From NCBI RefSeq assembly GCF_900172255.1, contig NZ_FWFU01000004.1, positions 124,001-188,000 on the forward strand: DNA of 64,000 nt. The letters are read 5' to 3'. Made by a program: the position numbers and the translations under genes. This document shows, in pieces, positions 1 through 64,000 of this stretch. Position 1 is the stretch's first letter, and each line of letters opens with the position of its first letter. This stretch comes from Roseovarius halotolerans (GTDB lineage: Bacteria; Pseudomonadota; Alphaproteobacteria; Rhodobacterales; Rhodobacteraceae). The notes below the pieces were generated by a model. It had not been told where the DNA came from and did no database searches. It was given only the letters and a program-made list of their open reading frames with translations.

Positions 1-667
<667 letters not shown>

Positions 668-1228
668 TTATCCGACCTCTTTCATTGCATTCTGGAGGGA
701 ATCGAGGCGCGAACGGATCGAGGTATCGATCATCTTCGAGCCCACCTTGACGACAAGACCGCCGATGAGACTCTCATCGACGGTCGCATTGATCTTGACA
801 GTCTTGCCGACGCGCGCCTTGAGCGTCTTCGCCAGCTTGTCGGATTGTGCCTTGGTCAGCGCCTTTGCGCTGGTCACGTCGGCGGTCACTTCGCCCTTGT
901 GATCGGCAATCATGGCGCGCAGCTGCTTCAGAAGCTGCGGCAGCACGAACAGGCGGCGCTTGGAGGCCATCACGGCCAGGCCGTTGGACATGGCCGGTTC
1001 AAGCCCCATCTTTGCGGCCAGCGCCTCCATCACCTTGCCCTGGTCTGCACGCGACAGGACCGGCGATGCAATCACCTCGCGCAGTTCGCTGCTCTCATCG
1101 AGGGCGGCGGACAGGTCGGCGATGTTGGATTCCAGTTTGGCCAGAGATTTGCTTTCCGTCGCAATCTCGAAAATGGCGGTGGCATAGCGCTCGGCAATGC
1201 CGGATGAGATCGAAGCTGGTTCGGACAC
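668..1228 (-). CDS. atpH: ATP synthase F1 subunit delta
   Basis: Delta subunit of the peripheral stalk, which joins the alpha/beta head to the b subunits. The product of 186 residues matches the usual family length. The chosen start is a GTG at 1228 (protein begins SEPASISSGIAERYA after the initiator). It has a GGAAGG ribosome binding site just upstream, whereas the longer in-frame extension reads as non-coding sequence. It is the first gene of the minus-strand atp operon and abuts atpA. Confidence 0.96.
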   Translation of the reverse strand: MSEPASISSGIAERYATAIFEIATESKSLAKLESNIADLSAALDESSELREVIASPVLSRADQGKVMEALAAKMGLEPAMSNGLAVMASKRRLFVLPQLLKQLRAMIADHKGEVTADVTSAKALTKAQSDKLAKTLKARVGKTVKINATVDESLIGGLVVKVGSKMIDTSIRSRLDSLQNAMKEVG

Positions 1229-1622
1229 GTCCACCCTTCCGATTTTCTGGCCCCGGTCTTGACGCAGAGGTATCATCTGCTGCCGGGGGCGTTGACAGGC
1301 GTTGAAGATTTTCAAAGCACCGAAATTCGGCAGGGGTGTAGCAGAGCCTTGCGCACCTAGCAAGCTGCACGCAAAGCGATGTATACCATTGAATACCGCT
1401 TGTTTTCAATGACTTGCCCCAAGTGCGACCGTTTGCGCGCATTTTCCCGAATTAAAAAGTTATGATTTTCCCTTCATTTGGCGATTCCTTGACGCGTTTG
1501 TCGCGCAAATGCCGCTTGCGGACGTTAACGCTATCAGCGCGGCGCCGGGCTTTGCGGTGCCACGCCAAGGGTGTATCGCAGGGGCGGGCGCAACCTTGGG
1601 CGCCTCTTTTGCGGGCGCGCTC
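1229..1622. other. 394-bp intergenic region between atpH and the VanZ-like gene
   Basis: A divergent spacer that should hold the promoters of both the atp operon (minus) and the VanZ-like gene (plus). The stretch from about 1375 to 1490 is AT-richer than its surroundings. Apart from the possible minus-strand promoter at 1380-1409, I see no RNA gene, repeat or convincing small ORF. An in-frame extension of the VanZ-like gene back to 1509 exists, but it looks like non-coding sequence. Confidence 0.5.
1380..1409 (-). promoter_or_regulatory. possible sigma70-type promoter of the atp operon
   Basis: On the minus strand, TTGAAA (1409-1404) and TATACA (1385-1380) are separated by 18 bp, about 150 bp upstream of the atpH GTG. 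The match is imperfect and was found by eye, so this is a weak inference. It lies in the AT-richer part of the spacer, where an atp operon promoter is expected. Confidence 0.3.
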
Positions 1623-1955
1623 ATGAAGCATCCATATGCCATTCTGTTAACCCTTTTCGTGGCGCTGCTGATCGGCTGGGGTACGCTTTCGCCGCCGGGT
1701 GCGCCCGGCCCGGCGCTGCCGCTGACCGACAAGCAGATCCACGCGCTCGCCTTCGCGCTCCTCGTCCTCCCGCTCGGCTGGCTGCGCCCAAGCGCCGCAC
1801 TCTGGTTCGCGCCGCTGGCGCTGGCCTATGGCGGCGCGATCGAACTGATCCAGCCCTCGGTCGGGCGCAGCGCCGAATGGGGCGACTTTCTCGCTGACGC
1901 CATCGGCATCGCCCTCGGCCTCCTCCCCGGCCAGCTCCGCGCGCGGCTGGGCTGA
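1623..1955 (+). CDS. VanZ-like family membrane protein
   Basis: A 110-residue small integral membrane protein. Hydrophobic segments lie at about residues 3-20, 30-47, 54-72 and 88-104. The family signature is the acidic IELIQPSVGRSAEWGDFLAD segment followed by a last helix, as in VanZ-like and phosphotransbutyrylase-type membrane proteins of Rhodobacteraceae. The function is unknown; VanZ itself is linked to teicoplanin resistance in Gram-positives, and that role should not be transferred here. The ATG at 1623 gives a sensible first helix. Confidence 0.75.
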   Translation: MKHPYAILLTLFVALLIGWGTLSPPGAPGPALPLTDKQIHALAFALLVLPLGWLRPSAALWFAPLALAYGGAIELIQPSVGRSAEWGDFLADAIGIALGLLPGQLRARLG

Positions 1956-2035
1956 GGGACGGCATGGGCCGAACATCCGGCCTCGTCAGCAGGATTCGAG
2001 ACAGGATCGCGCCCCTCGATCACCCGCAAGAAACC

Positions 2036-2110
2036 AATTTGTACGGAATTTCGCGCCGCACCCCCGAATCCCGTACAAAACCGCCGTACAAAACGGGCGT
2101 TTCGTACAGT
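2036..2110 (-). repeat. GTAC-rich palindromic dispersed repeat, copy 1
   Basis: Read on the minus strand, this roughly 75-bp element starts with a 10-bp inverted repeat around a 2-nt loop (gtacaaaacg / cgtttcgtac at 2086-2107, one mismatch). Further GTACAAA/GTAC segments follow. It matches the element at 34733-34806 in 38 of the first 45 positions, in opposite orientation. Both copies lie between convergent genes. It could act as a bidirectional terminator or be a REP-like mobile palindrome; this is inference. Confidence 0.75.
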
Positions 2111-2112
2111 CC

Positions 2113-2853
2113 TCAGACCGGCTTCGCCTCGGGTTTGGGCTTCAGGACATCCAGGGGTTTGCGCACCGTTTCGCGCAGCCCCGGCCCCAGCGGCGCATGG
2201 ACCCGCTTCGTCGCCTCGACCATCAGGACACCCCCCGACAGCACCATCGACAAGCGACCGCCCAGCTTCTCCCACATGCCCGCCGTCTTGCGCCAGAACC
2301 GCCGCTCCGAGGGGGGCTGATACAGGGTCGTGGCATGTTTGAGCGGCATGAAACCGTGTAATTTCAACTGGTTCTCAAGTTGCGATTGGCTATAGGGGCG
2401 GCCATATCCGAATGGCGTGCGGTCCGAGCGCGACCACAGTCCCGCACGGTTGGGCACCACGAAAAGCGCCGATCCCCCCGGCCCCAGCACCCGCCAGCAC
2501 TCCTCCAGCAACGCCCCCGGATTCTCGCTGGTTTCCAGCCCGTGCATCACCAGCAGCTTGTCCACATGACCCGTTTCCAGCGGCCAGATCGTCTCCTCGC
2601 ACAGCACCGAAACACTCGGCCCGCCCTGCGGCCACCCGATAACCCCTTGAGGTGCAGGCATTAATCCGATCACCCGGCGTGATTCCTCAAGGTAGGGCCG
2701 CAGGAACGGTACCGCGAATCCGAACCCCACCACCGTCTGCCCCTGTGCCTCGGGCCAGAAACGGAGCACCTCTATGCGCACGGCCTTCTGCGCCGCACGC
2801 CCCAACTGGCTGCGATAATAGAAGTTGCGAAGGTCCTGCACATCGAGATGCAT
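2113..2853 (-). CDS. class I SAM-dependent methyltransferase
   Basis: A 246-residue cytoplasmic protein with a Rossmann-like methyltransferase fold. [13 protein letters not shown] glycine-rich segment replaces motif I at about residues 43-54. Then come [31 protein letters not shown] (acidic strand and post-motif region) and a C-terminal sheet. Proteins of this type adjoin gloB in many Rhodobacterales, but the substrate is unknown. Its weak motif I means activity is not certain. It is divergent from gloB with a 63-bp spacer. Confidence 0.8.
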
Positions 2854-2916
2854 TGCAGCCGGGCCTATGATCGGTCAGTCTCGACGCTAACATTAACCGG
2901 CAATCGGGAAAATACC

Positions 2917-3684
2917 ATGACTCTTCAGATCGAGACCATTCCCTGCCTTTCGGACAATTACGCCTACCTGGCGCATGACCCCGACACAGGCCAGACAGCC
3001 GCGGTGGATGTCCCCGAGGCGCAACCGATCCTCGAGATACTGGAGGAAAGGGACTGGACTCTCAGCCATGTCCTGATCACCCATCACCACGCCGATCATG
3101 TGCAAGGCCTCGACGAACTGCTGGAAAACGCACATGCAAAGGTCATCGGCGCCGCCGCCGACGCGCACCGCCTGCCGCCGCTCGACATCGCGGTGCAGGA
3201 AGGCGACAGCATCATCATCGGCAACGCCACCGGCCATGTCATCGAGGTGCCGGGCCACACGGTCGGCCACATCGCCTTCCATTTTCCCGAAAGCGAAACG
3301 GTCTTCTCTGCCGACAGCCTGATGGCGCTTGGCTGCGGGCGGGTGTTCGAGGGCACGATGGAACAGATGTGGGACAGCCTGTGCAAGCTCGCCGCCCTGC
3401 CGCCCGCCACCACCGTCTGTTCGGGCCATGAATACACCCAGGCCAACGCGAAATTCGCGCTGACTATTGATCCTGACAATGCCGCGCTTACATCCCGTGC
3501 AGCGGCAGTGGACGCGGCCCGCGAAAAGGGCCACCCCACGGTCCCGTCCAAATTGTCCGAGGAACTGGCAACGAACCCCTTCCTGCGCGCCACCGACCCG
3601 GCGATACAAGCGCTTCTGGGTATGACCGGTGCCGACCCTGCCGAGGTTTTCGCCGAAATCCGCAAGCGCAAGGACGCGTTCTGA
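2917..3684 (+). CDS. gloB: hydroxyacylglutathione hydrolase (glyoxalase II)
   Basis: Hydrolyses S-D-lactoylglutathione to D-lactate and glutathione, the second step of methylglyoxal detoxification. It is 255 residues long. The metallo-beta-lactamase metal motif THHHADH appears near residue 56, followed by VPGHTVGHIAF, FSADSLMALGCGRVFEGT and the C-terminal SGHEYT motif; together these give the binuclear metal site and the glutathione-binding tail typical of GloB. The ATG at 2917 matches the conserved N-terminus MTLQIETIPC; an upstream in-frame ATG would add unlikely residues. Confidence 0.96.
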   Translation: MTLQIETIPCLSDNYAYLAHDPDTGQTAAVDVPEAQPILEILEERDWTLSHVLITHHHADHVQGLDELLENAHAKVIGAAADAHRLPPLDIAVQEGDSIIIGNATGHVIEVPGHTVGHIAFHFPESETVFSADSLMALGCGRVFEGTMEQMWDSLCKLAALPPATTVCSGHEYTQANAKFALTIDPDNAALTSRAAAVDAAREKGHPTVPSKLSEELATNPFLRATDPAIQALLGMTGADPAEVFAEIRKRKDAF

Positions 3685-3838
3685 TCGCCCATCTGCAACA
3701 TTTGCAATCCCACGGAACGAAAAGTGACCGCCCGGAGCCAGAAAAAACTTGAAGACCGGGTGATATAGACCAAACTTTAAACCTATCAGGCCACGGTCGG
3801 TGGCTCAGGCCCCGACCCAGATCAGCAAGGAGCACGAC

Positions 3839-6172
<2,334 letters not shown>

Positions 6173-6174
6173 CC

Positions 6175-7149
6175 ATGCGCCGCATCGCTGGCGTGCTTCT
6201 GCTCTGGCTTGTGTCGGTCGCCACTCCCTTGGCGGCCGACCAGCCCGAACTTACTCTCCCCGTCGCCTGCGACCTTGGCCGGACATGCTTTATCGAGGAT
6301 TACGTCGATACCGACCCCAGCGATGGCCAGCGCGACCACGCCTGCGGCATCAAAAGCCGTGACGGGCACCGCGGTACCGATATCGCGCTCCTGTCATTCG
6401 AGGCGATGGAACAGGGTGTCAGCGTCCTCGCTGCGGCGCCCGGTGTCGTGGCCGCCACCCGTGACGGCGTTCAGGATCGCGCGATTAGTCCCGACACCCG
6501 CGACCAGATCGAAGGGCGTGAATGCGGAAACGCAGTGCGCATCGACCACGGCGGCGGCTGGCAGACCCTCTATTGCCACATGCAGAACGGCAGCATCGCG
6601 GTGAAGTCGGGGCAACAGGTGCAGGCCGGAGACGTTCTCGGACTTGTCGGGCTCAGCGGTCTGACCAATGTGCCGCATCTTCATCTGGGCGTGCTGAAGG
6701 ATGGCGAGGTGGTCGATCCATTCAACCCCGGAAACCGCGACACCTGCGGCGCCGGGGGCAAGGGGCTGTGGCGCGATGCGCCGGGCTATGACCGCGCGGG
6801 CCTGTTCACGGCCGGTTTCTCAACCTCCGTGCCCGATCTCGACACCGTCAGTTCCGGCGCCGCCCGCATGCAAGAGGCCACGCCCGACCAGCCGCTGGTT
6901 CTTTATGCGCACGTGTTTTATGCCAAGCCGGGCGACACCCTCACCTTCACCGCCCAAGGTCCCGACGGCGAGGTCTTCGCCACCCTGCTGGACCTCGAAG
7001 CACCCCAGGCACAGCTGTTTCGCGCCTTCGGACGTCGCGCGCCAGAAACCGGCTGGCCCGAAGGCGCCTATCGCGGCTATGTCGTGCTGCAGCGTGATGG
7101 CCGGGTGCTCGCCGCTCGCCATGCCGATATCGGCGTCATTTCCCGGTGA
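6175..7149 (+). CDS. M23 family metallopeptidase, secreted
   Basis: A 324-residue protein with a signal peptide (MRRIAGVLLLWLVSVATPLA-A). The LytM/M23 metal motifs are HRGTD near residue 66 and HLHLG near residue 165, with the catalytic-region YCHMQNGS between them, so the zinc ligands appear intact. It probably cleaves peptidoglycan cross-bridges in the periplasm; the C-terminal beta-rich domain (about 200-324) is unassigned. It follows clpA by 2 bp and its 3' end overlaps the convergent MotB-like gene by 14 bp. Confidence 0.85.
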   Translation: MRRIAGVLLLWLVSVATPLAADQPELTLPVACDLGRTCFIEDYVDTDPSDGQRDHACGIKSRDGHRGTDIALLSFEAMEQGVSVLAAAPGVVAATRDGVQDRAISPDTRDQIEGRECGNAVRIDHGGGWQTLYCHMQNGSIAVKSGQQVQAGDVLGLVGLSGLTNVPHLHLGVLKDGEVVDPFNPGNRDTCGAGGKGLWRDAPGYDRAGLFTAGFSTSVPDLDTVSSGAARMQEATPDQPLVLYAHVFYAKPGDTLTFTAQGPDGEVFATLLDLEAPQAQLFRAFGRRAPETGWPEGAYRGYVVLQRDGRVLAARHADIGVISR

Positions 7150-9061
7150 ACTTCAACTCGATCCGGCGGTTTTGCGCCCGCGCCTCGGGGGTGTCGGCGG
7201 TATTGATCGGCTGATACTGGCCAAATCCGTTGGCCGACAGCCGCTCGGGCGAAAGCCCCAGATTGTCGATCAGGTAGCGCACCACCGACAACGCCCGCGC
7301 CTGGCTCAGTTCCCAGTTGTCTTCAAACGCGGCGCCGGGCACGACCGGCACGTCATCGGTATGGCCATCAACCTGCAACACCCAGTCGATCCCCTCGGGG
7401 ATATCGTCGGTGACGCTGCTGATGATGTCGGCAACCTTGGCGATTTCCCGGCGTCCATCTTCCGACAGCGTCGCCTGTCCGGGCGCGAACAGCACCTCCG
7501 AGGAGAACACGAACCTGTCGCCCTCGATCCGCACGCCTTCGCGTGAGCCCAGGACATCCCGCAGCCGTCCGAAAAACTCCGAACGATAGCGCTCGAGATC
7601 CTTGTTCTGCTCCTCCAACGCCTTTGCCCTGGCTTCCTCGGCCTCACGGCGCTTGCGTTCCTCGGCCGCAACGCGCGCCAGCGCTGTATTGAGTTCGTTG
7701 CCCAAAGACTGAAGCTGCACGTCCTTTGACGCCTCGCGCGCCTTTGCATCGTCCAGAAGCGCCTGCAACTGCCCAAGCTGATCGCGCAACGCCGCCACCT
7801 GCCGATTGAGCAGCGTCTGCTGCTTTTGCGCCTCGCTGGCAATGTCCTGCTGCTCGGCCAGCTTGTCTCGCGCCTGCGCCAGAAGCGCCGCGCGCTCCTC
7901 GGCTTCGCTCAGGCGCTCTTCGGCCTTCTGTTCGGCATCAAGGCGGGCCGCAAGGGCGGCGGCCAGTTTCGCGCGCACATCCTCAACATCCATCGCCTCG
8001 GCCTTGGCGGCCTCTTTCTGCGCAACCATCCGCGCAAGCTGCTCGCGCGCAGCTTCCAACTGGTCGCGCACGCGGGCCAGCTCGGCGGCGGTGCCTTCCT
8101 GGCCGCTCTCGGCCTCGTCGACCCGCGCTTCCAGTTCGGCCAGCCTTGCATCCTTGGTCGCAAGGCTTTCCCGTGTCTCGTCGCGTGCCAGGATCGCCGC
8201 CGCCAGCTGCGCATTCAGATCCTCCTGCGCCGCCTCGGCGGCGGCCAGCAGGGTCAGGGTTTCCTCGGCCCGCTTGCGCTGCTCTTCCAGGGCAAGGGTC
8301 ATGGCGCTCAGCTCGGATTCCGAATTCCTCAGCCTTTCGCGTAGCGCCTCGGCGGCAGCCGCCTCAGCAAGGCGCGCCTTTTCCTCTTCGCTGAGCTCGC
8401 TTTCCAGCGCCTCCACCCGTGCGCTCAGATCGGCCTCGGCATCTTCCTGCGCCGCGGCCTCGCTGCGCAGATCGGCGACGAGCGCCTCGAGTGCTTCGCG
8501 CCGGGCGGCCGCCAGCCGGGCCGCTTCCGCCGAGGCGTCGACCTCGCTGCGCAGATCCGCCAGCGCCAGCTGCAACTGCTCCTGGCGCGACATCAGCTCC
8601 TGATTGGTATCCTCCAGATCGGCCACCTGCCCCAACGCCTGATCGCGCTGCGCCAGAAGCCCCGCCACCTGGTCCTCGAAACTGGCCAACCTTGACTGCG
8701 CCGCCGACAACGCCTCGTCTTGCGCTGCGCGCTCGGATTGCAGGCTGGCAATCAGCGCCGCCTGCTCCTGCTGGCGCGCACGCGCATTGCCAAGCGTGGT
8801 GGTCAGCTCGCCGACCCGTTCGCTCAGCGTCGCGTTGCGGTCCTGTTCAAGCCCCAGAGCCTGCGCCAGCGCCGCCACCTCCGCAGACAGCTCATCCAAC
8901 TCGCTGTTCTGTCCGCTGATCGTTTCGCGCAGCACGAACTGCACCATCATGAAGATCGTCAGCACGAACATCAGCACCAGCAGCAACCCGGTCATCGCAT
9001 CCACGAATCCCGGCCAGATCGAGGCCTGGAAACGCGCACCTGTGCGCCGGGAAAGCGCCAT
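7136..9061 (-). CDS. MotB/OmpA-like peptidoglycan-binding protein with long coiled coil
   Basis: A 641-residue protein with one N-terminal membrane helix, WPGFVDAMTGLLLVLMFVLT (residues about 16-35). It carries the Asp of the MotB/ExbD/TolR ion-channel motif. Residues about 50-500 are an almost uninterrupted Ala/Glu/Leu-rich heptad coiled coil. The C-terminus (about 510-641) is an OmpA peptidoglycan-binding domain (QVDGHTDDVPV, NWELSQARALSVVRYL, NRRIELKF). With the MotA-like gene 3 bp upstream it should form a proton-driven complex anchored to the wall. No flagellar genes are nearby, so the work it performs is unknown. Confidence 0.85.
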   Translation of the reverse strand: MALSRRTGARFQASIWPGFVDAMTGLLLVLMFVLTIFMMVQFVLRETISGQNSELDELSAEVAALAQALGLEQDRNATLSERVGELTTTLGNARARQQEQAALIASLQSERAAQDEALSAAQSRLASFEDQVAGLLAQRDQALGQVADLEDTNQELMSRQEQLQLALADLRSEVDASAEAARLAAARREALEALVADLRSEAAAQEDAEADLSARVEALESELSEEEKARLAEAAAAEALRERLRNSESELSAMTLALEEQRKRAEETLTLLAAAEAAQEDLNAQLAAAILARDETRESLATKDARLAELEARVDEAESGQEGTAAELARVRDQLEAAREQLARMVAQKEAAKAEAMDVEDVRAKLAAALAARLDAEQKAEERLSEAEERAALLAQARDKLAEQQDIASEAQKQQTLLNRQVAALRDQLGQLQALLDDAKAREASKDVQLQSLGNELNTALARVAAEERKRREAEEARAKALEEQNKDLERYRSEFFGRLRDVLGSREGVRIEGDRFVFSSEVLFAPGQATLSEDGRREIAKVADIISSVTDDIPEGIDWVLQVDGHTDDVPVVPGAAFEDNWELSQARALSVVRYLIDNLGLSPERLSANGFGQYQPINTADTPEARAQNRRIELKFTGK

Positions 9062-9064
9062 CGC

Positions 9065-10327
9065 CTAGCTCTCCCGCCCGTCGTCTGGACCCGGCGCAAG
9101 AGATTGACCCGCGCCGCGCCCGCGCTGCTGCCCGCGCAACTGGTTGAAAACCCGTGTCAGCGCCGCAAGATCGGTGCGCAGCTCGGTCATGGTTTCCTGC
9201 CGCCCGGCGCTGATCTCCTCGAGGATGCGCAGCATCTGCACGTCGATTGAGCGCAGCCGCATGCGGCTTTCCGCATCCATCCCCTCGCCGCCATGCTGGG
9301 CGCTTTCCTCCATCAGGTGGATCATCCGTTCCTGCCCGTCGGCCAACCGGTTCAGCGCCGATGTCACCGGGTTGGTGTCGCTCATCCGATGCGTCAGGCG
9401 CTCGATCGAATCCGCCAGCACACCCAGCTTTTCATCGACCATTGCCCGGCTCACATCCGACTGGGTCAGCACCATCTGCAGATTGTCCATCTGCTCGGCC
9501 ATCTGATCCAGCACACCGGCCATCGCGCCGCTATCGCCGCCGCCCTCGCCATCCCCGGCCGAGAACCCGACCCGCGTGATCGTCGACATCCACTCCTCGA
9601 GTTCGCGGTAGAACCGGTTCTGACCGTGGCCGGCGAAAAGCTCGAGCAAACCCACGACAAGCGAGCCCGCAAGGCCCAGAAGCGACGATGCAAAGGCCAC
9701 GCCCATCCCGCCAAGCTGCGCCTCAAGCCCCGTCATCAGACGATTGAACACATCCACGCCGCCTTCGCCCTCCTGGGGGGCAAGGCTGCGGATGGTGTCC
9801 ACCACCGCAGGGACCGTGGTGGCCAAACCATAGAACGTGCCGAGAAGGCCAAGGAAAATCAGCAGGTTGACGATATACCGCGTGATCTCTCGGGCTTCGT
9901 CGATCCGCTGCGCAACGGAATCCAGGATCGAGCGGGCCGAGGTCGAAGCGATCTGCATCCGCTTGCCCCTCTGGCGCAGCAAGGTCGCCAGCGGCGCCAA
10001 CAATTGCGGCGCCTTGACCATTTCGTGCCCCGGATGCTGAGCCGCAAAACCCTCGATCCAGCGCACCGAGCCGATCAGCTGGAACACCTGCCAGAAACAG
10101 GCGATCACGCCGATAAAAAAGACGAACATGATGAACCCGTTCAGAAACGGGTTCGCCTCGAAGACGGGCATCACACTGGGCAGCGCAAGAAAGGCGCCCG
10201 CCCCGGTCAGGCCAAGCACGATAAGCATCAGAACGATCTGACGCACGGGGCGTGAAAAATGCGGCTCGACCTCGCGGTCCGGCTGGTCCATCTGGACGGC
10301 TCCCGGCTCTGTTTCTCGTTGTGCCAA
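9065..10327 (-). CDS. MotA/TolQ/ExbB-like proton channel family protein
   Basis: A 420-residue membrane protein. Hydrophobic segments lie at about 29-50, 62-86, 150-172 and 208-232. The third and fourth pair, with NLLIFLGLLGTFYGLATTVPAV and MGVAFASSLLGLAGSLVVGLLEL, is the MotA/TolQ/ExbB signature. A cytoplasmic helical tail of about 180 residues follows. It is transcribed with the OmpA-type partner downstream (3-bp gap), so the two are taken as one stator. Family members power flagella, TonB or Tol, and related pairs occur in Zorya defence, but no such partners are present here. Confidence 0.85.
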   Translation of the reverse strand: MAQRETEPGAVQMDQPDREVEPHFSRPVRQIVLMLIVLGLTGAGAFLALPSVMPVFEANPFLNGFIMFVFFIGVIACFWQVFQLIGSVRWIEGFAAQHPGHEMVKAPQLLAPLATLLRQRGKRMQIASTSARSILDSVAQRIDEAREITRYIVNLLIFLGLLGTFYGLATTVPAVVDTIRSLAPQEGEGGVDVFNRLMTGLEAQLGGMGVAFASSLLGLAGSLVVGLLELFAGHGQNRFYRELEEWMSTITRVGFSAGDGEGGGDSGAMAGVLDQMAEQMDNLQMVLTQSDVSRAMVDEKLGVLADSIERLTHRMSDTNPVTSALNRLADGQERMIHLMEESAQHGGEGMDAESRMRLRSIDVQMLRILEEISAGRQETMTELRTDLAALTRVFNQLRGQQRGRGAGQSLAPGPDDGRES

Positions 10328-10359
10328 CCCTACGCCCCCGGCGCGGGCAAGCCAAGGAT

Positions 10360-10890
10360 TTATGCGGTCAGCGCGCGCACGCGCCGCGCCAGCCAGTCAA
10401 GTTCCCGGTCGGTGATACCCAATTCGCCCAGATGCGCGGCGGTATTGAACAGATATTCGGTATTCGGCCCCCGCCCGCCGACCGCCCGCGCGATGATACG
10501 CGCCTGCTCTTCGAGGTCCAGGCCGCCGCAATACTGAACATGGTCGGGATCGATCACATAGGTCACCGCCTCGACCTTGCGGCCATCGGCCAACGCAACA
10601 TGCAGCATCTTTTCCAGATAGGCCGAGGAAATCAACTCGCGCTCGCGCAGATAGGCCAACACGTCGTCCTGCTCGTGGCTGGCCACCGACAGCGCGACAC
10701 CGTTGCACTGCGCCCCCTCCAGCGCATCGAGCGCCAACACGAGGCCGGGCTCATCCTCTGTCCCGCGATGATGGATCGAACGCATGCAGAAGCTGCGGTG
10801 ATAGCCGGGCAGCGTGGCGATCACCCGTTCCTGCGCCTCGAAACCGGGATTCCAAAGCAGCGACCCGTAGCCGAAGACCCACATCGTCAT
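10360..10890 (-). CDS. chaC: glutathione-specific gamma-glutamylcyclotransferase (ChaC-like)
   Basis: Degrades glutathione to 5-oxoproline and Cys-Gly in the cytosol. A product of 176 residues is read from the ATG at 10890. The N-terminal substrate-binding loop VFGYGSLLWNPGFE and the acidic YLEKML segment (catalytic Glu region) mark the ChaC/GGCT fold. The longer in-frame start at 10929 is disfavoured because a GAGAGGA-type ribosome binding site precedes 10890. It is divergent from the DUF2125 gene. Confidence 0.88.
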   Translation of the reverse strand: MTMWVFGYGSLLWNPGFEAQERVIATLPGYHRSFCMRSIHHRGTEDEPGLVLALDALEGAQCNGVALSVASHEQDDVLAYLRERELISSAYLEKMLHVALADGRKVEAVTYVIDPDHVQYCGGLDLEEQARIIARAVGGRGPNTEYLFNTAAHLGELGITDRELDWLARRVRALTA

Positions 10891-10955
10891 TATTGCTGTT
10901 CCTCTCGCTTTTGACGCCTTAAACACCATCGGGAAACCGCATGAAAGGGGCCGGA

Positions 10956-11966
10956 ATGCTCAGGCTGCTGCTGACTGTCATCGTGATCGCCGCCGCGGCG
11001 TGGTCGGGATATTGGTATGTCGGCGCAACCAGCCTCGAATCCGCTTTCTCGAACTGGTTCGAGGAGCGCCGCGCCGAAGGCTGGGTCGCCGATTACACCA
11101 GCCTAAAGGTGCAGGGCTATCCCAACCGGCTGGATACGGTCGCAACCGGGCTTGCCATGGCCGATCCAGGCACCGGGCTGGCATGGGAGGCGCCGCAATT
11201 CGAAATCAACGCGCTCAGCTACCAGCCCAATCACGTGATCGCCGTCTGGCCCGGACAGCAGCTTCTGGCGACGCCGCAAGAGAAATATCACCTCTCCAGC
11301 GACGACATGCGCGCAAGCCTCGTGATTGCGCCGGACACGACGCTTCAGGTCGAACGCACCGCGCTGACCGCCGAAAGCCTCGAAATCCGCCCCGCTTCGG
11401 GTAAAGGCAGCACCGCGCTCCAGTCGCTCCGGCTGGCGGCCGAGCATGTGCCGATGGCCGATGCCGCAACCTACCGTCTGGGCTTGGCCGCCGAAGGGTT
11501 CTCGCCCTCGCTTGGCTGGCGCGACCTCGTTGATCCGAACGGCACCCTGCCCGACAGGTTCGACGCCCTGAGCGCCGACCTGACGGTGGAGTTCGACAAA
11601 CCCTGGGACCGCAGCGCGATCGAGATCGCCCGCCCTCAGCCCCAGATGATCCACCTGCGCCTCGCGGAGGCCCGCTGGGGGCGGCTGGAACTTCAGGCGG
11701 CGGGCGAAGTGAGTGTGGACAGCGCCGGACAGCCAACCGGCGAAATCACCATCAAGGCCCGCAACTGGCGTGAAATTCTCGAGCTTGCGGTGAACGCGGG
11801 CGCGATCCCACCGGGGCTGGCCGGGACGCTGCGCGACGGGCTGTCGCTGATTTCCGGGATGGCGGGCAATCCCAAGACGCTCGACATTCCCCTTGGGCTC
11901 AGGGGCGGACGGATCATGCTGGGGCCGGTTCCGATTGGCCCTGCGCCGGTGTTGCGCCTGCGTTGA
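10956..11966 (+). CDS. DUF2125 domain-containing protein
   Basis: A 336-residue protein with an N-terminal membrane anchor or signal helix (MLRLLLTVIVIAAAAWSGYW) and a long beta-rich extracytoplasmic domain, including the conserved GYPNRLD and LGLRGGRIMLGPVPIGPAP segments. It belongs to DUF2125, common in alphaproteobacteria and of unknown function. An ATG at 10941 is also possible, but AGGGG five bases before 10956 favours the shorter form. It converges with the extensin-like gene. Confidence 0.8.
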   Translation: MLRLLLTVIVIAAAAWSGYWYVGATSLESAFSNWFEERRAEGWVADYTSLKVQGYPNRLDTVATGLAMADPGTGLAWEAPQFEINALSYQPNHVIAVWPGQQLLATPQEKYHLSSDDMRASLVIAPDTTLQVERTALTAESLEIRPASGKGSTALQSLRLAAEHVPMADAATYRLGLAAEGFSPSLGWRDLVDPNGTLPDRFDALSADLTVEFDKPWDRSAIEIARPQPQMIHLRLAEARWGRLELQAAGEVSVDSAGQPTGEITIKARNWREILELAVNAGAIPPGLAGTLRDGLSLISGMAGNPKTLDIPLGLRGGRIMLGPVPIGPAPVLRLR

Positions 11967-11980
11967 GGGCGGCGCAAAAC

Positions 11981-12040
11981 AGGGGGCCTTGCCCCCTCGG
12001 CCTGCGGCCTCACCCCCAGGATACTTGAAAACAGAAGAAG
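11981..12040 (+). repeat. hairpin-plus-box dispersed repeat, diverged copy
   Basis: A perfect 7-bp hairpin (AGGGGGC-CTT-GCCCCCT, 11981-11997) is followed by CCCCCAGGATACTTGAAAAC and AGAAGAAG. This resembles the CCCCGAGGTATTT...CAGATGAAG box of the copies at 41643, 48017 and 48207. It lies between two convergent genes (DUF2125 and extensin-like) and may terminate both. Confidence 0.55.
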
Positions 12041-12049
12041 GTCGGGGGC

Positions 12050-12655
12050 TTAGCGGCAATAAGGCCCATAGCCGTGTTCGGCAGTGTCGAAATGGAAATG
12101 GTCGCGGTGATGGACATCCGACTCCGGGCCAAGCACCGTGCCGAAAGGGCCACATGCCGAGGAGTGGAGCTTGCGCAGCACGCGGCCTTTCTTGCCATTG
12201 TCCCAGTCATTGAGAACCGAGATTTCCGAACCGTCCCTGAGCTGGATCGCGGCGATGTCGATGGCCTTGCCCTTGGCATGTTCGGACAGGCGTGCGCCGG
12301 GGCGATGATTGCGCGTGCGGCAGGCGTAATGCGCCGCGACCCTCAGGCCGCTCACGCCGCCGCCCATCTTGCCGACGGCCGGGGTCATGTCCCGGGAAAC
12401 CCAGTGTCTGAGTGTGCGCGCCGTGTTGCATTCCATCACCGATGGCTGGCTGAGCACGATCCCGCCCACCGAGCGCACGCTGACCGCACTCACCACGCCG
12501 CAGCCGCCTGGTCCCGGCAACTGGCCGACGACTTCGCCCTTGATCGTGGGGTCGCCGCAAACCGATCCGCGGCTCGAGACGACCGGATCGTCGGCGCCAC
12601 CCGGCAACAGCGAACAGCCCATCAGGACCAGAGGGAGAAGCAGAACGTTGCGCAT
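12050..12655 (-). CDS. extensin-like family lipoprotein
   Basis: A 201-residue probable lipoprotein. The signal MRNVLLLPLVLMGC gives a lipobox LMGC with the acylated Cys at 14. The mature part matches the extensin-like C-terminal domain, with GxGLRVAAHYACRTRN, the metal-type SEHAKGKAID and DVHHRDHFHFD motifs, related to M15 D,D-peptidases. It is probably an envelope protein acting on or near peptidoglycan; the activity is inferred. It follows tyrA by 4 bp and is the last gene of the hisC-tyrA operon. Confidence 0.85.
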   Translation of the reverse strand: MRNVLLLPLVLMGCSLLPGGADDPVVSSRGSVCGDPTIKGEVVGQLPGPGGCGVVSAVSVRSVGGIVLSQPSVMECNTARTLRHWVSRDMTPAVGKMGGGVSGLRVAAHYACRTRNHRPGARLSEHAKGKAIDIAAIQLRDGSEISVLNDWDNGKKGRVLRKLHSSACGPFGTVLGPESDVHHRDHFHFDTAEHGYGPYCR

Positions 12656-12659
12656 GAAC

Positions 12660-13577
12660 TCATCCTTTCTTGACGCGCCCGAAATCGGGGGCATCGGTAT
12701 CCTGACCCGCCTCGATGATACCGCGCCGGATGGCACGGGTGCGAGTGAAATACTCCAGCAGGTGATCGCCGTCCCCGGTGCGGATCGCGCGCTGCAGCGC
12801 GAAAAGCTCCTCGGTGAAGCGCCCGAGGATCTCCAGTGTGGCGTCCTTGTTGTTGAGGAACACGTCGCGCCACATGGTCGGATCACTGGCGGCGATGCGC
12901 GTGAAATCGCGAAATCCGGCGGCGGAATACTTGATGACCTCGCTGTCGGTCACCCGGCGCAGGTCATCGGCCACGCCCACCATCGTGTAGGCGATCAGAT
13001 GCGGCGCGTGGCTGGTCACCGCCAGCACGAGGTCGTGATGCTCGGCGTCCATCTCATCGGTCTGCGCGCCCATCCCCTGCCAGAGCGACTCGACACGCGC
13101 CACGGCGTCACGATCGCTGCCTTCGACCGGCACGATCAGGCACCAGCGGTTGTCGAAGAGTTCAGCAAACCCCGCGCGCGGGCCGGAATGCTCGGTGCCC
13201 GCAAGCGGGTGGGCGGGCACGAAATGCGCATGGTCGGGCAGATGCGGGGCGACCGCCTCGATCACCGCCTTCTTGACCGAGCCCACATCGCTGACCGTCG
13301 CGCCGGGCTTGAGCGCCGGGGCGATCTGCACCGCCACCTCGCTCATCGCGCCAACCGGCACGCAGAGCACAACCAGATCCGCGCCCTCCACCGCTTCGGC
13401 GGCGCTCTCGCAGACCCGGTCGCAAAGACCGATCTCGCGGGCGGTGGCGCGGGTCTCGGGCGAGCGGGCGTAGCCCGTCACCTCACCGGCCAGCCCCCCG
13501 CGCCGGATGGCCCAGAACATCGACGAGGCGATCAGCCCCAGCCCGATCAGCGCCACACGGTCATAGAGCTGCGCCAT
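12660..13577 (-). CDS. tyrA: prephenate/arogenate dehydrogenase family protein
   Basis: NAD(P)-dependent oxidative decarboxylation of prephenate (or arogenate) in tyrosine synthesis. It is 305 residues long. The Rossmann loop VALIGLGLIASSMFWAIR lies at the N-terminus, DVGSVKKAVIEAV and HPLAGTEHSGPRAG carry the substrate-site residues, and VTSHAPHLIAYTMV follows. The ATG at 13577 shares one base with the hisC stop (TGATG); a GTG three bases earlier is an equal alternative. Pairing with hisC fits an aromatic aminotransferase step. Confidence 0.93.
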   Translation of the reverse strand: MAQLYDRVALIGLGLIASSMFWAIRRGGLAGEVTGYARSPETRATAREIGLCDRVCESAAEAVEGADLVVLCVPVGAMSEVAVQIAPALKPGATVSDVGSVKKAVIEAVAPHLPDHAHFVPAHPLAGTEHSGPRAGFAELFDNRWCLIVPVEGSDRDAVARVESLWQGMGAQTDEMDAEHHDLVLAVTSHAPHLIAYTMVGVADDLRRVTDSEVIKYSAAGFRDFTRIAASDPTMWRDVFLNNKDATLEILGRFTEELFALQRAIRTGDGDHLLEYFTRTRAIRRGIIEAGQDTDAPDFGRVKKG

Positions 13578-14659
13578 CACTCATCCCCCATGAACTGCCC
13601 CACCGCATGCGCCACGCGGCGGCAACTGGGTTCGTCGCCGACGGTGATGCGCAGGCAATTGGGCAGCTTGTAGCCCGCCACCCGCCGCACGATCAGCCCT
13701 TCGGAGCGCAGGAAGGTATCGCAGGCCTCGGCCTCGGCCTGGCTCGAAAACCGCGCCAGGATGAAATTCGCCATCGAGGTATCCGACACCACTCCGTGTC
13801 CCGCCAGCGCCTCGGCCAGCCAGGCGCGCAGCCGGGTGTTGTCGTTGCGGCATTTCTCGGTCCAGGCGGTATCGCCGATCGCCGCCTCGGCCGCCACCAA
13901 CGCCGCTTGGCTCAGGTTGAAGGGGCCGCGCACACGGTTGAGCACGCCGATCACGTGATCCGGCCCATAGCCCCAGCCCACACGCAGCGCGCCAAGACCG
14001 TAGAGCTTGGAAAAGGTGCGCGTCATGAAGACATTGTCGCGCGCGTCTACCAACCGCGCACCACCATCGTATCCTTCGACATATTCGGCGTAGGCGCCAT
14101 CGATCACCAGCAGCGCCTGTTCCGGCAGGCCCGCGGCCAGCCGGGTCAGTTCCCCTTCTCCGATCATCGTGCCGGTCGGGTTGTTGGGATTGGCGATGAA
14201 CACCAGCTTCGTGCGCTCGCTGCACGCGGCCAGGATCGCATCCACATCCGTCACCCGTTCGCGCTCGCTCACCTCGACAGGGGTGGCGCCGTTGGCCAGC
14301 GCACCGATCTTGTAAAGCGCGAAACCGTGCTCGGTGTGGATCACCTCGTCACCCGGGCCGGCATAGGCCTGGCACAGAAAGGCGATGATCTCATCGCTGC
14401 CCGCGCCGCAGATCACGCGCGCCGGGTCAAGGCCATGCTTCTCGCCGATCGCTTCGCGCAGGGCGCGATGGTCGCTCGACGGGTAGCGATGCAAATCAAA
14501 GGCCACTTTGCGAAACGCCTCCTTGGCGGCTTCGCTCGCGCCGAACGGGTTCTCGTTCGAACTGAGCTTCACGACATTGGAAACGCCGTCCACATGGCTG
14601 GCGCCACCTTCGTATAGCTCGATGTCCAAAATGCCGGGCTGTGGTATGATCTTCGTCAT
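13577..14659 (-). CDS. hisC: histidinol-phosphate aminotransferase
   Basis: A PLP-dependent fold-type I enzyme of 360 residues that converts imidazole-acetol phosphate to histidinol phosphate; family members often also transaminate prephenate or phenylpyruvate. Visible motifs are [21 protein letters not shown], the [14 protein letters not shown] segment and the Schiff-base lysine in [19 protein letters not shown]. It is the first gene of a three-gene operon with tyrA and the extensin-like gene. The ATG at 14659 is preceded by AAGGAG. Confidence 0.94.
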
Positions 14660-14779
14660 GCTCAGGTCTCCTTGACCGGTCTTCTAACTTTGCCCATTTA
14701 CCTTGACCAGCGCCAAAAGGCATTTGCCTGCCAGGGTCGGCCCGTGTGGCCACACAGCCGCACGAGCACGAGGGGATAA

Positions 14780-14818
14780 AATAGAAAAGGCCGCGGCGGG
14801 GGTCCCGTCGCGGCCTTC
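14780..14818 (-). terminator. Rho-independent terminator of rpsD
   Basis: Perfect 9-bp arms AAGGCCGCG (14787-14795) and CGCGGCCTT (14809-14817). On the minus strand the hairpin is followed by TTTTCTATTTTAT. It lies about 20 bp after the rpsD stop, so it terminates rpsD. Confidence 0.88.
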
Positions 14819-14838
14819 CAGCGAATATTTCAGAACAC

Positions 14839-15459
14839 TTAGTTCTGCGCGTAGAATTCGATGACGAGGTTGGGTTCCATGATCACCGGATAGGGCACAT
14901 CGCTCAGTCCCGGTGTGCGCACGAAGGTGGCGACCATCTTGGAATGGTCGGCATCGATGTAGTCGGGCACGTCGCGCTCGGGAAGCTGCGAAGCCTCCAG
15001 CAGGGCGGCCATCTGCTTGGACCGGTCACGCACCTCGATCACGTCGCCTTCCTTGACGCGGTAGGAGGGGATGTTGACCTTCTTGCCGTTCACGCGGACA
15101 TGGCCGTGGTTCACGAACTGGCGCGCAGCGAACATGGTCGGCACGAACTTGGCGCGATAGACGACGGCGTCCAGGCGACGCTCCAGCAATCCAACCAGAA
15201 GCTCGCCGGTATCGCCGCGCAGACGCTCGGCTTCACGGAAGATGCGGCGGAACTGTTTTTCCGTCAGGTCGCCGTAATAGCCCTTCAGCTTCTGCTTGGC
15301 GCGCAGCTGCAGACCGAAGTCGGACATCTTGCCCTTGCGGCGCTGACCGTGCTGGCCGGGGCCGTATTCGCGGCGGTTGACGGGTGATTTCGGACGGCCC
15401 CAGATGTTTTCGCCCATCCGGCGGTCGATTTTGTACTTGGCAGCAGTTCTTTTTGTCAT
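14839..15459 (-). CDS. rpsD: 30S ribosomal protein S4
   Basis: Primary 16S rRNA-binding protein that nucleates the 30S body. The 206 residues are of family length. The N-terminal conserved [30 protein letters not shown] and the S4 RNA-binding domain ([33 protein letters not shown]) are all visible. It is monocistronic here, with a recognisable promoter at 15568-15595 and a hairpin terminator at 14780-14818. Confidence 0.98.
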
Positions 15460-15567
15460 CTGCTGATCTCCTTCGTTTCAGGTTTCGAAGGGCGTTGTCC
15501 TCTCTTCGGATTTGGCCGAAGTGACAGGCATCCCCTTGCGAGGGCCACCAACACCAATGAAGGCGCG

Positions 15568-15595
15568 CTTATACCTGCGCGCGCAGCGGAGTCAA
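15568..15595 (-). promoter_or_regulatory. sigma70-type promoter of rpsD
   Basis: On the minus strand, TTGACT (15595-15590) and TATAAG (15573-15568) are separated by 16 bp, giving a leader of about 100 nt before the rpsD ATG. Both hexamers are close to the housekeeping consensus, so this is the best promoter seen in the window. Confidence 0.65.
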
Positions 15596-15628
15596 CCGCT
15601 CTTCAGAAATTGCCTGCAAAGGCGCCCT

Positions 15629-16696
15629 TTACGCGGCCTCATGCATCAGCAACGCCGCCTCGGACCCGCTCAGCTTGCGCCGTGCGAACCGGCCGTAGCG
15701 CTCCGGCTCGTGCTCCAGCCTCGGCTCGATACACAGCAGGCGGCGGCGATCCTCGGGGTCCAGCGTCGACAGCATGGCGCTGGCGGGATGGAAACTCTCG
15801 GTCTCGATGCCATTGGCCCACAGGATCTGATGACTGGGCAGAAGCAGATGAATATAGGTCACCTCGCGCATGTTGAGGTCAACCGCGATGGTGCCGTTGT
15901 TCACCAGGTCCTTGGCAGCAACCAGAACCTCGGGCGTATTGAACAGCGCCCGCGCCACCTGACCGCTGATCAGCATCCGGTGCTCGGGCGAAACCAGCAG
16001 TTCCTCGTCCGGCCGCTCGACGCCAAGCGCCCCGGTGCGAATCCGTACCGGCCGCAGATAGGGCATCGCGAACAGCCTTGCGCCGCTCATCCGGCGGCTG
16101 CCGATCCATTGGATGTCCTGGGCACCGTTATCCTTGGTCTGCACCCGGTCGCCTTCGCGCAGTTCCTCGACAAGCCGTGGTCCTTCAGGCGTGGCGATAC
16201 GTGTGCCAGGTGTGAAACAGATCACGCCACCGGCATCGGGATTGTCACCCGGCGTCCGGTAGAGCCCCTCCATCGTGTGATGCACCACCCACATCTCCGT
16301 ATTTGCGGGCGGAACCTGATCGAGGAACATCAAAAGCGGCGGCGCGCCCGTGCCCACTTCGATCACGGTTACCGTATAGCTCTGCGCCCCATCGGTGACG
16401 ACGAAACCGCAATCCATCAGCGGCTCTTCGACTTCGACCTTGTTGATGTCCATGATGTTGGCTTGCGCCGCGCCCACCAGACGCCGCACCAGCCGTGTCG
16501 CTCGTTTGCGACAGTTGATTGCCCCGTTTGCCCCTTCAAGGCGCAGCGACTCGTTGGGTCCGTCCACCCGCACCATATCGCCTCGCCAGGACCATGCGGC
16601 CCCGACCGAAAGCGCATGAAGCGGGGCGGCGTCCAAACCGTCCACTTCCGTCTGCGACCAGGAGATGACAAACGCGCCACGAAAGCCCGTCTTCAT
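15629..16696 (-). CDS. Hint (hedgehog/intein) domain-containing protein
   Basis: A 355-residue protein. Residues about 1-155 form an N-terminal region of unknown function, and a Hint domain begins at Cys in GGVICFTPGTRIATPEGP (about residue 160). It continues through LVEELREGDRVQTKDNG, a VSPEHRMLISG block and LLPSHQILWANGIETESFHP. That is the Hint_2 architecture common in Rhodobacterales, with the nucleophilic Cys retained, so self-cleavage is plausible (inference). No signal peptide is obvious. AT-rich sequence upstream (16697-16740) may hold its promoter. Confidence 0.85.
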   Translation of the reverse strand: MKTGFRGAFVISWSQTEVDGLDAAPLHALSVGAAWSWRGDMVRVDGPNESLRLEGANGAINCRKRATRLVRRLVGAAQANIMDINKVEVEEPLMDCGFVVTDGAQSYTVTVIEVGTGAPPLLMFLDQVPPANTEMWVVHHTMEGLYRTPGDNPDAGGVICFTPGTRIATPEGPRLVEELREGDRVQTKDNGAQDIQWIGSRRMSGARLFAMPYLRPVRIRTGALGVERPDEELLVSPEHRMLISGQVARALFNTPEVLVAAKDLVNNGTIAVDLNMREVTYIHLLLPSHQILWANGIETESFHPASAMLSTLDPEDRRRLLCIEPRLEHEPERYGRFARRKLSGSEAALLMHEAA

Positions 16697-17144
16697 TGCC
16701 TGTATGCCTGCCTCTTTTATTTTTTATTAGGAGCAGGTTAGCAGACACGAATCATCCTGGGAAGCCCTGTCAAATGTTTCGTCTGAAAAATTGCAAGCCT
16801 CGTCGCGCCAATCCCACAGGACAGCCGGCGTCGGCTGAACTCCGCACAGAGACGCAGGTCGCGTAAGCAAGTCTTCGCCGCCCCACCCGCTCGCCCGATC
16901 TTTGCTGTGAAAACGACCAGATTTCGCCACGATTGCGGGCGTATTTGGACACAGCAGCCAAGCCTGTCGCGGTCCGGTTTCCGGACATGTGTCAGGCGCC
17001 AGCGGCTCGGATGGCGGTATGACCTCGCATTCAACTTGTGCCGCCAACGCCGGGACCACCGTGGGGCCGGTGGCACCGAGGAAGATCAAGACTGGGCGGT
17101 CCCTCCGGGCCGGTTCGCCGGTCCTTCGACTCAGAGATCTTCGG

Positions 17145-17168
17145 GGGCGCGCATATTGCGCGCCCTTT
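17145..17168 (+). terminator. orphan hairpin with short T run
   Basis: A perfect 8-bp stem GGGCGCGC (17145-17152), loop ATATT, GCGCGCCC (17158-17165), then TTT. It is oriented as a plus-strand terminator, but no plus-strand coding gene lies upstream in this spacer. It may end an unannotated transcript. Confidence 0.4.
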
Positions 17169-17214
17169 CGCCTTTGCGGCTCCTTGGCGTCTGCGGCTAA
17201 CCGATAACGACACC

Positions 17215-17249
17215 GACGCGATACCGACGAGATGCAGACGCGATACCGA
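17215..17249. repeat. 13-bp direct repeat, 22-bp period
   Basis: GACGCGATACCGA occurs at 17215-17227 and again at 17237-17249 in the gene-poor stretch. It could be a pair of protein-binding sites or low-complexity remains. No function is assigned. Confidence 0.4.
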
Positions 17250-17292
17250 AGTGATTTTTTATGGCTTTCAAAGACCTACCTGAAACCCACGC

Positions 17293-17877
17293 TCAGAGCG
17301 TCCGGCACCAGACCTGCAAGTCATGCGCCGTCTCATCGGGCTGATCCACGTCCTTCCACCGAAACGACGCGACCGCCCCCGCAAGCGGCACATATCCGCG
17401 CTTGCGCCAGAAGGGATCAAGTGACTGATATTGCGCGGGTTTCATGGGGTGATCGTCGGGTCGCACCACCGCGCAGAAGGCCGCATGACGCCGTTTCATG
17501 GCGCGTGCATGCGCCTCCCTCGCGTCGAAAAACGCATGCCCGATCCCCTGCCCCCGGTAAGCGGGCAGCAGAACGCTCTCGGCGCAATAAAAAACGTCTT
17601 TCATATCAATATCTTGCCCATCAAACGCCGCCCTAAAGTCATCAGCATGATCCTCCAGGGGCGTCCCCGTCGCCGCCCCGATCAACCGCGTCCCATCAAA
17701 CGCCCCCACCAGGATCGCGTCATCACTGTCGCGGTAGGTCTGCAGGTAGTGTTCCTCATAGGTCTCATCCCCATCATATAGATAGGGCCATGCGTGAAAC
17801 ACTTCGATCCGCAGCCGCGCAACATCCTCAAGCGCCGCCGCCAGCACCTCGCCGGTCAGTCGCTCGACACGGATCAT
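17293..17877 (-). CDS. GNAT family N-acetyltransferase
   Basis: A 194-residue cytoplasmic acetyltransferase. The acetyl-CoA motif A appears as ESVLLPAYRGQGIGHAFFDAREAHARA (about residues 99-125). The substrate is unknown. Its ATG overlaps the stop of the SnoaL-like gene by 4 bp (ATGA), so it is the last gene of the minus-strand block that begins near murA. Confidence 0.82.
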   Translation of the reverse strand: MIRVERLTGEVLAAALEDVARLRIEVFHAWPYLYDGDETYEEHYLQTYRDSDDAILVGAFDGTRLIGAATGTPLEDHADDFRAAFDGQDIDMKDVFYCAESVLLPAYRGQGIGHAFFDAREAHARAMKRRHAAFCAVVRPDDHPMKPAQYQSLDPFWRKRGYVPLAGAVASFRWKDVDQPDETAHDLQVWCRTL

Positions 17878-18269
17878 CCTCTGACCTGACGGATCCAGTC
17901 AGCCAGGTTGTAATAGGTCACAACCCGCGTTATCTGCCCGTTTTTCAAAGAGAAAAATGACCCTGCCGGCAAGCGGTAGGTCTGTCCCGCTGCCTCCGGC
18001 AGGCCTTCATCGGTGACAAGATAGGTTCCATTCACCACGAACTCAGCCGCCGCCCGCGTCCCATCCTCGGCGTCGAAGATGACAATATCGGTCAGATTCT
18101 CGCTGTAACAGCGGTTCATATGCGCGCAGAACTCTCCAAACGCCGCCTTGCCAACACGCACCTGCCCCTCGTTGACATGGTGCGCCACGTCATCGCTGAG
18201 ACATGCCAGCATTCCGGCCACATCGCCTGCATTGAAGGCGTCGAAATACGCCTTGACTGTTGAATTCAT
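17874..18269 (-). CDS. SnoaL-like / ketosteroid isomerase-related protein
   Basis: A 131-residue protein of the NTF2-like fold: TVKAYFDAFNAGDVAGMLACLSDDVAHHVNEG is the typical first helix-turn, and GSFFSLKNGQITRVVTYYNLADW the last strands. Members are isomerases, cyclases or binding proteins, so no substrate can be named. The ATG at 18269 is chosen because the in-frame extension overlaps the phosphatase gene. It is translationally coupled to both neighbours. Confidence 0.78.
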   Translation of the reverse strand: MNSTVKAYFDAFNAGDVAGMLACLSDDVAHHVNEGQVRVGKAAFGEFCAHMNRCYSENLTDIVIFDAEDGTRAAAEFVVNGTYLVTDEGLPEAAGQTYRLPAGSFFSLKNGQITRVVTYYNLADWIRQVRG

Positions 18270-18727
18270 TCGCTTTCTCCCGGCTCGCCCCACCGACCCT
18301 TCAGATGCGAGACGATCTGATCGCGCGTCTGCCGGTAAGCGTCCAGCTTCGCTTCGCGCGTCTCGGCCAGACCCGTCGGGTCCATGATCGGCCAATAGAT
18401 CACATCAAGATGAAAGACCCGCGTCAGTTCCAGGGCCTTGCGCTGACTGGCGGGACTGAGCGCCACGATCAGATCGAAGGACGACAGATCGTCCCCCCAC
18501 TGCTCCATCTCGTCGAAACTGCGCGTGCGGTGGCGCCCCAGTTCCACCCCGATCTCGTCGCAGACGGTGATCGAGAACCCATCGATCTCCATGTCGCTTT
18601 TGACACCAGCGGACTGGACGTAAACACTTGCGCCATATAACTTTTTCATGATGCCCTCGGCCATGGGCGAGCGCACCGCGTTGTGGTCGCAGCAAAAGAG
18701 CACCGACTGAGGAAGCTCTTCAGCCAT
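18266..18727 (-). CDS. low molecular weight phosphatase family protein
   Basis: A 153-residue LMW protein-tyrosine-phosphatase/arsenate-reductase-like protein. The catalytic P-loop C-x5-R reads CDHNAVRS (VLFCCDHNAVRSPMAEG), and the general-acid region DPTGLAETRE carries the Asp-Pro. The usual residues after the first Cys are replaced by DHNAV, typical of the Rhodobacterales branch, whose substrate is not known. A GTG at 18733 next to the UPF0262 stop is an alternative start. Confidence 0.82.
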   Translation of the reverse strand: MAEELPQSVLFCCDHNAVRSPMAEGIMKKLYGASVYVQSAGVKSDMEIDGFSITVCDEIGVELGRHRTRSFDEMEQWGDDLSSFDLIVALSPASQRKALELTRVFHLDVIYWPIMDPTGLAETREAKLDAYRQTRDQIVSHLKGRWGEPGESE

Positions 18728-18733
18728 CCGCAC

Positions 18734-19213
18734 TCAGCCCCCGAAATGCAGCACGCAGATCAGCGTGAACAGCCGGCGGGCGGTGTCGCTGTCGACATCC
18801 GCCTTGCCTTCGAGCCGCTCTTCCAGAATCCGTGCACCTTCGTTGTGGATACCGCGACGCGCCATGTCGATCGTCTCGATCTGGGCGGGCGGCAGGTTTT
18901 TCACAGCGTCGAAATAGCTTTCGCAGATCTGCCAGTAATCCTTGACCACCTGCCGGAACGGGCTGAGCGAAAGATGAAACTCCGCTGCCGGCTCATCGGA
19001 CTCGGTGCGGATATCGAACACCAGCCGTTTTTCGCGGATCGACAACCCCACGCGATACGGCCCCTCGGGCGCGGCCCGGTCGCCGCGCCCCGGCAGGGCA
19101 AAGGCGTTTTCCTCGATCAGGTCGAACATGGCGACCTTGCGCTCCTGTTCGATTTCCGGCGTGGGCGGCGGCAGGTTGGCGTCATCCAACTCGATATGAC
19201 AGATACGCGACAT
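18734..19213 (-). CDS. UPF0262 family protein
   Basis: A 159-residue cytoplasmic protein of the UPF0262 family (conserved alphaproteobacterial, function unknown). Recognisable features are MSRICHIELDD, PEGPYRVGLSIREKRLVFDI and the IDMARRGIHNEGARIL helix. It starts 4 bp after the hisD stop and is followed immediately by the LMW phosphatase. Confidence 0.88.
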   Translation of the reverse strand: MSRICHIELDDANLPPPTPEIEQERKVAMFDLIEENAFALPGRGDRAAPEGPYRVGLSIREKRLVFDIRTESDEPAAEFHLSLSPFRQVVKDYWQICESYFDAVKNLPPAQIETIDMARRGIHNEGARILEERLEGKADVDSDTARRLFTLICVLHFGG

Positions 19214-19217
19214 TGAT

Positions 19218-20522
19218 CTAATGCTCGTTCAGGTGATTGAGACGCGCGGTGACCGACAGGCCATGCGCCTCGAGACTTTCGGAAGTGGCCAGCGTCTCGG
19301 CGGCGGGGCCGATGGCACGCAGGGCCGCGGGTGTCATACGGGCCATTGTGGTCCGTTTGAGAAAATCCAGAACGCTCAGACCCGACGAGAACCGCGCCGA
19401 ACGCGCCGTTGGCAGCACGTGGTTCGGCCCGCCCACATAATCTCCGATCGCCTCGGGCGTCCACGCTCCCATGAAAATCGCGCCGGCATGCTTGATCTTG
19501 TCGGCCAGCATCTCGGCATCGGCAACGCATAGTTCCAGGTGCTCGGGAGCGATGCAATTGGCCAGTTCAGCGGCACGATCCATATCCGGGACGGTGATGA
19601 TCGCGCCGAAATCGCGCCAGCTTGCGCCAGCGATCTCGCGGCGTTCCAGCGTGTGCAAATAGCGGTCAATCGCCGCCTCGACAGCCTTGGCCATTGCTGG
19701 ATCATCGGTGATCAGGATCGACTGCGCGCTTTCGTCATGTTCGGCCTGACTCAGCATATCAAGCGCGATCCAGTCGGGATTGTTGTCGCGATCGGCGATC
19801 ACCAGGATCTCGGAGGGACCGGCAATCATGTCGATCCCGACGCGCCCGAAAACGCGGCGCTTGGCGGCGGCGACATAGGCATTGCCGGGTCCGGTGATCT
19901 TGTCGACCGGGGCGACGCTCTGCGTGCCATAGGCCAACGCGGCAATCGCCTGCGCGCCGCCAATGCGGTATATCTCGTCAACACCGGCCAGCCGGGCTGC
20001 CAACAGGACCAGCGGATTGGCCTGCCCGTCCGGCGTGGGCACCGTGATCGCAAGGCGTTCGACCCCGGCGACCTTGGCGGGAATGGCGTTCATCAGAACC
20101 GATGACGGATATGAGGCCAGCCCGCCAGGCACATAGAGACCCGCGGCGCCCACCGGCGTCCAACGCCAGCCAAGCGTCGCGCCCGCCTCGTCGGTCCAAC
20201 TGGCGTCCTCGGGGATCTGACGCTCGTGATAGGCGCGGATGCGGTCTGCTGCGATCTGCAGCGCCTCGCGTTCGTGCGCGGACACCTCGCCTATCAGCGC
20301 ATCGATCTCTGCCGTCGAAAAGCGCATCGTTTCAGGCGTCAGATCCAGCCGGTCGAACCGCGCCGTCAACTCCAGCACCGCCGCATCGCCGCGTGCGCGC
20401 ACGTCGGCAATGATCGCCGCTACGGTCGCGTCGACATCGGGCGAATCCTCGCGCTTGGCGCCCAGAAGCGCGGTGAACTGGGTTTTAAAATCCGCGCCTG
20501 CGGCATCGAGATAAACCGGCAT
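19218..20522 (-). CDS. hisD: histidinol dehydrogenase
   Basis: Catalyses the last two oxidations of histidine synthesis (L-histidinol to L-histidine) with NAD and a Zn ion. It is 434 residues long. Motifs include GLYVPGGLASYPSSVLMNAIPAKVAGV, KITGPGNAYVAAAKR, the Zn-ligand region DMLSQAEHDESAQ and VGGPNHVLPTARSARFSSGLSV. AAGGAG lies before the ATG. It sits inside a cell-wall/housekeeping block rather than with other his genes, a common Rhodobacterales arrangement. Confidence 0.97.
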   Translation of the reverse strand: MPVYLDAAGADFKTQFTALLGAKREDSPDVDATVAAIIADVRARGDAAVLELTARFDRLDLTPETMRFSTAEIDALIGEVSAHEREALQIAADRIRAYHERQIPEDASWTDEAGATLGWRWTPVGAAGLYVPGGLASYPSSVLMNAIPAKVAGVERLAITVPTPDGQANPLVLLAARLAGVDEIYRIGGAQAIAALAYGTQSVAPVDKITGPGNAYVAAAKRRVFGRVGIDMIAGPSEILVIADRDNNPDWIALDMLSQAEHDESAQSILITDDPAMAKAVEAAIDRYLHTLERREIAGASWRDFGAIITVPDMDRAAELANCIAPEHLELCVADAEMLADKIKHAGAIFMGAWTPEAIGDYVGGPNHVLPTARSARFSSGLSVLDFLKRTTMARMTPAALRAIGPAAETLATSESLEAHGLSVTARLNHLNEH

Positions 20523-20599
20523 CTCACATCTCCTTGCAGATGCTTAGTGCGAACCACGCCGTGCGACAAGGCGCGAGGCCCCGCCGACAGCCCCGGGAT

Positions 20600-21070
20600 C
20601 TACGTTTCGTGGCGCGGAATACTGCGTGAAGGTGCACGATATGGCCGCGTGACATCCTTCAGCGTCAACTCCAGCGCCTCGATCTCGAGGCGGATCGCCC
20701 CGTCGCCCGCAAGCGTCAGGATCACCTGCCCCGCACCTTCCTCGCCGGGTTCAAAGCCGATCGTCAGCAAGGACAGAACCGTATCGCGGTCGCCACGATC
20801 AATTCCAAGACTGGACACGCGCAGCACGTTGTCGACCACCAACAGCGACTGGACACGCTCGGGGTCATGACGGTCGATCCCGCGATCTTCCCACCGGAAA
20901 CGATTGAGCAGCAACGCAAAACGCCGCTCGGCGGGCCGCCATGTCATTTCGGTTATCGGAAACACCGCATCCTGCACAAGCGACGCGATAACCTGAAGGT
21001 CATCGGGATCAAGCGCGCCCAGATTCAGCGGGCTTTCCGCGCCATCCTCGAATCTTGCGTCATCGCTCAC
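20600..21070 (-). CDS. DUF2948 family protein
   Basis: A 156-residue protein of the DUF2948 family, seen in Rhodobacterales next to murA. Recognisable segments are [21 protein letters not shown] and [13 protein letters not shown]. There is no signal peptide, and the function is unknown. Its ATG overlaps the murA stop by 4 bp, implying translational coupling with murA. Confidence 0.85.
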
Positions 21071-22335
21071 TGTCCCGACACCCGTTCAATTCTTGCGCCC
21101 ACATTGCCCAGTTTCTCCTCGACACTCTCATATCCGCGATCAAGGTGATAGACCCGGTTCACGATGGTCTCACCCTCGGCGGCAAGCCCAGCCAAGATCA
21201 ACGAGACACTGGCGCGCAGATCGGTCGCCATCACCGGCGCCCCTTTCAACCGCTCGACACCGGTTACCGTGGCAGTGCCGCCATGTACGTCGATGTGCGC
21301 ACCCATGCGCATCAGTTCCGGCGCATGCATGAACCGGTTCTCGAAGATCTTTTCTTCTAGCACACTCGTCCCGTCGGCGGTGCACATCAACGCCATCATC
21401 TGCGCCTGAAGGTCAGTCGGGAAACCGGGGAAAGGCTCGGTCGTGACATCGACGGATTTCACACGCCCGTTCTTGCGGCTGACCTTGATGCCCTTGTCGG
21501 TCTCGCTCACGTCAATCCCTGCCGCGTCGAGCTTCTCGCAGAATGCTCCGACAAGGTTGATCCGACCGCCCAGGCATTCGACCTCGCCACCACAGATCGC
21601 CGGGGCCAGCATGTAGGTCCCGAGTTCGATCCGGTCGGCCACGACCGGGTGGGTGGCCCCGCCCAGCCGATCGACACCCTGGATCGTGATCGTGCCGGTG
21701 CCGTCACCTTCGATCTGGGCACCCATGCGGCGCAGGCAGTCGGCCAGATCGACAATCTCGGGTTCGCGCGCGGCGTTCTTGAGAACCGTGGTGCCCTTTG
21801 CCAGCGTGGCGGCCATCAACGCGTTCTCGGTCGCGCCGACCGACACCAGCGGAAAATCGACCGTGCCGCCCTTGAGGCCGTTCGGCGCCTTGGCGTGGAC
21901 ATAGCCTTCCTTCAGCTCCAGTTCCGCGCCCATGGCTTCCAGGGCGCGCAGGTGCAGATCGACCGGCCGCGCCCCGATGGCGCATCCACCGGGCAGCGAC
22001 ACCACGGCATGACCGTCACGCGCCAGCATCGGCCCCAGCACAAGGATGGACGCGCGCATCTTGCGCACGATGTCGTAGTCGGCAACATGGCTCGAGAGCG
22101 CATGGCTGGACATGACCAGAACCTTGCCGTCCTGCAATTGCGATACCTCGGCACCAAGCGATTCAAGCAGCGCCGACATGGTCTTTATGTCGCTCAGCCG
22201 TGGCGCGTTGGTCAGGGTCAGCGGCTCGTCGCTCAGAAGCGTCGCCGGCATCAGCGTGAGACAGGCGTTCTTGGCCCCGGCGATCGGGATCTGGCCTTTA
22301 AGCGGGCCATTGCCCGTAACGATTATGGAGTCCAT
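21067..22335 (-). CDS. murA: UDP-N-acetylglucosamine 1-carboxyvinyltransferase
   Basis: First committed step of peptidoglycan synthesis: transfer of enolpyruvate from PEP to UDP-GlcNAc in the cytosol. It is 422 residues long. The N-terminal [15 protein letters not shown] loop and the active-site Cys in [16 protein letters not shown] (near residue 117) are present, so a fosfomycin-sensitive Cys form is expected. [18 protein letters not shown] and [15 protein letters not shown] complete the signature. It lies between the 52-aa basic protein gene and DUF2948. Confidence 0.97.
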
Positions 22336-22340
22336 CTGCT

Positions 22341-22499
22341 CTAGTCCTTGTCCTCGGGCTTGCCTGCCGCCGCGTCGCCCGACCGGGCACGCATCTGCGC
22401 CTTACGCCGAGCAAGGTTGGCCTTCAAGGCTGACTTGAGCCGATCCTCGCGGCTTTGCGCCGCTTTGTCGGCCTTCTTTTGGGGGTCTTTGCTGTTCAT
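22341..22499 (-). CDS. small highly charged protein upstream of murA
   Basis: A 52-residue ORF from ATG 22499 to TAG 22341, ending 5 bp before murA. The product starts [20 protein letters not shown], then [19 protein letters not shown] and an acidic-basic tail. It is rich in Lys, Arg and Ala, strongly helical, and has no hydrophobic segment. It is likely a real short gene because it abuts murA and its codon use fits; similar short basic proteins precede murA in relatives (from memory, not checked). The function is unknown; nucleic-acid binding is a guess. Confidence 0.65.
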
Positions 22500-22585
22500 T
22501 CTCCCTGTCTATAGCAGGGCTTGAAAAGCGTCCAGATTCGGCTTGCGCCGATCCCAATTAGCGTCTAAGCAGCGCGCCACAATGT

Positions 22586-22660
22586 GCTGCTGTAGCTCAG
22601 TGGTAGAGCGCACCCTTGGTAAGGGTGAGGTCGGGAGTTCAATCCTCCCCAGCAGCACCA
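22586..22660 (+). tRNA. tRNA-Thr (GGT)
   Basis: Full cloverleaf with encoded CCA: acceptor arms GCTGCTG and CAGCAGC, D-arm GCTCAGTGGTAGAGC, anticodon stem CACCC/GGGTG with loop TTGGTAA (anticodon GGT), and T-arm GGGAG-TTCAATC-CTCCC. Confidence 0.97.
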
Positions 22661-22699
22661 TTCCCCTACCCTCCGGCGACATGGCGCTTACGCGACTGA

Positions 22700-23851
<1,152 letters not shown>

Positions 23852-23883
23852 ACCGACCACCCTTTGCCCTGAAGGGGAGAACG

Positions 23884-24831
23884 TTGGCAAAGGACCGTGC
23901 ACAGTCCGAGGACTACACCGGCCCGCTCAAGCGCTTGATGCTGGGTGTTCTGTTGCTGTGCCTGCTCGGCCTGTTCCTGCTGTGGCGGATCGACAGCCCG
24001 CGGGTCGAACGCTTTCGCGCGCAGGTGGTTGACCGGGTCGTGCCCAATTTCGATTGGGCAATGGCGCCGGTCACGGCAACCGTGAACATCCTGCGCGATT
24101 TCCAGAGCTATCAGCGAATCTACCAGCAGAACCAGGAATTGCGGCGAGAGCTGCAGCAGATGAAGGCCTGGAAAGAGGCCGCGCTGCAGCTTGAACAGGA
24201 GAACGCGCGTCTGCTCGATCTCAACAACGTGCAACTTGATCCGCGCCTGACCTATGTGACCGGCGTGGTGATGGCCGACAGCGGGTCGCCCTTCCGCCAG
24301 TCCGTGCTGATCAATGTCGGCAGCCGCGACGGGATCGTCGATGGCTGGGCCGCAATGGACGGTTTGGGGCTGGTCGGACGGATCGCGGGCGTCGGGCGCG
24401 CCACGTCGCGCGTCGTGTTGTTGACCGACACGTCCAGCCGGATACCGGTAACCATTCAACCCTCGGGTCAACGCGCACTGCTGATGGGCGACAATTCCGC
24501 GGTGCCCTATGTCGATTTCATCGAAGCGCCGGACCGCGTTCGCCCCGGCGACAGGGTGATGACCTCTGGCGATGGCGGAGTGTTCCCGGCCGGATTGCTG
24601 GTCGGTCAGCTTGCGCAGGACCCCGGCGGAAGGATGCGCGTGCGCCTTGCTGCCGATTACGAGCGGCTGGAGTTCCTCCGCGTGCTGCGCAGTTACGAAC
24701 ACGAAAACATCAACGACCCCGGCAATCTGATCGCACCTGTGATCCTGCCCGAAACATCGGGCGGGCCGGACCCGCAGGGCACACCGGATATTCCCACGGC
24801 GGACGAGCCCCCGGAGGCCGGAAATGGCTGA
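23884..24831 (+). CDS. mreC: rod shape-determining protein MreC
   Basis: Periplasmic scaffold that links MreB and MreD to PBP2. It is 315 residues long: a single membrane helix (about 18-36), a short coiled coil (QNQELRRELQQMKAWKEA...ENARLLDL) and the beta-barrel core (VTGVVMADSGSPFRQSVLIN, GLGLVGRIAGVGRATSRVVLLTD). The start is TTG at 23884, with AAGGGGAG upstream. The Pro-rich C-terminal tail overlaps mreD by 8 bp. Confidence 0.95.
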   Translation: MAKDRAQSEDYTGPLKRLMLGVLLLCLLGLFLLWRIDSPRVERFRAQVVDRVVPNFDWAMAPVTATVNILRDFQSYQRIYQQNQELRRELQQMKAWKEAALQLEQENARLLDLNNVQLDPRLTYVTGVVMADSGSPFRQSVLINVGSRDGIVDGWAAMDGLGLVGRIAGVGRATSRVVLLTDTSSRIPVTIQPSGQRALLMGDNSAVPYVDFIEAPDRVRPGDRVMTSGDGGVFPAGLLVGQLAQDPGGRMRVRLAADYERLEFLRVLRSYEHENINDPGNLIAPVILPETSGGPDPQGTPDIPTADEPPEAGNG

Positions 24832-25363
24832 ACGCAAGCGTCATAACCGCTGGCTCATGCGCCTTCTTTATGTTGCCTTGTGCCTTGCACTGATTTTCCT
24901 GCACCTGCTGCCGCTGGAAACCCTGCCGCGCGGATGGGCCGGACCGGACGTGATGCTGGCGCTGACATTCGCCTGGCTGCTGCGGCGTCCAGATTATGTT
25001 CCACCGCTGCTGATTGCCGCTGTCTTCTTGCTGGCTGACTTGTTGTTTCAACGTCCGCCGGGCCTTTGGGCGGCGATCGTCTTGCTGGGAAACCAGGCTC
25101 TGCGCGCGCGTGAGCCCGGTCTTCGCGACCTGACATTCGCGGTCGAGTGGTTGAGCGTCGCCACGACACTCTTCGTCATGATGCTTGGCTATCGCGTCAT
25201 TTTGGCCTTGATGATGGTCGACCAGGCACCGCTTGGCCTGAGTCTCATGCAGGTGATCGCGACGCTTCTGGTCTATCCTTTGGTCGCGATCGTCTCCAAG
25301 GCCGTCTTCGGCGTACGCAAGATCGCCCCGGGCGACATCGACGCATTGGGAAGCCGGACATGA
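24824..25363 (+). CDS. mreD: rod shape-determining protein MreD
   Basis: A polytopic membrane protein of 179 residues with about five hydrophobic segments. Membrane placement and operon position between mreC and mrdA identify it as MreD, which diverges strongly between phyla. The N-terminal KRHNRWLMRLLYVALCLALIFLHLLP and PDVMLALTFAWLLRRPDYVP are typical of the Rhodobacterales form. Its stop overlaps the mrdA start (ATGA). Confidence 0.88.
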   Translation: MAERKRHNRWLMRLLYVALCLALIFLHLLPLETLPRGWAGPDVMLALTFAWLLRRPDYVPPLLIAAVFLLADLLFQRPPGLWAAIVLLGNQALRAREPGLRDLTFAVEWLSVATTLFVMMLGYRVILALMMVDQAPLGLSLMQVIATLLVYPLVAIVSKAVFGVRKIAPGDIDALGSRT

Positions 25364-27303
25364 GACGCCCGACCCGTGACAATGCCGAAAGCCAGCGCCG
25401 TATCACCCGGCGCGGATTGATCATCGGCGGCGCGCAGGCGACGTTCGTCGGCGCCCTGGCTCTCAGGATGCGCTTCATGCAGGTAGATCAGGCCGATCAG
25501 TTCCGCCTGCTTGCCGACGAGAACCGGATCAACATTCGCCTGATACCGCCTGCGCGCGGACGCATCTTCGACCGCAACGGCGCCGTCGTGGCGGAGAACG
25601 TGCCCAGCTACCGCATCACGATGGTGCGCGAAGAGGCGGGCGACGTGGATGAGGTTATCGCGCGCCTCGCGCGGCTGGTCGAACTGGACCCCGGGGAGCT
25701 GGAACGCGCCCGCCGCGACCTGCGCGAATTGCGCGGCGACACCCCCGTGACGGTCGCTGACCGCGTGACGTGGGGCGATATCAGTCGCGTCGCGGTGAAC
25801 ACCCCTGCCCTGCCGGGCGTCACCCCCGAAGTCGGGCTGTCGCGCCGCTACCCGCAAGGGCGGGACTATGCTCATCTCGTCGGTTATGTCGGTCCGGTCA
25901 GTGACCGGGATCTCGAGAATATCGACGCGCCAAGTCAGCTGCTGCTGATCCCCCGGTTCCAGATCGGCAAGATCGGGCTTGAGGCCCGCCAAGAGGACCT
26001 CTTGCGCGGCAAGGCCGGCAGCAAGCGGGTCGAGGTAAACGCCGCAGGTCGCGTCATGCGTGAACTTGACCGCCGCGAGGGCCAGGCCGGCGCCGATCTT
26101 CAGATCACCATCGACAATTCCCTGCAATCCTATGTCCATGCCCGGCTGGCAAAGGAAAGCGCCGCAGCCGTGGTCATCGACTGCGATACCGGCGATCTTC
26201 TGACCTGCGCTTCTGCGCCCAGTTTCGATCCCAACCTTTTCGTGCGCGGCATTTCAGTGGCGAATTACCGGGCGCTGCTCGAGAACAAGTATCGCCCGCT
26301 TCCCAACAAGGCCGTGCAGGGGCTCTATCCGCCCGGCTCGGTCTTCAAGATGGTCACCGCGCTGGCCGCACTCGAAGACGACAAGGCGGACCTCGGCGAA
26401 ACAGTCTATTGCCCCGGCCACATGGAAGTCAGTGGTCGCCGTTTTCATTGCTGGAAGCGCGCAGGCCACGGCAATGTCGACCTGCACCGCGCGCTACGCG
26501 AAAGCTGCGATGTCTATTTTTACGAAATGGCCTTGCGGACAGGGGTCGAGAAGATCAGCGAAATGGCCCGCCGGCTCGGTCTTGGCGTGCAACACGACCT
26601 GCCGCTGACCTCTGTGGCGGCGGGGCTGATGCCCACGAAGGAATGGAAGCTGGCCAATCGTGGACAGGAATGGGTGATCGGCGACAGCGTCAACGCCTCC
26701 ATCGGGCAGGGGTTCGTGCTGGCCTCGCCATTGCAACTGGCCGTGATGACGGCGCGACTGGCCACAAATCGCAACGTCACACCCCGCCTGATCAAGTCGA
26801 TCGACGGGGTGGAGCAACCGACTGGACGCGGTGAGGACCTGGGCTTGAACGAGAACACCCTGCGCGAGGTACGCAAAGCGATGTTCGCGGTTTCTAATGA
26901 CCGGCGCGGCACTGCCTATTCGAGCCGCATCATCGAGGATGCCTTCCGGCTCGCGGGCAAGACGGGGACAAGCCAGGTGCGCAATATCACTGCCGCCGAA
27001 CGCGCCCGCGGCGTCACCAGCAATGCCGATCTGCCTTGGGAACGTCGCGACCACGCGCTGTTCGTGAATTTCGCGCCTTACGACAATCCGAAATACGCGG
27101 TGGCCGTCGTGGTCGAGCATGGCGGCGGAGGATCGACAGCGGCCGCCCCGATCGCCCGCGACATCACGCTTCAGGCACTTTACGATGGCGACCCGCCGCT
27201 GAGCGCCTACCCGGCCAAGGATCGCGGGCGCATCAGCACTCAACAGGAAGAACTGCGCCGCACCCGCCCGAAAGGCGCCCCGGACGGGAGCGATCGCGCA
27301 TGA
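25360..27303 (+). CDS. mrdA: penicillin-binding protein 2 (elongasome transpeptidase)
   Basis: The D,D-transpeptidase that cross-links wall during elongation, partnered with RodA. It is 647 residues long with one N-terminal membrane helix (about 18-36), a dimerisation/pedestal domain and a transpeptidase domain. The catalytic Ser-x-x-Lys is in YPPGSVFKMVTA, the middle motif region is RESCDVYFYEMA, and the KTG motif is AGKTGTSQ. The start at 25360 overlaps the mreD stop; an upstream in-frame extension is spurious. Confidence 0.96.
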   Translation: MRRPTRDNAESQRRITRRGLIIGGAQATFVGALALRMRFMQVDQADQFRLLADENRINIRLIPPARGRIFDRNGAVVAENVPSYRITMVREEAGDVDEVIARLARLVELDPGELERARRDLRELRGDTPVTVADRVTWGDISRVAVNTPALPGVTPEVGLSRRYPQGRDYAHLVGYVGPVSDRDLENIDAPSQLLLIPRFQIGKIGLEARQEDLLRGKAGSKRVEVNAAGRVMRELDRREGQAGADLQITIDNSLQSYVHARLAKESAAAVVIDCDTGDLLTCASAPSFDPNLFVRGISVANYRALLENKYRPLPNKAVQGLYPPGSVFKMVTALAALEDDKADLGETVYCPGHMEVSGRRFHCWKRAGHGNVDLHRALRESCDVYFYEMALRTGVEKISEMARRLGLGVQHDLPLTSVAAGLMPTKEWKLANRGQEWVIGDSVNASIGQGFVLASPLQLAVMTARLATNRNVTPRLIKSIDGVEQPTGRGEDLGLNENTLREVRKAMFAVSNDRRGTAYSSRIIEDAFRLAGKTGTSQVRNITAAERARGVTSNADLPWERRDHALFVNFAPYDNPKYAVAVVVEHGGGGSTAAAPIARDITLQALYDGDPPLSAYPAKDRGRISTQQEELRRTRPKGAPDGSDRA

Positions 27304-28439
27304 GCTATCTTGAATACAGCGTCAAGACGACCCCGACCGGGCTGCGCAAGGTGCTCTATCTGAACTGGCCGCTGGCGATCCTGTTGACGGCAGTCGCCGG
27401 TATCGGCTTCCTGATGCTCTATTCGGTTGCAGGCGGCTCGTTCACACCCTGGGCCGAACCGCAGATGAAACGCTATGCGCTCGGCTTCGTCACGATGCTG
27501 ATTGTTGCCATGATCCCGATCTGGTTCTGGCGAAACATGTCGATGCTGATCTATGCGGTGTCGCTGATTCTACTGGTGCTGGTCGAATTCTTCGGAACCG
27601 TGGGAATGGGTGCGCAACGCTGGATTGACCTTGGATTCATGCGCCTGCAACCGTCGGAGTTGATGAAGGTCACGCTGGTGATCGTGCTTGCGGCCTACTA
27701 CGACTGGCTGCCCCTCAACCGTGTTTCACGTCCGCTTTGGGTGCTGGCGCCGATGGCGCTGATCCTGCTCCCGGTGACGTTGGTGCTGCGGCAACCTGAT
27801 CTTGGAACATCGATTCTACTGATCGCAACCGGTGGGGTGATGATGTTCCTTGCGGGTGTCCATTGGGCATATTTCGCAACGGTGATCGCATTCTCGGTCG
27901 GGCTGATCACGGCGGTATTTCAAAGCCGCGGGACCGACTGGCAAATGCTGGCAAACTATCAGTTCCGCCGGATCGACACGTTCCTTGATCCCTCGTCCGA
28001 CCCGCTTGGGGCGGGCTATCACATCACCCAGTCCAAGATCGCGCTCGGATCTGGCGGCTGGACAGGGCGCGGCTTCATGCAAGGCACGCAATCGCGGCTG
28101 AACTTCCTGCCGGAAAAGCACACCGATTTCATATTCACGACCCTCGCCGAAGAGTTGGGCTTTATCGGCGGGGTCTCACTCTTGGGGCTCTATACGCTTG
28201 TCCTCGTCTTTTGCATTGCCTCCGCGCTCAAGAACCGGGACAGGTTCTCGTCACTGCTGACACTGGGCGTGGCCTCGACATTTTTCCTTTTCTTCGCCGT
28301 CAACATGTCGATGGTCATGGGTCTTGCGCCCGTCGTCGGCGTGCCGCTTCCGCTTGTCAGTTACGGCGGCTCGGCCATGCTGGTCCTCATGATCGGTTTC
28401 GGCCTCGTGCAAAGCGCTCATATTCACAAACCAAGGTAG
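27300..28439 (+). CDS. rodA: rod shape-determining protein RodA (SEDS glycosyltransferase)
   Basis: Polymerises lipid II into glycan strands during elongation. It is 379 residues long with about ten membrane helices. SEDS signatures include GAQRWIDLGFMRLQPSELMKV, RQPDLGTSILL, YHITQSKIALGSGGWTGRG, LPEKHTDFIFTTLAEELGF and the C-terminal VSYGGSAML. The ATG overlaps the mrdA stop (ATGA), so the two partners are translationally coupled. Confidence 0.97.
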   Translation: MSYLEYSVKTTPTGLRKVLYLNWPLAILLTAVAGIGFLMLYSVAGGSFTPWAEPQMKRYALGFVTMLIVAMIPIWFWRNMSMLIYAVSLILLVLVEFFGTVGMGAQRWIDLGFMRLQPSELMKVTLVIVLAAYYDWLPLNRVSRPLWVLAPMALILLPVTLVLRQPDLGTSILLIATGGVMMFLAGVHWAYFATVIAFSVGLITAVFQSRGTDWQMLANYQFRRIDTFLDPSSDPLGAGYHITQSKIALGSGGWTGRGFMQGTQSRLNFLPEKHTDFIFTTLAEELGFIGGVSLLGLYTLVLVFCIASALKNRDRFSSLLTLGVASTFFLFFAVNMSMVMGLAPVVGVPLPLVSYGGSAMLVLMIGFGLVQSAHIHKPR

Positions 28440-28443
28440 TCTG

Positions 28444-29379
28444 ATGTCTCTCAATATCCTTTTCGCCGCCCGTCCCGAGCGGTGGGTCACATATGAACAG
28501 CCCCTCAGAGCCGCCTTTGCCGAGGCCGGGCTGAACGATGTGAACCTTGCGACCGAAATGAAACCCGAAGAGGTGGATTACATCATCTACGCCCCCAACG
28601 GCGATGTGCAGGACTTCACGCCCTACACCCGCACCAAGGCGGTTCTGAACCTCTGGGCCGGGGTCGAGGACGTGGTGGACAATGAAACCCTGACACAGCC
28701 GCTGGCGCGAATGGTCGACGAGGGGCTGACGCGCGGCATGGTGGAATGGGTCACGGGCCAAACATTGCGCCATCACCTCAACACCGATCTGCACGTGCTC
28801 CATCAGGACGGCAAATGGCGCAAGGAGGTGCCGCCCCTGGCCTGCGACCGCCCCGTCACGATCCTGGGTCTTGGTGCCTTGGGTCAGGCCTGCGGAGAGG
28901 CACTGGCGGGGTTGGGCTTCCCCGTGACTGGCTGGAGCAGGACACCGAAATCCGTCGACTCGATTACCTGTCTCTCGGGCGATGACGGGTTGGAAATGGC
29001 ACTTGAAACGGCGCAGATCCTGATCCTTCTTCTGCCACTGACGCCTGAGACCGAGAACGTGATCGACGCCGCTGCTCTGGCGCGACTTCCGCAAGGCGCG
29101 GTCATCATCAACCCCGGGCGTGGCCCGCTTATCGACGACGACGCATTGCTAAAGGCGCTAGAGACCGGACAGATCGGCCATGCCACGCTCGATGTGTTCC
29201 GCGAGGAGCCCCTGCCCGCCAATCACCCGTTCTGGGCGCATGACAACGTTACCGTCACGCCGCATATCGCGTCCGAAACGCGGCCCGCATCCGCGTCGCG
29301 TGTCATCGCCGAGAATATCCGGCGAGGCGAGGCCGGTGAACCTTTCCTCTACCTGGTGGACCGAAAGGCCGGCTACTGA
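28444..29379 (+). CDS. ghrA: glyoxylate/hydroxypyruvate reductase A
   Basis: A D-2-hydroxyacid dehydrogenase of 311 residues that reduces glyoxylate or hydroxypyruvate with NAD(P)H. The Rossmann motif TILGLGALGQACGEALAGLGF lies near residue 140, followed by LLPLTPETENVIDA, INPGRGPLID and HPFWAHDNVTVTPHIASETRP with the catalytic His. It starts 4 bp after rodA and may share its transcript, though the functions are unrelated. Confidence 0.9.
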   Translation: MSLNILFAARPERWVTYEQPLRAAFAEAGLNDVNLATEMKPEEVDYIIYAPNGDVQDFTPYTRTKAVLNLWAGVEDVVDNETLTQPLARMVDEGLTRGMVEWVTGQTLRHHLNTDLHVLHQDGKWRKEVPPLACDRPVTILGLGALGQACGEALAGLGFPVTGWSRTPKSVDSITCLSGDDGLEMALETAQILILLLPLTPETENVIDAAALARLPQGAVIINPGRGPLIDDDALLKALETGQIGHATLDVFREEPLPANHPFWAHDNVTVTPHIASETRPASASRVIAENIRRGEAGEPFLYLVDRKAGY

Positions 29380-29389
29380 TCGCGCTGGT

Positions 29390-31606
29390 TCAGTAGAAGC
29401 TTTGCGGGTCGATATCGATGCTCAGACGCAATTGAGCGGGTATCTTCAGCTGGCCGACCCATTTCGCCAACGCCCCCTGGAGCGCGACGCCCTTGGGCGC
29501 CTTGACCAGCAGACGCACCCGGTGACGGCCCCGGATGCGCGCGATCGGGGCGGGCGCGGGACCGAATACCTGCGCACCGATGGCGCGCACAGGAGCATCG
29601 CGCCGCGCCAGCTCGGCCGCGAAGTCGAAGACCTGTTGCGCATCGGGCGATGAGAGGATGATTCCGGCCATGCGTCCGAAGGGCGGGACCCCCGCATGGC
29701 GGCGCTCGTCCGCTTCGGCGCGCCAGAAGCCTTCCTCGTTGCCCGACAGGATCGCGCGGATCACGGGATGTTCGGGCTGAAAGGTCTGTAACAGCGCCGC
29801 ACCGCGCGCCTCGGCGCGTCCCGCGCGCCCGGCCACCTGTCGCATGAGCTGGAACGTTCGCTCGGCTGCCCGCAGGTCCGACCCCTGAAGGCCCAGATCC
29901 GCGTCGATCACACCCACCAGCGTCAGACGCGGGAAATTGTGCCCCTTGGCGACCAGCTGCGTGCCGATCACGATATCCGTGTCGCCCTCGGCGATCTCCC
30001 TGATCTGTTCCTTGAGTGCGCGGGCTGAGCCGAACATATCCGAACTGAGCGTGGCGATCCGGGCGTCCGGGAACAGCGCCTGCGCCTCTTCCGTCAGCCG
30101 CTCGACACCGGGACCGACCGCGGCCAGCCGGTCCTCGGCCCCGCAGGAAGGACAGGTTTGCGGCACCGGTTTGGTCTCGCCGCACTGGTGGCACACCAGG
30201 CGCTTTTGAAAACGGTGCTCGACCATGCGCGCATCGCAGTGATCGCACCCGATCTGATGTCCGCAGGCCCGGCAAAGCGTGACCGGCGCATAGCCGCGCC
30301 GGTTGATGAACAAGAGCGCCTGTTCCCCCCGCGCGATTCGCGCATTTACAGCGGCCTGCAGGCTGGGTGAAATCCAGCGGCTTGACGGCAGGGTCTCGCA
30401 ACGCATGTCGATGGCGCGCATTTCGGGCATAACAGCAGGCCCGAACCGCGCCTTCAGATCGAGGCGGCGATACTTTCCGGCCTCTGCGTTGGCCCAGCTT
30501 TCCAGCGACGGCGTCGCCGAGGCCAGCACCACCTGCGCCCCGCAGATCGATGCGCGCAGCACTGCCATGTCACGCGCGTTGTAAAGCACCCCGTCTTCCT
30601 GCTTGTAGGAATTGTCGTGTTCTTCATCGACAACGATCAGCCCGAGGTCCCGGAATGGAAGGAACAGCGCCGAGCGCGCGCCCACCACCACTTGCGCGCC
30701 ACCCTCGCCTACCATCTTCCAGGTGCGGCGCCGCTCGGTCATGGTGACACCCGAATGCCATTCCGCCGGCTTGGCACCGAACCGCGCCTCGATACGCGTG
30801 ATGAACTCGGATGTCAGCGCGATCTCGGGCAACAAGACCAACGCCTGGCGCCGCCCCTTCAGGGTTTCAGCCACCGCTTCCAGATAAACCTCGGTCTTGC
30901 CAGAACCGGTCACGCCGCGCAGCAGTGTGGTGCCGTAATCGCCACCGCGAATGGCATCGCGCAGCACCTCAGCGGCATTGGCCTGATCCTCGGTCAGCGC
31001 TTTTCCGCCGCGGTCCGGATCAAGCCAGGGAAACGGAAGATCGCGCGGGCAATCCTCTTCCAGCACGGCGCCCTGCCCGACCAGCCCCTTGATCACCGAC
31101 GGCGTGACACCCGCCTGCTCCGCCAGTTCCCCCAGTGTGAAGGCCAGCCCGCCGTAGTCCTCAAGCACTGCCAGCACCCGTTTGCGCGCATCCGTCATCC
31201 GCGCAGGCATCATGCGCCCGTGCCGATAGATCTTCTGCATCGAAGGCGGGTTGGACAGGCCAGGCGCACGGGTGGCCAGACGCAACATGGCCGGCATGGG
31301 CGTCAGCGTGTAATCGGCGGCGCGGCGAAGAAAGTCCTGCATTTCGGCCCGCATCGGCGCAACATCCAGCACGCGGATCACCTGACGGATCTTGGCGATG
31401 TCGAAATCCCCGCGTCCCGCGCCCCAGACGACCCCGAGCACCTTGCGCGGCCCCAGCGGTACCTCGACAAAGGCCCCGGCATGGCATCCGCCCTCGGGCG
31501 CGCGGTAATCCAGCAGACGGTCCAGCGGCTGCGTCGTCAGCACCGCCACCAGCTCATTCTCAATGAAAAAGTCCTTGCAGGATGACGACACGTCCCTTGG
31601 CTCCAT
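29390..31606 (-). CDS. priA: primosomal protein N' (replication restart helicase PriA)
   Basis: A 3'-to-5' helicase that reloads the replisome at stalled forks. It is 738 residues long: an N-terminal DNA-binding domain, Walker [16 protein letters not shown] box [22 protein letters not shown], and a Zn-binding insert with eight Cys ([13 protein letters not shown] ... CHQCGE ... CPSCG). [12 protein letters not shown] and the QVAGRAGR motif VI complete it. The ATG at 31606 gives the normal length; the open frame continues upstream antisense to fsa and is ignored. It is divergent from fsa. Confidence 0.96.
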
Positions 31607-31684
31607 GTCAGGGGTTTCGGCAGCGCACTCTATGGGGTAAACGCTGGGATGAAAAACCCCAACCCGCGCCAAGGGATTCCCGAC

Positions 31685-32338
31685 ATGAAATTCTTCGTAG
31701 ATACCGCCGAAGTCGACGCAATTGCCGAACTGAACGAATTGGGCATGGTCGACGGCGTCACCACCAACCCCTCGCTGATTCTGAAGTCGGGTCGTGATAT
31801 CCTTGAAGTGACCAAGGAAATCGCCGAGATGGTCGATGGTCCGGTCAGTGCCGAGGTCGTCGCGCTGGAGGCGGACGCGATGATCGCCGAAGGGCGCAAA
31901 CTGGCCAAGATCGCCGACAATATCGCCGTCAAGGTGCCGCTGACCTGGGACGGGCTCAAGGCCTGCAAGGTGCTTTCCGACGAAGGCCAGATGGTCAATG
32001 TCACGCTGTGCTTCTCGGCCAACCAGGCGCTTCTGGCGGCCAAGGCGGGCGCGACCTTCATCAGCCCGTTCATCGGCCGGCTGGACGATATCAACCTCGA
32101 CGGGATGGAAGTGATCGCCGACATCCGCCAGATCTATGACAATTACGGCTTTGACACGCAGATCCTGGCGGCCTCGATCCGCACCGTGAACCATGCCTTT
32201 CAATCGGCACAGATCGGGGCCGATGTGATGACCGCGCCGCCCGATGTGATCAAGAAGATGGCGGCCCATCCGCTGACCGACAAGGGGCTCGAAACCTTCC
32301 TGAAGGATTGGGAAAAAACCGGGCAGAAAATCCTGTAA
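31685..32338 (+). CDS. fsa: fructose-6-phosphate aldolase / small transaldolase
   Basis: A 217-residue member of the short transaldolase family. [29 protein letters not shown], the Schiff-base Lys in NIAVKVPLT (near residue 86) and [14 protein letters not shown] are diagnostic. It may act as transaldolase in the pentose phosphate pathway or as F6P aldolase; sequence alone does not decide. AAGGGA precedes the ATG at 31685. Confidence 0.92.
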
Positions 32339-32376
32339 ACCGTGTTATAAACCGTCAAAACAAGACCGAGGCCAGT

Positions 32377-33084
32377 ATGAGCGGCAAGCCCCTGATGGAC
32401 GACAACCTGCGCGAGCGCATCATCGCGCAGCCCGATGTTATCCTTGAAGATCAAGATCTTATGCGGGCTCTTATTGCCGCGAACGAGCGCGCCATGGGCG
32501 GCAATATCGTCGATCTTCGCGGCATTGCGATGGAGCGTCTTGAAGCGCGTCTGGACCGGCTCGAGGATACGCACCGCTCGGTCATCGCCGCCGCATATGA
32601 CAATCTGGCCGGCACGAACCAGGTGCATCGCGCGATCTTGCGGATGCTGGACCCTGTCGAGTTCGAGGTTTTCCTGCGCGACCTGAGTGGCGAGGTCGCT
32701 GAAATCCTTCGGGTGGACAGCATGAAACTTGTGCTGGAATCCGTGCAGGACGAGGCCGACCCCACGGTAAGCCGCCTTGGCGGCGTCTTGTCGGTGGCCC
32801 AGCCGGGTTTCATTGCCTCATATCTCAGCGACGGGCGCAACAGCCTGCCGCGCCCGGTGACGCTTCGCCAGATCAGCGAAGGCGACGCACGGGTTTACGG
32901 GCCGGACGCGGGCTATGTGCGTTCCGAGGCGTGCCTGCTTCTTGATTTCGGCAATGGCCGCCTGCCGGGCATGCTGGCCATGGGCGCCGAGGACCCGCAT
33001 CAGTTCAGCCCGCAACAAGGCACTGATTTGCTGACCTTTTTCGCGGGTATCTTTGAACGCACGATGCGCCGCTGGCTGTCATGA
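32377..33084 (+). CDS. DUF484 family protein
   Basis: A 235-residue protein with a short helical N-terminus (DNLRERIIAQPDVILEDQDLMRALI) followed by a GAF-like domain ending QQGTDLLTFFAGIFERTMRRWLS, the DUF484 pattern. It overlaps xerC by 4 bp (ATGA). The DUF484-xerC pairing is conserved across proteobacteria, suggesting a link to XerC or chromosome dimer resolution, but no function is established. GAGG lies before the ATG at 32377. Confidence 0.88.
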   Translation: MSGKPLMDDNLRERIIAQPDVILEDQDLMRALIAANERAMGGNIVDLRGIAMERLEARLDRLEDTHRSVIAAAYDNLAGTNQVHRAILRMLDPVEFEVFLRDLSGEVAEILRVDSMKLVLESVQDEADPTVSRLGGVLSVAQPGFIASYLSDGRNSLPRPVTLRQISEGDARVYGPDAGYVRSEACLLLDFGNGRLPGMLAMGAEDPHQFSPQQGTDLLTFFAGIFERTMRRWLS

Positions 33085-34004
33085 TCAGCGCGGCCGCCCG
33101 CGACGCGCTCGAGGGTTGGCTGAAAGCCCAGAAGGCGCTGAAAGGCGCATCCGAAAACACGCTGGATGCCTATGGGCGAGATGTGGCGGGTTTCCTGTCC
33201 TTCATGACCGAGCACAAGGGCGAATCCCAAGGACTTGGCGCACTCAGCGCCATCGAAATCAGCGACATGCGCAGTTGGATGGCCTTTACCCGCGGACGCG
33301 ACGTGGGGCCGCGGTCGCTGGCGCGCAAGCTGTCGGCCGTCAAGAGCTTCTATCGCTGGCTGTCCGAGCGCGAAGGGTTCGACGCCACCGCTGTCCTGTC
33401 GGCACGCGCACCGAAATTCCAGCGCAAGCTGCCCCGACCGTTGGCGCCCGACGCGGCGCGCGACATGATCGAAACCCTTGAAATGCAGTCGGAAAATCCG
33501 TGGATCGCCGCGCGCGACCAAGCTGTCGTGACGCTGCTTTACGGCTGCGGGCTGCGGATTTCCGAGGCGCTTGGCCTGACCTGCGATGTCCTTCCCATCG
33601 GTGACGCACTGCGCATTGTCGGCAAGGGCGGCAAGGAGCGCGTCGTGCCGGTGATCGCCCCGGCGCGCGATGCCGTGGCGCGGTATGTCGGTCTTTGCCC
33701 CTTCGACTTGGAGCCGGGAAAGCCCTTGTTTCGTGGGGTGCGGGGCGGTGCCTTGAACCCGCGCAGCGTGCAGAAGGTGACCGAGGCGACGCGCAATCAG
33801 CTTGGCCTGCCCGCCAGCGCCACGCCGCATGCGATGCGCCACAGCTTTGCAACCCATCTTCTGAACGCGGGCGGAGACCTGCGGGCGATCCAGGAGTTAT
33901 TGGGGCATGCGTCGCTGTCGACCACGCAGGCCTATACGGCTGTCGATACTGGCAGGTTGCTGGAAGTCTATGATATGGCGCATCCCAAAGGCCGCTTACG
34001 TTGA
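33081..34004 (+). CDS. xerC: tyrosine recombinase XerC
   Basis: Resolves chromosome dimers at dif together with XerD. It is 307 residues long: a SAM-like core-binding domain (1 to about 95) and a catalytic domain with Arg in GCGLRISEALGL, Lys in GKGGKERVVP, HAMRHSFATHLL, LGHASLSTTQAYT and the nucleophile Tyr in that last motif, so all catalytic residues are visible. It is a housekeeping recombinase rather than a mobile-element integrase, given its DUF484 coupling and length. Confidence 0.95.
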   Translation: MISAAARDALEGWLKAQKALKGASENTLDAYGRDVAGFLSFMTEHKGESQGLGALSAIEISDMRSWMAFTRGRDVGPRSLARKLSAVKSFYRWLSEREGFDATAVLSARAPKFQRKLPRPLAPDAARDMIETLEMQSENPWIAARDQAVVTLLYGCGLRISEALGLTCDVLPIGDALRIVGKGGKERVVPVIAPARDAVARYVGLCPFDLEPGKPLFRGVRGGALNPRSVQKVTEATRNQLGLPASATPHAMRHSFATHLLNAGGDLRAIQELLGHASLSTTQAYTAVDTGRLLEVYDMAHPKGRLR

Positions 34005-34030
34005 CGAACTGATTGAGCGAGAAAAGCTGT

Positions 34031-34729
34031 ATGGTATTGAATTCAAAGGCATTGCTGGTTCATTTCCTGACGGCGTCGGGGGCGGTGTTCGCGATGCTGG
34101 CGCTGTTGGCGGCGACCGAGGCAAAATGGGATCTGATGTTCCTGTGGCTCGTGGTGGCCTTCGCGGTGGATGGCGTGGACGGGCCGCTGGCACGTCGCTA
34201 CATGGTCTGGGACAACGCGCCGCGCTTTGACGGGGTGCTGCTGGATCTGATCATCGACTACCTCACCTACGTCTTCATCCCGGCCTTTGCATTGTTCAAA
34301 TCCGACCTGCTTGCGGGCTGGACGGGATGGGTGGTGATCATCATCATCACTTATGCAAGCGCGCTCTATTTCGCCGATACGAACATGAAAACAAAGGATA
34401 ATTCCTTTTCCGGATTCCCAGGTTGCTGGCAGATGGCGGTGCTTGTCATGTTCGCCGTGCAGCCGCCGGTCTGGTTAATCCTGATCCTGGTCACGGCGCT
34501 GTCGGTGGCGATGTTCCTGCCGCTGAAGTTCATTCATCCCGTGCGGACCGAGCGCTGGCGAGCCCTCTCGTTGCCGGTGGCGTTTGCATGGACCTTTTTT
34601 GCCGGATGGGCCGCCTGGGTCGATTTCCACCCGGAAAGCTGGGCGCATTGGGGGCTGGTCCTGACCAGTTTCTACCTGCTCTTTGCAGGCATCGCACAGC
34701 AGCTGATCCCGCAGCGAACGCGCGGCTGA
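34031..34729 (+). CDS. pcs: phosphatidylcholine synthase
   Basis: An inner-membrane CDP-alcohol phosphatidyltransferase that condenses CDP-diacylglycerol with choline. It is 232 residues long with several membrane helices. The signature DGVDGPLARRYMVWDNAPRFDG followed by DLIIDYLTYVFIPA supplies the metal-binding Asp cluster in the form typical of Pcs rather than Pgs or Pss. The ATG at 34031 is preferred over an upstream TTG. Free choline use would fit the quaternary-amine catabolism encoded further along. Confidence 0.92.
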   Translation: MVLNSKALLVHFLTASGAVFAMLALLAATEAKWDLMFLWLVVAFAVDGVDGPLARRYMVWDNAPRFDGVLLDLIIDYLTYVFIPAFALFKSDLLAGWTGWVVIIIITYASALYFADTNMKTKDNSFSGFPGCWQMAVLVMFAVQPPVWLILILVTALSVAMFLPLKFIHPVRTERWRALSLPVAFAWTFFAGWAAWVDFHPESWAHWGLVLTSFYLLFAGIAQQLIPQRTRG

Positions 34730-34732
34730 ACA

Positions 34733-34806
34733 CTGTACAAAACGTCCGTTTTGTACGCCGGTTTTGCACAGAACTCGCGCATCCGCCGGACCATTTTGTA
34801 CAAACC
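34733..34806 (+). repeat. GTAC-rich palindromic dispersed repeat, copy 2
   Basis: It begins 4 bp after the pcs stop. A perfect 10-bp inverted repeat gtacaaaacg-tc-cgttttgtac (34735-34756) is followed by gccggttttgcac and a final ttttgtacaaac. It matches the minus-strand element at 2036-2110 in 38 of the first 45 positions. Like that copy, it separates two convergent genes. Confidence 0.78.
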
Positions 34807-34827
34807 CCCAAAACGCCCCTTCGCGGG

Positions 34828-35796
34828 TCACTCGCTGCGCAGCAAAACCACCTCGACCCGGCGATTGGATTCACGCCCGTGATCGGAACGGTTCGAGGCG
34901 ATCGGTGCGAGGTAACCCGCGCCCTCGGCGTCCATCTGAGCGCGCGGCACCTGGTAGTCTTCGGCAAGGCGCGAAAGAACCGAGGCGGCGCGTTCACGAG
35001 ACAGGGCGATGTTGGGTTCGAGCCCGCCGACGGTGTCGGTATGCCCCACCAGCGCCACCCGGCGTGCGGAATCGGCATTGAGAAAATCCGCGAGCGCGCG
35101 AAGCGAGGCAAAGGGCCCCGCGCCCAGTGCCGAGGAGCCGGTTTCAAAGTCGAGGTCCGACAGGATCACATGGCCCCGGTCGAGCAGCGCCTGCGCAAGC
35201 GGTTGATCCGAGAGCGGCGCCGCGCCGGGTGCGACCGGCGGAGCGGAACCTGACCCGGCGGCGGGCGCGGTGGGGGTGTCGGCCACCTCGATCTGTTCAC
35301 CTCCGGCCTGGATGATCTGGACATAGCCGGAGTCATTGGCGCGGCTGACCAGAAGCGTGACGTAATCGGCACCATTGTCCTGGCCGTTGCGGCGCGCCGA
35401 GAGGAAACGGAAATCTAGCAGATCGACGAACATGTCGGGAGCGGCCATGACCCGCGTGTTGAAACGGAAATCGAAGCCGCCGCAGGTCGGGGCCGTGCAT
35501 TCAAAAAGGATCTCGAACCCGGCATCGACGAGTTGCTGGCGCATCGGCGCAAGGATCTGCAGCGTGGTCATGCCCTGCGCCTCGATCCGCCAGGCCTGTT
35601 GCACGATCGCGCCTTCGACCCGGAAGCTATAGACCAGGCCGTCGGAATAAGGCCCGACCGGCAGACGATAGCTGCCCGCCTCCTCGACGATCTCGCGCGT
35701 CATAGCGGCGCTGCCGGGAATCGTCAGATCGACCGCCCGCGCCATCGGTGGCGCAAGCGTCATCGCAAGGGCAATGAGGGTCAGGCGCAATGACAT
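34828..35796 (-). CDS. OmpA family protein
   Basis: A 322-residue envelope protein with a signal peptide (MSLRLTLIALAMTLAPPMARA). Residues about 25-165 form an unassigned N-terminal domain, then a Pro/Ala-rich linker (about 172-197), then an OmpA peptidoglycan-binding domain (SDLDFETGSSALG, ALVGHTDTVGGLEPNIALSRERA, RESNRRVEVVLL). It is probably outer-membrane-attached or periplasmic and bound to the wall. It follows the AhpD-like gene by 5 bp as the last gene of that run. Confidence 0.88.
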   Translation of the reverse strand: MSLRLTLIALAMTLAPPMARAVDLTIPGSAAMTREIVEEAGSYRLPVGPYSDGLVYSFRVEGAIVQQAWRIEAQGMTTLQILAPMRQQLVDAGFEILFECTAPTCGGFDFRFNTRVMAAPDMFVDLLDFRFLSARRNGQDNGADYVTLLVSRANDSGYVQIIQAGGEQIEVADTPTAPAAGSGSAPPVAPGAAPLSDQPLAQALLDRGHVILSDLDFETGSSALGAGPFASLRALADFLNADSARRVALVGHTDTVGGLEPNIALSRERAASVLSRLAEDYQVPRAQMDAEGAGYLAPIASNRSDHGRESNRRVEVVLLRSE

Positions 35797-35801
35797 CGCG
35801 C

Positions 35802-36374
35802 TTAGCGGGCTTGCGCGTGGTAATCGGCGTTGGGTTGCATCCCGGTGGCGCTGGCGACGCGGTTGGTCATGTTGAAGAACCCGGCGACATTGGCGATATC
35901 CCAGATGTCGCGATCACTGAAACCGGCATCGCGCAGGGCCTGACGATCGGCCTCGGTGATTTCGGCGCTGGCGCGCGTGATCTTCTCGGCAAAGGCGAGC
36001 ATCGCTGTCTGGCGGGCGTCGAGATCGGCGGCGCGCCAGTTCATCACCATGGCCTCGCCGAGTTCGGGCTTGCCGGAAAGCTCTCGCACTGCCGCGCCGT
36101 GGGCGACCTGACAATACCAGCAGCGATTGATCGAGCTGACCACCACCGCGATCATCTCGCGTTCCAGTTTGCTGACGCCGCTATCGGCCAGCATCAGGTC
36201 GTTGTAGATCGCCGAAAAGGCATTGAGCTTGTCGATATCGAAGGCATAGGCCCTGAGCACGTTGGGCACCATGCCCAGCTTGTCCTGGCAGATGTCGAAA
36301 TATTTCTGCGTGGCCTCGGGCAGCGGGTCGACCATCTGCAGGTCGAGCGCGGTCGGGCTGTCGGTGTTGCTCAT
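35802..36374 (-). CDS. alkylhydroperoxidase AhpD-like (peroxidase-related) protein
   Basis: A 190-residue carboxymuconolactone decarboxylase/AhpD fold protein. The redox motif C-x-x-C-x-x-x-H reads CWYCQVAHG near residue 87, and GFSDRDIWDIANVAGFFNMTNRVA is the second conserved helix pair. It is likely a thiol peroxidase, but the reductant is unknown. The ATG at 36374 overlaps the stop of the upstream GNAT gene. Confidence 0.88.
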   Translation of the reverse strand: MSNTDSPTALDLQMVDPLPEATQKYFDICQDKLGMVPNVLRAYAFDIDKLNAFSAIYNDLMLADSGVSKLEREMIAVVVSSINRCWYCQVAHGAAVRELSGKPELGEAMVMNWRAADLDARQTAMLAFAEKITRASAEITEADRQALRDAGFSDRDIWDIANVAGFFNMTNRVASATGMQPNADYHAQAR

Positions 36375-37099
36375 GTGGGTCCGGCCTCCTCCTTGATACG
36401 GTAGTGATACTGTCCCACAAGCGCCATCCCGAGGGAAGCATAGAGCGCATTCGCGGCGGCGTTCTCTTGCGTGCAGACAGCGGCGATATGGGTTGCGCCG
36501 TTCTCGCGCGCCCAGGCGGCAGCCCGGAGCATGACCCGCCGCCCCATGCCCCGCCGGCGGCAATGGGGGGTCACTTCGAGAGCATGGACCATGGCGACCC
36601 CGTCATGCAGGCCGACATAGGCGGTGGCGGCTGCGCGTTGCCCGTCGCGCGCCAGGATCGAGGTTTTCGGGCATTGCGCGCGGCGCATCACCGCGACGCG
36701 GTCGGGACCGATGCCGCCCGTCGCCCACATGTCGATCTGGATCGCCAGCGGTTCCCAGATGGCGAAGCTGGTGGAATGGGGTTGCGGCGCGTTCAGCTCG
36801 GAAACCGGAGCGAGATGGATATTCACGGGGTCGATCACCCCGTAGCCCGCGCCCGCCAGCAGGGTATCGAGCGCCTCGTCGCCCGCGCGGATCATGAAGA
36901 GCGGGGTCTGCCCAAGGGCGCGCATCGCGGATTCTGCGGCGGGCAGGTCGGCGGCGGTGATGGCGTCCGTGCGGGCGGTGGCGGCGGAGACCCGTTTGCC
37001 GCCGCCCTGCCCGTCGCGGATGGTCCAGCAGCCGCGTTCAACGGTCTGGGCGGCGGGCCATGTGGCCTCGACCACGGCGTAAAGCTGCGAGGGGGTCAT
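36371..37099 (-). CDS. GNAT family N-acetyltransferase
   Basis: A 242-residue protein. The C-terminal GNAT domain is clear (MVHALEVTPHCRRRGMGRRVMLRAAAWARENGA, then NAAANALYASLGMALVGQYHYRIKE). The N-terminal half (1 to about 120) is a degenerate GNAT-like domain. The substrate is unknown. It overlaps both the CinA-like gene upstream and the AhpD-like gene downstream by 4 bp, so the genes are co-translated. Confidence 0.85.
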   Translation of the reverse strand: MTPSQLYAVVEATWPAAQTVERGCWTIRDGQGGGKRVSAATARTDAITAADLPAAESAMRALGQTPLFMIRAGDEALDTLLAGAGYGVIDPVNIHLAPVSELNAPQPHSTSFAIWEPLAIQIDMWATGGIGPDRVAVMRRAQCPKTSILARDGQRAAATAYVGLHDGVAMVHALEVTPHCRRRGMGRRVMLRAAAWARENGATHIAAVCTQENAAANALYASLGMALVGQYHYRIKEEAGPT

Positions 37100-37818
37100 G
37101 CGGGGAACATCGCGTTCAGTTCGGCGATGGCGGCATCGACGCGCCCCCCATCCTGACCGCGGATCACCACCTGGGCGCCGAAGGCGCCGTCGCGCTGGAA
37201 CGGGTAGCAGCCGATCCCGAGATCTGGGTAGCGCGCGGCAAGCTCGCTGAGCGGCCCGGCGATGTCGCCTTCGCCGCGAAAGATCTGGAGCGATTGCGAC
37301 AGGAGCGGCGCACCCCCGACCAGGGTGGGCAGGATCGAGGCGAGCATCGCCTCGAAGATCGTGGGCACACCGGCCATGACATGCACATTCCCCAGCGTGA
37401 ATCCGGGAGCGGCACTGATCGGGTTGTCGATCAGGGTGGCGCCATCGGGGATGCGGGCCATGCGCAGGCGGGATTCGTTGAGTTCGGTGCCCGAGCGCGC
37501 GTAATGCGCGGCGAGCAGAGCGCGGGCATCATCGCGCACGGATATGGGCACGCCGAAGGCGCGGGCGACGTTTTCGGCGGTGATGTCGTCATGGGTGGGG
37601 CCGATTCCGCCTGAGGTGAAGACCATGTCGAATCCGTCGCTGAGCGCACGCACCGCGCCCGTGATCGCATCGGCGTCGTCGCTGACGACACGCACCTCGG
37701 CGAGGTCGATGCCGACACGGGTCAGTTCGCCGGCGAGGTGATACATGTTGGAATCGCGGGTGCGTCCCGAAAGAATTTCGTCTCCGATGACCAGCATGGC
37801 GGCGGTGGGGTTGGGCAT
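37096..37818 (-). CDS. CinA-like competence/damage-inducible protein A (molybdopterin-binding fold)
   Basis: A 240-residue protein with a MoCF-binding fold: AAMLVIGDEILSGRTRDSNMYHLAGEL at the N-terminus and FTSGGIGPTHDDITAENVARAFG near residue 70. Only the N-terminal CinA domain is present, without the C-terminal amidase (PncC) domain. CinA-type proteins can have ADP-ribose or NMN pyrophosphatase activity; that role here is inference. GGAG precedes the ATG at 37818. It is divergent from sfsA with a 46-bp spacer. Confidence 0.88.
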   Translation of the reverse strand: MPNPTAAMLVIGDEILSGRTRDSNMYHLAGELTRVGIDLAEVRVVSDDADAITGAVRALSDGFDMVFTSGGIGPTHDDITAENVARAFGVPISVRDDARALLAAHYARSGTELNESRLRMARIPDGATLIDNPISAAPGFTLGNVHVMAGVPTIFEAMLASILPTLVGGAPLLSQSLQIFRGEGDIAGPLSELAARYPDLGIGCYPFQRDGAFGAQVVIRGQDGGRVDAAIAELNAMFPA

Positions 37819-37864
37819 GGCGCGCTCCTTGCAGCGATATGAGGATCGGTATAGGCCCGTCGCC

Positions 37865-38566
37865 ATGCGCTTTCAAACCCCTCTTGAGCCTGCCGTGCTG
37901 ATCCGCCGCTACAAGCGTTTCCTGGCCGATATCAGGTTGCAGGACGGGCAGGAGGTGGTCTGCCACTGCGCCAATCCCGGCGCGATGACCGGGCTTGCCG
38001 AGCCGGGGATGCGGATCTGGGTGGAGCGCAATGACGATCCGCGAAAGAAGCTGAGATATGGCTGGCGTCTGGTGGAGCATGGCGAGGGGCAATTCACCGG
38101 GGTCGACACGATGCTGCCCAACCGCGCGCTGCGCGCGGCGCTGGAGGCGGGCGAGGTGCCGGAACTGGCCGGGTATGAGCGGCTGCGCGCCGAAGTGAAA
38201 TACGGGCAAGGCAGCCGGGTCGATTTCCTGCTCGAGGGCGCGGGGCGGCGCGACGCCTATGTGGAGGTGAAATCGGTCACGTTGATGCGCGAGCCGGGTC
38301 TGGCCGAGTTTCCCGACAGCGTGACGGCGCGCGGCACGCGGCATCTGGGCGAACTGGCGCAGATGGCGCGCGACGGCCACAGGGCGGTGATGTTCTATCT
38401 GATCCAGCGTGGCGATGCGCGGGCCTTCGCGCTGGCGGACGATATCGACCCGGCCTACAGCGCGGCATTTGCAAAGGCGCGCGATGCCGGGGTCGAGCTG
38501 TTGGTCTATGACACGCGCATCGACGTGCAAGGGATCACCTTGGGGCGCGCTGTCGGGATGGCGTGA
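37865..38566 (+). CDS. sfsA: DNA/RNA nuclease SfsA
   Basis: A 233-residue protein of the SfsA family (sugar fermentation stimulation protein; an OB-fold N-terminus with a nuclease-like C-terminus). Conserved blocks are RRYKRFLADI, CHCANPGAMTGL, YVEVKSVTL and the FPDSVTARGTRHLGEL segment with acidic metal ligands. The ATG at 37865 matches the family N-terminus. dctB starts 32 bp after its stop (GTG alternative overlapping the stop). Confidence 0.93.
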   Translation: MRFQTPLEPAVLIRRYKRFLADIRLQDGQEVVCHCANPGAMTGLAEPGMRIWVERNDDPRKKLRYGWRLVEHGEGQFTGVDTMLPNRALRAALEAGEVPELAGYERLRAEVKYGQGSRVDFLLEGAGRRDAYVEVKSVTLMREPGLAEFPDSVTARGTRHLGELAQMARDGHRAVMFYLIQRGDARAFALADDIDPAYSAAFAKARDAGVELLVYDTRIDVQGITLGRAVGMA

Positions 38567-38598
38567 CAGCGGGCGCGCCACCGCCTAAAAAGGCCGTC

Positions 38599-40374
38599 AT
38601 GACACATGCGCCGGGAAAACGTCTTGCGGTCGTCGCGCTGTTCGTTCTGGTGGTCGGTTTGCTGGCCGGCGGGATCTGGCGCTATGGCTATGGGCAGGCG
38701 CTGAACCAGCTGGAAAAGCAGGCGACGTCGGACCTGGCGCTGGCTTCGGACCGGTTCACCGGGCAGTTGCGCCGTTACCAGGAGCTGGCGGTGCTGATGG
38801 CGGAGCATCCCGAGCTGGCCGCGTTGCGCCGGGGCGGGGACAACCGCGCGGCGCAGGCGCTGTTGCTGGATGCCGCCGACAAGACCGGGGCGCTGGGGCT
38901 GTTATACGCCGATCCGGGGGGGCGGGTTCTGGCGCGCGCCGGGGACAGCCCGGACCGCCTGACGGGCACACCCTATTTCGAGCGGGCGCTGAATGGCGCG
39001 CTTGGGCAGAGCTATGGGCGTTACGGGCGCGCGGGGCAGCGCGCCTATATCTATGCCGCCCCCGCCTTTGGCCCCGGCGAGGGCGAGGTACGCGGCGTGC
39101 TGGTGGTGCTGATCGACATCGCCGAACTCGAATGGGACTGGATCGGCGGCCAGCCCGCCGTCTTCTTTACCGATGCGGCGGGGCGGGTATTCGTCTCGAA
39201 CCGCTCGGAGCTGTTGTTCTGGCGCACGGGCTCTGGTGGCGCGGGGCTGTTGCCGCGCGGGCGCGCACGCGCACCCGCCTTCGAGGCCGACCGCGTGGCG
39301 GGGCATGAGCTGTGGCGGATGGAGTGGGGCGACTACCTGCCGACGCGCGCATTGCATCTGGCGAGGGAGCTGCCGGTGATCGGCATGACCGGTCATGCCC
39401 TGCTGGACGTGGCGCAGGCGCAATGGGTGGCGGGGCTGCAGGCCAGCGTCTTCGCGGTGATCTGCCTGGCCTTCGGCGCGCTGCTGTTCCAGGCGGCCGA
39501 GCGGCGGCGCATCCTGGCGCGGGCCAATGAACGGCTGGAACAGCGCGTCAACGAGCGCACCGCCGAGCTCTCGGGCGCGAACCTCGCGCTGCGGCGCGAG
39601 GTAAGCGAACGGCTGGAGGCCGAGGCCGCGCTGAAACAGGCGCAAAGCGACCTCGTGCAGGCCGGGAAGCTGAGCGCACTGGGGCAGATCTCGGCCGGGA
39701 TCAGCCATGAGCTGAACCAGCCCCTGATGGCGATACGCCAGTTCGCCGATAACGGCGCCACCTTCCTTGGCAAGGGCAAGGCCGACATGGCCGGGCGGAA
39801 CCTGTCGCGCATTTCCGATCTGGCGGCGCGGATGGCGCGGATCATCAGCAACCTGCGCGCCTTTGCCCGCCACGAAAGCGAACCCGTCGCGAAGGTCGAT
39901 CTGGTGAGCGTGATCGAACAGGCGCTGGAACTGACCGAGACCCGGCTTGAACGCGACCGCGTCGGTGTGGAATGGCACCCGCCCGCCGGCCCGGTGATGG
40001 TGCAGGCGGGCGAGGTGCGGCTGGGACAGGTCCTGCTGAACCTGATTTCCAATGCCGCCGACGCCATGACCGAAAGCGAGCAAAAGCGCATCACGATCAC
40101 CATCGAGCCGGGGGACCCGGTGGTGGCGATCGAGGTGAGCGACACCGGCCCCGGCATCGACGAGCCCGAAAAGATCTTCGACCCCTTCTATACGACCAAG
40201 GAGGTCGGCGGATCGGAGGGTATGGGGCTGGGCCTGTCGATCTCATACGGGCTGGTGCAGAGTTTCGGCGGCGAGATCCGGGGCCGCAACGCCAAGGAGG
40301 GCGGCGCGGTGTTCCGGGTTGAGCTGGAACGCTGGCCCGAAAACGAGGACGAAGACCGGGAGGACGCCGCATGA
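38599..40374 (+). CDS. dctB: C4-dicarboxylate-type sensor histidine kinase DctB
   Basis: A membrane sensor kinase of 591 residues: TM1 (about 9-30), a periplasmic dCache-like sensor, TM2 (about 270-292), a coiled linker, then the kinase. The phosphorylated His is in ISAGISHELNQPLMAIRQFADN. N, G1 and G2 boxes appear as LLNLISNAADAM, DTGPGI and GMGLGLSISYGLV. The pairing with dctD (ATGA overlap) and dctPQM points to sensing C4-dicarboxylates; the ligand is inferred. A GTG at 38563 is an alternative start. Confidence 0.92.
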   Translation: MTHAPGKRLAVVALFVLVVGLLAGGIWRYGYGQALNQLEKQATSDLALASDRFTGQLRRYQELAVLMAEHPELAALRRGGDNRAAQALLLDAADKTGALGLLYADPGGRVLARAGDSPDRLTGTPYFERALNGALGQSYGRYGRAGQRAYIYAAPAFGPGEGEVRGVLVVLIDIAELEWDWIGGQPAVFFTDAAGRVFVSNRSELLFWRTGSGGAGLLPRGRARAPAFEADRVAGHELWRMEWGDYLPTRALHLARELPVIGMTGHALLDVAQAQWVAGLQASVFAVICLAFGALLFQAAERRRILARANERLEQRVNERTAELSGANLALRREVSERLEAEAALKQAQSDLVQAGKLSALGQISAGISHELNQPLMAIRQFADNGATFLGKGKADMAGRNLSRISDLAARMARIISNLRAFARHESEPVAKVDLVSVIEQALELTETRLERDRVGVEWHPPAGPVMVQAGEVRLGQVLLNLISNAADAMTESEQKRITITIEPGDPVVAIEVSDTGPGIDEPEKIFDPFYTTKEVGGSEGMGLGLSISYGLVQSFGGEIRGRNAKEGGAVFRVELERWPENEDEDREDAA

Positions 40375-41612
40375 GCGCGACGCCGCAGAAGGTGCTGGTG
40401 GTGGATGACGACGCCGCCGTGCGCGAGGCCCTGACCCAGACGCTGGAACTGGCGGATCTGGATGCGCTGGCCGCGGGATCCTTCATCGAGGCGAAGGACC
40501 ATATCGCGCCGGGATTCACCGGGGTGATCCTGTCGGACATCCGCATGCCGGGGCGCGACGGGTTCCACCTGCTGGCGCATGCCCAGAAGGTCGATGCGGA
40601 ATTGCCGGTGATCCTGCTGACCGGCGAGGGCGATATCCCGATGGCGGTCGAGGCGATGGGGCAAGGCGCGTTCGACTTCCTGGAAAAGCCCTGCGCGCCC
40701 GATGCGCTGCTGGCGGTGCTGCACCGGGCCTTGCAAACCCGCGGGCTGGTGCTGGAGAACCGGCGTCTCAAGGCGCAGCTGGAAACCGGCGACCCGGCGG
40801 CGCGGATGCTGCATGGCACTTCGCGCATCGCCGAGGACCTGCGCGCAAGGGTGCGCGCGGTGGCGCGCACGCGGGCCGAGGTGCTGGTCAGCGGCCCGCC
40901 GGGTGCGGGGATTTCCAAGGTGGCCGAAGTGATCCACCTGATGTCGCCCGACGCCACCGGACCCTTCGTCAAGCGCCCCGCCGCCTCGCTGGATCTTGCG
41001 GCGCTGGACGCCGCGCTGAGCGCCGCTGCCGGGGGCAGCCTGTTTCTGGATGAGGTGGCGGCGCTGCCGAGCGCGGCGCAATATGCGCTGCTGGAACGGA
41101 TCGAGCAGGGCGCGGGTGCGCGGGTGATCGCGGGCGCGAGCGGCGACATCGCGTCCGAGGTCGAAGCCGGGCGGATGCATGCCGAGCTGTACTACCGGCT
41201 GGATGTGATGCCGGTGCGCATCCCGTCGCTGGCCGAGCGGCCCGAGGACATCCCGGTGCTGTTTCGCCACTATGTCGCGCTGGCGGCCGAGCAGGCCGGG
41301 CTGCCGATGCCGGAAATCGCGCCCGATCACATGGCGGCGCTGATGGCGCAGGACTGGCCTGGCAATGCCCGCTCGCTGATGAGCGCGGCGATGCGTTTCG
41401 TGCTGGGCATGCCCGGAGAAACCCAGGCGGCGGCCGAGCTGGGGCTGGCCGAACAGATGGCGCGGGTGGAGCGATCCTTGCTGATCGCGGCGCTGAGCCG
41501 TCAGAACGGGCGGGCGTCGGAGGCGGCGAAGGTGCTCAAACTGCCGCGCAAGACGCTTTACGACAAGCTGGCGCGCTATGGCATCCGCCCCGAGGAGTTC
41601 CGGCGCGGATAG
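40371..41612 (+). CDS. dctD: DctD-like response regulator with degenerate sigma54 AAA+ domain
   Basis: A 413-residue NtrC/DctD-type regulator: receiver (1 to about 120, phospho-acceptor Asp56 in LSDIRMPGRDG), AAA+ domain, and Fis-type HTH (EAAKVLKLPRKTLYDKLARYG). The AAA+ domain is abnormal. Walker A reads SGPPGAGISK, with Ile where the Lys should be. The roughly 40-residue segment holding GAFTGA is missing: FVKRPAAS is followed within about 20 residues by GGSLFLDEVAAL. It probably regulates dctPQM without sigma54; that is inference. Confidence 0.9.
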   Translation: MSATPQKVLVVDDDAAVREALTQTLELADLDALAAGSFIEAKDHIAPGFTGVILSDIRMPGRDGFHLLAHAQKVDAELPVILLTGEGDIPMAVEAMGQGAFDFLEKPCAPDALLAVLHRALQTRGLVLENRRLKAQLETGDPAARMLHGTSRIAEDLRARVRAVARTRAEVLVSGPPGAGISKVAEVIHLMSPDATGPFVKRPAASLDLAALDAALSAAAGGSLFLDEVAALPSAAQYALLERIEQGAGARVIAGASGDIASEVEAGRMHAELYYRLDVMPVRIPSLAERPEDIPVLFRHYVALAAEQAGLPMPEIAPDHMAALMAQDWPGNARSLMSAAMRFVLGMPGETQAAAELGLAEQMARVERSLLIAALSRQNGRASEAAKVLKLPRKTLYDKLARYGIRPEEFRRG

Positions 41613-41642
41613 TGCGAACGCAGCGCGCTTTGCCGGGCCAGG

Positions 41643-41692
41643 CCGGGGGGCCAGCCCCCCGGACCCCCCGAGGTATTTCGGGCCAGATGAAG
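41643..41692 (+). repeat. hairpin-plus-box dispersed repeat, copy A
   Basis: An 8-bp hairpin CCGGGGGG-CCAG-CCCCCCGG (41643-41662), then CCCCGAGGTATTTCGGGCCA continuing to GATGAAG at 41692. The box is shared with 48055-48081 and, inverted, with 48207-48233. It sits about 30 bp after the dctD stop and may terminate it. Confidence 0.75.
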
Positions 41693-41729
41693 GGCGGGCC
41701 GGGCGCGGGACGACGATGGGACCGAGTCG

Positions 41730-41747
41730 TGTGCGAAAATCCGCACA
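41730..41747 (+). promoter_or_regulatory. 18-bp palindromic operator upstream of dctP, site 1
   Basis: TGTGCG-N6-CGCACA. The spacer is AAAATC. It has the same arms and spacing as site 2, whose centre is 32 bp (about three helical turns) away, and both lie between dctD and dctP. This is the probable DctD binding site (inference from location). Confidence 0.7.
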
Positions 41748-41761
41748 ATACCCAATCGCGC

Positions 41762-41779
41762 TGTGCGGGATGCCGCACA
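41762..41779 (+). promoter_or_regulatory. 18-bp palindromic operator upstream of dctP, site 2
   Basis: TGTGCG-N6-CGCACA with spacer GGATGC; arms identical to site 1. About 190 bp remain to the dctP ATG. No GG-N10-GC sigma54 promoter was found by eye in that interval. Confidence 0.7.
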
Positions 41780-41968
41780 ATGCTGTAACGCAGCATCGTG
41801 GCGCGGGGCGCAACTTGATTGCAAGTATTTGATATTGTTTCAATTTCTCAGGGATTGCTGTTTTTTCCGGCTCTTGACTTGAGCGCATGGCCGGTATGCG
41901 AAAACATGCCTGCGTCGCGTCATTGAAGACGCTGATTGCAATGTCTCAATGAATGGGAGGAGACTGAC

Positions 41969-42970
41969 ATGAAATTCCTGACAGCCACCGCAACCGCGAT
42001 GGCCCTGAGCCTCAGCGCTGGCGGCGCTTTCGCGGCCTGTGACGATGGCGAGATCGTCGTCAAGTTCAGCCACGTCACCAATACCGACAAGCACCCCAAG
42101 GGGATCGCTGCCTCGTTGCTGGAGCAGCGCGTGAACGACGAGATGGACGGCACGATGTGCATGGAAGTCTATCCGAATTCGACGCTCTACAATGACAACA
42201 AGGTCCTGGAAGCCATGTTGCAGGGCGATGTGCAGCTGGCCGCACCGTCGCTGTCGAAATTCGAGCAGTTCACCAAGCAGTTCCGCCTGTTCGACCTGCC
42301 CTTCATGTTCAAGGACATCGAAGCGGTGGACGCGTTCCAGGCGTCGGAAACCGGCCAGGCCATGCTGGATTCGATGCAGCGCCGCGGCCTTCAGGGGCTG
42401 GCCTACTGGCACAATGGCATGAAGCAGATGTCGGCCAACGTGCCGCTGATCGAGCCGAGCGACGCCGAGGGCCTGAAGTTCCGGGTCCAGTCCTCGGATG
42501 TTCTGGTCGCGCAGATGGAAGCGATCGGCGGCAGCCCGCAGAAAATGGCCTTTTCCGAGGTTTACGGCGCGTTGCAGCAGGGTGTCGTGGACGGGCAGGA
42601 GAACACCTGGTCGAATATCTACGGCAAGAAGTTCTTCGAGGTGCAGGATGGCGTCACCGAGACCAACCACGGTGTGATCGACTACCTGGTCGTGACCAAT
42701 ATCGACTGGCTCAACGGGCTTGACGAGGATGTGCGCGAGCAGTTCCTGACCATCGTCAACGAGGTCACGCAGACCCGCAACAGCGAATCCGCCAAGGTCA
42801 ACCAGGAGGCCAAGCAGGCGATCATCGACGCCGGCGGCGAGGTGCGCGAGCTGACGCCCGAGCAGCGTGAGAAATGGGTCGAGGCCATGAAGCCGGTCTG
42901 GGAACAGTTCAAGGACGACGTCGGCCAGGAGACCATCGACGCGGCCCAGGCGATCAACGCCAGCATGTAA
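41969..42970 (+). CDS. dctP: TRAP transporter substrate-binding protein DctP
   Basis: Periplasmic binding protein for a TRAP transporter, likely for C4-dicarboxylates. It is 333 residues long with signal peptide MKFLTATATAMALSLSAGGAFA. Mature features are VVKFSHVTNTDKHPKG, the substrate-contact Arg in EGLKFRVQSSDVLVAQME, and FSEVYGALQQGVVDGQENTWSNI. GGGAGGAG precedes the ATG at 41969. It is separated from dctQM by a strong hairpin that may favour high binding-protein levels. Confidence 0.94.
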   Translation: MKFLTATATAMALSLSAGGAFAACDDGEIVVKFSHVTNTDKHPKGIAASLLEQRVNDEMDGTMCMEVYPNSTLYNDNKVLEAMLQGDVQLAAPSLSKFEQFTKQFRLFDLPFMFKDIEAVDAFQASETGQAMLDSMQRRGLQGLAYWHNGMKQMSANVPLIEPSDAEGLKFRVQSSDVLVAQMEAIGGSPQKMAFSEVYGALQQGVVDGQENTWSNIYGKKFFEVQDGVTETNHGVIDYLVVTNIDWLNGLDEDVREQFLTIVNEVTQTRNSESAKVNQEAKQAIIDAGGEVRELTPEQREKWVEAMKPVWEQFKDDVGQETIDAAQAINASM

Positions 42971-42999
42971 CACCGCGTTGCGCCACTGGCGCAACCGGC

Positions 43000-43030
43000 G
43001 GGCGGGCCGTTTCGCATGGCCCGCCCTTTT
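43000..43030 (+). terminator. hairpin with T run between dctP and dctQ
   Basis: A 9-bp perfect stem GGGCGGGCC (43000-43008) / GGCCCGCCC (43018-43026) followed by TTTT (43027-43030). It begins 30 bp after the dctP stop and ends 28 bp before dctQ. It is probably a partial terminator or mRNA stabiliser that sets a high DctP:DctQM ratio. Confidence 0.8.
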
Positions 43031-43057
43031 CTTACCCGGTGAGAGGGAGGGGGAGAG

Positions 43058-43723
43058 ATGCAGACCCGTCACAGCACGACGGACAGGATAGAGGAGACGG
43101 TGATCGCCGCGCTTCTCGGTCTGATGACGATGGTGACATTCGCCAATGTCGTCGCGCGATACCTGTTCAATTCCAATATCCTGTGGGCGCTTGAACTGAC
43201 CGTGTTCATGTTCGGCTGGCTGGTTTTGCTGGGCGCCTCCTATGCGGTGAAGAAACGCGCCCATCTGGGGGTGGATGCGCTGCTCAACATGATGCCGCAG
43301 GGGCTGCGCCGGGGAATGGCGCTGTTTTCGGTGACCTGTTGCCTCGTGTTCGCGCTGATGCTGCTGAAGGGAGCCTGGGATTACTGGGCGCCTTATGCCG
43401 AGCTGCCGCCGACAACGGGCCGCTGGTTTCCCACCGGGCTCAATTTCGAGATGCGTGGCCAGGGCTGGTACGAGGTGCAGGACATCCCGATGATCGCGCC
43501 GCTGAAGTTCCTTGAGACGCTGATCAACGAGGGGCAGAGCTATGAGAAGATCCCCAAGGCGATCCCTTACCTCGTGCTGCCGATCTCGATGCTGCTGCTG
43601 ACGCTGCGTTTCGCGCAGGCCGCGGGCGCGATCTGGCGGGGTGAGAGCGATCGGCTGGTCGCCAGCCATGAGGTCGAGGACGAGCTTGAGAATATCCGCG
43701 CCCAGCAAGGGGAGCATGAGTAA
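43058..43723 (+). CDS. dctQ: TRAP transporter small permease DctQ
   Basis: A 221-residue inner-membrane subunit with four hydrophobic segments (about 15-35, 45-62, 85-105, 165-185). FANVVARYLFNSNILWALELTVFMFGWLVLLGASYAV is the TRAP small-subunit signature. The extended loop between helices 3 and 4 (about 110-160) is typical of the C4-dicarboxylate type. It shares one base with dctM (TAATG). Confidence 0.93.
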   Translation: MQTRHSTTDRIEETVIAALLGLMTMVTFANVVARYLFNSNILWALELTVFMFGWLVLLGASYAVKKRAHLGVDALLNMMPQGLRRGMALFSVTCCLVFALMLLKGAWDYWAPYAELPPTTGRWFPTGLNFEMRGQGWYEVQDIPMIAPLKFLETLINEGQSYEKIPKAIPYLVLPISMLLLTLRFAQAAGAIWRGESDRLVASHEVEDELENIRAQQGEHE

Positions 43724-45099
43724 TGGAAGTCCTTCTTCTTTTCGTCATGGTGATCGGCCTGATGCTGGTCGGCGTGCCGATCGCCATTTCCCTGGGGCTG
43801 AGTTCGACCCTGTTCCTGCTGTGGTTCTCGGACAGTTCGATGGCCTCCATCGCGCAGACCCTGTTCGAGGCCTTCGAGGGGCATTTCACCCTGCTGGCGA
43901 TCCCGTTCTTCATCCTCGCCTCGTCCTTCATGACGACGGGCGGCGTGGCGCAGCGGATCATCCGATTCTCGATTGCCTGCGTGGGGCACCTGCATGGCGG
44001 GCTGGCGATTGCAGGGGTGTTTGCCTGCATGCTGTTCGCGGCGCTGTCGGGGTCGAGCCCGGCGACGGTGGTCGCCATCGGCACGATCGTCATCGCGGGC
44101 ATGCGGCAGGTCGGCTATACGCGCGACTTCGCCGCCGGGGTGATCGCCAATGCGGGCACGCTTGGCATTCTCATCCCGCCCTCGATCGTGATGGTGGTCT
44201 ATGCCGCCGCGGTCGAGGTCTCGGTCGGGCGCATGTTCCTTGCGGGCGTGATCCCCGGCCTGATGGCGGGCGGGATGCTGATGACGGCGATCTACGTCAT
44301 GGCGCGGCTTCGCAACATGCCCAAGGGCGAATGGCTGGGCTGGGGCGAGATCCTGTCTTCGGGGCGCGATGCGGCCTGGGGGCTGTTCCTGATCGTCATC
44401 ATCCTGGGCGGTATCTATGGCGGCATCTTCACGCCGACCGAAGCCGCCGCCGTGGCCGCCGTCTATTCGTTCTTCATCGCCTCGTTCGTCTACAAGGACA
44501 TGGGGCCGCTCGCGACCAAGGGCGAAGGGCGCAACCTGAGCCTGTTGCACAAGCCGCAGGCGCTGATCACGGCCTTCTTCCATGCCGATACGCGGCACAC
44601 ATTGTTCGAGGCGGGCAAGCTGACGGTGACACTTCTATTCGTGATCGCCAACGCGCTGATCCTCAAGCATGTGCTGACCGACGAGCAGATCCCGCAGCAG
44701 ATCGCAGGTGCGATGCTGAATGCCGGGTTCGGGCCGGTGATGTTCCTGATCGTGGTCAACGTGATCCTGTTGATCGGCGGGCAGTTCATGGAGCCCTCGG
44801 GCCTTCTGGTGATCGTTGCGCCGCTGGTCTTTCCGATCGCGATGGAGCTGGGGATCGACCCCATTCACCTCGGCATCATCATGGTGGTCAACATGGAAAT
44901 CGGGATGATCACGCCGCCGGTTGGTCTCAACCTGTTCGTGACCTCGGGCGTGGCGGGGATGCCGATGATGAGCGTCGTGCGCGCCGCCCTGCCCTTCCTC
45001 GCGGTGCTCTTCGTGTTCCTGATCCTGATCACCTATATCCCGTGGATATCGACGGTGCTGCCCAATACCTTCATGGGGCCAGAGATCATTACGAAATAG
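43723..45099 (+). CDS. dctM: TRAP transporter large permease DctM
   Basis: The large membrane subunit of the Na+-driven TRAP transporter, 458 residues with about 11-12 helices. Signatures are ALSGSSPATVVAIGTIVIAGMRQVGY, NAGTLGILIPPSIVMVVYAA and NMEIGMITPPVGLNLFVTSGVAG. It carries the substrate delivered by DctP. A hairpin terminator follows at 45121-45151. Confidence 0.95.
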   Translation: MEVLLLFVMVIGLMLVGVPIAISLGLSSTLFLLWFSDSSMASIAQTLFEAFEGHFTLLAIPFFILASSFMTTGGVAQRIIRFSIACVGHLHGGLAIAGVFACMLFAALSGSSPATVVAIGTIVIAGMRQVGYTRDFAAGVIANAGTLGILIPPSIVMVVYAAAVEVSVGRMFLAGVIPGLMAGGMLMTAIYVMARLRNMPKGEWLGWGEILSSGRDAAWGLFLIVIILGGIYGGIFTPTEAAAVAAVYSFFIASFVYKDMGPLATKGEGRNLSLLHKPQALITAFFHADTRHTLFEAGKLTVTLLFVIANALILKHVLTDEQIPQQIAGAMLNAGFGPVMFLIVVNVILLIGGQFMEPSGLLVIVAPLVFPIAMELGIDPIHLGIIMVVNMEIGMITPPVGLNLFVTSGVAGMPMMSVVRAALPFLAVLFVFLILITYIPWISTVLPNTFMGPEIITK

Positions 45100-45120
45100 A
45101 GTTTGCGGTAACGAGTGATA

Positions 45121-45151
45121 CGCGCCGTCCCCCCGTGGGGCGGCGCGTTTT
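45121..45151 (+). terminator. Rho-independent terminator after dctM
   Basis: CGCGCCG (45121-45127) pairs with CGGCGCG (45141-45147), with an inner CCCC/GGGG pairing, followed by TTTT. It lies 22 bp after the dctM stop. Confidence 0.85.
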
Positions 45152-45163
45152 CATTTGCGCGCG

Positions 45164-45949
45164 CTACTTCCCCTTCCAGACCGGGTCGCGTTTCTCTGCG
45201 AAGGCGCGGGCGCCCTCGGCCTGGTCCTCGGAGGCATAAAGCACATCCACGGTTTCAAACTGGCGCCGGGTGATCCGGTTCATGGCATCCTGGAAGGTCA
45301 TCGCCTCGGCCTCGCGCACGATCTCCTTGAGTGCGGCGTAGACAAGGGGCGGCCCCGATGCGAGATGCCCGGCCATTTCGCGCGCCTTCGCCATCAGGTC
45401 GCCCGCGGGGTGGACCTGATTGACGAGACCCCAGCGGGCGGCCTCTTCAGCGTCGATCCAGCGCCCGGTCAGCAGCATTTCCATCGCGATGTGATAGGGG
45501 ATGCGCTTGGGCAGTTTCACACTGGCGGCATCGGCCACCGTGCCCGAACGGATCTCGGGCAAGGCGAACTGCGCGTGATCCGCGGCCAGGATGATATCGG
45601 CCGAGAGCGCCCATTCCAGCCCGCCGCCACAGCAGATGCCGTTGACGGCGGCGATGATCGGCTTGTTCATCGCGCGCATTTCCTGAATGCCGCCAAATCC
45701 GCCCGGCCCGTAATCGCCATCCACCGCGTCACCATCGGCGGCGGCCTTGAGATCCCAGCCGGGGCAGAAGAATTTCTCGCCCGCGCCGGTGATGAGGGCG
45801 ACGCGCATGTCGGGATCGTCGCGAAAATCGCGGAACACTTCACCCAGGATGCGGCTGGTGGCGATGTCGATGGCGTTGGCCTTGGGCCGGTCCAGCGTCA
45901 CCTCGAGCACATGGCCCGAGCGGCTTGTCTTGACGGGGCTCTCTGTCAT
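45164..45949 (-). CDS. carnitinyl-CoA dehydratase (CaiD-like enoyl-CoA hydratase)
   Basis: A crotonase-fold enzyme of 261 residues. The oxyanion-hole segments GEKFFCPGWDLKAAADG and NGICCGGGLEWALSADIIL, and the catalytic Glu regions GGLEWAL and FALPEIRSGTVADAASVKLP, resemble CaiD, which interconverts crotonobetainyl-CoA and L-carnitinyl-CoA. The family call is firm; the substrate is inferred from the carnitine dehydrogenase in the same run. It overlaps the CoA ligase gene by 4 bp and is the last gene of the cluster. Confidence 0.85.
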   Translation of the reverse strand: MTESPVKTSRSGHVLEVTLDRPKANAIDIATSRILGEVFRDFRDDPDMRVALITGAGEKFFCPGWDLKAAADGDAVDGDYGPGGFGGIQEMRAMNKPIIAAVNGICCGGGLEWALSADIILAADHAQFALPEIRSGTVADAASVKLPKRIPYHIAMEMLLTGRWIDAEEAARWGLVNQVHPAGDLMAKAREMAGHLASGPPLVYAALKEIVREAEAMTFQDAMNRITRRQFETVDVLYASEDQAEGARAFAEKRDPVWKGK

Positions 45950-47997
45950 GGCGTCTCTCCGATGGTTGCGATGGTGATGAGCGCATCCACCGCCACGGCG
46001 CGGTCGGGCGTGCAGATGAGCGGGTTGATTTCCACCTCTTCGAGGTGTTCGGCATGGCGGGTCACGTAATCCTGCACCGCCAGCACCGCATCGGCAATGG
46101 CGGCGCGCGCGACCGGCGGCGCACCGCGATAGCCCGCCAGAAGGGGCGCGATGCGCAACCCGTCGAGCGCAGCATCGATATCGGCGCGGGTCACGGGCAA
46201 CAGGAGCTGTGCGCTGTCCGCGATGATCTCGGTGAGGGTGCCGCCCGCGCCGAGCGTCAGCACGAAGCCATGCGCCGGATCGCGGGTGACGCCGACCAGC
46301 AACTCCACCAGCCCGTCGGTGATCATCTCTTCGACCAGCCAGCTTTCGCAGGGCATGGCGCGCGCGGTGGCGATGGCGGCGGCCGCGTCATCGCGCGCCA
46401 GCACGACGCCGCCCGCTTCGGTCTTGTGGGCAAGGCCCTCGGCCTTGATCGCGAGCGGCGCGCCGATCCGCTGCGCGGCGTCTTGCAACGCCGCATCGTC
46501 ACCGGCACGCAGTGCGTTCGGCACCGCCACGCCATGCCGGGCGAGTGCCGCCTTGGCCTCGGCCTCGCTGAGGGTGACGGGCGCCCTGGGCGCGCCGGGC
46601 AGCAGAAGCGGTGCGGGATCGCGGCGGGGCCGGCCGAGAAAGGCGGCAACCTCGATCGCGCTCAGCGCATCATCAAGCCCGAGCAGCGGCACGAGCCCCG
46701 CCTCGATGCCGCGCAGGGCAACGGGTTCGGGCAGCGCCTCGGGCAAGGTGGCGATCAGCGCAAGCGGCTTGCCGCTGTCGCGCGCGGCGGTGGCGCTGGC
46801 CGTGATGATGCATTCCCAAGCTTCCATGGAGCAGCGATCCGTGCGCGGGAAATCGGCAACAACGCAGCCAAGCGCCAGGTCCCCCGACAGCATCGCCGTG
46901 AACGTGCACGCCATAGCCGGGACATTGTCCCAGATATAGGTGTGATAATCCAATGGGTTGGCGAGGGACACCATCGGCCCGAGCGCTTCCCTGAGCGCGG
47001 CTTGCTGGCCCGTCGAAAGTGGCGGACATTCGATATCGCGCCCCGTCGCGCTGTCGGCCACGAGGCTGGCCTCGCCCCCCGAGCAGGACATCGAGGCGAT
47101 CCGGTTCGATGGCAGGGCGCCTGCGAAATGCACGAGCTTCAGGCTTTCCAGCAAGGCGGTCAGGCTGGAGACCTGCGCGAACCCCAGGCGCCGCAAGAGC
47201 GCCCGCCCGCCCGCATCGCTGCCCGCCAGCGAAGCGGTATGCGAAACCGCCGCCGCGCGCGCATGGGCCGAACGCCCGGCCTTCAACGCGATCACCGGCT
47301 TGTTGCGCGCATGTGCCTCGGCGGCAAGCGCCTCGAAGGCGCGCAGGTCGCCCACCCCTTCGATATGCAGGCCAAGCGCGGTCACGCGATCATCGGCCAG
47401 AAGCGCGCGCCCCATATCGGCAAGGCCGGTCTGCGCCTGGTTCCCGGCGGTCAGCACATAGGCCAGCGGCAGGCCGCGCGCCTGCATGGTGAGGTTGAGC
47501 GCGATGTTGGAGCTTTGCGTGAGGATCGCGACGCCCGAATCGCAGCGCTGCCCGCCATGCTGGTCGGGCCAGAGCAGCGCCCCGTCGAGGTAATTGACGA
47601 AGCCATAGCAGTTCGGCCCGATCACCGGCATCGCCCCCGCCGCCTGCAGCAACTGCGCCTGAAGGTCGGCGCCATCGCCGGTTTCGGCCTGCGCCTCGCT
47701 GAAGCCGCTGGCGAAACAGACCGCCCCGCCCGCCCCCATCAGGGCAAGCGCGCGAGTCATCTCGATGGTGGCGTGGCGGTTGACGCCGATGAATGCCGCA
47801 TCCGGCGCGCCGGGCAGATCGGCGAGCTCGGCATAAGCCGCGACGCCGCCCAGCTCGCTGCGGCGCGGATGCACCGGCCAGATATCGCCGGCAAAGCCCA
47901 TCTTGCGGCATTGCGCGACCACATTGGCGCACCACGCCCCGCCGCCGATCACGGCGATCGAGCGCGGGCGCAAGAGGCGGGAAAGATCGCGTGTCAT
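45946..47997 (-). CDS. ADP-forming acyl-CoA synthetase (acetate-CoA ligase family), fused subunits
   Basis: A 683-residue NDP-forming acyl-CoA ligase with a CoA-binding Rossmann domain (1 to about 130, VIGGGAWCANVVAQCRKMGF), two succinyl-CoA-ligase-like domains (INxTGPNCYGF-type segment PVIGPNCYGFVNY; VSHTASLAGSD with the conserved His) and a C-terminal ATP-grasp domain (about 460-683, PLAIKAEGLAHKTEAGGVVL). It probably activates the pathway acid, such as gamma-butyrobetaine or crotonobetaine, to its CoA ester (inference from neighbours). It takes the place of the AMP-forming CaiC of enteric bacteria. Confidence 0.85.
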   Translation of the reverse strand: MTRDLSRLLRPRSIAVIGGGAWCANVVAQCRKMGFAGDIWPVHPRRSELGGVAAYAELADLPGAPDAAFIGVNRHATIEMTRALALMGAGGAVCFASGFSEAQAETGDGADLQAQLLQAAGAMPVIGPNCYGFVNYLDGALLWPDQHGGQRCDSGVAILTQSSNIALNLTMQARGLPLAYVLTAGNQAQTGLADMGRALLADDRVTALGLHIEGVGDLRAFEALAAEAHARNKPVIALKAGRSAHARAAAVSHTASLAGSDAGGRALLRRLGFAQVSSLTALLESLKLVHFAGALPSNRIASMSCSGGEASLVADSATGRDIECPPLSTGQQAALREALGPMVSLANPLDYHTYIWDNVPAMACTFTAMLSGDLALGCVVADFPRTDRCSMEAWECIITASATAARDSGKPLALIATLPEALPEPVALRGIEAGLVPLLGLDDALSAIEVAAFLGRPRRDPAPLLLPGAPRAPVTLSEAEAKAALARHGVAVPNALRAGDDAALQDAAQRIGAPLAIKAEGLAHKTEAGGVVLARDDAAAAIATARAMPCESWLVEEMITDGLVELLVGVTRDPAHGFVLTLGAGGTLTEIIADSAQLLLPVTRADIDAALDGLRIAPLLAGYRGAPPVARAAIADAVLAVQDYVTRHAEHLEEVEINPLICTPDRAVAVDALITIATIGETP

Positions 47998-48016
47998 GGA
48001 TGACTCCCTCGTGAAG

Positions 48017-48081
48017 AAAAGGGGCGCTGCCCCTTTTGGCCTTCGGCCAATTCACCCCGAGGTATTTCCGGCCAGATGAAG
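48017..48081 (+). repeat. hairpin-plus-box dispersed repeat, copy B
   Basis: A 9-bp hairpin AAAAGGGGC-GCT-GCCCCTTTT (48017-48037), a second hairpin TTGGCC-TTC-GGCCAA (48036-48050), then CCCCGAGGTATTTCCGGCCA continuing to GATGAAG at 48081. It faces copy C 126 bp away. Confidence 0.78.
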
Positions 48082-48206
48082 TAACCCGCTGTTAACCCTG
48101 CCCCGGCATACTGGCCGCGCGGCACAGGCTGAGGAGCCGATGGCCGCGCAAGGTGAAGCCCCTCGTTCCTTGTGGACGGGGGGTGCTCCATGAAGCGGGC
48201 CGTGGT

Positions 48207-48254
48207 CTTCATCTGGCGGGAAATACCTCGGGGGTTCGGGGGCAGCGCCCCCGA
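48207..48254 (-). repeat. hairpin-plus-box dispersed repeat, copy C (inverted)
   Basis: On the minus strand: an 8-bp hairpin TCGGGGGC-GCT-GCCCCCGA (48254-48236) followed by the box CCCCGAGGTATTTCCCGCCA continuing to GATGAAG (48233-48207). With copy B it makes an inverted pair enclosing about 125 bp without a gene, between the ligase and acyl-CoA dehydrogenase genes. Confidence 0.78.
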
Positions 48255-48289
48255 TGCGATGGCCCCGATATCCCGCGCACCGTCCGCCT

Positions 48290-49450
48290 TCATGCGCCGA
48301 GCGGTCGCAGCAATTCGCGGCTGATGATGTGGCGCTGGATTTCGCTGGTGCCGTCCCAGATCCGCTCGACCCGCGCATCGCGCCAGAACCGCTCGATGGG
48401 CAGATCGTCCATCAGACCCATGCCGCCATGCAGCTGGAGGGTGGCGTCGGTCACGCGGGCCAGCATTTCGCTGGCGTACAGCTTGGCGCTGGCGATCTCG
48501 CGGTTGGCGGGCAGGCCCTGGTCAAGCCGCCAGGCGGCAGCCAGGGTGAGAAAATCTGCGGCGTCGATCTCGGTGATCATGTCGGCGACCTGGAAGCCCA
48601 CGCCCTGGAACTTGCCGATGGGCTGGCCGAACTGGCGCCGTTCGGCGGCCTGCGAGAGCGCGTATTCAAAGCAGCGCCGCGCGCGCCCGACGCTCATGGT
48701 GGCGACGGTGATCCGGGTGGCGTAGAGCCACTCGTTCATCACCGCGAAGCCACCATCGACCTCGCCCAGCACCTGCGCGTCGGGCAGGCGGCAATCGTCG
48801 AATTCCAGCACCATGTTCTTGTAGCCGCGATGGCTGACCGAGTTGTATCCGTCGCGGATGGTGAAGCCGGGCGTGCCACGATCCACCAGAAATGTCGTGA
48901 TCCGCTTCTTGGGGCCGCGGTCGGTCATGTCCTCGCCGGTGGCCACGAAGACGATGACGAAATCGGCGTGATCCGCGCCCGAGATGAAATGCTTGGTGCC
49001 GTTGAGCACCCAATCCCCGCCGTCGCGCCGGGCGCTGCATTTCATGCTGCGCACATCCGATCCGGCGTCCGGTTCGGTCATCGCCAGCGCGTCCATCCGC
49101 TCGCCGCGCACCGCCGGCAGGAGGTAGCGCTCGCGCTGTTCGCCGGTGCAGGCCATGAGGATGTTCTGGGGGCGTCCGAAGAAATGCGTGAGCGCCATCG
49201 AGCCGCGCCCGAGTTCGCGCTCGACAAGGGCGAAGTCCAGATGACCCAGCCCCGCGCCGCCGACCTCTTCGGGGAAGTTGCAGGCATAGAAACCAAGGTC
49301 CAGCGTCTTGCGCCGGATCTCCTGCGCGAGCTCGGCGGGCACCGCGCCGCTGCGCTCGACCTCGGCCTCGTGGGGATAGATCTCGTTCTCGACGAAGCTG
49401 CGCACGGTCGAGACGATCATCTCCTGTTCGTCACTCAATCCGAAATGCAT
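48290..49450 (-). CDS. acyl-CoA dehydrogenase (probable gamma-butyrobetainyl/crotonobetainyl-CoA step)
   Basis: An FAD enzyme of 386 residues with the full acyl-CoA dehydrogenase fold: LSDEQEMIVSTVRSFVENEI, ALAMTEPDAGSDVRSM, YNSVSHRGYKNMVLEFDDCRLP, RRQFGQPIGKFQGV and LHGGMGLMDDLPIERFWRDARV. The usual catalytic Glu-Gly-Thr reads Asp-Gly-Thr (RIWDGTSEIQR). It probably oxidises gamma-butyrobetainyl-CoA to crotonobetainyl-CoA, by analogy with CaiA and its neighbours. The ATG at 49450 starts 4 bp after the lcdH stop, so it follows lcdH in the operon. Confidence 0.87.
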   Translation of the reverse strand: MHFGLSDEQEMIVSTVRSFVENEIYPHEAEVERSGAVPAELAQEIRRKTLDLGFYACNFPEEVGGAGLGHLDFALVERELGRGSMALTHFFGRPQNILMACTGEQRERYLLPAVRGERMDALAMTEPDAGSDVRSMKCSARRDGGDWVLNGTKHFISGADHADFVIVFVATGEDMTDRGPKKRITTFLVDRGTPGFTIRDGYNSVSHRGYKNMVLEFDDCRLPDAQVLGEVDGGFAVMNEWLYATRITVATMSVGRARRCFEYALSQAAERRQFGQPIGKFQGVGFQVADMITEIDAADFLTLAAAWRLDQGLPANREIASAKLYASEMLARVTDATLQLHGGMGLMDDLPIERFWRDARVERIWDGTSEIQRHIISRELLRPLGA

Positions 49451-49454
49451 GGGT

Positions 49455-50864
49455 TCAGTCCTTATCGGCATGAAGCGCCGCCAGTTCCGCGACGCGGCGG
49501 GCGACCTGGGGCGCGGGGTCACAGGAGCGGCGGGTTTCGAGGCTGACATGGATCATCAGCTGATCGGAACTGGCCAGCACCGTGCCATCGCCCGCGCGGA
49601 TCATCTGGTGGGCGCAGCGCAGTTTCTTGCCCGCGCCTTCGGTGACGCGGCTATGGACCTCGACCCGCTCGCCGGCATGGGTTTCAGCGAGGAAACGGAT
49701 CGTGGATTCAACGGTGAAATAGCTGAGCCCGGAGGCGATGTAATCGGCATCGGCCCCCACATGTGCCATGACCACATCCGCCGCGTCCGAGAATATCTGC
49801 CCGTAGCGGCCTTCGTTCATGTGGCCGTTGGCATCGGTCCAGTCCACCGCGATCACCCGCGACTGCGACACCAGCGGATCACCTTCGGCAAGCGGCTGGC
49901 GCAGGCTGTCCTGATGCGCGTTGATCAGCCGCCCGGCGGCATTGCCCTGCTGCCGGAGCGCGCGCATCATGGCGATGAGGTTGCCATCGCGCTTGCGCTC
50001 GAGTTCGCGGATCGACAGGTGCCCCGACTGCGCGTCGGACTGGCTGGCGATCTTTTCCACCAGTTCGTCGCTCATTTCGGGCACATCCATTAGCTTGGTC
50101 CAGGGCCAGGCCAGGGCCGGGCCGAACTGGGCGATGAAATGGCGCATCCCCGCCTCGCCCCCGGCGATGCGGAAGGTCTCGAACAGCCCCATCTGCCCCC
50201 ATCTGAGGCCAAAGGCATAACGGATCGCGTTGTCGATTTCCTCGGTGGTGGCGATGTCGTCATTCACGAGCCACAGCCCCTCGCGCCAGACGGCTTCCAT
50301 CAGGCGGTCCGCGATATGGGCGTCGATTTCCTTGCGCACATGCAGGGGATAGAGCCCGACCGAGGTGAGCAGCGCCTTGCAGGTTTCCACAGCACCCGGA
50401 TCGGTGGCGGGCGACGGGACGACCTCGATGAGTGGCAGAAGGTAGACCGGGTTGAACGGGTGCGTCACCATGATGCGGGACGGATCGGCGGCGCCCTCTT
50501 GCAGCTCGGAGGGTTTGAAACCCGAGGTCGAGGAGCCGATCAGCGCGCCCGGATCGGCGGCCTGGATCTCGGCGAAGACGCGGTGCTTGAGGTCCAGCCG
50601 TTCGGTCACGCTTTCCTGCACCCAATCCGCGCCGCTGACCGCCTCGGCGATCGAGGCGCAAAAGCTCAGGCTGCCCTCGTCCGGCAGGGCGCAGTCATAG
50701 AGCATGGGCAGGGCGCGGCGGGCATTGTCGAGCACTTCGCCGACCTTGCGCTCGGCCTGCGCGTCGGGGTCGAAGACACGCACGTCCCAGCCATTGAGCA
50801 AAAAGCGCGCGGCCCAGCCGCCGCCGATGACGCCGCCCCCGATGATCGCTGCGGTTCTTGTCAT
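49455..50864 (-). CDS. lcdH: L-carnitine 3-dehydrogenase fused to a hotdog thioesterase
   Basis: A 469-residue two-domain protein. Residues 1 to about 320 are a 3-hydroxyacyl-CoA-dehydrogenase-type NAD enzyme (IIGGGVIGGGWAARFLLNG; SSTSGFKPSELQ; THPFNPVYLLPLIEVV) that oxidises L-carnitine to 3-dehydrocarnitine. Residues about 330-460 are a 4HBT hotdog domain (VDWTDANGHMNEGRYGQIFSDAAD), as in fused enzymes where the C-terminus hydrolyses betainyl-CoA. Both steps flank the BKACE reaction encoded nearby. It is the strongest substrate clue for the cluster. Confidence 0.92.
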   Translation of the reverse strand: MTRTAAIIGGGVIGGGWAARFLLNGWDVRVFDPDAQAERKVGEVLDNARRALPMLYDCALPDEGSLSFCASIAEAVSGADWVQESVTERLDLKHRVFAEIQAADPGALIGSSTSGFKPSELQEGAADPSRIMVTHPFNPVYLLPLIEVVPSPATDPGAVETCKALLTSVGLYPLHVRKEIDAHIADRLMEAVWREGLWLVNDDIATTEEIDNAIRYAFGLRWGQMGLFETFRIAGGEAGMRHFIAQFGPALAWPWTKLMDVPEMSDELVEKIASQSDAQSGHLSIRELERKRDGNLIAMMRALRQQGNAAGRLINAHQDSLRQPLAEGDPLVSQSRVIAVDWTDANGHMNEGRYGQIFSDAADVVMAHVGADADYIASGLSYFTVESTIRFLAETHAGERVEVHSRVTEGAGKKLRCAHQMIRAGDGTVLASSDQLMIHVSLETRRSCDPAPQVARRVAELAALHADKD

Positions 50865-51397
50865 GTGTTGTCTCCTTCCGGGCGCATCCGAAGTGCGCCT
50901 TCGTCATATCCGTTGAATTCCAGTATCTCGCGGGCGGCGGTGATGCGGTCGCCGCCGCCCGAGGCCGCGCGGTCGAGCACCCAGCCGAAGCTGCCATCGG
51001 GCGTGCCGATGGCGGCGGTGCGATAGCCCTCATCGACCCAGACCACCCAGAGTTCCAGCGCCCCCGAGGGGCCGGAAAGCCGCCAGCGGTTCGGTCCCAG
51101 AACGGTGGCGGGTCGTGTGATGCGCCGGGTTTCACAGGCGCCGCCCGCATCGCAGACCCTGCGCGTGAAGGTGAATGTGTCGGTCTCGCCCGGATGGAAG
51201 CCAACCGCGACCAGCCCCGCCATGTCGGGCGTTGGCGGCGTGGCCGCGCGCAGCACCCAGTCGCCCGAGAGCCGCGCATGATCACTGCGCGTCGTGACCG
51301 AGAGCGGCTGTCCCGTGTCGCGATACCCCGGCCCGGTGGGCGCGGTGGCACAGGCTGCAAGGAGCAGCAGCGAAAAGAGGCTGACACGCAGTTTCAT
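50861..51397 (-). CDS. lipocalin-like lipoprotein
   Basis: A 178-residue lipoprotein: signal MKLRVSLFSLLLLAAC with lipobox LAAC and acyl-Cys at 16. The mature part has lipocalin traits: LSGDWVLRAATPP (the G-x-W block) and the final strand and helix YRTAAIGTPDGSFGWVLDRAASG. It could bind a lipid or hydrophobic ligand in the envelope. It overlaps lcdH (4 bp) and the SDR gene (4 bp), so it is made with the catabolic enzymes; its role there is unknown. Confidence 0.78.
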   Translation of the reverse strand: MKLRVSLFSLLLLAACATAPTGPGYRDTGQPLSVTTRSDHARLSGDWVLRAATPPTPDMAGLVAVGFHPGETDTFTFTRRVCDAGGACETRRITRPATVLGPNRWRLSGPSGALELWVVWVDEGYRTAAIGTPDGSFGWVLDRAASGGGDRITAAREILEFNGYDEGALRMRPEGDNT

Positions 51398-52158
51398 GGC
51401 ACCATGCTTTCGGTATGGCCGTCCACCGCCAGCACCTGACCGCTGACGCGGGCGGCGGCGGGAGAGGCGAGGAACAGCGCCATGTCGGCAAGGTCGTCGG
51501 CGCTGACCCATGTGCGCAGGCTGGAGCCCTTGACGTAAATCTGGCGCACGTCGTCGGGGGAAAGCCCGCTGGCGGCGGCTTCCATTTCGACGACGCGGTC
51601 CATGCGCGCGCCCTCGACTGCGCCGGGGGCGATGGCGTTGACGCGCACGCCTGCGGGGCCAAGCTCCATCGCCAGCGTCTTCATGAGGCCAATGAGCCCC
51701 CATTTGGCCGCGACATAGGGGCTGCGATGGGGCACGCCATAGAGGCCGGAGGTGGAACTGGTCAGGAGGATCAGCCCGGCGCCCTGCCCCCGCATCACCC
51801 GCGCCGCCCAGCGGCAGGTGAGAAAGGCGCCGTTGAGGTTGACATCGAGGCAGGCGCGCCACGCGTCGAAATCGAGATCCTCGATCCGCCCCGCCGGGCC
51901 GCCGGTGCCCGCGTTGGCGCAGACCACGTCGGCGCCGCCCCAATCCTGTTCGACCTTTCCAAGAAAGGCGTCCATCTGTGCGGGATCGGTGACATCGGCC
52001 TGGACGGCGATGGCATCCGGCATTTCGGCCCGGGCGGCGGCGACGGCCGATGCATCCGCATCACAGAGCGCAACGCGATCGCCGCGCGCATGAAAGCGGC
52101 GCGCAAAGGTCAGGCCGATCCCCGAGGCACCGCCGGTGATGACGACACGCTGTCCCAT
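51394..52158 (-). CDS. SDR family oxidoreductase
   Basis: A 254-residue classical short-chain dehydrogenase: TGGASGIG cofactor loop, CANAGTGGP, catalytic Ser-Tyr-Lys in LTSSTSGLYGVPHRSPYVAAKWG, and C-terminal VSGQVLAVDGHTESMVP. It lies between BKACE and the lipocalin gene in the carnitine cluster. The substrate could be a carnitine-related alcohol or D-carnitine, but the sequence does not say. Confidence 0.88.
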   Translation of the reverse strand: MGQRVVITGGASGIGLTFARRFHARGDRVALCDADASAVAAARAEMPDAIAVQADVTDPAQMDAFLGKVEQDWGGADVVCANAGTGGPAGRIEDLDFDAWRACLDVNLNGAFLTCRWAARVMRGQGAGLILLTSSTSGLYGVPHRSPYVAAKWGLIGLMKTLAMELGPAGVRVNAIAPGAVEGARMDRVVEMEAAASGLSPDDVRQIYVKGSSLRTWVSADDLADMALFLASPAAARVSGQVLAVDGHTESMVP

Positions 52159-52164
52159 GATCGC

Positions 52165-53079
52165 TCAGCCCTTGGGCGCTTGTTTGCGCAGGTTCAGCTT
52201 CTGGCGGACTTCGTCGGGGCCGATCACCCGCGCGCCAAGGTTCTCGACGATCCCGGCGGCGCGTTCGACAAGCTGCCAGTTCTCGGCCAGCACGCCCTTG
52301 TCGAGCATCAGGTTATCTTCGAGCCCGACGCGCACATTGCCGCCCGCCAGCACGCTGGCGGCCACATAGGGCATCTGGTTGCGCCCCAGGGCGAAGGCCG
52401 AAAAGGTCCACTCGGAAGGGATGTTGTTGACCATCGCCATGAAGGTGTTGAGGTCATCGGGCGCGCCCCAGGGCACGCCCATGCAGAGCTGAACCAGGGC
52501 GTCGGGTTCAAGGATGCCGTCCTTGACCAGTTGCTTGGCATACCACAGGTGGCCGGTGTCGAAGGCCTCGATCTCGGGTTTCACCCCCAGTTCGGTCATC
52601 ATGCGGCCCATTGCCTGCAACATCCCCGGCGTATTGGTCATGACGTAATCGGCCTCGGCGAAGTTCATCGTGCCGCAATCGAGGGTGCAGATTTCCGGCA
52701 GGCAGTCGGCGACATGGGCGACGCGTTCGCTGGCGCCGGCCATGTCGGTGCCCGCCTCGTCCACCGGCAGCGGTGCGTCGATGCCGCCGAAGGTGATATC
52801 GCCGCCCATCCCGGCGGTGAGGTTCAGCACAACATCGGTGTCCGAGTCGCGGATCCGGTCGGTGACTTCGCGAAACAACCCGCGATCACGCGAGGGCGCG
52901 CCGGTTTCGGGGTCGCGGACATGGCAATGGACCACGGCGGCCCCGGCCTTGGCGGCGGCGATGGCGCTGTCTGCAATCTGCCGGGGCGAGCGGGGCACAT
53001 GCGGGCTGCGGTCCTGGGTCGCGCCCGAGCCGGTCACGGCACAGGTGATGAAAACCTCGCGGTTCATGGCAAGCGGCAT
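52165..53079 (-). CDS. BKACE family enzyme, probable 3-dehydrocarnitine cleavage enzyme
   Basis: A 304-residue beta-keto acid cleavage enzyme (TIM barrel, Zn). Signatures are FITCAVTGSGAT, AAVVHCHVRDPETGAPSRD with the His ligands, NLTAGMGG, and EAFDTGHLWYAKQLVKDG. With the carnitine dehydrogenase next door, the likely reaction is 3-dehydrocarnitine plus acetyl-CoA giving acetoacetate plus betainyl-CoA. AGGAGG lies 5 nt before the ATG at 53079. It is the first gene of the catabolic operon, divergent from the regulator. Confidence 0.9.
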   Translation of the reverse strand: MPLAMNREVFITCAVTGSGATQDRSPHVPRSPRQIADSAIAAAKAGAAVVHCHVRDPETGAPSRDRGLFREVTDRIRDSDTDVVLNLTAGMGGDITFGGIDAPLPVDEAGTDMAGASERVAHVADCLPEICTLDCGTMNFAEADYVMTNTPGMLQAMGRMMTELGVKPEIEAFDTGHLWYAKQLVKDGILEPDALVQLCMGVPWGAPDDLNTFMAMVNNIPSEWTFSAFALGRNQMPYVAASVLAGGNVRVGLEDNLMLDKGVLAENWQLVERAAGIVENLGARVIGPDEVRQKLNLRKQAPKG

Positions 53080-53178
53080 GGGGTCCTCCTGATCTGCTGC
53101 GGGTCATGCGATGGCATGAGTTGCGCGAAGGGTAACCCGCTGGTGGCCGGATCGCATATGCAGTATCAGACAATTATC

Positions 53179-54132
53179 ATGCCTGAATGGACAAAAACCA
53201 CGGACGCGCCGGTGCGCATCACCTTTCTGCTCTTTGATGAGTTCTCGAACCTGTGCCTGGCGAACTGCCTGGAGCCGTTGCGCGCAGCCAACACGATCAC
53301 GCGGGCGCGCGCCTTTGACTGGCAGATCGTGACACCATCGGGCGCGCCGGTGCTGTCCTCGAGCGGGATGCAGGTGATGCCCCACGCCGCCCTGCCCGAC
53401 ATGCAGGGCAACGCCGATTACCTGTTCGTGCTGGCCAGCTATTACCACGAGGCGCATGATTCGGGCGCGACGCGGCGGGCGTTGCGGGTGGCGGCGCGCA
53501 AGGCGGGCGCGGTCGTGGCGCTGGATGCGGGGCCGTGGCTGCTGGCGGCGGCGGGGCTGCTGGCGGGGCGGCGGGCGACGGTGCATTGGGACCTGCTGGA
53601 CGCCTTTACCGAGCGGTTCCTCGATGTCGAAGCCGAGCGCGCAAGGGTCTTGCGCGACGGGCCTTGGTGGACCTGTGCGGGGGCGATGTCGGCGCTTGAT
53701 CTGACGCTGGGGCTGATTGCGGATCACCTGGGGCTGGCGGCGCGGCTGGATGTGGAATCACTGTTCATTCATGGCGATCCGCCGGTGGCGATGCCGCGTG
53801 AACGCCAGGCGGTGAGCGATCCGCTGGTGCACCGGGCGCTGAGCCTGATGCGCCAGAACACCGAACGGCCCCTGCCGCAGTCGGTGCTGGCGCGCAGGCT
53901 GTCATGCCAGGCGCGCACGCTGGACCGGCGGTTTCGCGCGACCCTGGGCGCGCCGCCCGGTGCGGTCTATCGCCATCTGCGCCTTGCGGCGGCGCGGCGG
54001 ATGCTGGAAACCACCAGCCTCGGCATCGCGGAAATCGCGCTGCGCAGCGGTTATGACAGCCCCGCCGCGCTGACGCGGGCGGTGCGCCGCCTTTACGGGG
54101 CGACGCCGTCGCAACTGCGCGCAAGCGCTTGA
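53179..54132 (+). CDS. GlxA family transcriptional regulator (DJ-1/PfpI + AraC HTH)
   Basis: About 317 residues: an N-terminal DJ-1/PfpI-like domain (ITFLLFDEFSNLCLANCLEPLRAAN; YLFVLASYYHEAHDS) and a C-terminal AraC-type HTH (QSVLARRLSCQARTLDRRFRATLG; IAEIALRSGYDSPAALTRAVRRLYGATPSQLR). The family includes GbdR and CdhR, which activate betaine and carnitine genes, and its divergent position fits control of the neighbouring cluster. An ATG at 53158 is an alternative start. The very long upstream open frame is antisense to other genes and discarded. Confidence 0.88.
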   Translation: MPEWTKTTDAPVRITFLLFDEFSNLCLANCLEPLRAANTITRARAFDWQIVTPSGAPVLSSSGMQVMPHAALPDMQGNADYLFVLASYYHEAHDSGATRRALRVAARKAGAVVALDAGPWLLAAAGLLAGRRATVHWDLLDAFTERFLDVEAERARVLRDGPWWTCAGAMSALDLTLGLIADHLGLAARLDVESLFIHGDPPVAMPRERQAVSDPLVHRALSLMRQNTERPLPQSVLARRLSCQARTLDRRFRATLGAPPGAVYRHLRLAAARRMLETTSLGIAEIALRSGYDSPAALTRAVRRLYGATPSQLRASA

Positions 54133-54163
54133 GCCGCCCACGGTTTCGGCGCAGAATTGCGCC

Positions 54164-54535
54164 ATGACAGAACCCACGAACGCCCCCCGATTTCGCCTGC
54201 GCCTTGTCTTTGCCAGCAACGAGATGCTGGGACCGGGCAAGGCCGAGCTGTTGGAGCGGATCGCCGAGACGGGGTCGATCGCGGCGGCGGGGCGTGGGAT
54301 GGGCATGAGCTACAAGCGGGCCTGGCAGTTGGTCGAGACGATGAACGCGATGTTCCGCGCTCCGCTGGTCGAAAGCACGCGCGGCGGCGCGCGCGGCGGC
54401 GGGGCCGTGGTGACCGAGACCGGGCAAGCGGTTCTGGCAGAGTTCCGGGGTCTCGAGGAGGCCTCGAGAACCGCTGGCGCGGACCATATCGCGCGGCTGA
54501 CGGGGATGCTGCGCGATATTCCCGATGGAAAATAA
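54164..54535 (+). CDS. modE: ModE-type N-terminal winged-helix transcriptional regulator
   Basis: A 123-residue protein consisting only of the ModE/LysR-type winged helix: GKAELLERIAETGSIAAAGRGMGMSYKRAWQLVETMN and FRAPLVESTRGGARGGGAVVTETG. The C-terminal TOBE/MOP molybdate-binding domains of full-length ModE are absent, so how it senses molybdate is unclear. It directly precedes modABC, and two probable operators lie at its 3' end and downstream (54513-54583). Confidence 0.85.
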   Translation: MTEPTNAPRFRLRLVFASNEMLGPGKAELLERIAETGSIAAAGRGMGMSYKRAWQLVETMNAMFRAPLVESTRGGARGGGAVVTETGQAVLAEFRGLEEASRTAGADHIARLTGMLRDIPDGK

Positions 54536-54538
54536 CGC
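54513..54538 (+). promoter_or_regulatory. putative Mo-box, site 1
   Basis: GCGATAT-N12-ATAACGC, one mismatch from a perfect palindrome; it overlaps the last codons of the ModE-type gene. With site 2 it forms a direct repeat matching at 22 of 26 positions (GATATTCCCG...CGCTT). Confidence 0.6.
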
Positions 54539-54559
54539 TTGCCTTGCGGGTGGCACTTT

Positions 54560-54583
54560 CGATATTCCCGGTGAAACATATCG
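54560..54583 (+). promoter_or_regulatory. putative Mo-box, site 2, upstream of modA
   Basis: Perfect CGATAT-N12-ATATCG palindrome, ending 18 bp before the modA ATG, where bound regulator would block transcription or translation. ModE boxes in other bacteria have ATAT-rich inverted arms, so this fits a ModE repressor site (inference). Confidence 0.65.
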
Positions 54584-54601
54584 CTTTGCTGAGGGAACCA
54601 G

Positions 54602-55378
54602 ATGAGCCTTACATCCACGCGCCGCGCGATTGCCGCCATACTGGCCGCCGCGCTGCTGCCCGCAACCATTGCGCGGGCCGACAGCGTCACGGTCTTTGCC
54701 GCCGCCAGCATGACCAACGCCATGCAGGACGTGGAGGACCGGTTCGAGGCCGCAAGCGGTCATGAGCTTGTGGTGTCACTGGCAGGATCGTCGGCGCTGG
54801 CGCGCCAGATCCAGTTGGGCGCCCCGGCGGATGTGTTCATCTCGGCCAATCCGGGATGGATGGATACCCTGGAATCCGAAGGGCTGATCGCGGAGGGCAC
54901 GCGGTTCGATCTCTTGAACAACGCCATCGTGCTGATCGCGCACGGGTCCGATGCGCCGCAGGTCGATATCGGCCCCGGCATGGACATGGCGGGGTTGCTG
55001 GATGGCGGACGGCTGGCGATGGCGATGGTCGATGCGGTGCCTGCCGGGATCTATGGCAAGGCGTCGCTGACATCGCTGGGGCTGTGGGATGGCATCGCCC
55101 GCGATGTGGCGCAGGCCGACAATGTGCGCGCCGCGCTGGCGCTGGTGGCGACCGGCGAAGCGCCCTACGGCATCGTCTATGCGACCGATGCGTCGGCCAG
55201 CGATAACGTGACGGTCGTGGGCACCTTCCCCGCCGAGAGCCACCCCCCGATTGTCTACCCTGCGGCACGTATTGCGGGACGCGAGAGCGAGGCCGTGGCG
55301 ACGTTTCTTGAATTCCTGCGCGGTCCCGAAGCGCGCACGGCCTTCGAGCGACAGGGGTTCATCGTGGTGCAGGAGTAA
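54602..55378 (+). CDS. modA: molybdate ABC transporter substrate-binding protein
   Basis: Periplasmic molybdate/tungstate-binding protein of 258 residues. The signal peptide ends ATIARA, followed by the ligand motifs VFAAASMTNAM, LAGSSALARQIQLGAPADVFISAN and YGIVYATDASAS. A 9-bp gap leads to modB. The putative Mo-boxes upstream suggest repression when molybdate is plentiful. Confidence 0.95.
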   Translation: MSLTSTRRAIAAILAAALLPATIARADSVTVFAAASMTNAMQDVEDRFEAASGHELVVSLAGSSALARQIQLGAPADVFISANPGWMDTLESEGLIAEGTRFDLLNNAIVLIAHGSDAPQVDIGPGMDMAGLLDGGRLAMAMVDAVPAGIYGKASLTSLGLWDGIARDVAQADNVRAALALVATGEAPYGIVYATDASASDNVTVVGTFPAESHPPIVYPAARIAGRESEAVATFLEFLRGPEARTAFERQGFIVVQE

Positions 55379-55387
55379 CGCGACCGC

Positions 55388-56080
55388 ATGGGATGGCTTG
55401 AACCGCAGGAATGGGAGGCCGTGGCGCTGTCGCTGAGGGTCTCGTTCTGGGCAACGCTGGTGGCGTTGCCCTTTGGCGTGTTCATCGCCCATGCGCTGGC
55501 ACGCTGGCATTTTCCGGGCAAGCAGCTGTTGAACGGGCTGGTGCACCTGCCGCTGATCCTGCCGCCGGTAGTGACGGGCTACCTGTTGCTGTTGACCTTC
55601 GGCACCAAGGGGCCGGTGGGCGCGCTGTTGCAGGATTTCGGGATCGTGCTGGCGTTTCGCTGGACCGGCGCGGCGCTGGCGGCGGCGGTTATGGGCTTTC
55701 CACTGATGGTGCGCGCGATCCGCCTGTCGATCGAGGCGGTCGATCCGAAGCTGGAACAGGCGGCATCGGTCCTGGGGGCATCGCGGGTATGGGTCTTCGT
55801 GACGGTCACGCTGCCACTGATCCTGCCGGGGATCATCGCGGGCAGTATCCTCGGCTTCGCCAAGGCAATGGGCGAGTTCGGCGCGACGATCACCTTCGTT
55901 TCAAACATCCCCGGCGAAACCCGCACGGTGCCCACGGCGATCTATGCCTTCTTGCAGGTGCCGGGGGGTGAATCCTCGGCGATGCGGCTGGTTGTGGTCT
56001 CGGTCGTGGTGGCGATGGGGGCGCTGATCATGTCGGAATGGCTGGCGCGGCGAGCGGCCAAAAGGGTTTCGGGAACATGA
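55388..56080 (+). CDS. modB: molybdate ABC transporter permease
   Basis: A 230-residue inner-membrane permease with about five helices. The EAA loop that contacts ModC reads EQAASVLGASRVWVFVTVTLPLILPG. AKAMGEFGATITFVSNIPGETRT and PTAIYAFLQVPGGE are typical of ModB. Its stop overlaps the modC start (ATGA). Confidence 0.95.
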   Translation: MGWLEPQEWEAVALSLRVSFWATLVALPFGVFIAHALARWHFPGKQLLNGLVHLPLILPPVVTGYLLLLTFGTKGPVGALLQDFGIVLAFRWTGAALAAAVMGFPLMVRAIRLSIEAVDPKLEQAASVLGASRVWVFVTVTLPLILPGIIAGSILGFAKAMGEFGATITFVSNIPGETRTVPTAIYAFLQVPGGESSAMRLVVVSVVVAMGALIMSEWLARRAAKRVSGT

Positions 56081-57159
56081 CGCTCGCGGTGCGCATCAGA
56101 CATTCATTCGGGGATTTCATGCTGGATGTGGATTTCGAGGCGCCGCCCGGCTTGACGGTGCTGTTCGGGCGTTCGGGATCGGGCAAGACGACGGTCATCA
56201 ATGCGGTGGCAGGTCTGCTGAGACCCGATGAGGGGCGTATCGCGGTGGATGGGCAAACCCTGCTGGACAGTGCGGGCCGCGTGGACCTGCCGCCGCATCG
56301 CCGGGGTCTGGGATATGTGTTCCAGGAGGCGCGGCTGTTTCCGCATATGAGCGTGCGCCAGAACCTCAAGTTCAGCCGCTGGTTCCGCAAGGGTACGCGC
56401 GCCGATTTCGGGCAGGTGGTCGAGATGCTGGGGATCGGCGACCTGTTGGATCGCCGCCCCGGTGCGCTGTCGGGGGGCGAGCGCCAGCGCGTCGCCATCG
56501 GGCGCGCATTGCTGGGCGATCCGGGAATCCTGCTGGCCGATGAGCCGCTGGCGGCGCTGGATGATGCGCGCAAGGCCGAGATCCTGCCCTATTTCGAGCG
56601 CCTGCGCGACGAGGCGGCGGTACCGATCCTGTATGTCAGCCATTCCGCCGCCGAGGTGGCGCGGCTGGCGACCACGGTGGTTGCACTGGAAAATGGCCGT
56701 GTTGCGGGGCAAGGCCCCGCCGCCGACGTTCTGGGCGATCCGATGCTGACGCCGCTGGGTGCGCGGGCCATGGGCGCGGTCCTGTCGGCGCGGGTGGTGG
56801 CGCATCACGATGACGGACTGAGCGAGCTCGATGCCGGTGGCGTGCCGCTTTTCGTGCCGCGGGTGGTGCAGTCGGCAGGGCAAACCATACGCCTGCGTAT
56901 TGCCGCGCAGGAGGTGATGTTGTCGCGCGCAAGGCCCGAGGGCGTGTCGGCACTCAATATCCTTCCCGGCACCATCGAGCAGGTCCGCCCCGGCGAGGGG
57001 CCGGGGGCGATCGTGTCGCTGGCGACCCCCGCCGGGCGCATCCTCGCGCGGATCACGCAACGGTCCGCCAAGACGCTTGGGCTGGCCGAGGGAATGCACT
57101 GCCACGCCATCATCAAGAGCGTCGCCATCGCGCCGCAGGATATCGGCGGCCAGGACTAG
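56077..57159 (+). CDS. modC: molybdate ABC transporter ATP-binding protein
   Basis: A 360-residue ABC ATPase: Walker A FGRSGSGKTTVINA, Q-loop YVFQEARLFPHMSV, signature LSGGERQRVAIGRALLGDPGILLADEPLAALDDA, H-loop YVSHSAAEV. A C-terminal TOBE/MOP domain (about 290-355, VSALNILPGTIEQVRPGEGPG) may bind molybdate for feedback. It ends 15 bp from the convergent ubiV with no clear terminator between them. Confidence 0.96.
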   Translation: MTLAVRIRHSFGDFMLDVDFEAPPGLTVLFGRSGSGKTTVINAVAGLLRPDEGRIAVDGQTLLDSAGRVDLPPHRRGLGYVFQEARLFPHMSVRQNLKFSRWFRKGTRADFGQVVEMLGIGDLLDRRPGALSGGERQRVAIGRALLGDPGILLADEPLAALDDARKAEILPYFERLRDEAAVPILYVSHSAAEVARLATTVVALENGRVAGQGPAADVLGDPMLTPLGARAMGAVLSARVVAHHDDGLSELDAGGVPLFVPRVVQSAGQTIRLRIAAQEVMLSRARPEGVSALNILPGTIEQVRPGEGPGAIVSLATPAGRILARITQRSAKTLGLAEGMHCHAIIKSVAIAPQDIGGQD

Positions 57160-57174
57160 AACCGCGCCCGGGAT

Positions 57175-58086
57175 TCAGGCCGCGTCGGCACGGCGGCTGA
57201 TATGGCGATAACCCGCCTCGCCATGCCAGAACCCGTTGCTGAAGGACGTGCCCGTGCAGATCGCCGAAAGCCGCGCGCGCCCCTCATCAGGGTCGATACG
57301 CCCACCCAGAACCTCGTCGAACACATGCGCCACGGCGACCATATCCACATCCTGCGGCATCAGCCGGGCATGAGTGATGCCAAGCGCGCCCATGCCGCTC
57401 AGTTCCTGTAGCAGTTCGATATAGCTTTCGGATTGGGTCTGGATGCCGTTCACGCGCAGGATCGGCTGACCGTCGCCCGTGGACAGGGGCATGCCGTCCG
57501 GGTCGTCCTCGCAGATGAACTTGCAGTTGTCCTTTGTCCGGCCATGCGCGCGCGCATGATAACAGCGCGCCGAGACCGCCAGCGGCGCGCGGCCGAACAC
57601 CTGCACCTCGACCCCGACGCCAAGCGTGGCGGCGGCCTGCGCGGCGACGGCGACCGCGTCGCGGGGCATTTCGGCGGGCAGGCAGACATGGGTCGCCCCC
57701 TGCCCCGCCATCCAGTCTATCGTGGCCTCGTTATAGGCATTGAGGAATGGCCCCACGCGATGCGCCCGCCCGCCCCGCGCCAGAAGCCCGGCGGCATTGT
57801 TGATCTCGACCTCGTGCTCCTCGATTTCCATCAGCCCGTCGGTGGCCTGACGCTCGCGCTTGAGCATGACCTCGGCCAGCGAGGAGAGCACCACCCGCTT
57901 GCCAGCGCGGGTAAGCCGCTCGATCATCCGGGGTATCTCGCGCTCGAAGAAGGGCGCGCGTTTGGAGCAGATCACCTCGCCCAGATAGACCGTCGAAACG
58001 GGTGCCTCATCGGCGATGCGCGCGTAGAAATCGGCCCGGCGTTCCGGTGTCCAGTGATAGGCCAGCGGCCCCAGCGTCAGCTCCAT
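57175..58086 (-). CDS. ubiV: UbiV: O2-independent ubiquinone hydroxylation protein (U32 family)
   Basis: A 303-residue protein of the U32 peptidase-like family. Its four Fe-S cysteines match UbiV: Cys40 in GEVICSKRAPF and the C-x12-C-x3-C set in SARCYHARAHGRTKDNCKFIC. UbiU and UbiV together bind 4Fe-4S clusters and hydroxylate the ubiquinone ring without oxygen, using prephenate in E. coli. The start at 58086 follows ubiU by 4 bp. Confidence 0.92.
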   Translation of the reverse strand: MELTLGPLAYHWTPERRADFYARIADEAPVSTVYLGEVICSKRAPFFEREIPRMIERLTRAGKRVVLSSLAEVMLKRERQATDGLMEIEEHEVEINNAAGLLARGGRAHRVGPFLNAYNEATIDWMAGQGATHVCLPAEMPRDAVAVAAQAAATLGVGVEVQVFGRAPLAVSARCYHARAHGRTKDNCKFICEDDPDGMPLSTGDGQPILRVNGIQTQSESYIELLQELSGMGALGITHARLMPQDVDMVAVAHVFDEVLGGRIDPDEGRARLSAICTGTSFSNGFWHGEAGYRHISRRADAA

Positions 58087-58090
58087 CGCT

Positions 58091-59110
58091 CTATCTCCAT
58101 TTCTTGGTCTGGAAGGCGCCCTGGGTTTCCTTTTGCCCTTCGGTGAGGGCGACCAGGTCGGCAAGGTCAGGCGTGGCCCCGGCGCGCACGGCATCGACCG
58201 CCGCACGAAACGCGCCGACCACCTTGCGCACATAGCTTTTGGAGCGCTGCCGCCCCTCGATCTTGAAGGCATGGACGCCCGCGCCCATCAGGTCGGGCAG
58301 GAGCCGCGCCAGGTTGAGGCTGACCGGTTCTTCAAAAGCATAATAGCCCTCGGGTCGGTGCGGCGCGGCATAGCGCCCCTTGCAGATTGTGGGATAGCCC
58401 GCGGTCTCGTCGGGGGCGAAACGGTCGATGGTGAAGCCGCCAAGGCAGGAACGCAGCCCGCCATTGGCATCCTCTTCATAGGTGACCTTGCCCGCTGGCG
58501 AACAGACCCCGTCCATGTTGGTCGACTCGCCGGTCAGCCAGCTGGTCAGCGAACAGCGCCCTTCGACCATGAGCCCGTGATTGCCGAAGATGAAGGTTTC
58601 GATCTCGCAGGGGATTTCCTGCTTGATGGCGCGGATCTCCGGGATCGTCAGGATGCGTGGCAGCACCACCCGCTTGACGCCGAAATGCTGGCAGTAATAG
58701 CGGATCGCCTCGGGGCTGGAGGCCGCCGCCTGCACCGAAAGATGCAGCCGCAGGCCGGGGTGCTCGGTGGCGATGTGGCGGGCGACACCCATGTCGGCGA
58801 CGATGCAGGCATCCACCTGAAGCCGCGCCGCATTGGCCGCCGCCGCGCGCCACAGATCGAACTTGCCCGCAGGCGGATAGGTATTGAGCGCCAGCAGCAC
58901 CTTGGCGCCACGCGCATGGGCATAGGCGACCGAAGCCTCGAGCTCGGGCAGCGTGAAGTTCAGCCCCGGAAAGTTGCGCGCATTGGTGGCATCCTGAAAG
59001 CCGCAATAGACCGTATCGGCCCCGGCATCGACCGCCGTGCGCAGCGCCGCGGGCGTGCCGGCGGGGCAGACCAGCTCGCCCGCCTGCGAGAAGTCGGCCG
59101 GGGCGTTCAT
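58091..59110 (-). CDS. ubiU: UbiU: O2-independent ubiquinone hydroxylation protein (U32 family)
   Basis: A 339-residue U32-family protein: ELVCPAGTPAALRTAVDAGADTVYCG at the N-terminus, and MVEGRCSLTSWLTGESTNMDGVCSPAG and LRSCLGGF holding three of the expected Fe-S Cys. The fourth expected position, seven residues before the GRC cysteine, is Gly in FIFGNHGLMVEGRC. It partners UbiV. Its ATG overlaps the ubiT stop (ATGA). Confidence 0.9.
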   Translation of the reverse strand: MNAPADFSQAGELVCPAGTPAALRTAVDAGADTVYCGFQDATNARNFPGLNFTLPELEASVAYAHARGAKVLLALNTYPPAGKFDLWRAAAANAARLQVDACIVADMGVARHIATEHPGLRLHLSVQAAASSPEAIRYYCQHFGVKRVVLPRILTIPEIRAIKQEIPCEIETFIFGNHGLMVEGRCSLTSWLTGESTNMDGVCSPAGKVTYEEDANGGLRSCLGGFTIDRFAPDETAGYPTICKGRYAAPHRPEGYYAFEEPVSLNLARLLPDLMGAGVHAFKIEGRQRSKSYVRKVVGAFRAAVDAVRAGATPDLADLVALTEGQKETQGAFQTKKWR

Positions 59111-59610
59111 GGCGCGCTCCTCTGGCGCAGCGCATCGAGCAGCATGCGCCCCGGAGGGCCGAAGAGATCGGCGGTATCCTGGGCGATCGAGCCCTCCACA
59201 TCGTCGAGCGCGTTGCGCAGGCTGACCACGGCTTCGGTATTCCCGGAGATCACCAGGTCACGCGAAAAGAACGCCGCATCGCCATCGGTCTCGCCATCCA
59301 CGAGGCTGAGAAGCAGCATGAACGGTCCCTCGATCCGCGCGTCATGGGCCGGGAGCGGATCGCGGGGCACGGCGCGAAACAGCGGCGCCTGCGGATCGGG
59401 GCGCAGATGCAGGGCGAACGGGAGTTCGCTGGCGACAATCAGGAAATCGGCCTGCTGATAGGGCGCGATGCGCGCGAACATGCCGGGATGACGCGCCGCG
59501 ATACGGCGCACCACGCGCTGAAGAACGGGCTGCAGGAGCGCGCGCAGCGGCGCGGTTGGAAGCAAGGCGGAAAACGCCGCGCGCGGGCGCGGTGCCGAGA
59601 TATCGGTCAT
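59107..59610 (-). CDS. ubiT: UbiT: SCP2 lipid-binding accessory factor of anaerobic ubiquinone synthesis
   Basis: A 167-residue SCP2 sterol-carrier-like protein (YhbT/UbiT family), with PLRALLQPVLQRVVRRIAARHPG, FLIVASELPFALHLRPDPQ and FSRDLVISGNTEAVVSLRNALDD. UbiT binds ubiquinone intermediates and substitutes for UbiJ without oxygen. It is the first gene of the ubiT-ubiU-ubiV operon and is divergent from the Rrf2 regulator across a 241-bp spacer. Confidence 0.88.
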   Translation of the reverse strand: MTDISAPRPRAAFSALLPTAPLRALLQPVLQRVVRRIAARHPGMFARIAPYQQADFLIVASELPFALHLRPDPQAPLFRAVPRDPLPAHDARIEGPFMLLLSLVDGETDGDAAFFSRDLVISGNTEAVVSLRNALDDVEGSIAQDTADLFGPPGRMLLDALRQRSAP

Positions 59611-59851
59611 GTCGGGGTCTCCGGTCTGTCTGAGAGGCGGTTGCCGGGCCAATGAACGGACCTCATGCGACCGGCGCGGCACTGGCGTGGCGCGGCGGCG
59701 TGCATCGGGGCGGTTCCTGGCATGGATCGGTCCTTTCGTCAGCGCGCCGGGGCGCGCCGGGACGACGGGATATCCAGCCCCGTCTATGCAAATTCGTCTA
59801 GTGCTGTTAATAGGTATTGTAAATGCCGACTCCAGCCGGATAGCAGCGACC

Positions 59852-60271
59852 ATGCGTCTCACCTCCTTCACCGATTTCGGCCTGCGGATGCTGATGCGGA
59901 TGGCCAGCGCGCCCGAACGGGCGTTCTCGACCGCCGATCTGGCCGAGGAGTTCGGGCTGTCGCGCCACCACCTGTCCAAGATCATGCAACACATGGCGCG
60001 TGCCGGGCTTGTCGAAACGCGGCGGGGTGGCGGCGGCGGCGCGGTCCTGGCGCAGCCCGCACAGACGATCCGGCTGGGCGACATCGTGCGCAAGCTCGAG
60101 GTCGGGCAGCCGCTGGTGGAATGCATGGGCGCGGATGGCGGAGCCTGCACCATCGACGGGCAATGCCGCCTCAAGGGACATCTGCATGCCGCCGAAGCGG
60201 CCTTTCTGACGGAACTGGACCGGCACAGCCTGGCCGATATCGCCCTGCCCCGCGTGATGGCAAAGCCATAG
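59852..60271 (+). CDS. Rrf2 family transcriptional regulator, NsrR-like
   Basis: A 139-residue winged-helix regulator: MRLTSFTDFGLRMLMRMASAPERAFSTADLAEEFGLSRHHLSKIMQHMARAGLV is the Rrf2 DNA-binding domain, followed by RRGGGGGAVLAQPAQTIRLGDIV. Three Cys (CMGADGGACTIDGQC, spacing C-x7-C-x5-C) can bind an Fe-S cluster, as in NO-sensing NsrR. It probably regulates the divergent ubiTUV operon and denitrification genes elsewhere (inference). The ATG at 59852 is preferred; upstream codons are intergenic. Confidence 0.85.
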   Translation: MRLTSFTDFGLRMLMRMASAPERAFSTADLAEEFGLSRHHLSKIMQHMARAGLVETRRGGGGGAVLAQPAQTIRLGDIVRKLEVGQPLVECMGADGGACTIDGQCRLKGHLHAAEAAFLTELDRHSLADIALPRVMAKP

Positions 60272-60317
60272 CGGCGGCGCGCACAGCGCGATCAATATTC
60301 GAGGGATCGGGATGGTG

Positions 60318-60394
60318 TGGTAGCGGAGGAGGGACTTGAACCCCCGACACGCGGATTATGATTCCGCTGCTCTAACCAACTGAGCTACTCCGCC
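60318..60394 (-). tRNA. tRNA-Met (CAT), elongator type
   Basis: Full cloverleaf on the minus strand with encoded CCA: acceptor arms GGCGGAG and CTCCGCT, D-arm GCTCAGTTGGTTAGAGC, anticodon stem GCGGA/TCCGC with loop ATCATAA (anticodon CAT), T-arm GGGGGTTCAAGTCCCTC. There is no C1-A72 mismatch of the initiator type. An Ile(CAU) identity after lysidine modification cannot be fully excluded. Confidence 0.92.
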
Positions 60395-60463
60395 AGAACG
60401 AGGCGGTAGGTATGACAGGCGGTGCGTTGCGTCAAGGCGAAAAAACCGGATTCTCGCGGGCGC

Positions 60464-61009
60464 TCAGCCACCGGGAAGGAGCGGTTCGATCTGGCTGGTG
60501 ATCCGCGCGGCGCCGGGCTTGACCACCGATCCCCAGGTTCCCGCGACACTGCCATCGGGGGCAAGCAGGATCTTGTTGAAGTTCCATGCCGGTTGGAACC
60601 CGGCGGTTTCGGCCACCCAGCGATAGAACGGATGGGCCTGCGCGCCGCGCACATGGGTGATGGTGGTCATCGGCATGTCGAGGTCGAAATTGATCTCGCA
60701 GAATTCGGCCACCTCGGCGTCGCTGGCAAGCTCCTGCTTGAAATCCTGCGATGGCACCGCCAGCACCACCAGCCCGCGGTCGCGATAGCGGTCATAAAGC
60801 GCCTGAAGCCCGTCATACTGGGGCGTGAAGCCACAGCGCGAGGCGGTATTGACCACCAGCACCGGCTGACCACGCCAATCGGCAAGCGAGAGCGTGCCGC
60901 CGTCGATCGACTCGAAGCTCCAATCGGGCGGCGCGGCAAGGGCGGGTGCGGCCAGCAGCGCGACAAGCAGGGCAAGGGCCGCATGGAGGCGGCGAAACAG
61001 GGGCGGCAT
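60464..61009 (-). CDS. glutathione peroxidase, probably periplasmic
   Basis: A 181-residue thioredoxin-fold peroxidase: NTASRCGFTPQYDGLQALY holds the peroxidatic Cys, VLAVPSQDFKQELAS the Gln region, and FQPAWNFNKILLAPDG the Trp-Asn pair. The N-terminus LFRRLHAALALLVALLAAPALAA is a clear signal peptide, unlike most GPx. Its electron donor in the periplasm is unknown. AAGGA eight bases upstream favours the ATG at 61009 over 61018. Confidence 0.9.
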   Translation of the reverse strand: MPPLFRRLHAALALLVALLAAPALAAPPDWSFESIDGGTLSLADWRGQPVLVVNTASRCGFTPQYDGLQALYDRYRDRGLVVLAVPSQDFKQELASDAEVAEFCEINFDLDMPMTTITHVRGAQAHPFYRWVAETAGFQPAWNFNKILLAPDGSVAGTWGSVVKPGAARITSQIEPLLPGG

Positions 61010-61110
61010 GGGGTTCATCCTTCGCAAGGTTCCAGTGATAAGTAGCACGCGGCGAAGGTGGGTCCAGAGGTGACTTGTATCCGCGCCGGGGCTGACGCAT
61101 CTTCGGCGCC

Positions 61111-62550
61111 ATGACACAGGACACAGACGAAAACCTCATCGAGGCGCTTGGCGCCATTGTCGGCGCGGCGCAAGTGATCACCGGCAAGGATGCCGAACCC
61201 TGGTCGCGCGAGTGGACAGGGCACGCGCGCTGGACGCCGCTGGCGGTTGCCCGCCCCGCCAACACCGAGGAGGTTGCGCAGATCGTGCGGCTGGCCAATC
61301 GCAGCGGCACCCCGATCGTGCCGGTTTCGGGCAATACCGGGCTGGTCGAGGGCACCTGTGGCGAGGGCGCGATCATGCTGTCGCTGGACCGGATGTCGGC
61401 GATCCGCGAGATCCGCCCGGAGGCGCGCATCGCCATTGTCGAGTCGGGGGCGATCCTGTCGCGCATCCATGATGCGGTCGAAGAGCACGGGTTGATCTTT
61501 CCGCTGTTTTTCGGCGCGCGCGGCTCGGCGATGATCGGCGGCGCGCTGTCGACCAATGCGGGCGGGTCCAACGTGCTGCGCTATGGCAGCACGCGGCATC
61601 TGTGCCTTGGGGTGGAGGCGGTTTTGCCCAATGGCGAGATCGTCGACCTGATGAGCGAGCTGCACAAGGACAATTCGGGCTATGACCTGCGCGATCTGCT
61701 GATCGGGGCCGAGGGCACGCTGGGGATCATCACCGCCGCCGTGATCAAGCTGCATCCGAAGCCGCTGGCCTATGCGACGGCCACGGTGGCGGTCGCGTCG
61801 CTGAATGACGGGCTGGCGCTGTTGAACCGTCTGCAAAAGGAAAGCGGCGGCGCGGTCGAGGCGTTCGAATTCATGCCGGGCCTGTTCATGGATGCCTATC
61901 TGGAACGGCACCCCGAGGCGCGCCCGCCCTTCGAGGCGCGCCATGACGTGAATATCCTTGTGGAACTGGGCGCGCTGGCGCCGCGCGACGCCACCCCCGG
62001 CCCCGACGGGCAGACCCCGGTGGCGGCGCAGCTGGAAGAGGTACTGACGGGGCTCTTCGAGGAGGGCGCCTTGCTGGACGCGGTGGTGGCGCAATCCGAA
62101 ACACAGCGCCGCGAGATGTGGGCGCGGCGGGAGGCCTCGGCCGAGGTCGCGCGGCTGCGCCCGGATGTGATCGACAACGACGTGGCCGTGCCGCTGGACA
62201 AGATGCAGGTCCTGCACGAGCGCATCACCGCGCGGGCGCTTGAGCTGGACCCCGGATTGACGCCGATCTGTGTCGCGCATCTGGGCGATGGTAACCTGCA
62301 TTTCGCAGGCTGGCCCTCGAGCCAGGACCCGGCGGTTCACAAGGCGATCAAGGCCGCGGTGGATGAAGAAGCGGTGCGCCTTGGCGGCACGTTTTCTGCC
62401 GAGCACGGGATCGGGCTGGCCAAGCAACCGGCGATGCGGCGGTTCAAGAACCCCGCTGCGCTGGCGGCGATGCGGGCGATCAAGCAGGCGCTGGACCCCA
62501 ATGGGATCATGAATCCCGGCAAGGTTCTGCCCGCCGACAACAGCGACTAG
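61111..62550 (+). CDS. FAD-binding 2-hydroxyacid dehydrogenase (GlcD/D-2HGDH type)
   Basis: A 479-residue flavoprotein of the VAO family: a PCMH FAD domain (VSGNTGLVEGTCGEGAIMLSLDRM; GGALSTNAGGSNVLRYGSTRHLCLGVEAVLPNGE; GAEGTLGIITAAVIKLHP) and a C-terminal oxidase domain (HLGDGNLHFAG; FSAEHGIGLAKQPAMRRFKNP). It is close to D-2-hydroxyglutarate or D-lactate dehydrogenases; the substrate cannot be fixed from sequence. It converges with hemC, leaving one base between their ends. Confidence 0.88.
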   Translation: MTQDTDENLIEALGAIVGAAQVITGKDAEPWSREWTGHARWTPLAVARPANTEEVAQIVRLANRSGTPIVPVSGNTGLVEGTCGEGAIMLSLDRMSAIREIRPEARIAIVESGAILSRIHDAVEEHGLIFPLFFGARGSAMIGGALSTNAGGSNVLRYGSTRHLCLGVEAVLPNGEIVDLMSELHKDNSGYDLRDLLIGAEGTLGIITAAVIKLHPKPLAYATATVAVASLNDGLALLNRLQKESGGAVEAFEFMPGLFMDAYLERHPEARPPFEARHDVNILVELGALAPRDATPGPDGQTPVAAQLEEVLTGLFEEGALLDAVVAQSETQRREMWARREASAEVARLRPDVIDNDVAVPLDKMQVLHERITARALELDPGLTPICVAHLGDGNLHFAGWPSSQDPAVHKAIKAAVDEEAVRLGGTFSAEHGIGLAKQPAMRRFKNPAALAAMRAIKQALDPNGIMNPGKVLPADNSD

Positions 62551-62551
62551 A

Positions 62552-63499
62552 TCAGACGCGCCAGTCGAAGAAACCGGGGCCTGCGCGCTCCAGCAGTTTC
62601 ACGCCCATCTCGCGGCCAAGGGCGGCGCCGTCCTCGACAGGGCCGCTTTGATCGTCGTCCAGCGCCTCGCTGCCATCGGGGCGCAGCACCTGCCCGCGCA
62701 GGCGCAGCGTGCCGCCGTCGATCTCGGCCAGACCGGCGATCGGGGTTTCACACGAGCCGTCAAGCGCCGCAAGGAACGCCCGTTCGGCCGCAAGCCGCTG
62801 GCCGGTATGGGCATCATGGATCGCCGAGAGCATCTCGGCGGCGCGGGTGTCATCGGCGCGCCGCTCGATGCCGATGGCGCCCTGGGCGACGGCGGGCAGC
62901 ATTTCCTCGGGGGCGATGGCGGCGGTGGCCACATCGGCGCGCCCGAGCCGGTTGAGCCCGGCCATCGCGAGGAAGGTGCAGGCGGCGACACCGTCATCGA
63001 GCTTGCGCAGCCGGGTCTGGACGTTACCGCGGAATTCCACCACCTCGAGATGGGGATAGGCCACCAGCACCTGTGCCCGTCGCCGGAGCGACGAGGTGCC
63101 AACCCTGGCGCCCGGCTCGAGATCGGCGAGCCCGCGCACATGGGGCGACACGAAGGCGTCGCGCACGTCCTCGCGCGGAAGATAGGTATCGAGCGACAAC
63201 CCCTCGGGCTGAAGAACCGGCATGTCCTTCATCGAGTGGATGGCGATGTCGATCTCGCCTTTCAGCAGGGCCTCCTCGATCTCGCGGGTGAAGAGGCCCT
63301 TGCCGCCGATCTCCTTGAGGGGGCGGTCGATGATCCGGTCGCCGGTGGTCTTGATCACCACGACCTCGAAGGCCTCCTGCGGCAGATCGAAGGCCGCGGC
63401 CAGCCGGTCGCGGGTTTCATGGGCCTGCGCCAGCGCCAGCGGCGAGCCGCGGGTGCCCAGCTTCATCGGGGTATCGGGTGTCGGCAAATCTCGTGTCAT
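62552..63499 (-). CDS. hemC: hydroxymethylbilane synthase
   Basis: Polymerises four porphobilinogen units into hydroxymethylbilane, using a covalent dipyrromethane cofactor. It is 315 residues long. KLGTRGSPLALAQA, HSMKDMPV, GTSSLRRRAQ, RGNVQTRLRKLDDG and the cofactor Cys in DGSCETPIAGLA are visible. It is divergent from hemE (95-bp spacer), so two heme-pathway steps share a control region. Confidence 0.97.
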   Translation of the reverse strand: MTRDLPTPDTPMKLGTRGSPLALAQAHETRDRLAAAFDLPQEAFEVVVIKTTGDRIIDRPLKEIGGKGLFTREIEEALLKGEIDIAIHSMKDMPVLQPEGLSLDTYLPREDVRDAFVSPHVRGLADLEPGARVGTSSLRRRAQVLVAYPHLEVVEFRGNVQTRLRKLDDGVAACTFLAMAGLNRLGRADVATAAIAPEEMLPAVAQGAIGIERRADDTRAAEMLSAIHDAHTGQRLAAERAFLAALDGSCETPIAGLAEIDGGTLRLRGQVLRPDGSEALDDDQSGPVEDGAALGREMGVKLLERAGPGFFDWRV

Positions 63500-63594
63500 G
63501 GCGGTGGTCTAGCCATGTCCGAAGGCTCTGACAAGCGCAGGGTGCTTGACATTATGACGCCGGGGGGCGACGACCTGCGCAAACGGAGGATGAC

Positions 63595-64000
63595 ATGGCC
63601 GCCCAGAAAACAATCCTGAGAGCCCTTGCCGGTGAAACGCTGGAGACACCGCCGATCTGGATGATGCGGCAGGCCGGGCGGTATCTGCCGGAATACCGGG
63701 CGACCAGGGAGAAGGCGGGGGATTTCCTTTCGCTGTGTTACAACAGCGAGTTGGCGACCGAAGTCACCTTGCAGCCGATCCGCCGCTATGGCTTTGATGC
63801 GGCGATCCTGTTTGCCGATATTCTGCTTGTTCCCCAAGCGCTTGGCGCCGATCTGTGGTTCGTCACGGGGGAAGGGCCGCGCCTTTCGACGATCACGGAA
63901 CAAGCCGGGTTCGATGCGCTGAAACCGGCGGGCGACATCCACGAGACGCTGTCCCCGATTTACCAGACCGTGCGCAACCTTTCGGGCGCGCTGCCCGCCG
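63595..64000 (+). CDS. hemE: uroporphyrinogen decarboxylase (partial, 3' end beyond window)
   Basis: Decarboxylates uroporphyrinogen III to coproporphyrinogen III. The first 135 codons are present: [20 protein letters not shown], then the signature [16 protein letters not shown] and [25 protein letters not shown] precedes the ATG at 63595 by 5-6 nt. The rest lies outside the window. Confidence 0.97.

Follow-up and report, generated by a model that had tools for sequence, protein, structure and literature searches.

Does the gene cluster at 45164-54132 of the window (the whole stretch of DNA from the marine bacterium Roseovarius halotolerans that was analyzed, 64,000 nucleotides) encode a complete aerobic pathway from gamma-butyrobetaine (GBB) to glycine betaine? 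In our analysis, the cluster is very probably the Roseovarius counterpart of the operon by which the soil bacterium Sinorhizobium meliloti catabolizes GBB aerobically, with enzymes that we infer to act on the same substrates. The pathway itself is already known from S. meliloti and is not new. The features of the cluster are as follows, with step numbers referring to the pathway described below.

45164-45949, minus strand: CaiD-like enoyl-CoA hydratase (ECH), putative crotonobetainyl-CoA hydratase, step 3
45946-47997, minus strand: ADP-forming acyl-CoA ligase, putative gamma-butyrobetaine--CoA ligase, step 1, perhaps step 4 in reverse
47998-48289, no strand: apparently non-coding stretch containing a 27-bp inverted repeat
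48290-49450, minus strand: acyl-CoA dehydrogenase (ACAD), putative gamma-butyrobetainyl-CoA dehydrogenase, step 2
49455-50864, minus strand: fusion of carnitine 3-dehydrogenase and hotdog thioesterase (CDH-TE), predicted for steps 5 and 7
50861-51397, minus strand: small lipocalin-like lipoprotein
51394-52158, minus strand: SDR linked to carnitine dehydrogenase, proposed D-carnitine dehydrogenase
52165-53079, minus strand: BKACE, predicted 3-dehydrocarnitine cleavage enzyme, step 6
53179-54132 (start 53179 or 53158), plus strand: divergent CdhR/GbdR-type regulator (GATase-1-like domain and AraC HTH)

An earlier note on this DNA had counted nine genes. There are eight, as no gene was seen in the 292-bp space between ligase and ACAD. 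The families that it had named were recovered by domain models, each at its place and strand (ECH, ADP-forming CoA ligase, acyl-CoA dehydrogenase, 3HCDH and 4HBT fusion, Lipocalin_2 lipoprotein, SDR, BKACE, and divergent DJ-1/PfpI and AraC regulator). Apart from the 292-bp gap, neighboring genes on the minus strand either share 4 bp or are separated by 4-6 bp, and because of this tight packing they likely form a single transcription unit. The ACAD start was placed at 49450, since the protein then matches the 386-aa S. meliloti orthologue. The core motif of the repeat in the gap has 46 matches in the genome at up to two mismatches; a dispersed repeat in the ligase-ACAD interval sets the Roseovarius cluster apart from that of S. 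meliloti.

The S. meliloti locus (L108, with the bco genes) has the same order, with a regulator followed by BKACE, CDH-TE, ACAD, ADP-forming ligase and CaiD-like ECH. Identity between the two loci was 77% for ECH, about 77-78% for ACAD, 73% for BKACE, 54% for the ligase (over 679 positions), 47% for CDH-TE, and 33% for the regulator, which was placed in L108 by its tblastn match alone. A best-in-genome test covered ACAD, ECH and BKACE, and each of the three S. meliloti proteins picked the cluster gene genome-wide (78 versus 39%, 77 versus 36% and 73 versus 34% for the next best gene). Orthologues of all five enzymes, the order with a divergent CdhR-like regulator and the fusion of carnitine dehydrogenase with a hotdog thioesterase are present in both species, as is an Asp variant of ACAD. 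The S. meliloti cluster has ABC transporter genes on both flanks, unlike its Roseovarius counterpart. The SDR and the lipocalin lipoprotein inside the operon are additions of the Roseovarius cluster; an SDR of L108 is only 28% identical and lies at 4097-4858, beyond the regulator. The 54% and 47% figures for ligase and CDH-TE, and the best model of ACAD, an acryloyl-CoA reductase, were counted as points against the main reading.

The route from GBB to glycine betaine in S. meliloti was reportedly worked out in vitro by Bazire et al. in 2019 in J Bacteriol, and is said to use five enzymes for seven steps. According to a paper from another group (PMC8364193), the S. meliloti ligase BcoAB makes gamma-butyrobetainyl-CoA (gbb-CoA) from GBB, ATP and CoA in vitro. 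No second CoA ligase was found among the eight neighboring genes scanned at L108, and we therefore infer that BcoAB is the ligase of that cluster.

By analogy, the Roseovarius ligase would convert GBB to gbb-CoA (step 1), which ACAD would desaturate to crotonobetainyl-CoA (step 2) and the CaiD-like hydratase would turn into L-carnitinyl-CoA (step 3). Free L-carnitine would be released either by the thioesterase domain or by the ligase running in reverse (step 4). The dehydrogenase domain of CDH-TE would oxidize L-carnitine to 3-dehydrocarnitine (step 5), BKACE would convert this product and acetyl-CoA to betainyl-CoA and acetoacetate (step 6), and the fused hotdog domain would hydrolyze betainyl-CoA to glycine betaine (step 7). 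Induction of the operon would be expected from the CdhR-like regulator. The earlier note had already proposed this chain, which is supported by its fit to the S. meliloti pathway with orthologous genes in the same order. The first half, then called inference, is now backed by orthology, by the gbb-CoA activity of BcoAB in vitro, and by co-occurrence with carnitine dehydrogenase.

For the lower half, CDH-TE (domains 3HCDH_N, 3HCDH and 4HBT_2) scored 694 bits against the carnitine 3-dehydrogenase model NF005716, above the cut-off of 592, and its S. meliloti homologue scored 947 bits. The S. meliloti CDH-thioesterase SM2011_c01638 is cited in the literature for both carnitine oxidation and conversion of betainyl-CoA to glycine betaine. 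BKACE matched PF05853 with 331 bits. The regulator contains DJ-1_PfpI and HTH_18 domains and reached 145 bits against the GbdR model, below the cut-off of 480; a homologue was divergently placed in 59 of 80 ligase-selected loci. The Pseudomonas aeruginosa operon caiX-cdhCAB-hocS with its divergent CdhR is alike in lower half and regulator type and, as the operon is listed, differs by having no ACAD-ligase-ECH module. In Ruegeria pomeroyi, CdhABC is reportedly up during growth on N-osmolytes including carnitine.

In the upper half, ECH and CaiD of E. coli K-12 share 55% identity across 262 positions, and ECH keeps both Glu positions that we take to be the crotonase pair. Its best NCBIfam model was crotonobetainyl-CoA hydratase with 318.6 bits, below the strict cut-off of 500, the next model having 232 bits. 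The ligase consists of CoA_binding_2, Succ_CoA_lig and ATP-grasp_5 domains. The phosphohistidine position H253, Y351 and W356 were conserved in all 79 aligned rows, and W394 in 76 of them; NPLDYHTxxW and DxPRxDRC...W from this alignment are a candidate sequence signature of the GBB ligase subfamily. ACAD has Asp at the usual catalytic Glu position, as does the S. meliloti enzyme.

The gene order recurs among the 80 ligase-selected loci, in Rhodobacteraceae, Rhizobiales and some gammaproteobacterial MAGs, so the cluster is not a chance grouping. Across the class (289 genomes), 23 of the 25 genomes with a strong ligase match (at least 400 bits) also matched carnitine dehydrogenase at 300 bits or above, versus 18 of the 264 others. 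The recurring order and this co-occurrence link the first half of the chain to carnitine, as does a third finding: where ACAD, ligase and ECH stand alone as a module, all ten genomes searched had a carnitine dehydrogenase match elsewhere, nine of them a fusion above the model cut-off. Ten neighboring ORFs at three of the 14 such loci (L041, L048 and L064) were uninformative as a clue to the substrate: nine of them encode HemY, TsaD, glycerol-3-phosphate dehydrogenase, DXP synthase, an EVE-domain protein, a fatty acid hydroxylase, a class II aldolase, an AMP-binding ligase and a relative of FadB, and the tenth had no match. The S. meliloti-type GBB gene set thus recurs in many Roseobacter relatives, sometimes as a self-contained upper module, and marine GBB could therefore become carnitine and glycine betaine through CoA chemistry, without an oxygenase. 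By comparison, the SAR11 island described in PMC12421898 combines carnitine dehydrogenase, BKACE and a gamma-butyrobetaine dioxygenase (BBOX), the last being listed in place of the CoA chemistry of the Roseovarius cluster. A TIGR02409 (BBOX) search gave no match in the Roseovarius genome, and likewise none in the control genomes.

Could only the lower half serve carnitine, with ligase, ACAD and ECH acting on another short acid or betaine, such as DMSP or acrylate? We consider this very unlikely. The ATP-dependent DMSP lyase DddX (7cm9) is the second solved-structure match of the ligase, aligned over its full length, and shares its superfamily and phosphohistidine; its onium-binding Phe435 corresponds to another aromatic residue, W394. 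However, its catalytic Glu432 aligns with M391, in a column that is variable over the 79 rows, which rules out DMSP lyase as the identity of the ligase, and the other onium-binding residue of DddX, Trp391, is replaced by His352. Acryloyl-CoA reductase is the top NCBIfam model for ACAD, but the same holds for the S. meliloti ACAD from a GBB-using cluster. The tie of the upper module to carnitine dehydrogenase and the CaiD-like ECH also argue against another substrate. It is almost certainly not the case that the upper half runs backward as in E. coli Cai, disposing of carnitine as GBB. The hydratase is indeed related to CaiD, the one likeness to caiTABCDE, but BLASTP of CaiA, CaiB, CaiC and CaiD against ten window proteins (E-value threshold 1e-3) matched only CaiD with ECH and CaiA with ACAD. 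At 31% identity the latter pair rules out CaiA as the identity of ACAD, and the E. coli set of CaiA-type reductase, CaiB CoA transferase and CaiC ligase was not found among these ten proteins. An ADP-forming ligase replaces CaiC, and the upper genes share a row with the oxidative route from carnitine to glycine betaine, which suggests the oxidative direction.

Within the preferred reading, a GBB catabolic operon, carnitine may be freed by the ligase in reverse, with carnitinyl-CoA, ADP and Pi giving carnitine, CoA and ATP; the conversion of GBB to carnitine would then carry no net ATP cost. We regard this as a serious possibility, if somewhat short of an even one. ADP-forming ligases are reversible. 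Consistent with such a role, a CDH-TE-like hotdog ORF was found in none of the 14 loci without carnitine dehydrogenase (three of them cut at ACAD) and in one of 27 loci with an unfused one. In ten of these 27 genomes that were searched, nine had only weak hotdog relatives (25-31% identity) and one had none. Against it, these searches covered relatives of the CDH-TE hotdog domain only, and the fused hotdog is present elsewhere in nine of ten upper-only genomes and could therefore act in trans. The five enzymes and seven steps reportedly described by Bazire et al. are compatible with either release route.

The neighboring TRAP transporter (41936-45099) is unlikely to be a GBB importer, as it is convergent with the cluster and is preceded by a histidine-kinase/response-regulator pair (38563-41612), which we read as a putative DctB/DctD. 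Across the 80 loci, DctQ matched only in a near-identical relative (L063), and the two other DctM matches were at 33-35%.

The SDR and the lipocalin lipoprotein are extra genes that the pathway does not explain. Among 29 relatives collected by SDR similarity, 23 adjoin a carnitine dehydrogenase, and from this context the SDR is perhaps a D-carnitine dehydrogenase. Roseovarius mucosus DSM 17069 (L110) also has a cluster that includes the SDR. D-3-hydroxybutyrate dehydrogenase binds the carboxylate with a Gln, His and Lys set; in alignment with 3v2h these positions are Gly, Ser and Arg, the Arg being invariant in 17 of 17 SDR rows, which disfavors a 3-hydroxybutyrate dehydrogenase. By geometric reasoning, D-carnitine would correspond to the (R)-3-hydroxybutyrate configuration taken by such SDRs, and L-carnitine to the (S) form of the 3HCDH family. 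If the SDR fed the 3-dehydrocarnitine pool, both carnitine enantiomers would be used. An extended Roseobacter version, in which this candidate is joined to a reversible ligase that serves both GBB activation and ATP recovery from carnitinyl-CoA, seems doubtful as a whole, and the SDR linked to carnitine dehydrogenase is a testable gene of unexplained role. The lipocalin protein (Lipocalin_2, 26.5 bits, cut-off 24) carries a LAAC lipobox, as read from its sequence, and has a relative in 4 of the 80 ligase-selected loci.

Eight genes lie within 45164-54132; seven are encoded on the minus strand, and the eighth, a regulator, diverges from them on the plus strand. Their families (Pfam and NCBIfam) and predicted roles are as follows.

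45164-45949, minus strand: CaiD-like hydratase (ECH)
45946-47997, minus strand: ADP-forming CoA ligase
48290-49450, minus strand: acyl-CoA dehydrogenase (ACAD)
49455-50864, minus strand: carnitine 3-dehydrogenase fused to a hotdog thioesterase domain (CDH-TE)
50861-51397, minus strand: lipocalin-like lipoprotein
51394-52158, minus strand: short-chain dehydrogenase (SDR)
52165-53079, minus strand: 3-dehydrocarnitine cleavage enzyme (BKACE)
53179-54132, plus strand: divergent regulator

These assignments bear out the gene families named in the earlier note. Its count of nine genes was wrong, because only eight are present and the single wide gap between minus-strand genes (47998-48289, between ligase and ACAD) looks non-coding. 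A 27-bp inverted repeat lies inside this gap. Its core, CCGAGGTATTTCCNGCCAGATGAAG, marks a dispersed, REP-like repeat with three copies in the window (48055-48081, 48207-48233 and 41668-41692); across the 3.73-Mb genome, 46 sites match the 25-bp core with at most two mismatches, versus 0 for the reversed control. Between BKACE and the regulator (53080-53185) are two short blocks, TTGTC (as read on the minus strand, close to where the regulator starts) and CCAG, conserved in most of the 11 rows aligned from relatives; they are a possible regulator site.

Related loci were drawn from named genomes by a ligase scan that confirmed 118, and the best 80 were kept. With the ligase present by construction and several loci ending at contig ends, script cut-offs identified ACAD in 80 of these best 80, ECH in 78, CDH in 66, BKACE in 62, the regulator in 59, the SDR in 17 and the lipocalin lipoprotein, which is rare, in 4. 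Among the 66 loci that extend upstream of ACAD by more than 4.5 kb, the counts were 64 for ECH, 56 for CDH, 54 for BKACE and 55 for the regulator. Where the genes are present, the core order in the loci listed is that of the window. The nearest named relative among the matches found is Roseovarius sp. EGI FJ00037 (89-99% identity over eight proteins). The Sinorhizobium meliloti 4H41 locus, also among the best 80, reads regulator, then BKACE, CDH-TE, ACAD, ligase and ECH, with identities to the window of 33, 73, 47, 77, 54 and 77%, respectively. Searched against the window's whole genome, the S. meliloti ACAD, ECH and BKACE each found the window gene first (78 versus 39%, 77 versus 36% and 73 versus 34% for the next paralogue); the ligase paralogues in that genome show 33% identity. 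Overall, the cluster is an ordinary, well-formed representative of a catabolic system that is already known.

Bazire and colleagues (J Bacteriol, 2019) reportedly showed that S. meliloti uses five enzymes for the seven steps that turn gamma-butyrobetaine (GBB) into glycine betaine, and that the pathway is conserved in soil, plant-associated and marine bacteria. Three papers agree with this, and the pathway is therefore already known: SM2011_c01638 converts carnitine to 3-dehydrocarnitine and also betainyl-CoA to glycine betaine (PMC12482172, which cites Bazire, doi 10.1128/JB.00772-18); gbb-CoA was made enzymatically with "the gbb:CoA ligase S. meliloti BcoAB", ATP and CoA, using a plasmid from A. 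Perret (PMC8364193); and CdhABC was raised in Ruegeria pomeroyi on N-osmolytes, with carnitine among the carbon sources (PMC12478193). No description of the cluster for Roseovarius was found among the open-licence papers searched.

The first half of the pathway (GBB to carnitinyl-CoA), which the earlier note had called inference, has independent support from co-occurrence with CDH and from the CaiD-like hydratase. With thresholds picked after the tables had been viewed, and among genomes that are not independent, 25 of 289 genomes of the class had a ligase match of at least 400 bits, and a CDH match of at least 300 bits was present in 23 of these 25 versus 18 of the other 264. A 340-bit ligase fragment in one further genome (G173) fell under the threshold. 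The two ligase-positive genomes lacking a CDH match were G193 (64% complete) and G060. The ACAD-ligase-ECH module stands without CDH in 14 of the best 80 loci, 3 of them cut at ACAD. For the ten such loci with more than 4.5 kb upstream, a full CDH-thioesterase above the model cut-off was encoded elsewhere in 9 genomes; in the tenth, the CDH match (330 bits) stayed under that cut-off and had a hotdog match adjoining. Five stand-alone modules (L040, L042, L048, L053 and L055) have their own divergent CdhR-like regulator and CDH elsewhere in the genome; a sixth, L041, has such a regulator too, the genome search for CDH having covered the first five.

The ECH shares 55% identity with E. coli CaiD and retains both positions of the crotonase glutamate pair. 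A CaiA-like ACAD was ruled out at 31% identity. In the motif that usually holds the catalytic glutamate in other ACADs, the window and S. meliloti both read IWDGTSEIQ (IWDGT versus IYEGT in the solved relatives shown), and E. coli CaiA has Gly in the column of the Asp. This position is Asp in 48 and Glu in 32 of the best 80 loci, the Asp form occurring in 34 of 39 loci with fused CDH versus 4 of 27 with unfused CDH, and in 10 of 14 without CDH.

The ligase has CoA-binding and ATP-grasp parts and is a member of the ADP-forming superfamily. Among solved structures, its relatives are 3-hydroxypropionate--CoA ligase and the ATP-dependent lyase DddX, which acts on the sulfonium analogue DMSP. Residues of DddX were taken from PMC8163506 and placed by one alignment, with columns counted over 79 rows. 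The phosphohistidine is kept as H253 (79/79). DddX stacks two residues on the onium group: Phe435, opposite which the ligase has W394 (Trp in 76/79), and Trp391, which is replaced by His352 (His in 73/79), beside the invariant Y351. The catalytic lyase residue Glu432 aligns with Met391 in a variable column. Judging by this one alignment, the ligase thus looks like an acid CoA ligase that lacks the lyase step and whose aromatic-rich site could accommodate an onium group.

Carnitine could be released from carnitinyl-CoA by the hotdog domain of CDH-TE or by the ligase in reverse. None of the 14 loci without CDH, and 1 of the 27 with unfused CDH, carried a hotdog ORF (at least 90 aa and not running off an end). 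This is compatible with ligase reversal, as is a search of ten unfused-type genomes, with weak hotdog-domain relatives in 9 and none in 1. The distribution goes no further than compatibility, because the fused enzyme is encoded elsewhere in 9 of the 10 upper-only genomes and the scan covered relatives of the CDH-TE domain only. An Abhydrolase_3 gene (12952-13893 in locus L071, and relatives) occurs in 20 of 27 unfused-CDH loci, in 19 just downstream of ECH, and in 4 of 39 fused-CDH loci, there far off and on the other strand; at a guess, it is perhaps an acylcarnitine esterase.

The SDR is a companion of the lower half (CDH and BKACE). Among the best 80 loci it was found in 17 of 66 with CDH versus 0 of 14 without (Fisher p 0.03, relatedness ignored), on the opposite side of CDH in 4 of the 17. 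When the search was instead based on SDR similarity, without regard to the ligase, 73 of 198 genomes in the family had a match at E 1e-55. In the approximately 1.5-kb flanks of the best 29 relatives besides the window, CDH lay before or after the SDR in 23, BKACE was present in 16, and 5 had neither. In genome G154, CDH is followed directly by the SDR, and the best ligase match is about 0.86 Mb off. It is from this adjacency to CDH and the distant ligase of G154 that the assignment to the lower half follows. A D-3-hydroxybutyrate dehydrogenase is disfavored, as the SDR lacks the Gln and His of that family. On stereochemical grounds, we infer that the SDR may be a D-carnitine dehydrogenase.

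In the window's own genome, three matches to MttB-family methyltransferases pass the cut-off (G000 C3, L116-L118), two of them above 700 bits; glycine betaine could be demethylated by these routes. At 41936-45099, a TRAP transporter (solute-binding protein, DctQ and DctM) is convergent with the carnitine cluster and follows a two-component pair; this pair and the solute-binding protein were identified by reading ORFs. By the same kind of reading, 54164-57159, adjoining the regulator, reads like a molybdate uptake set, with a ModE-like regulator and an ABC transporter.
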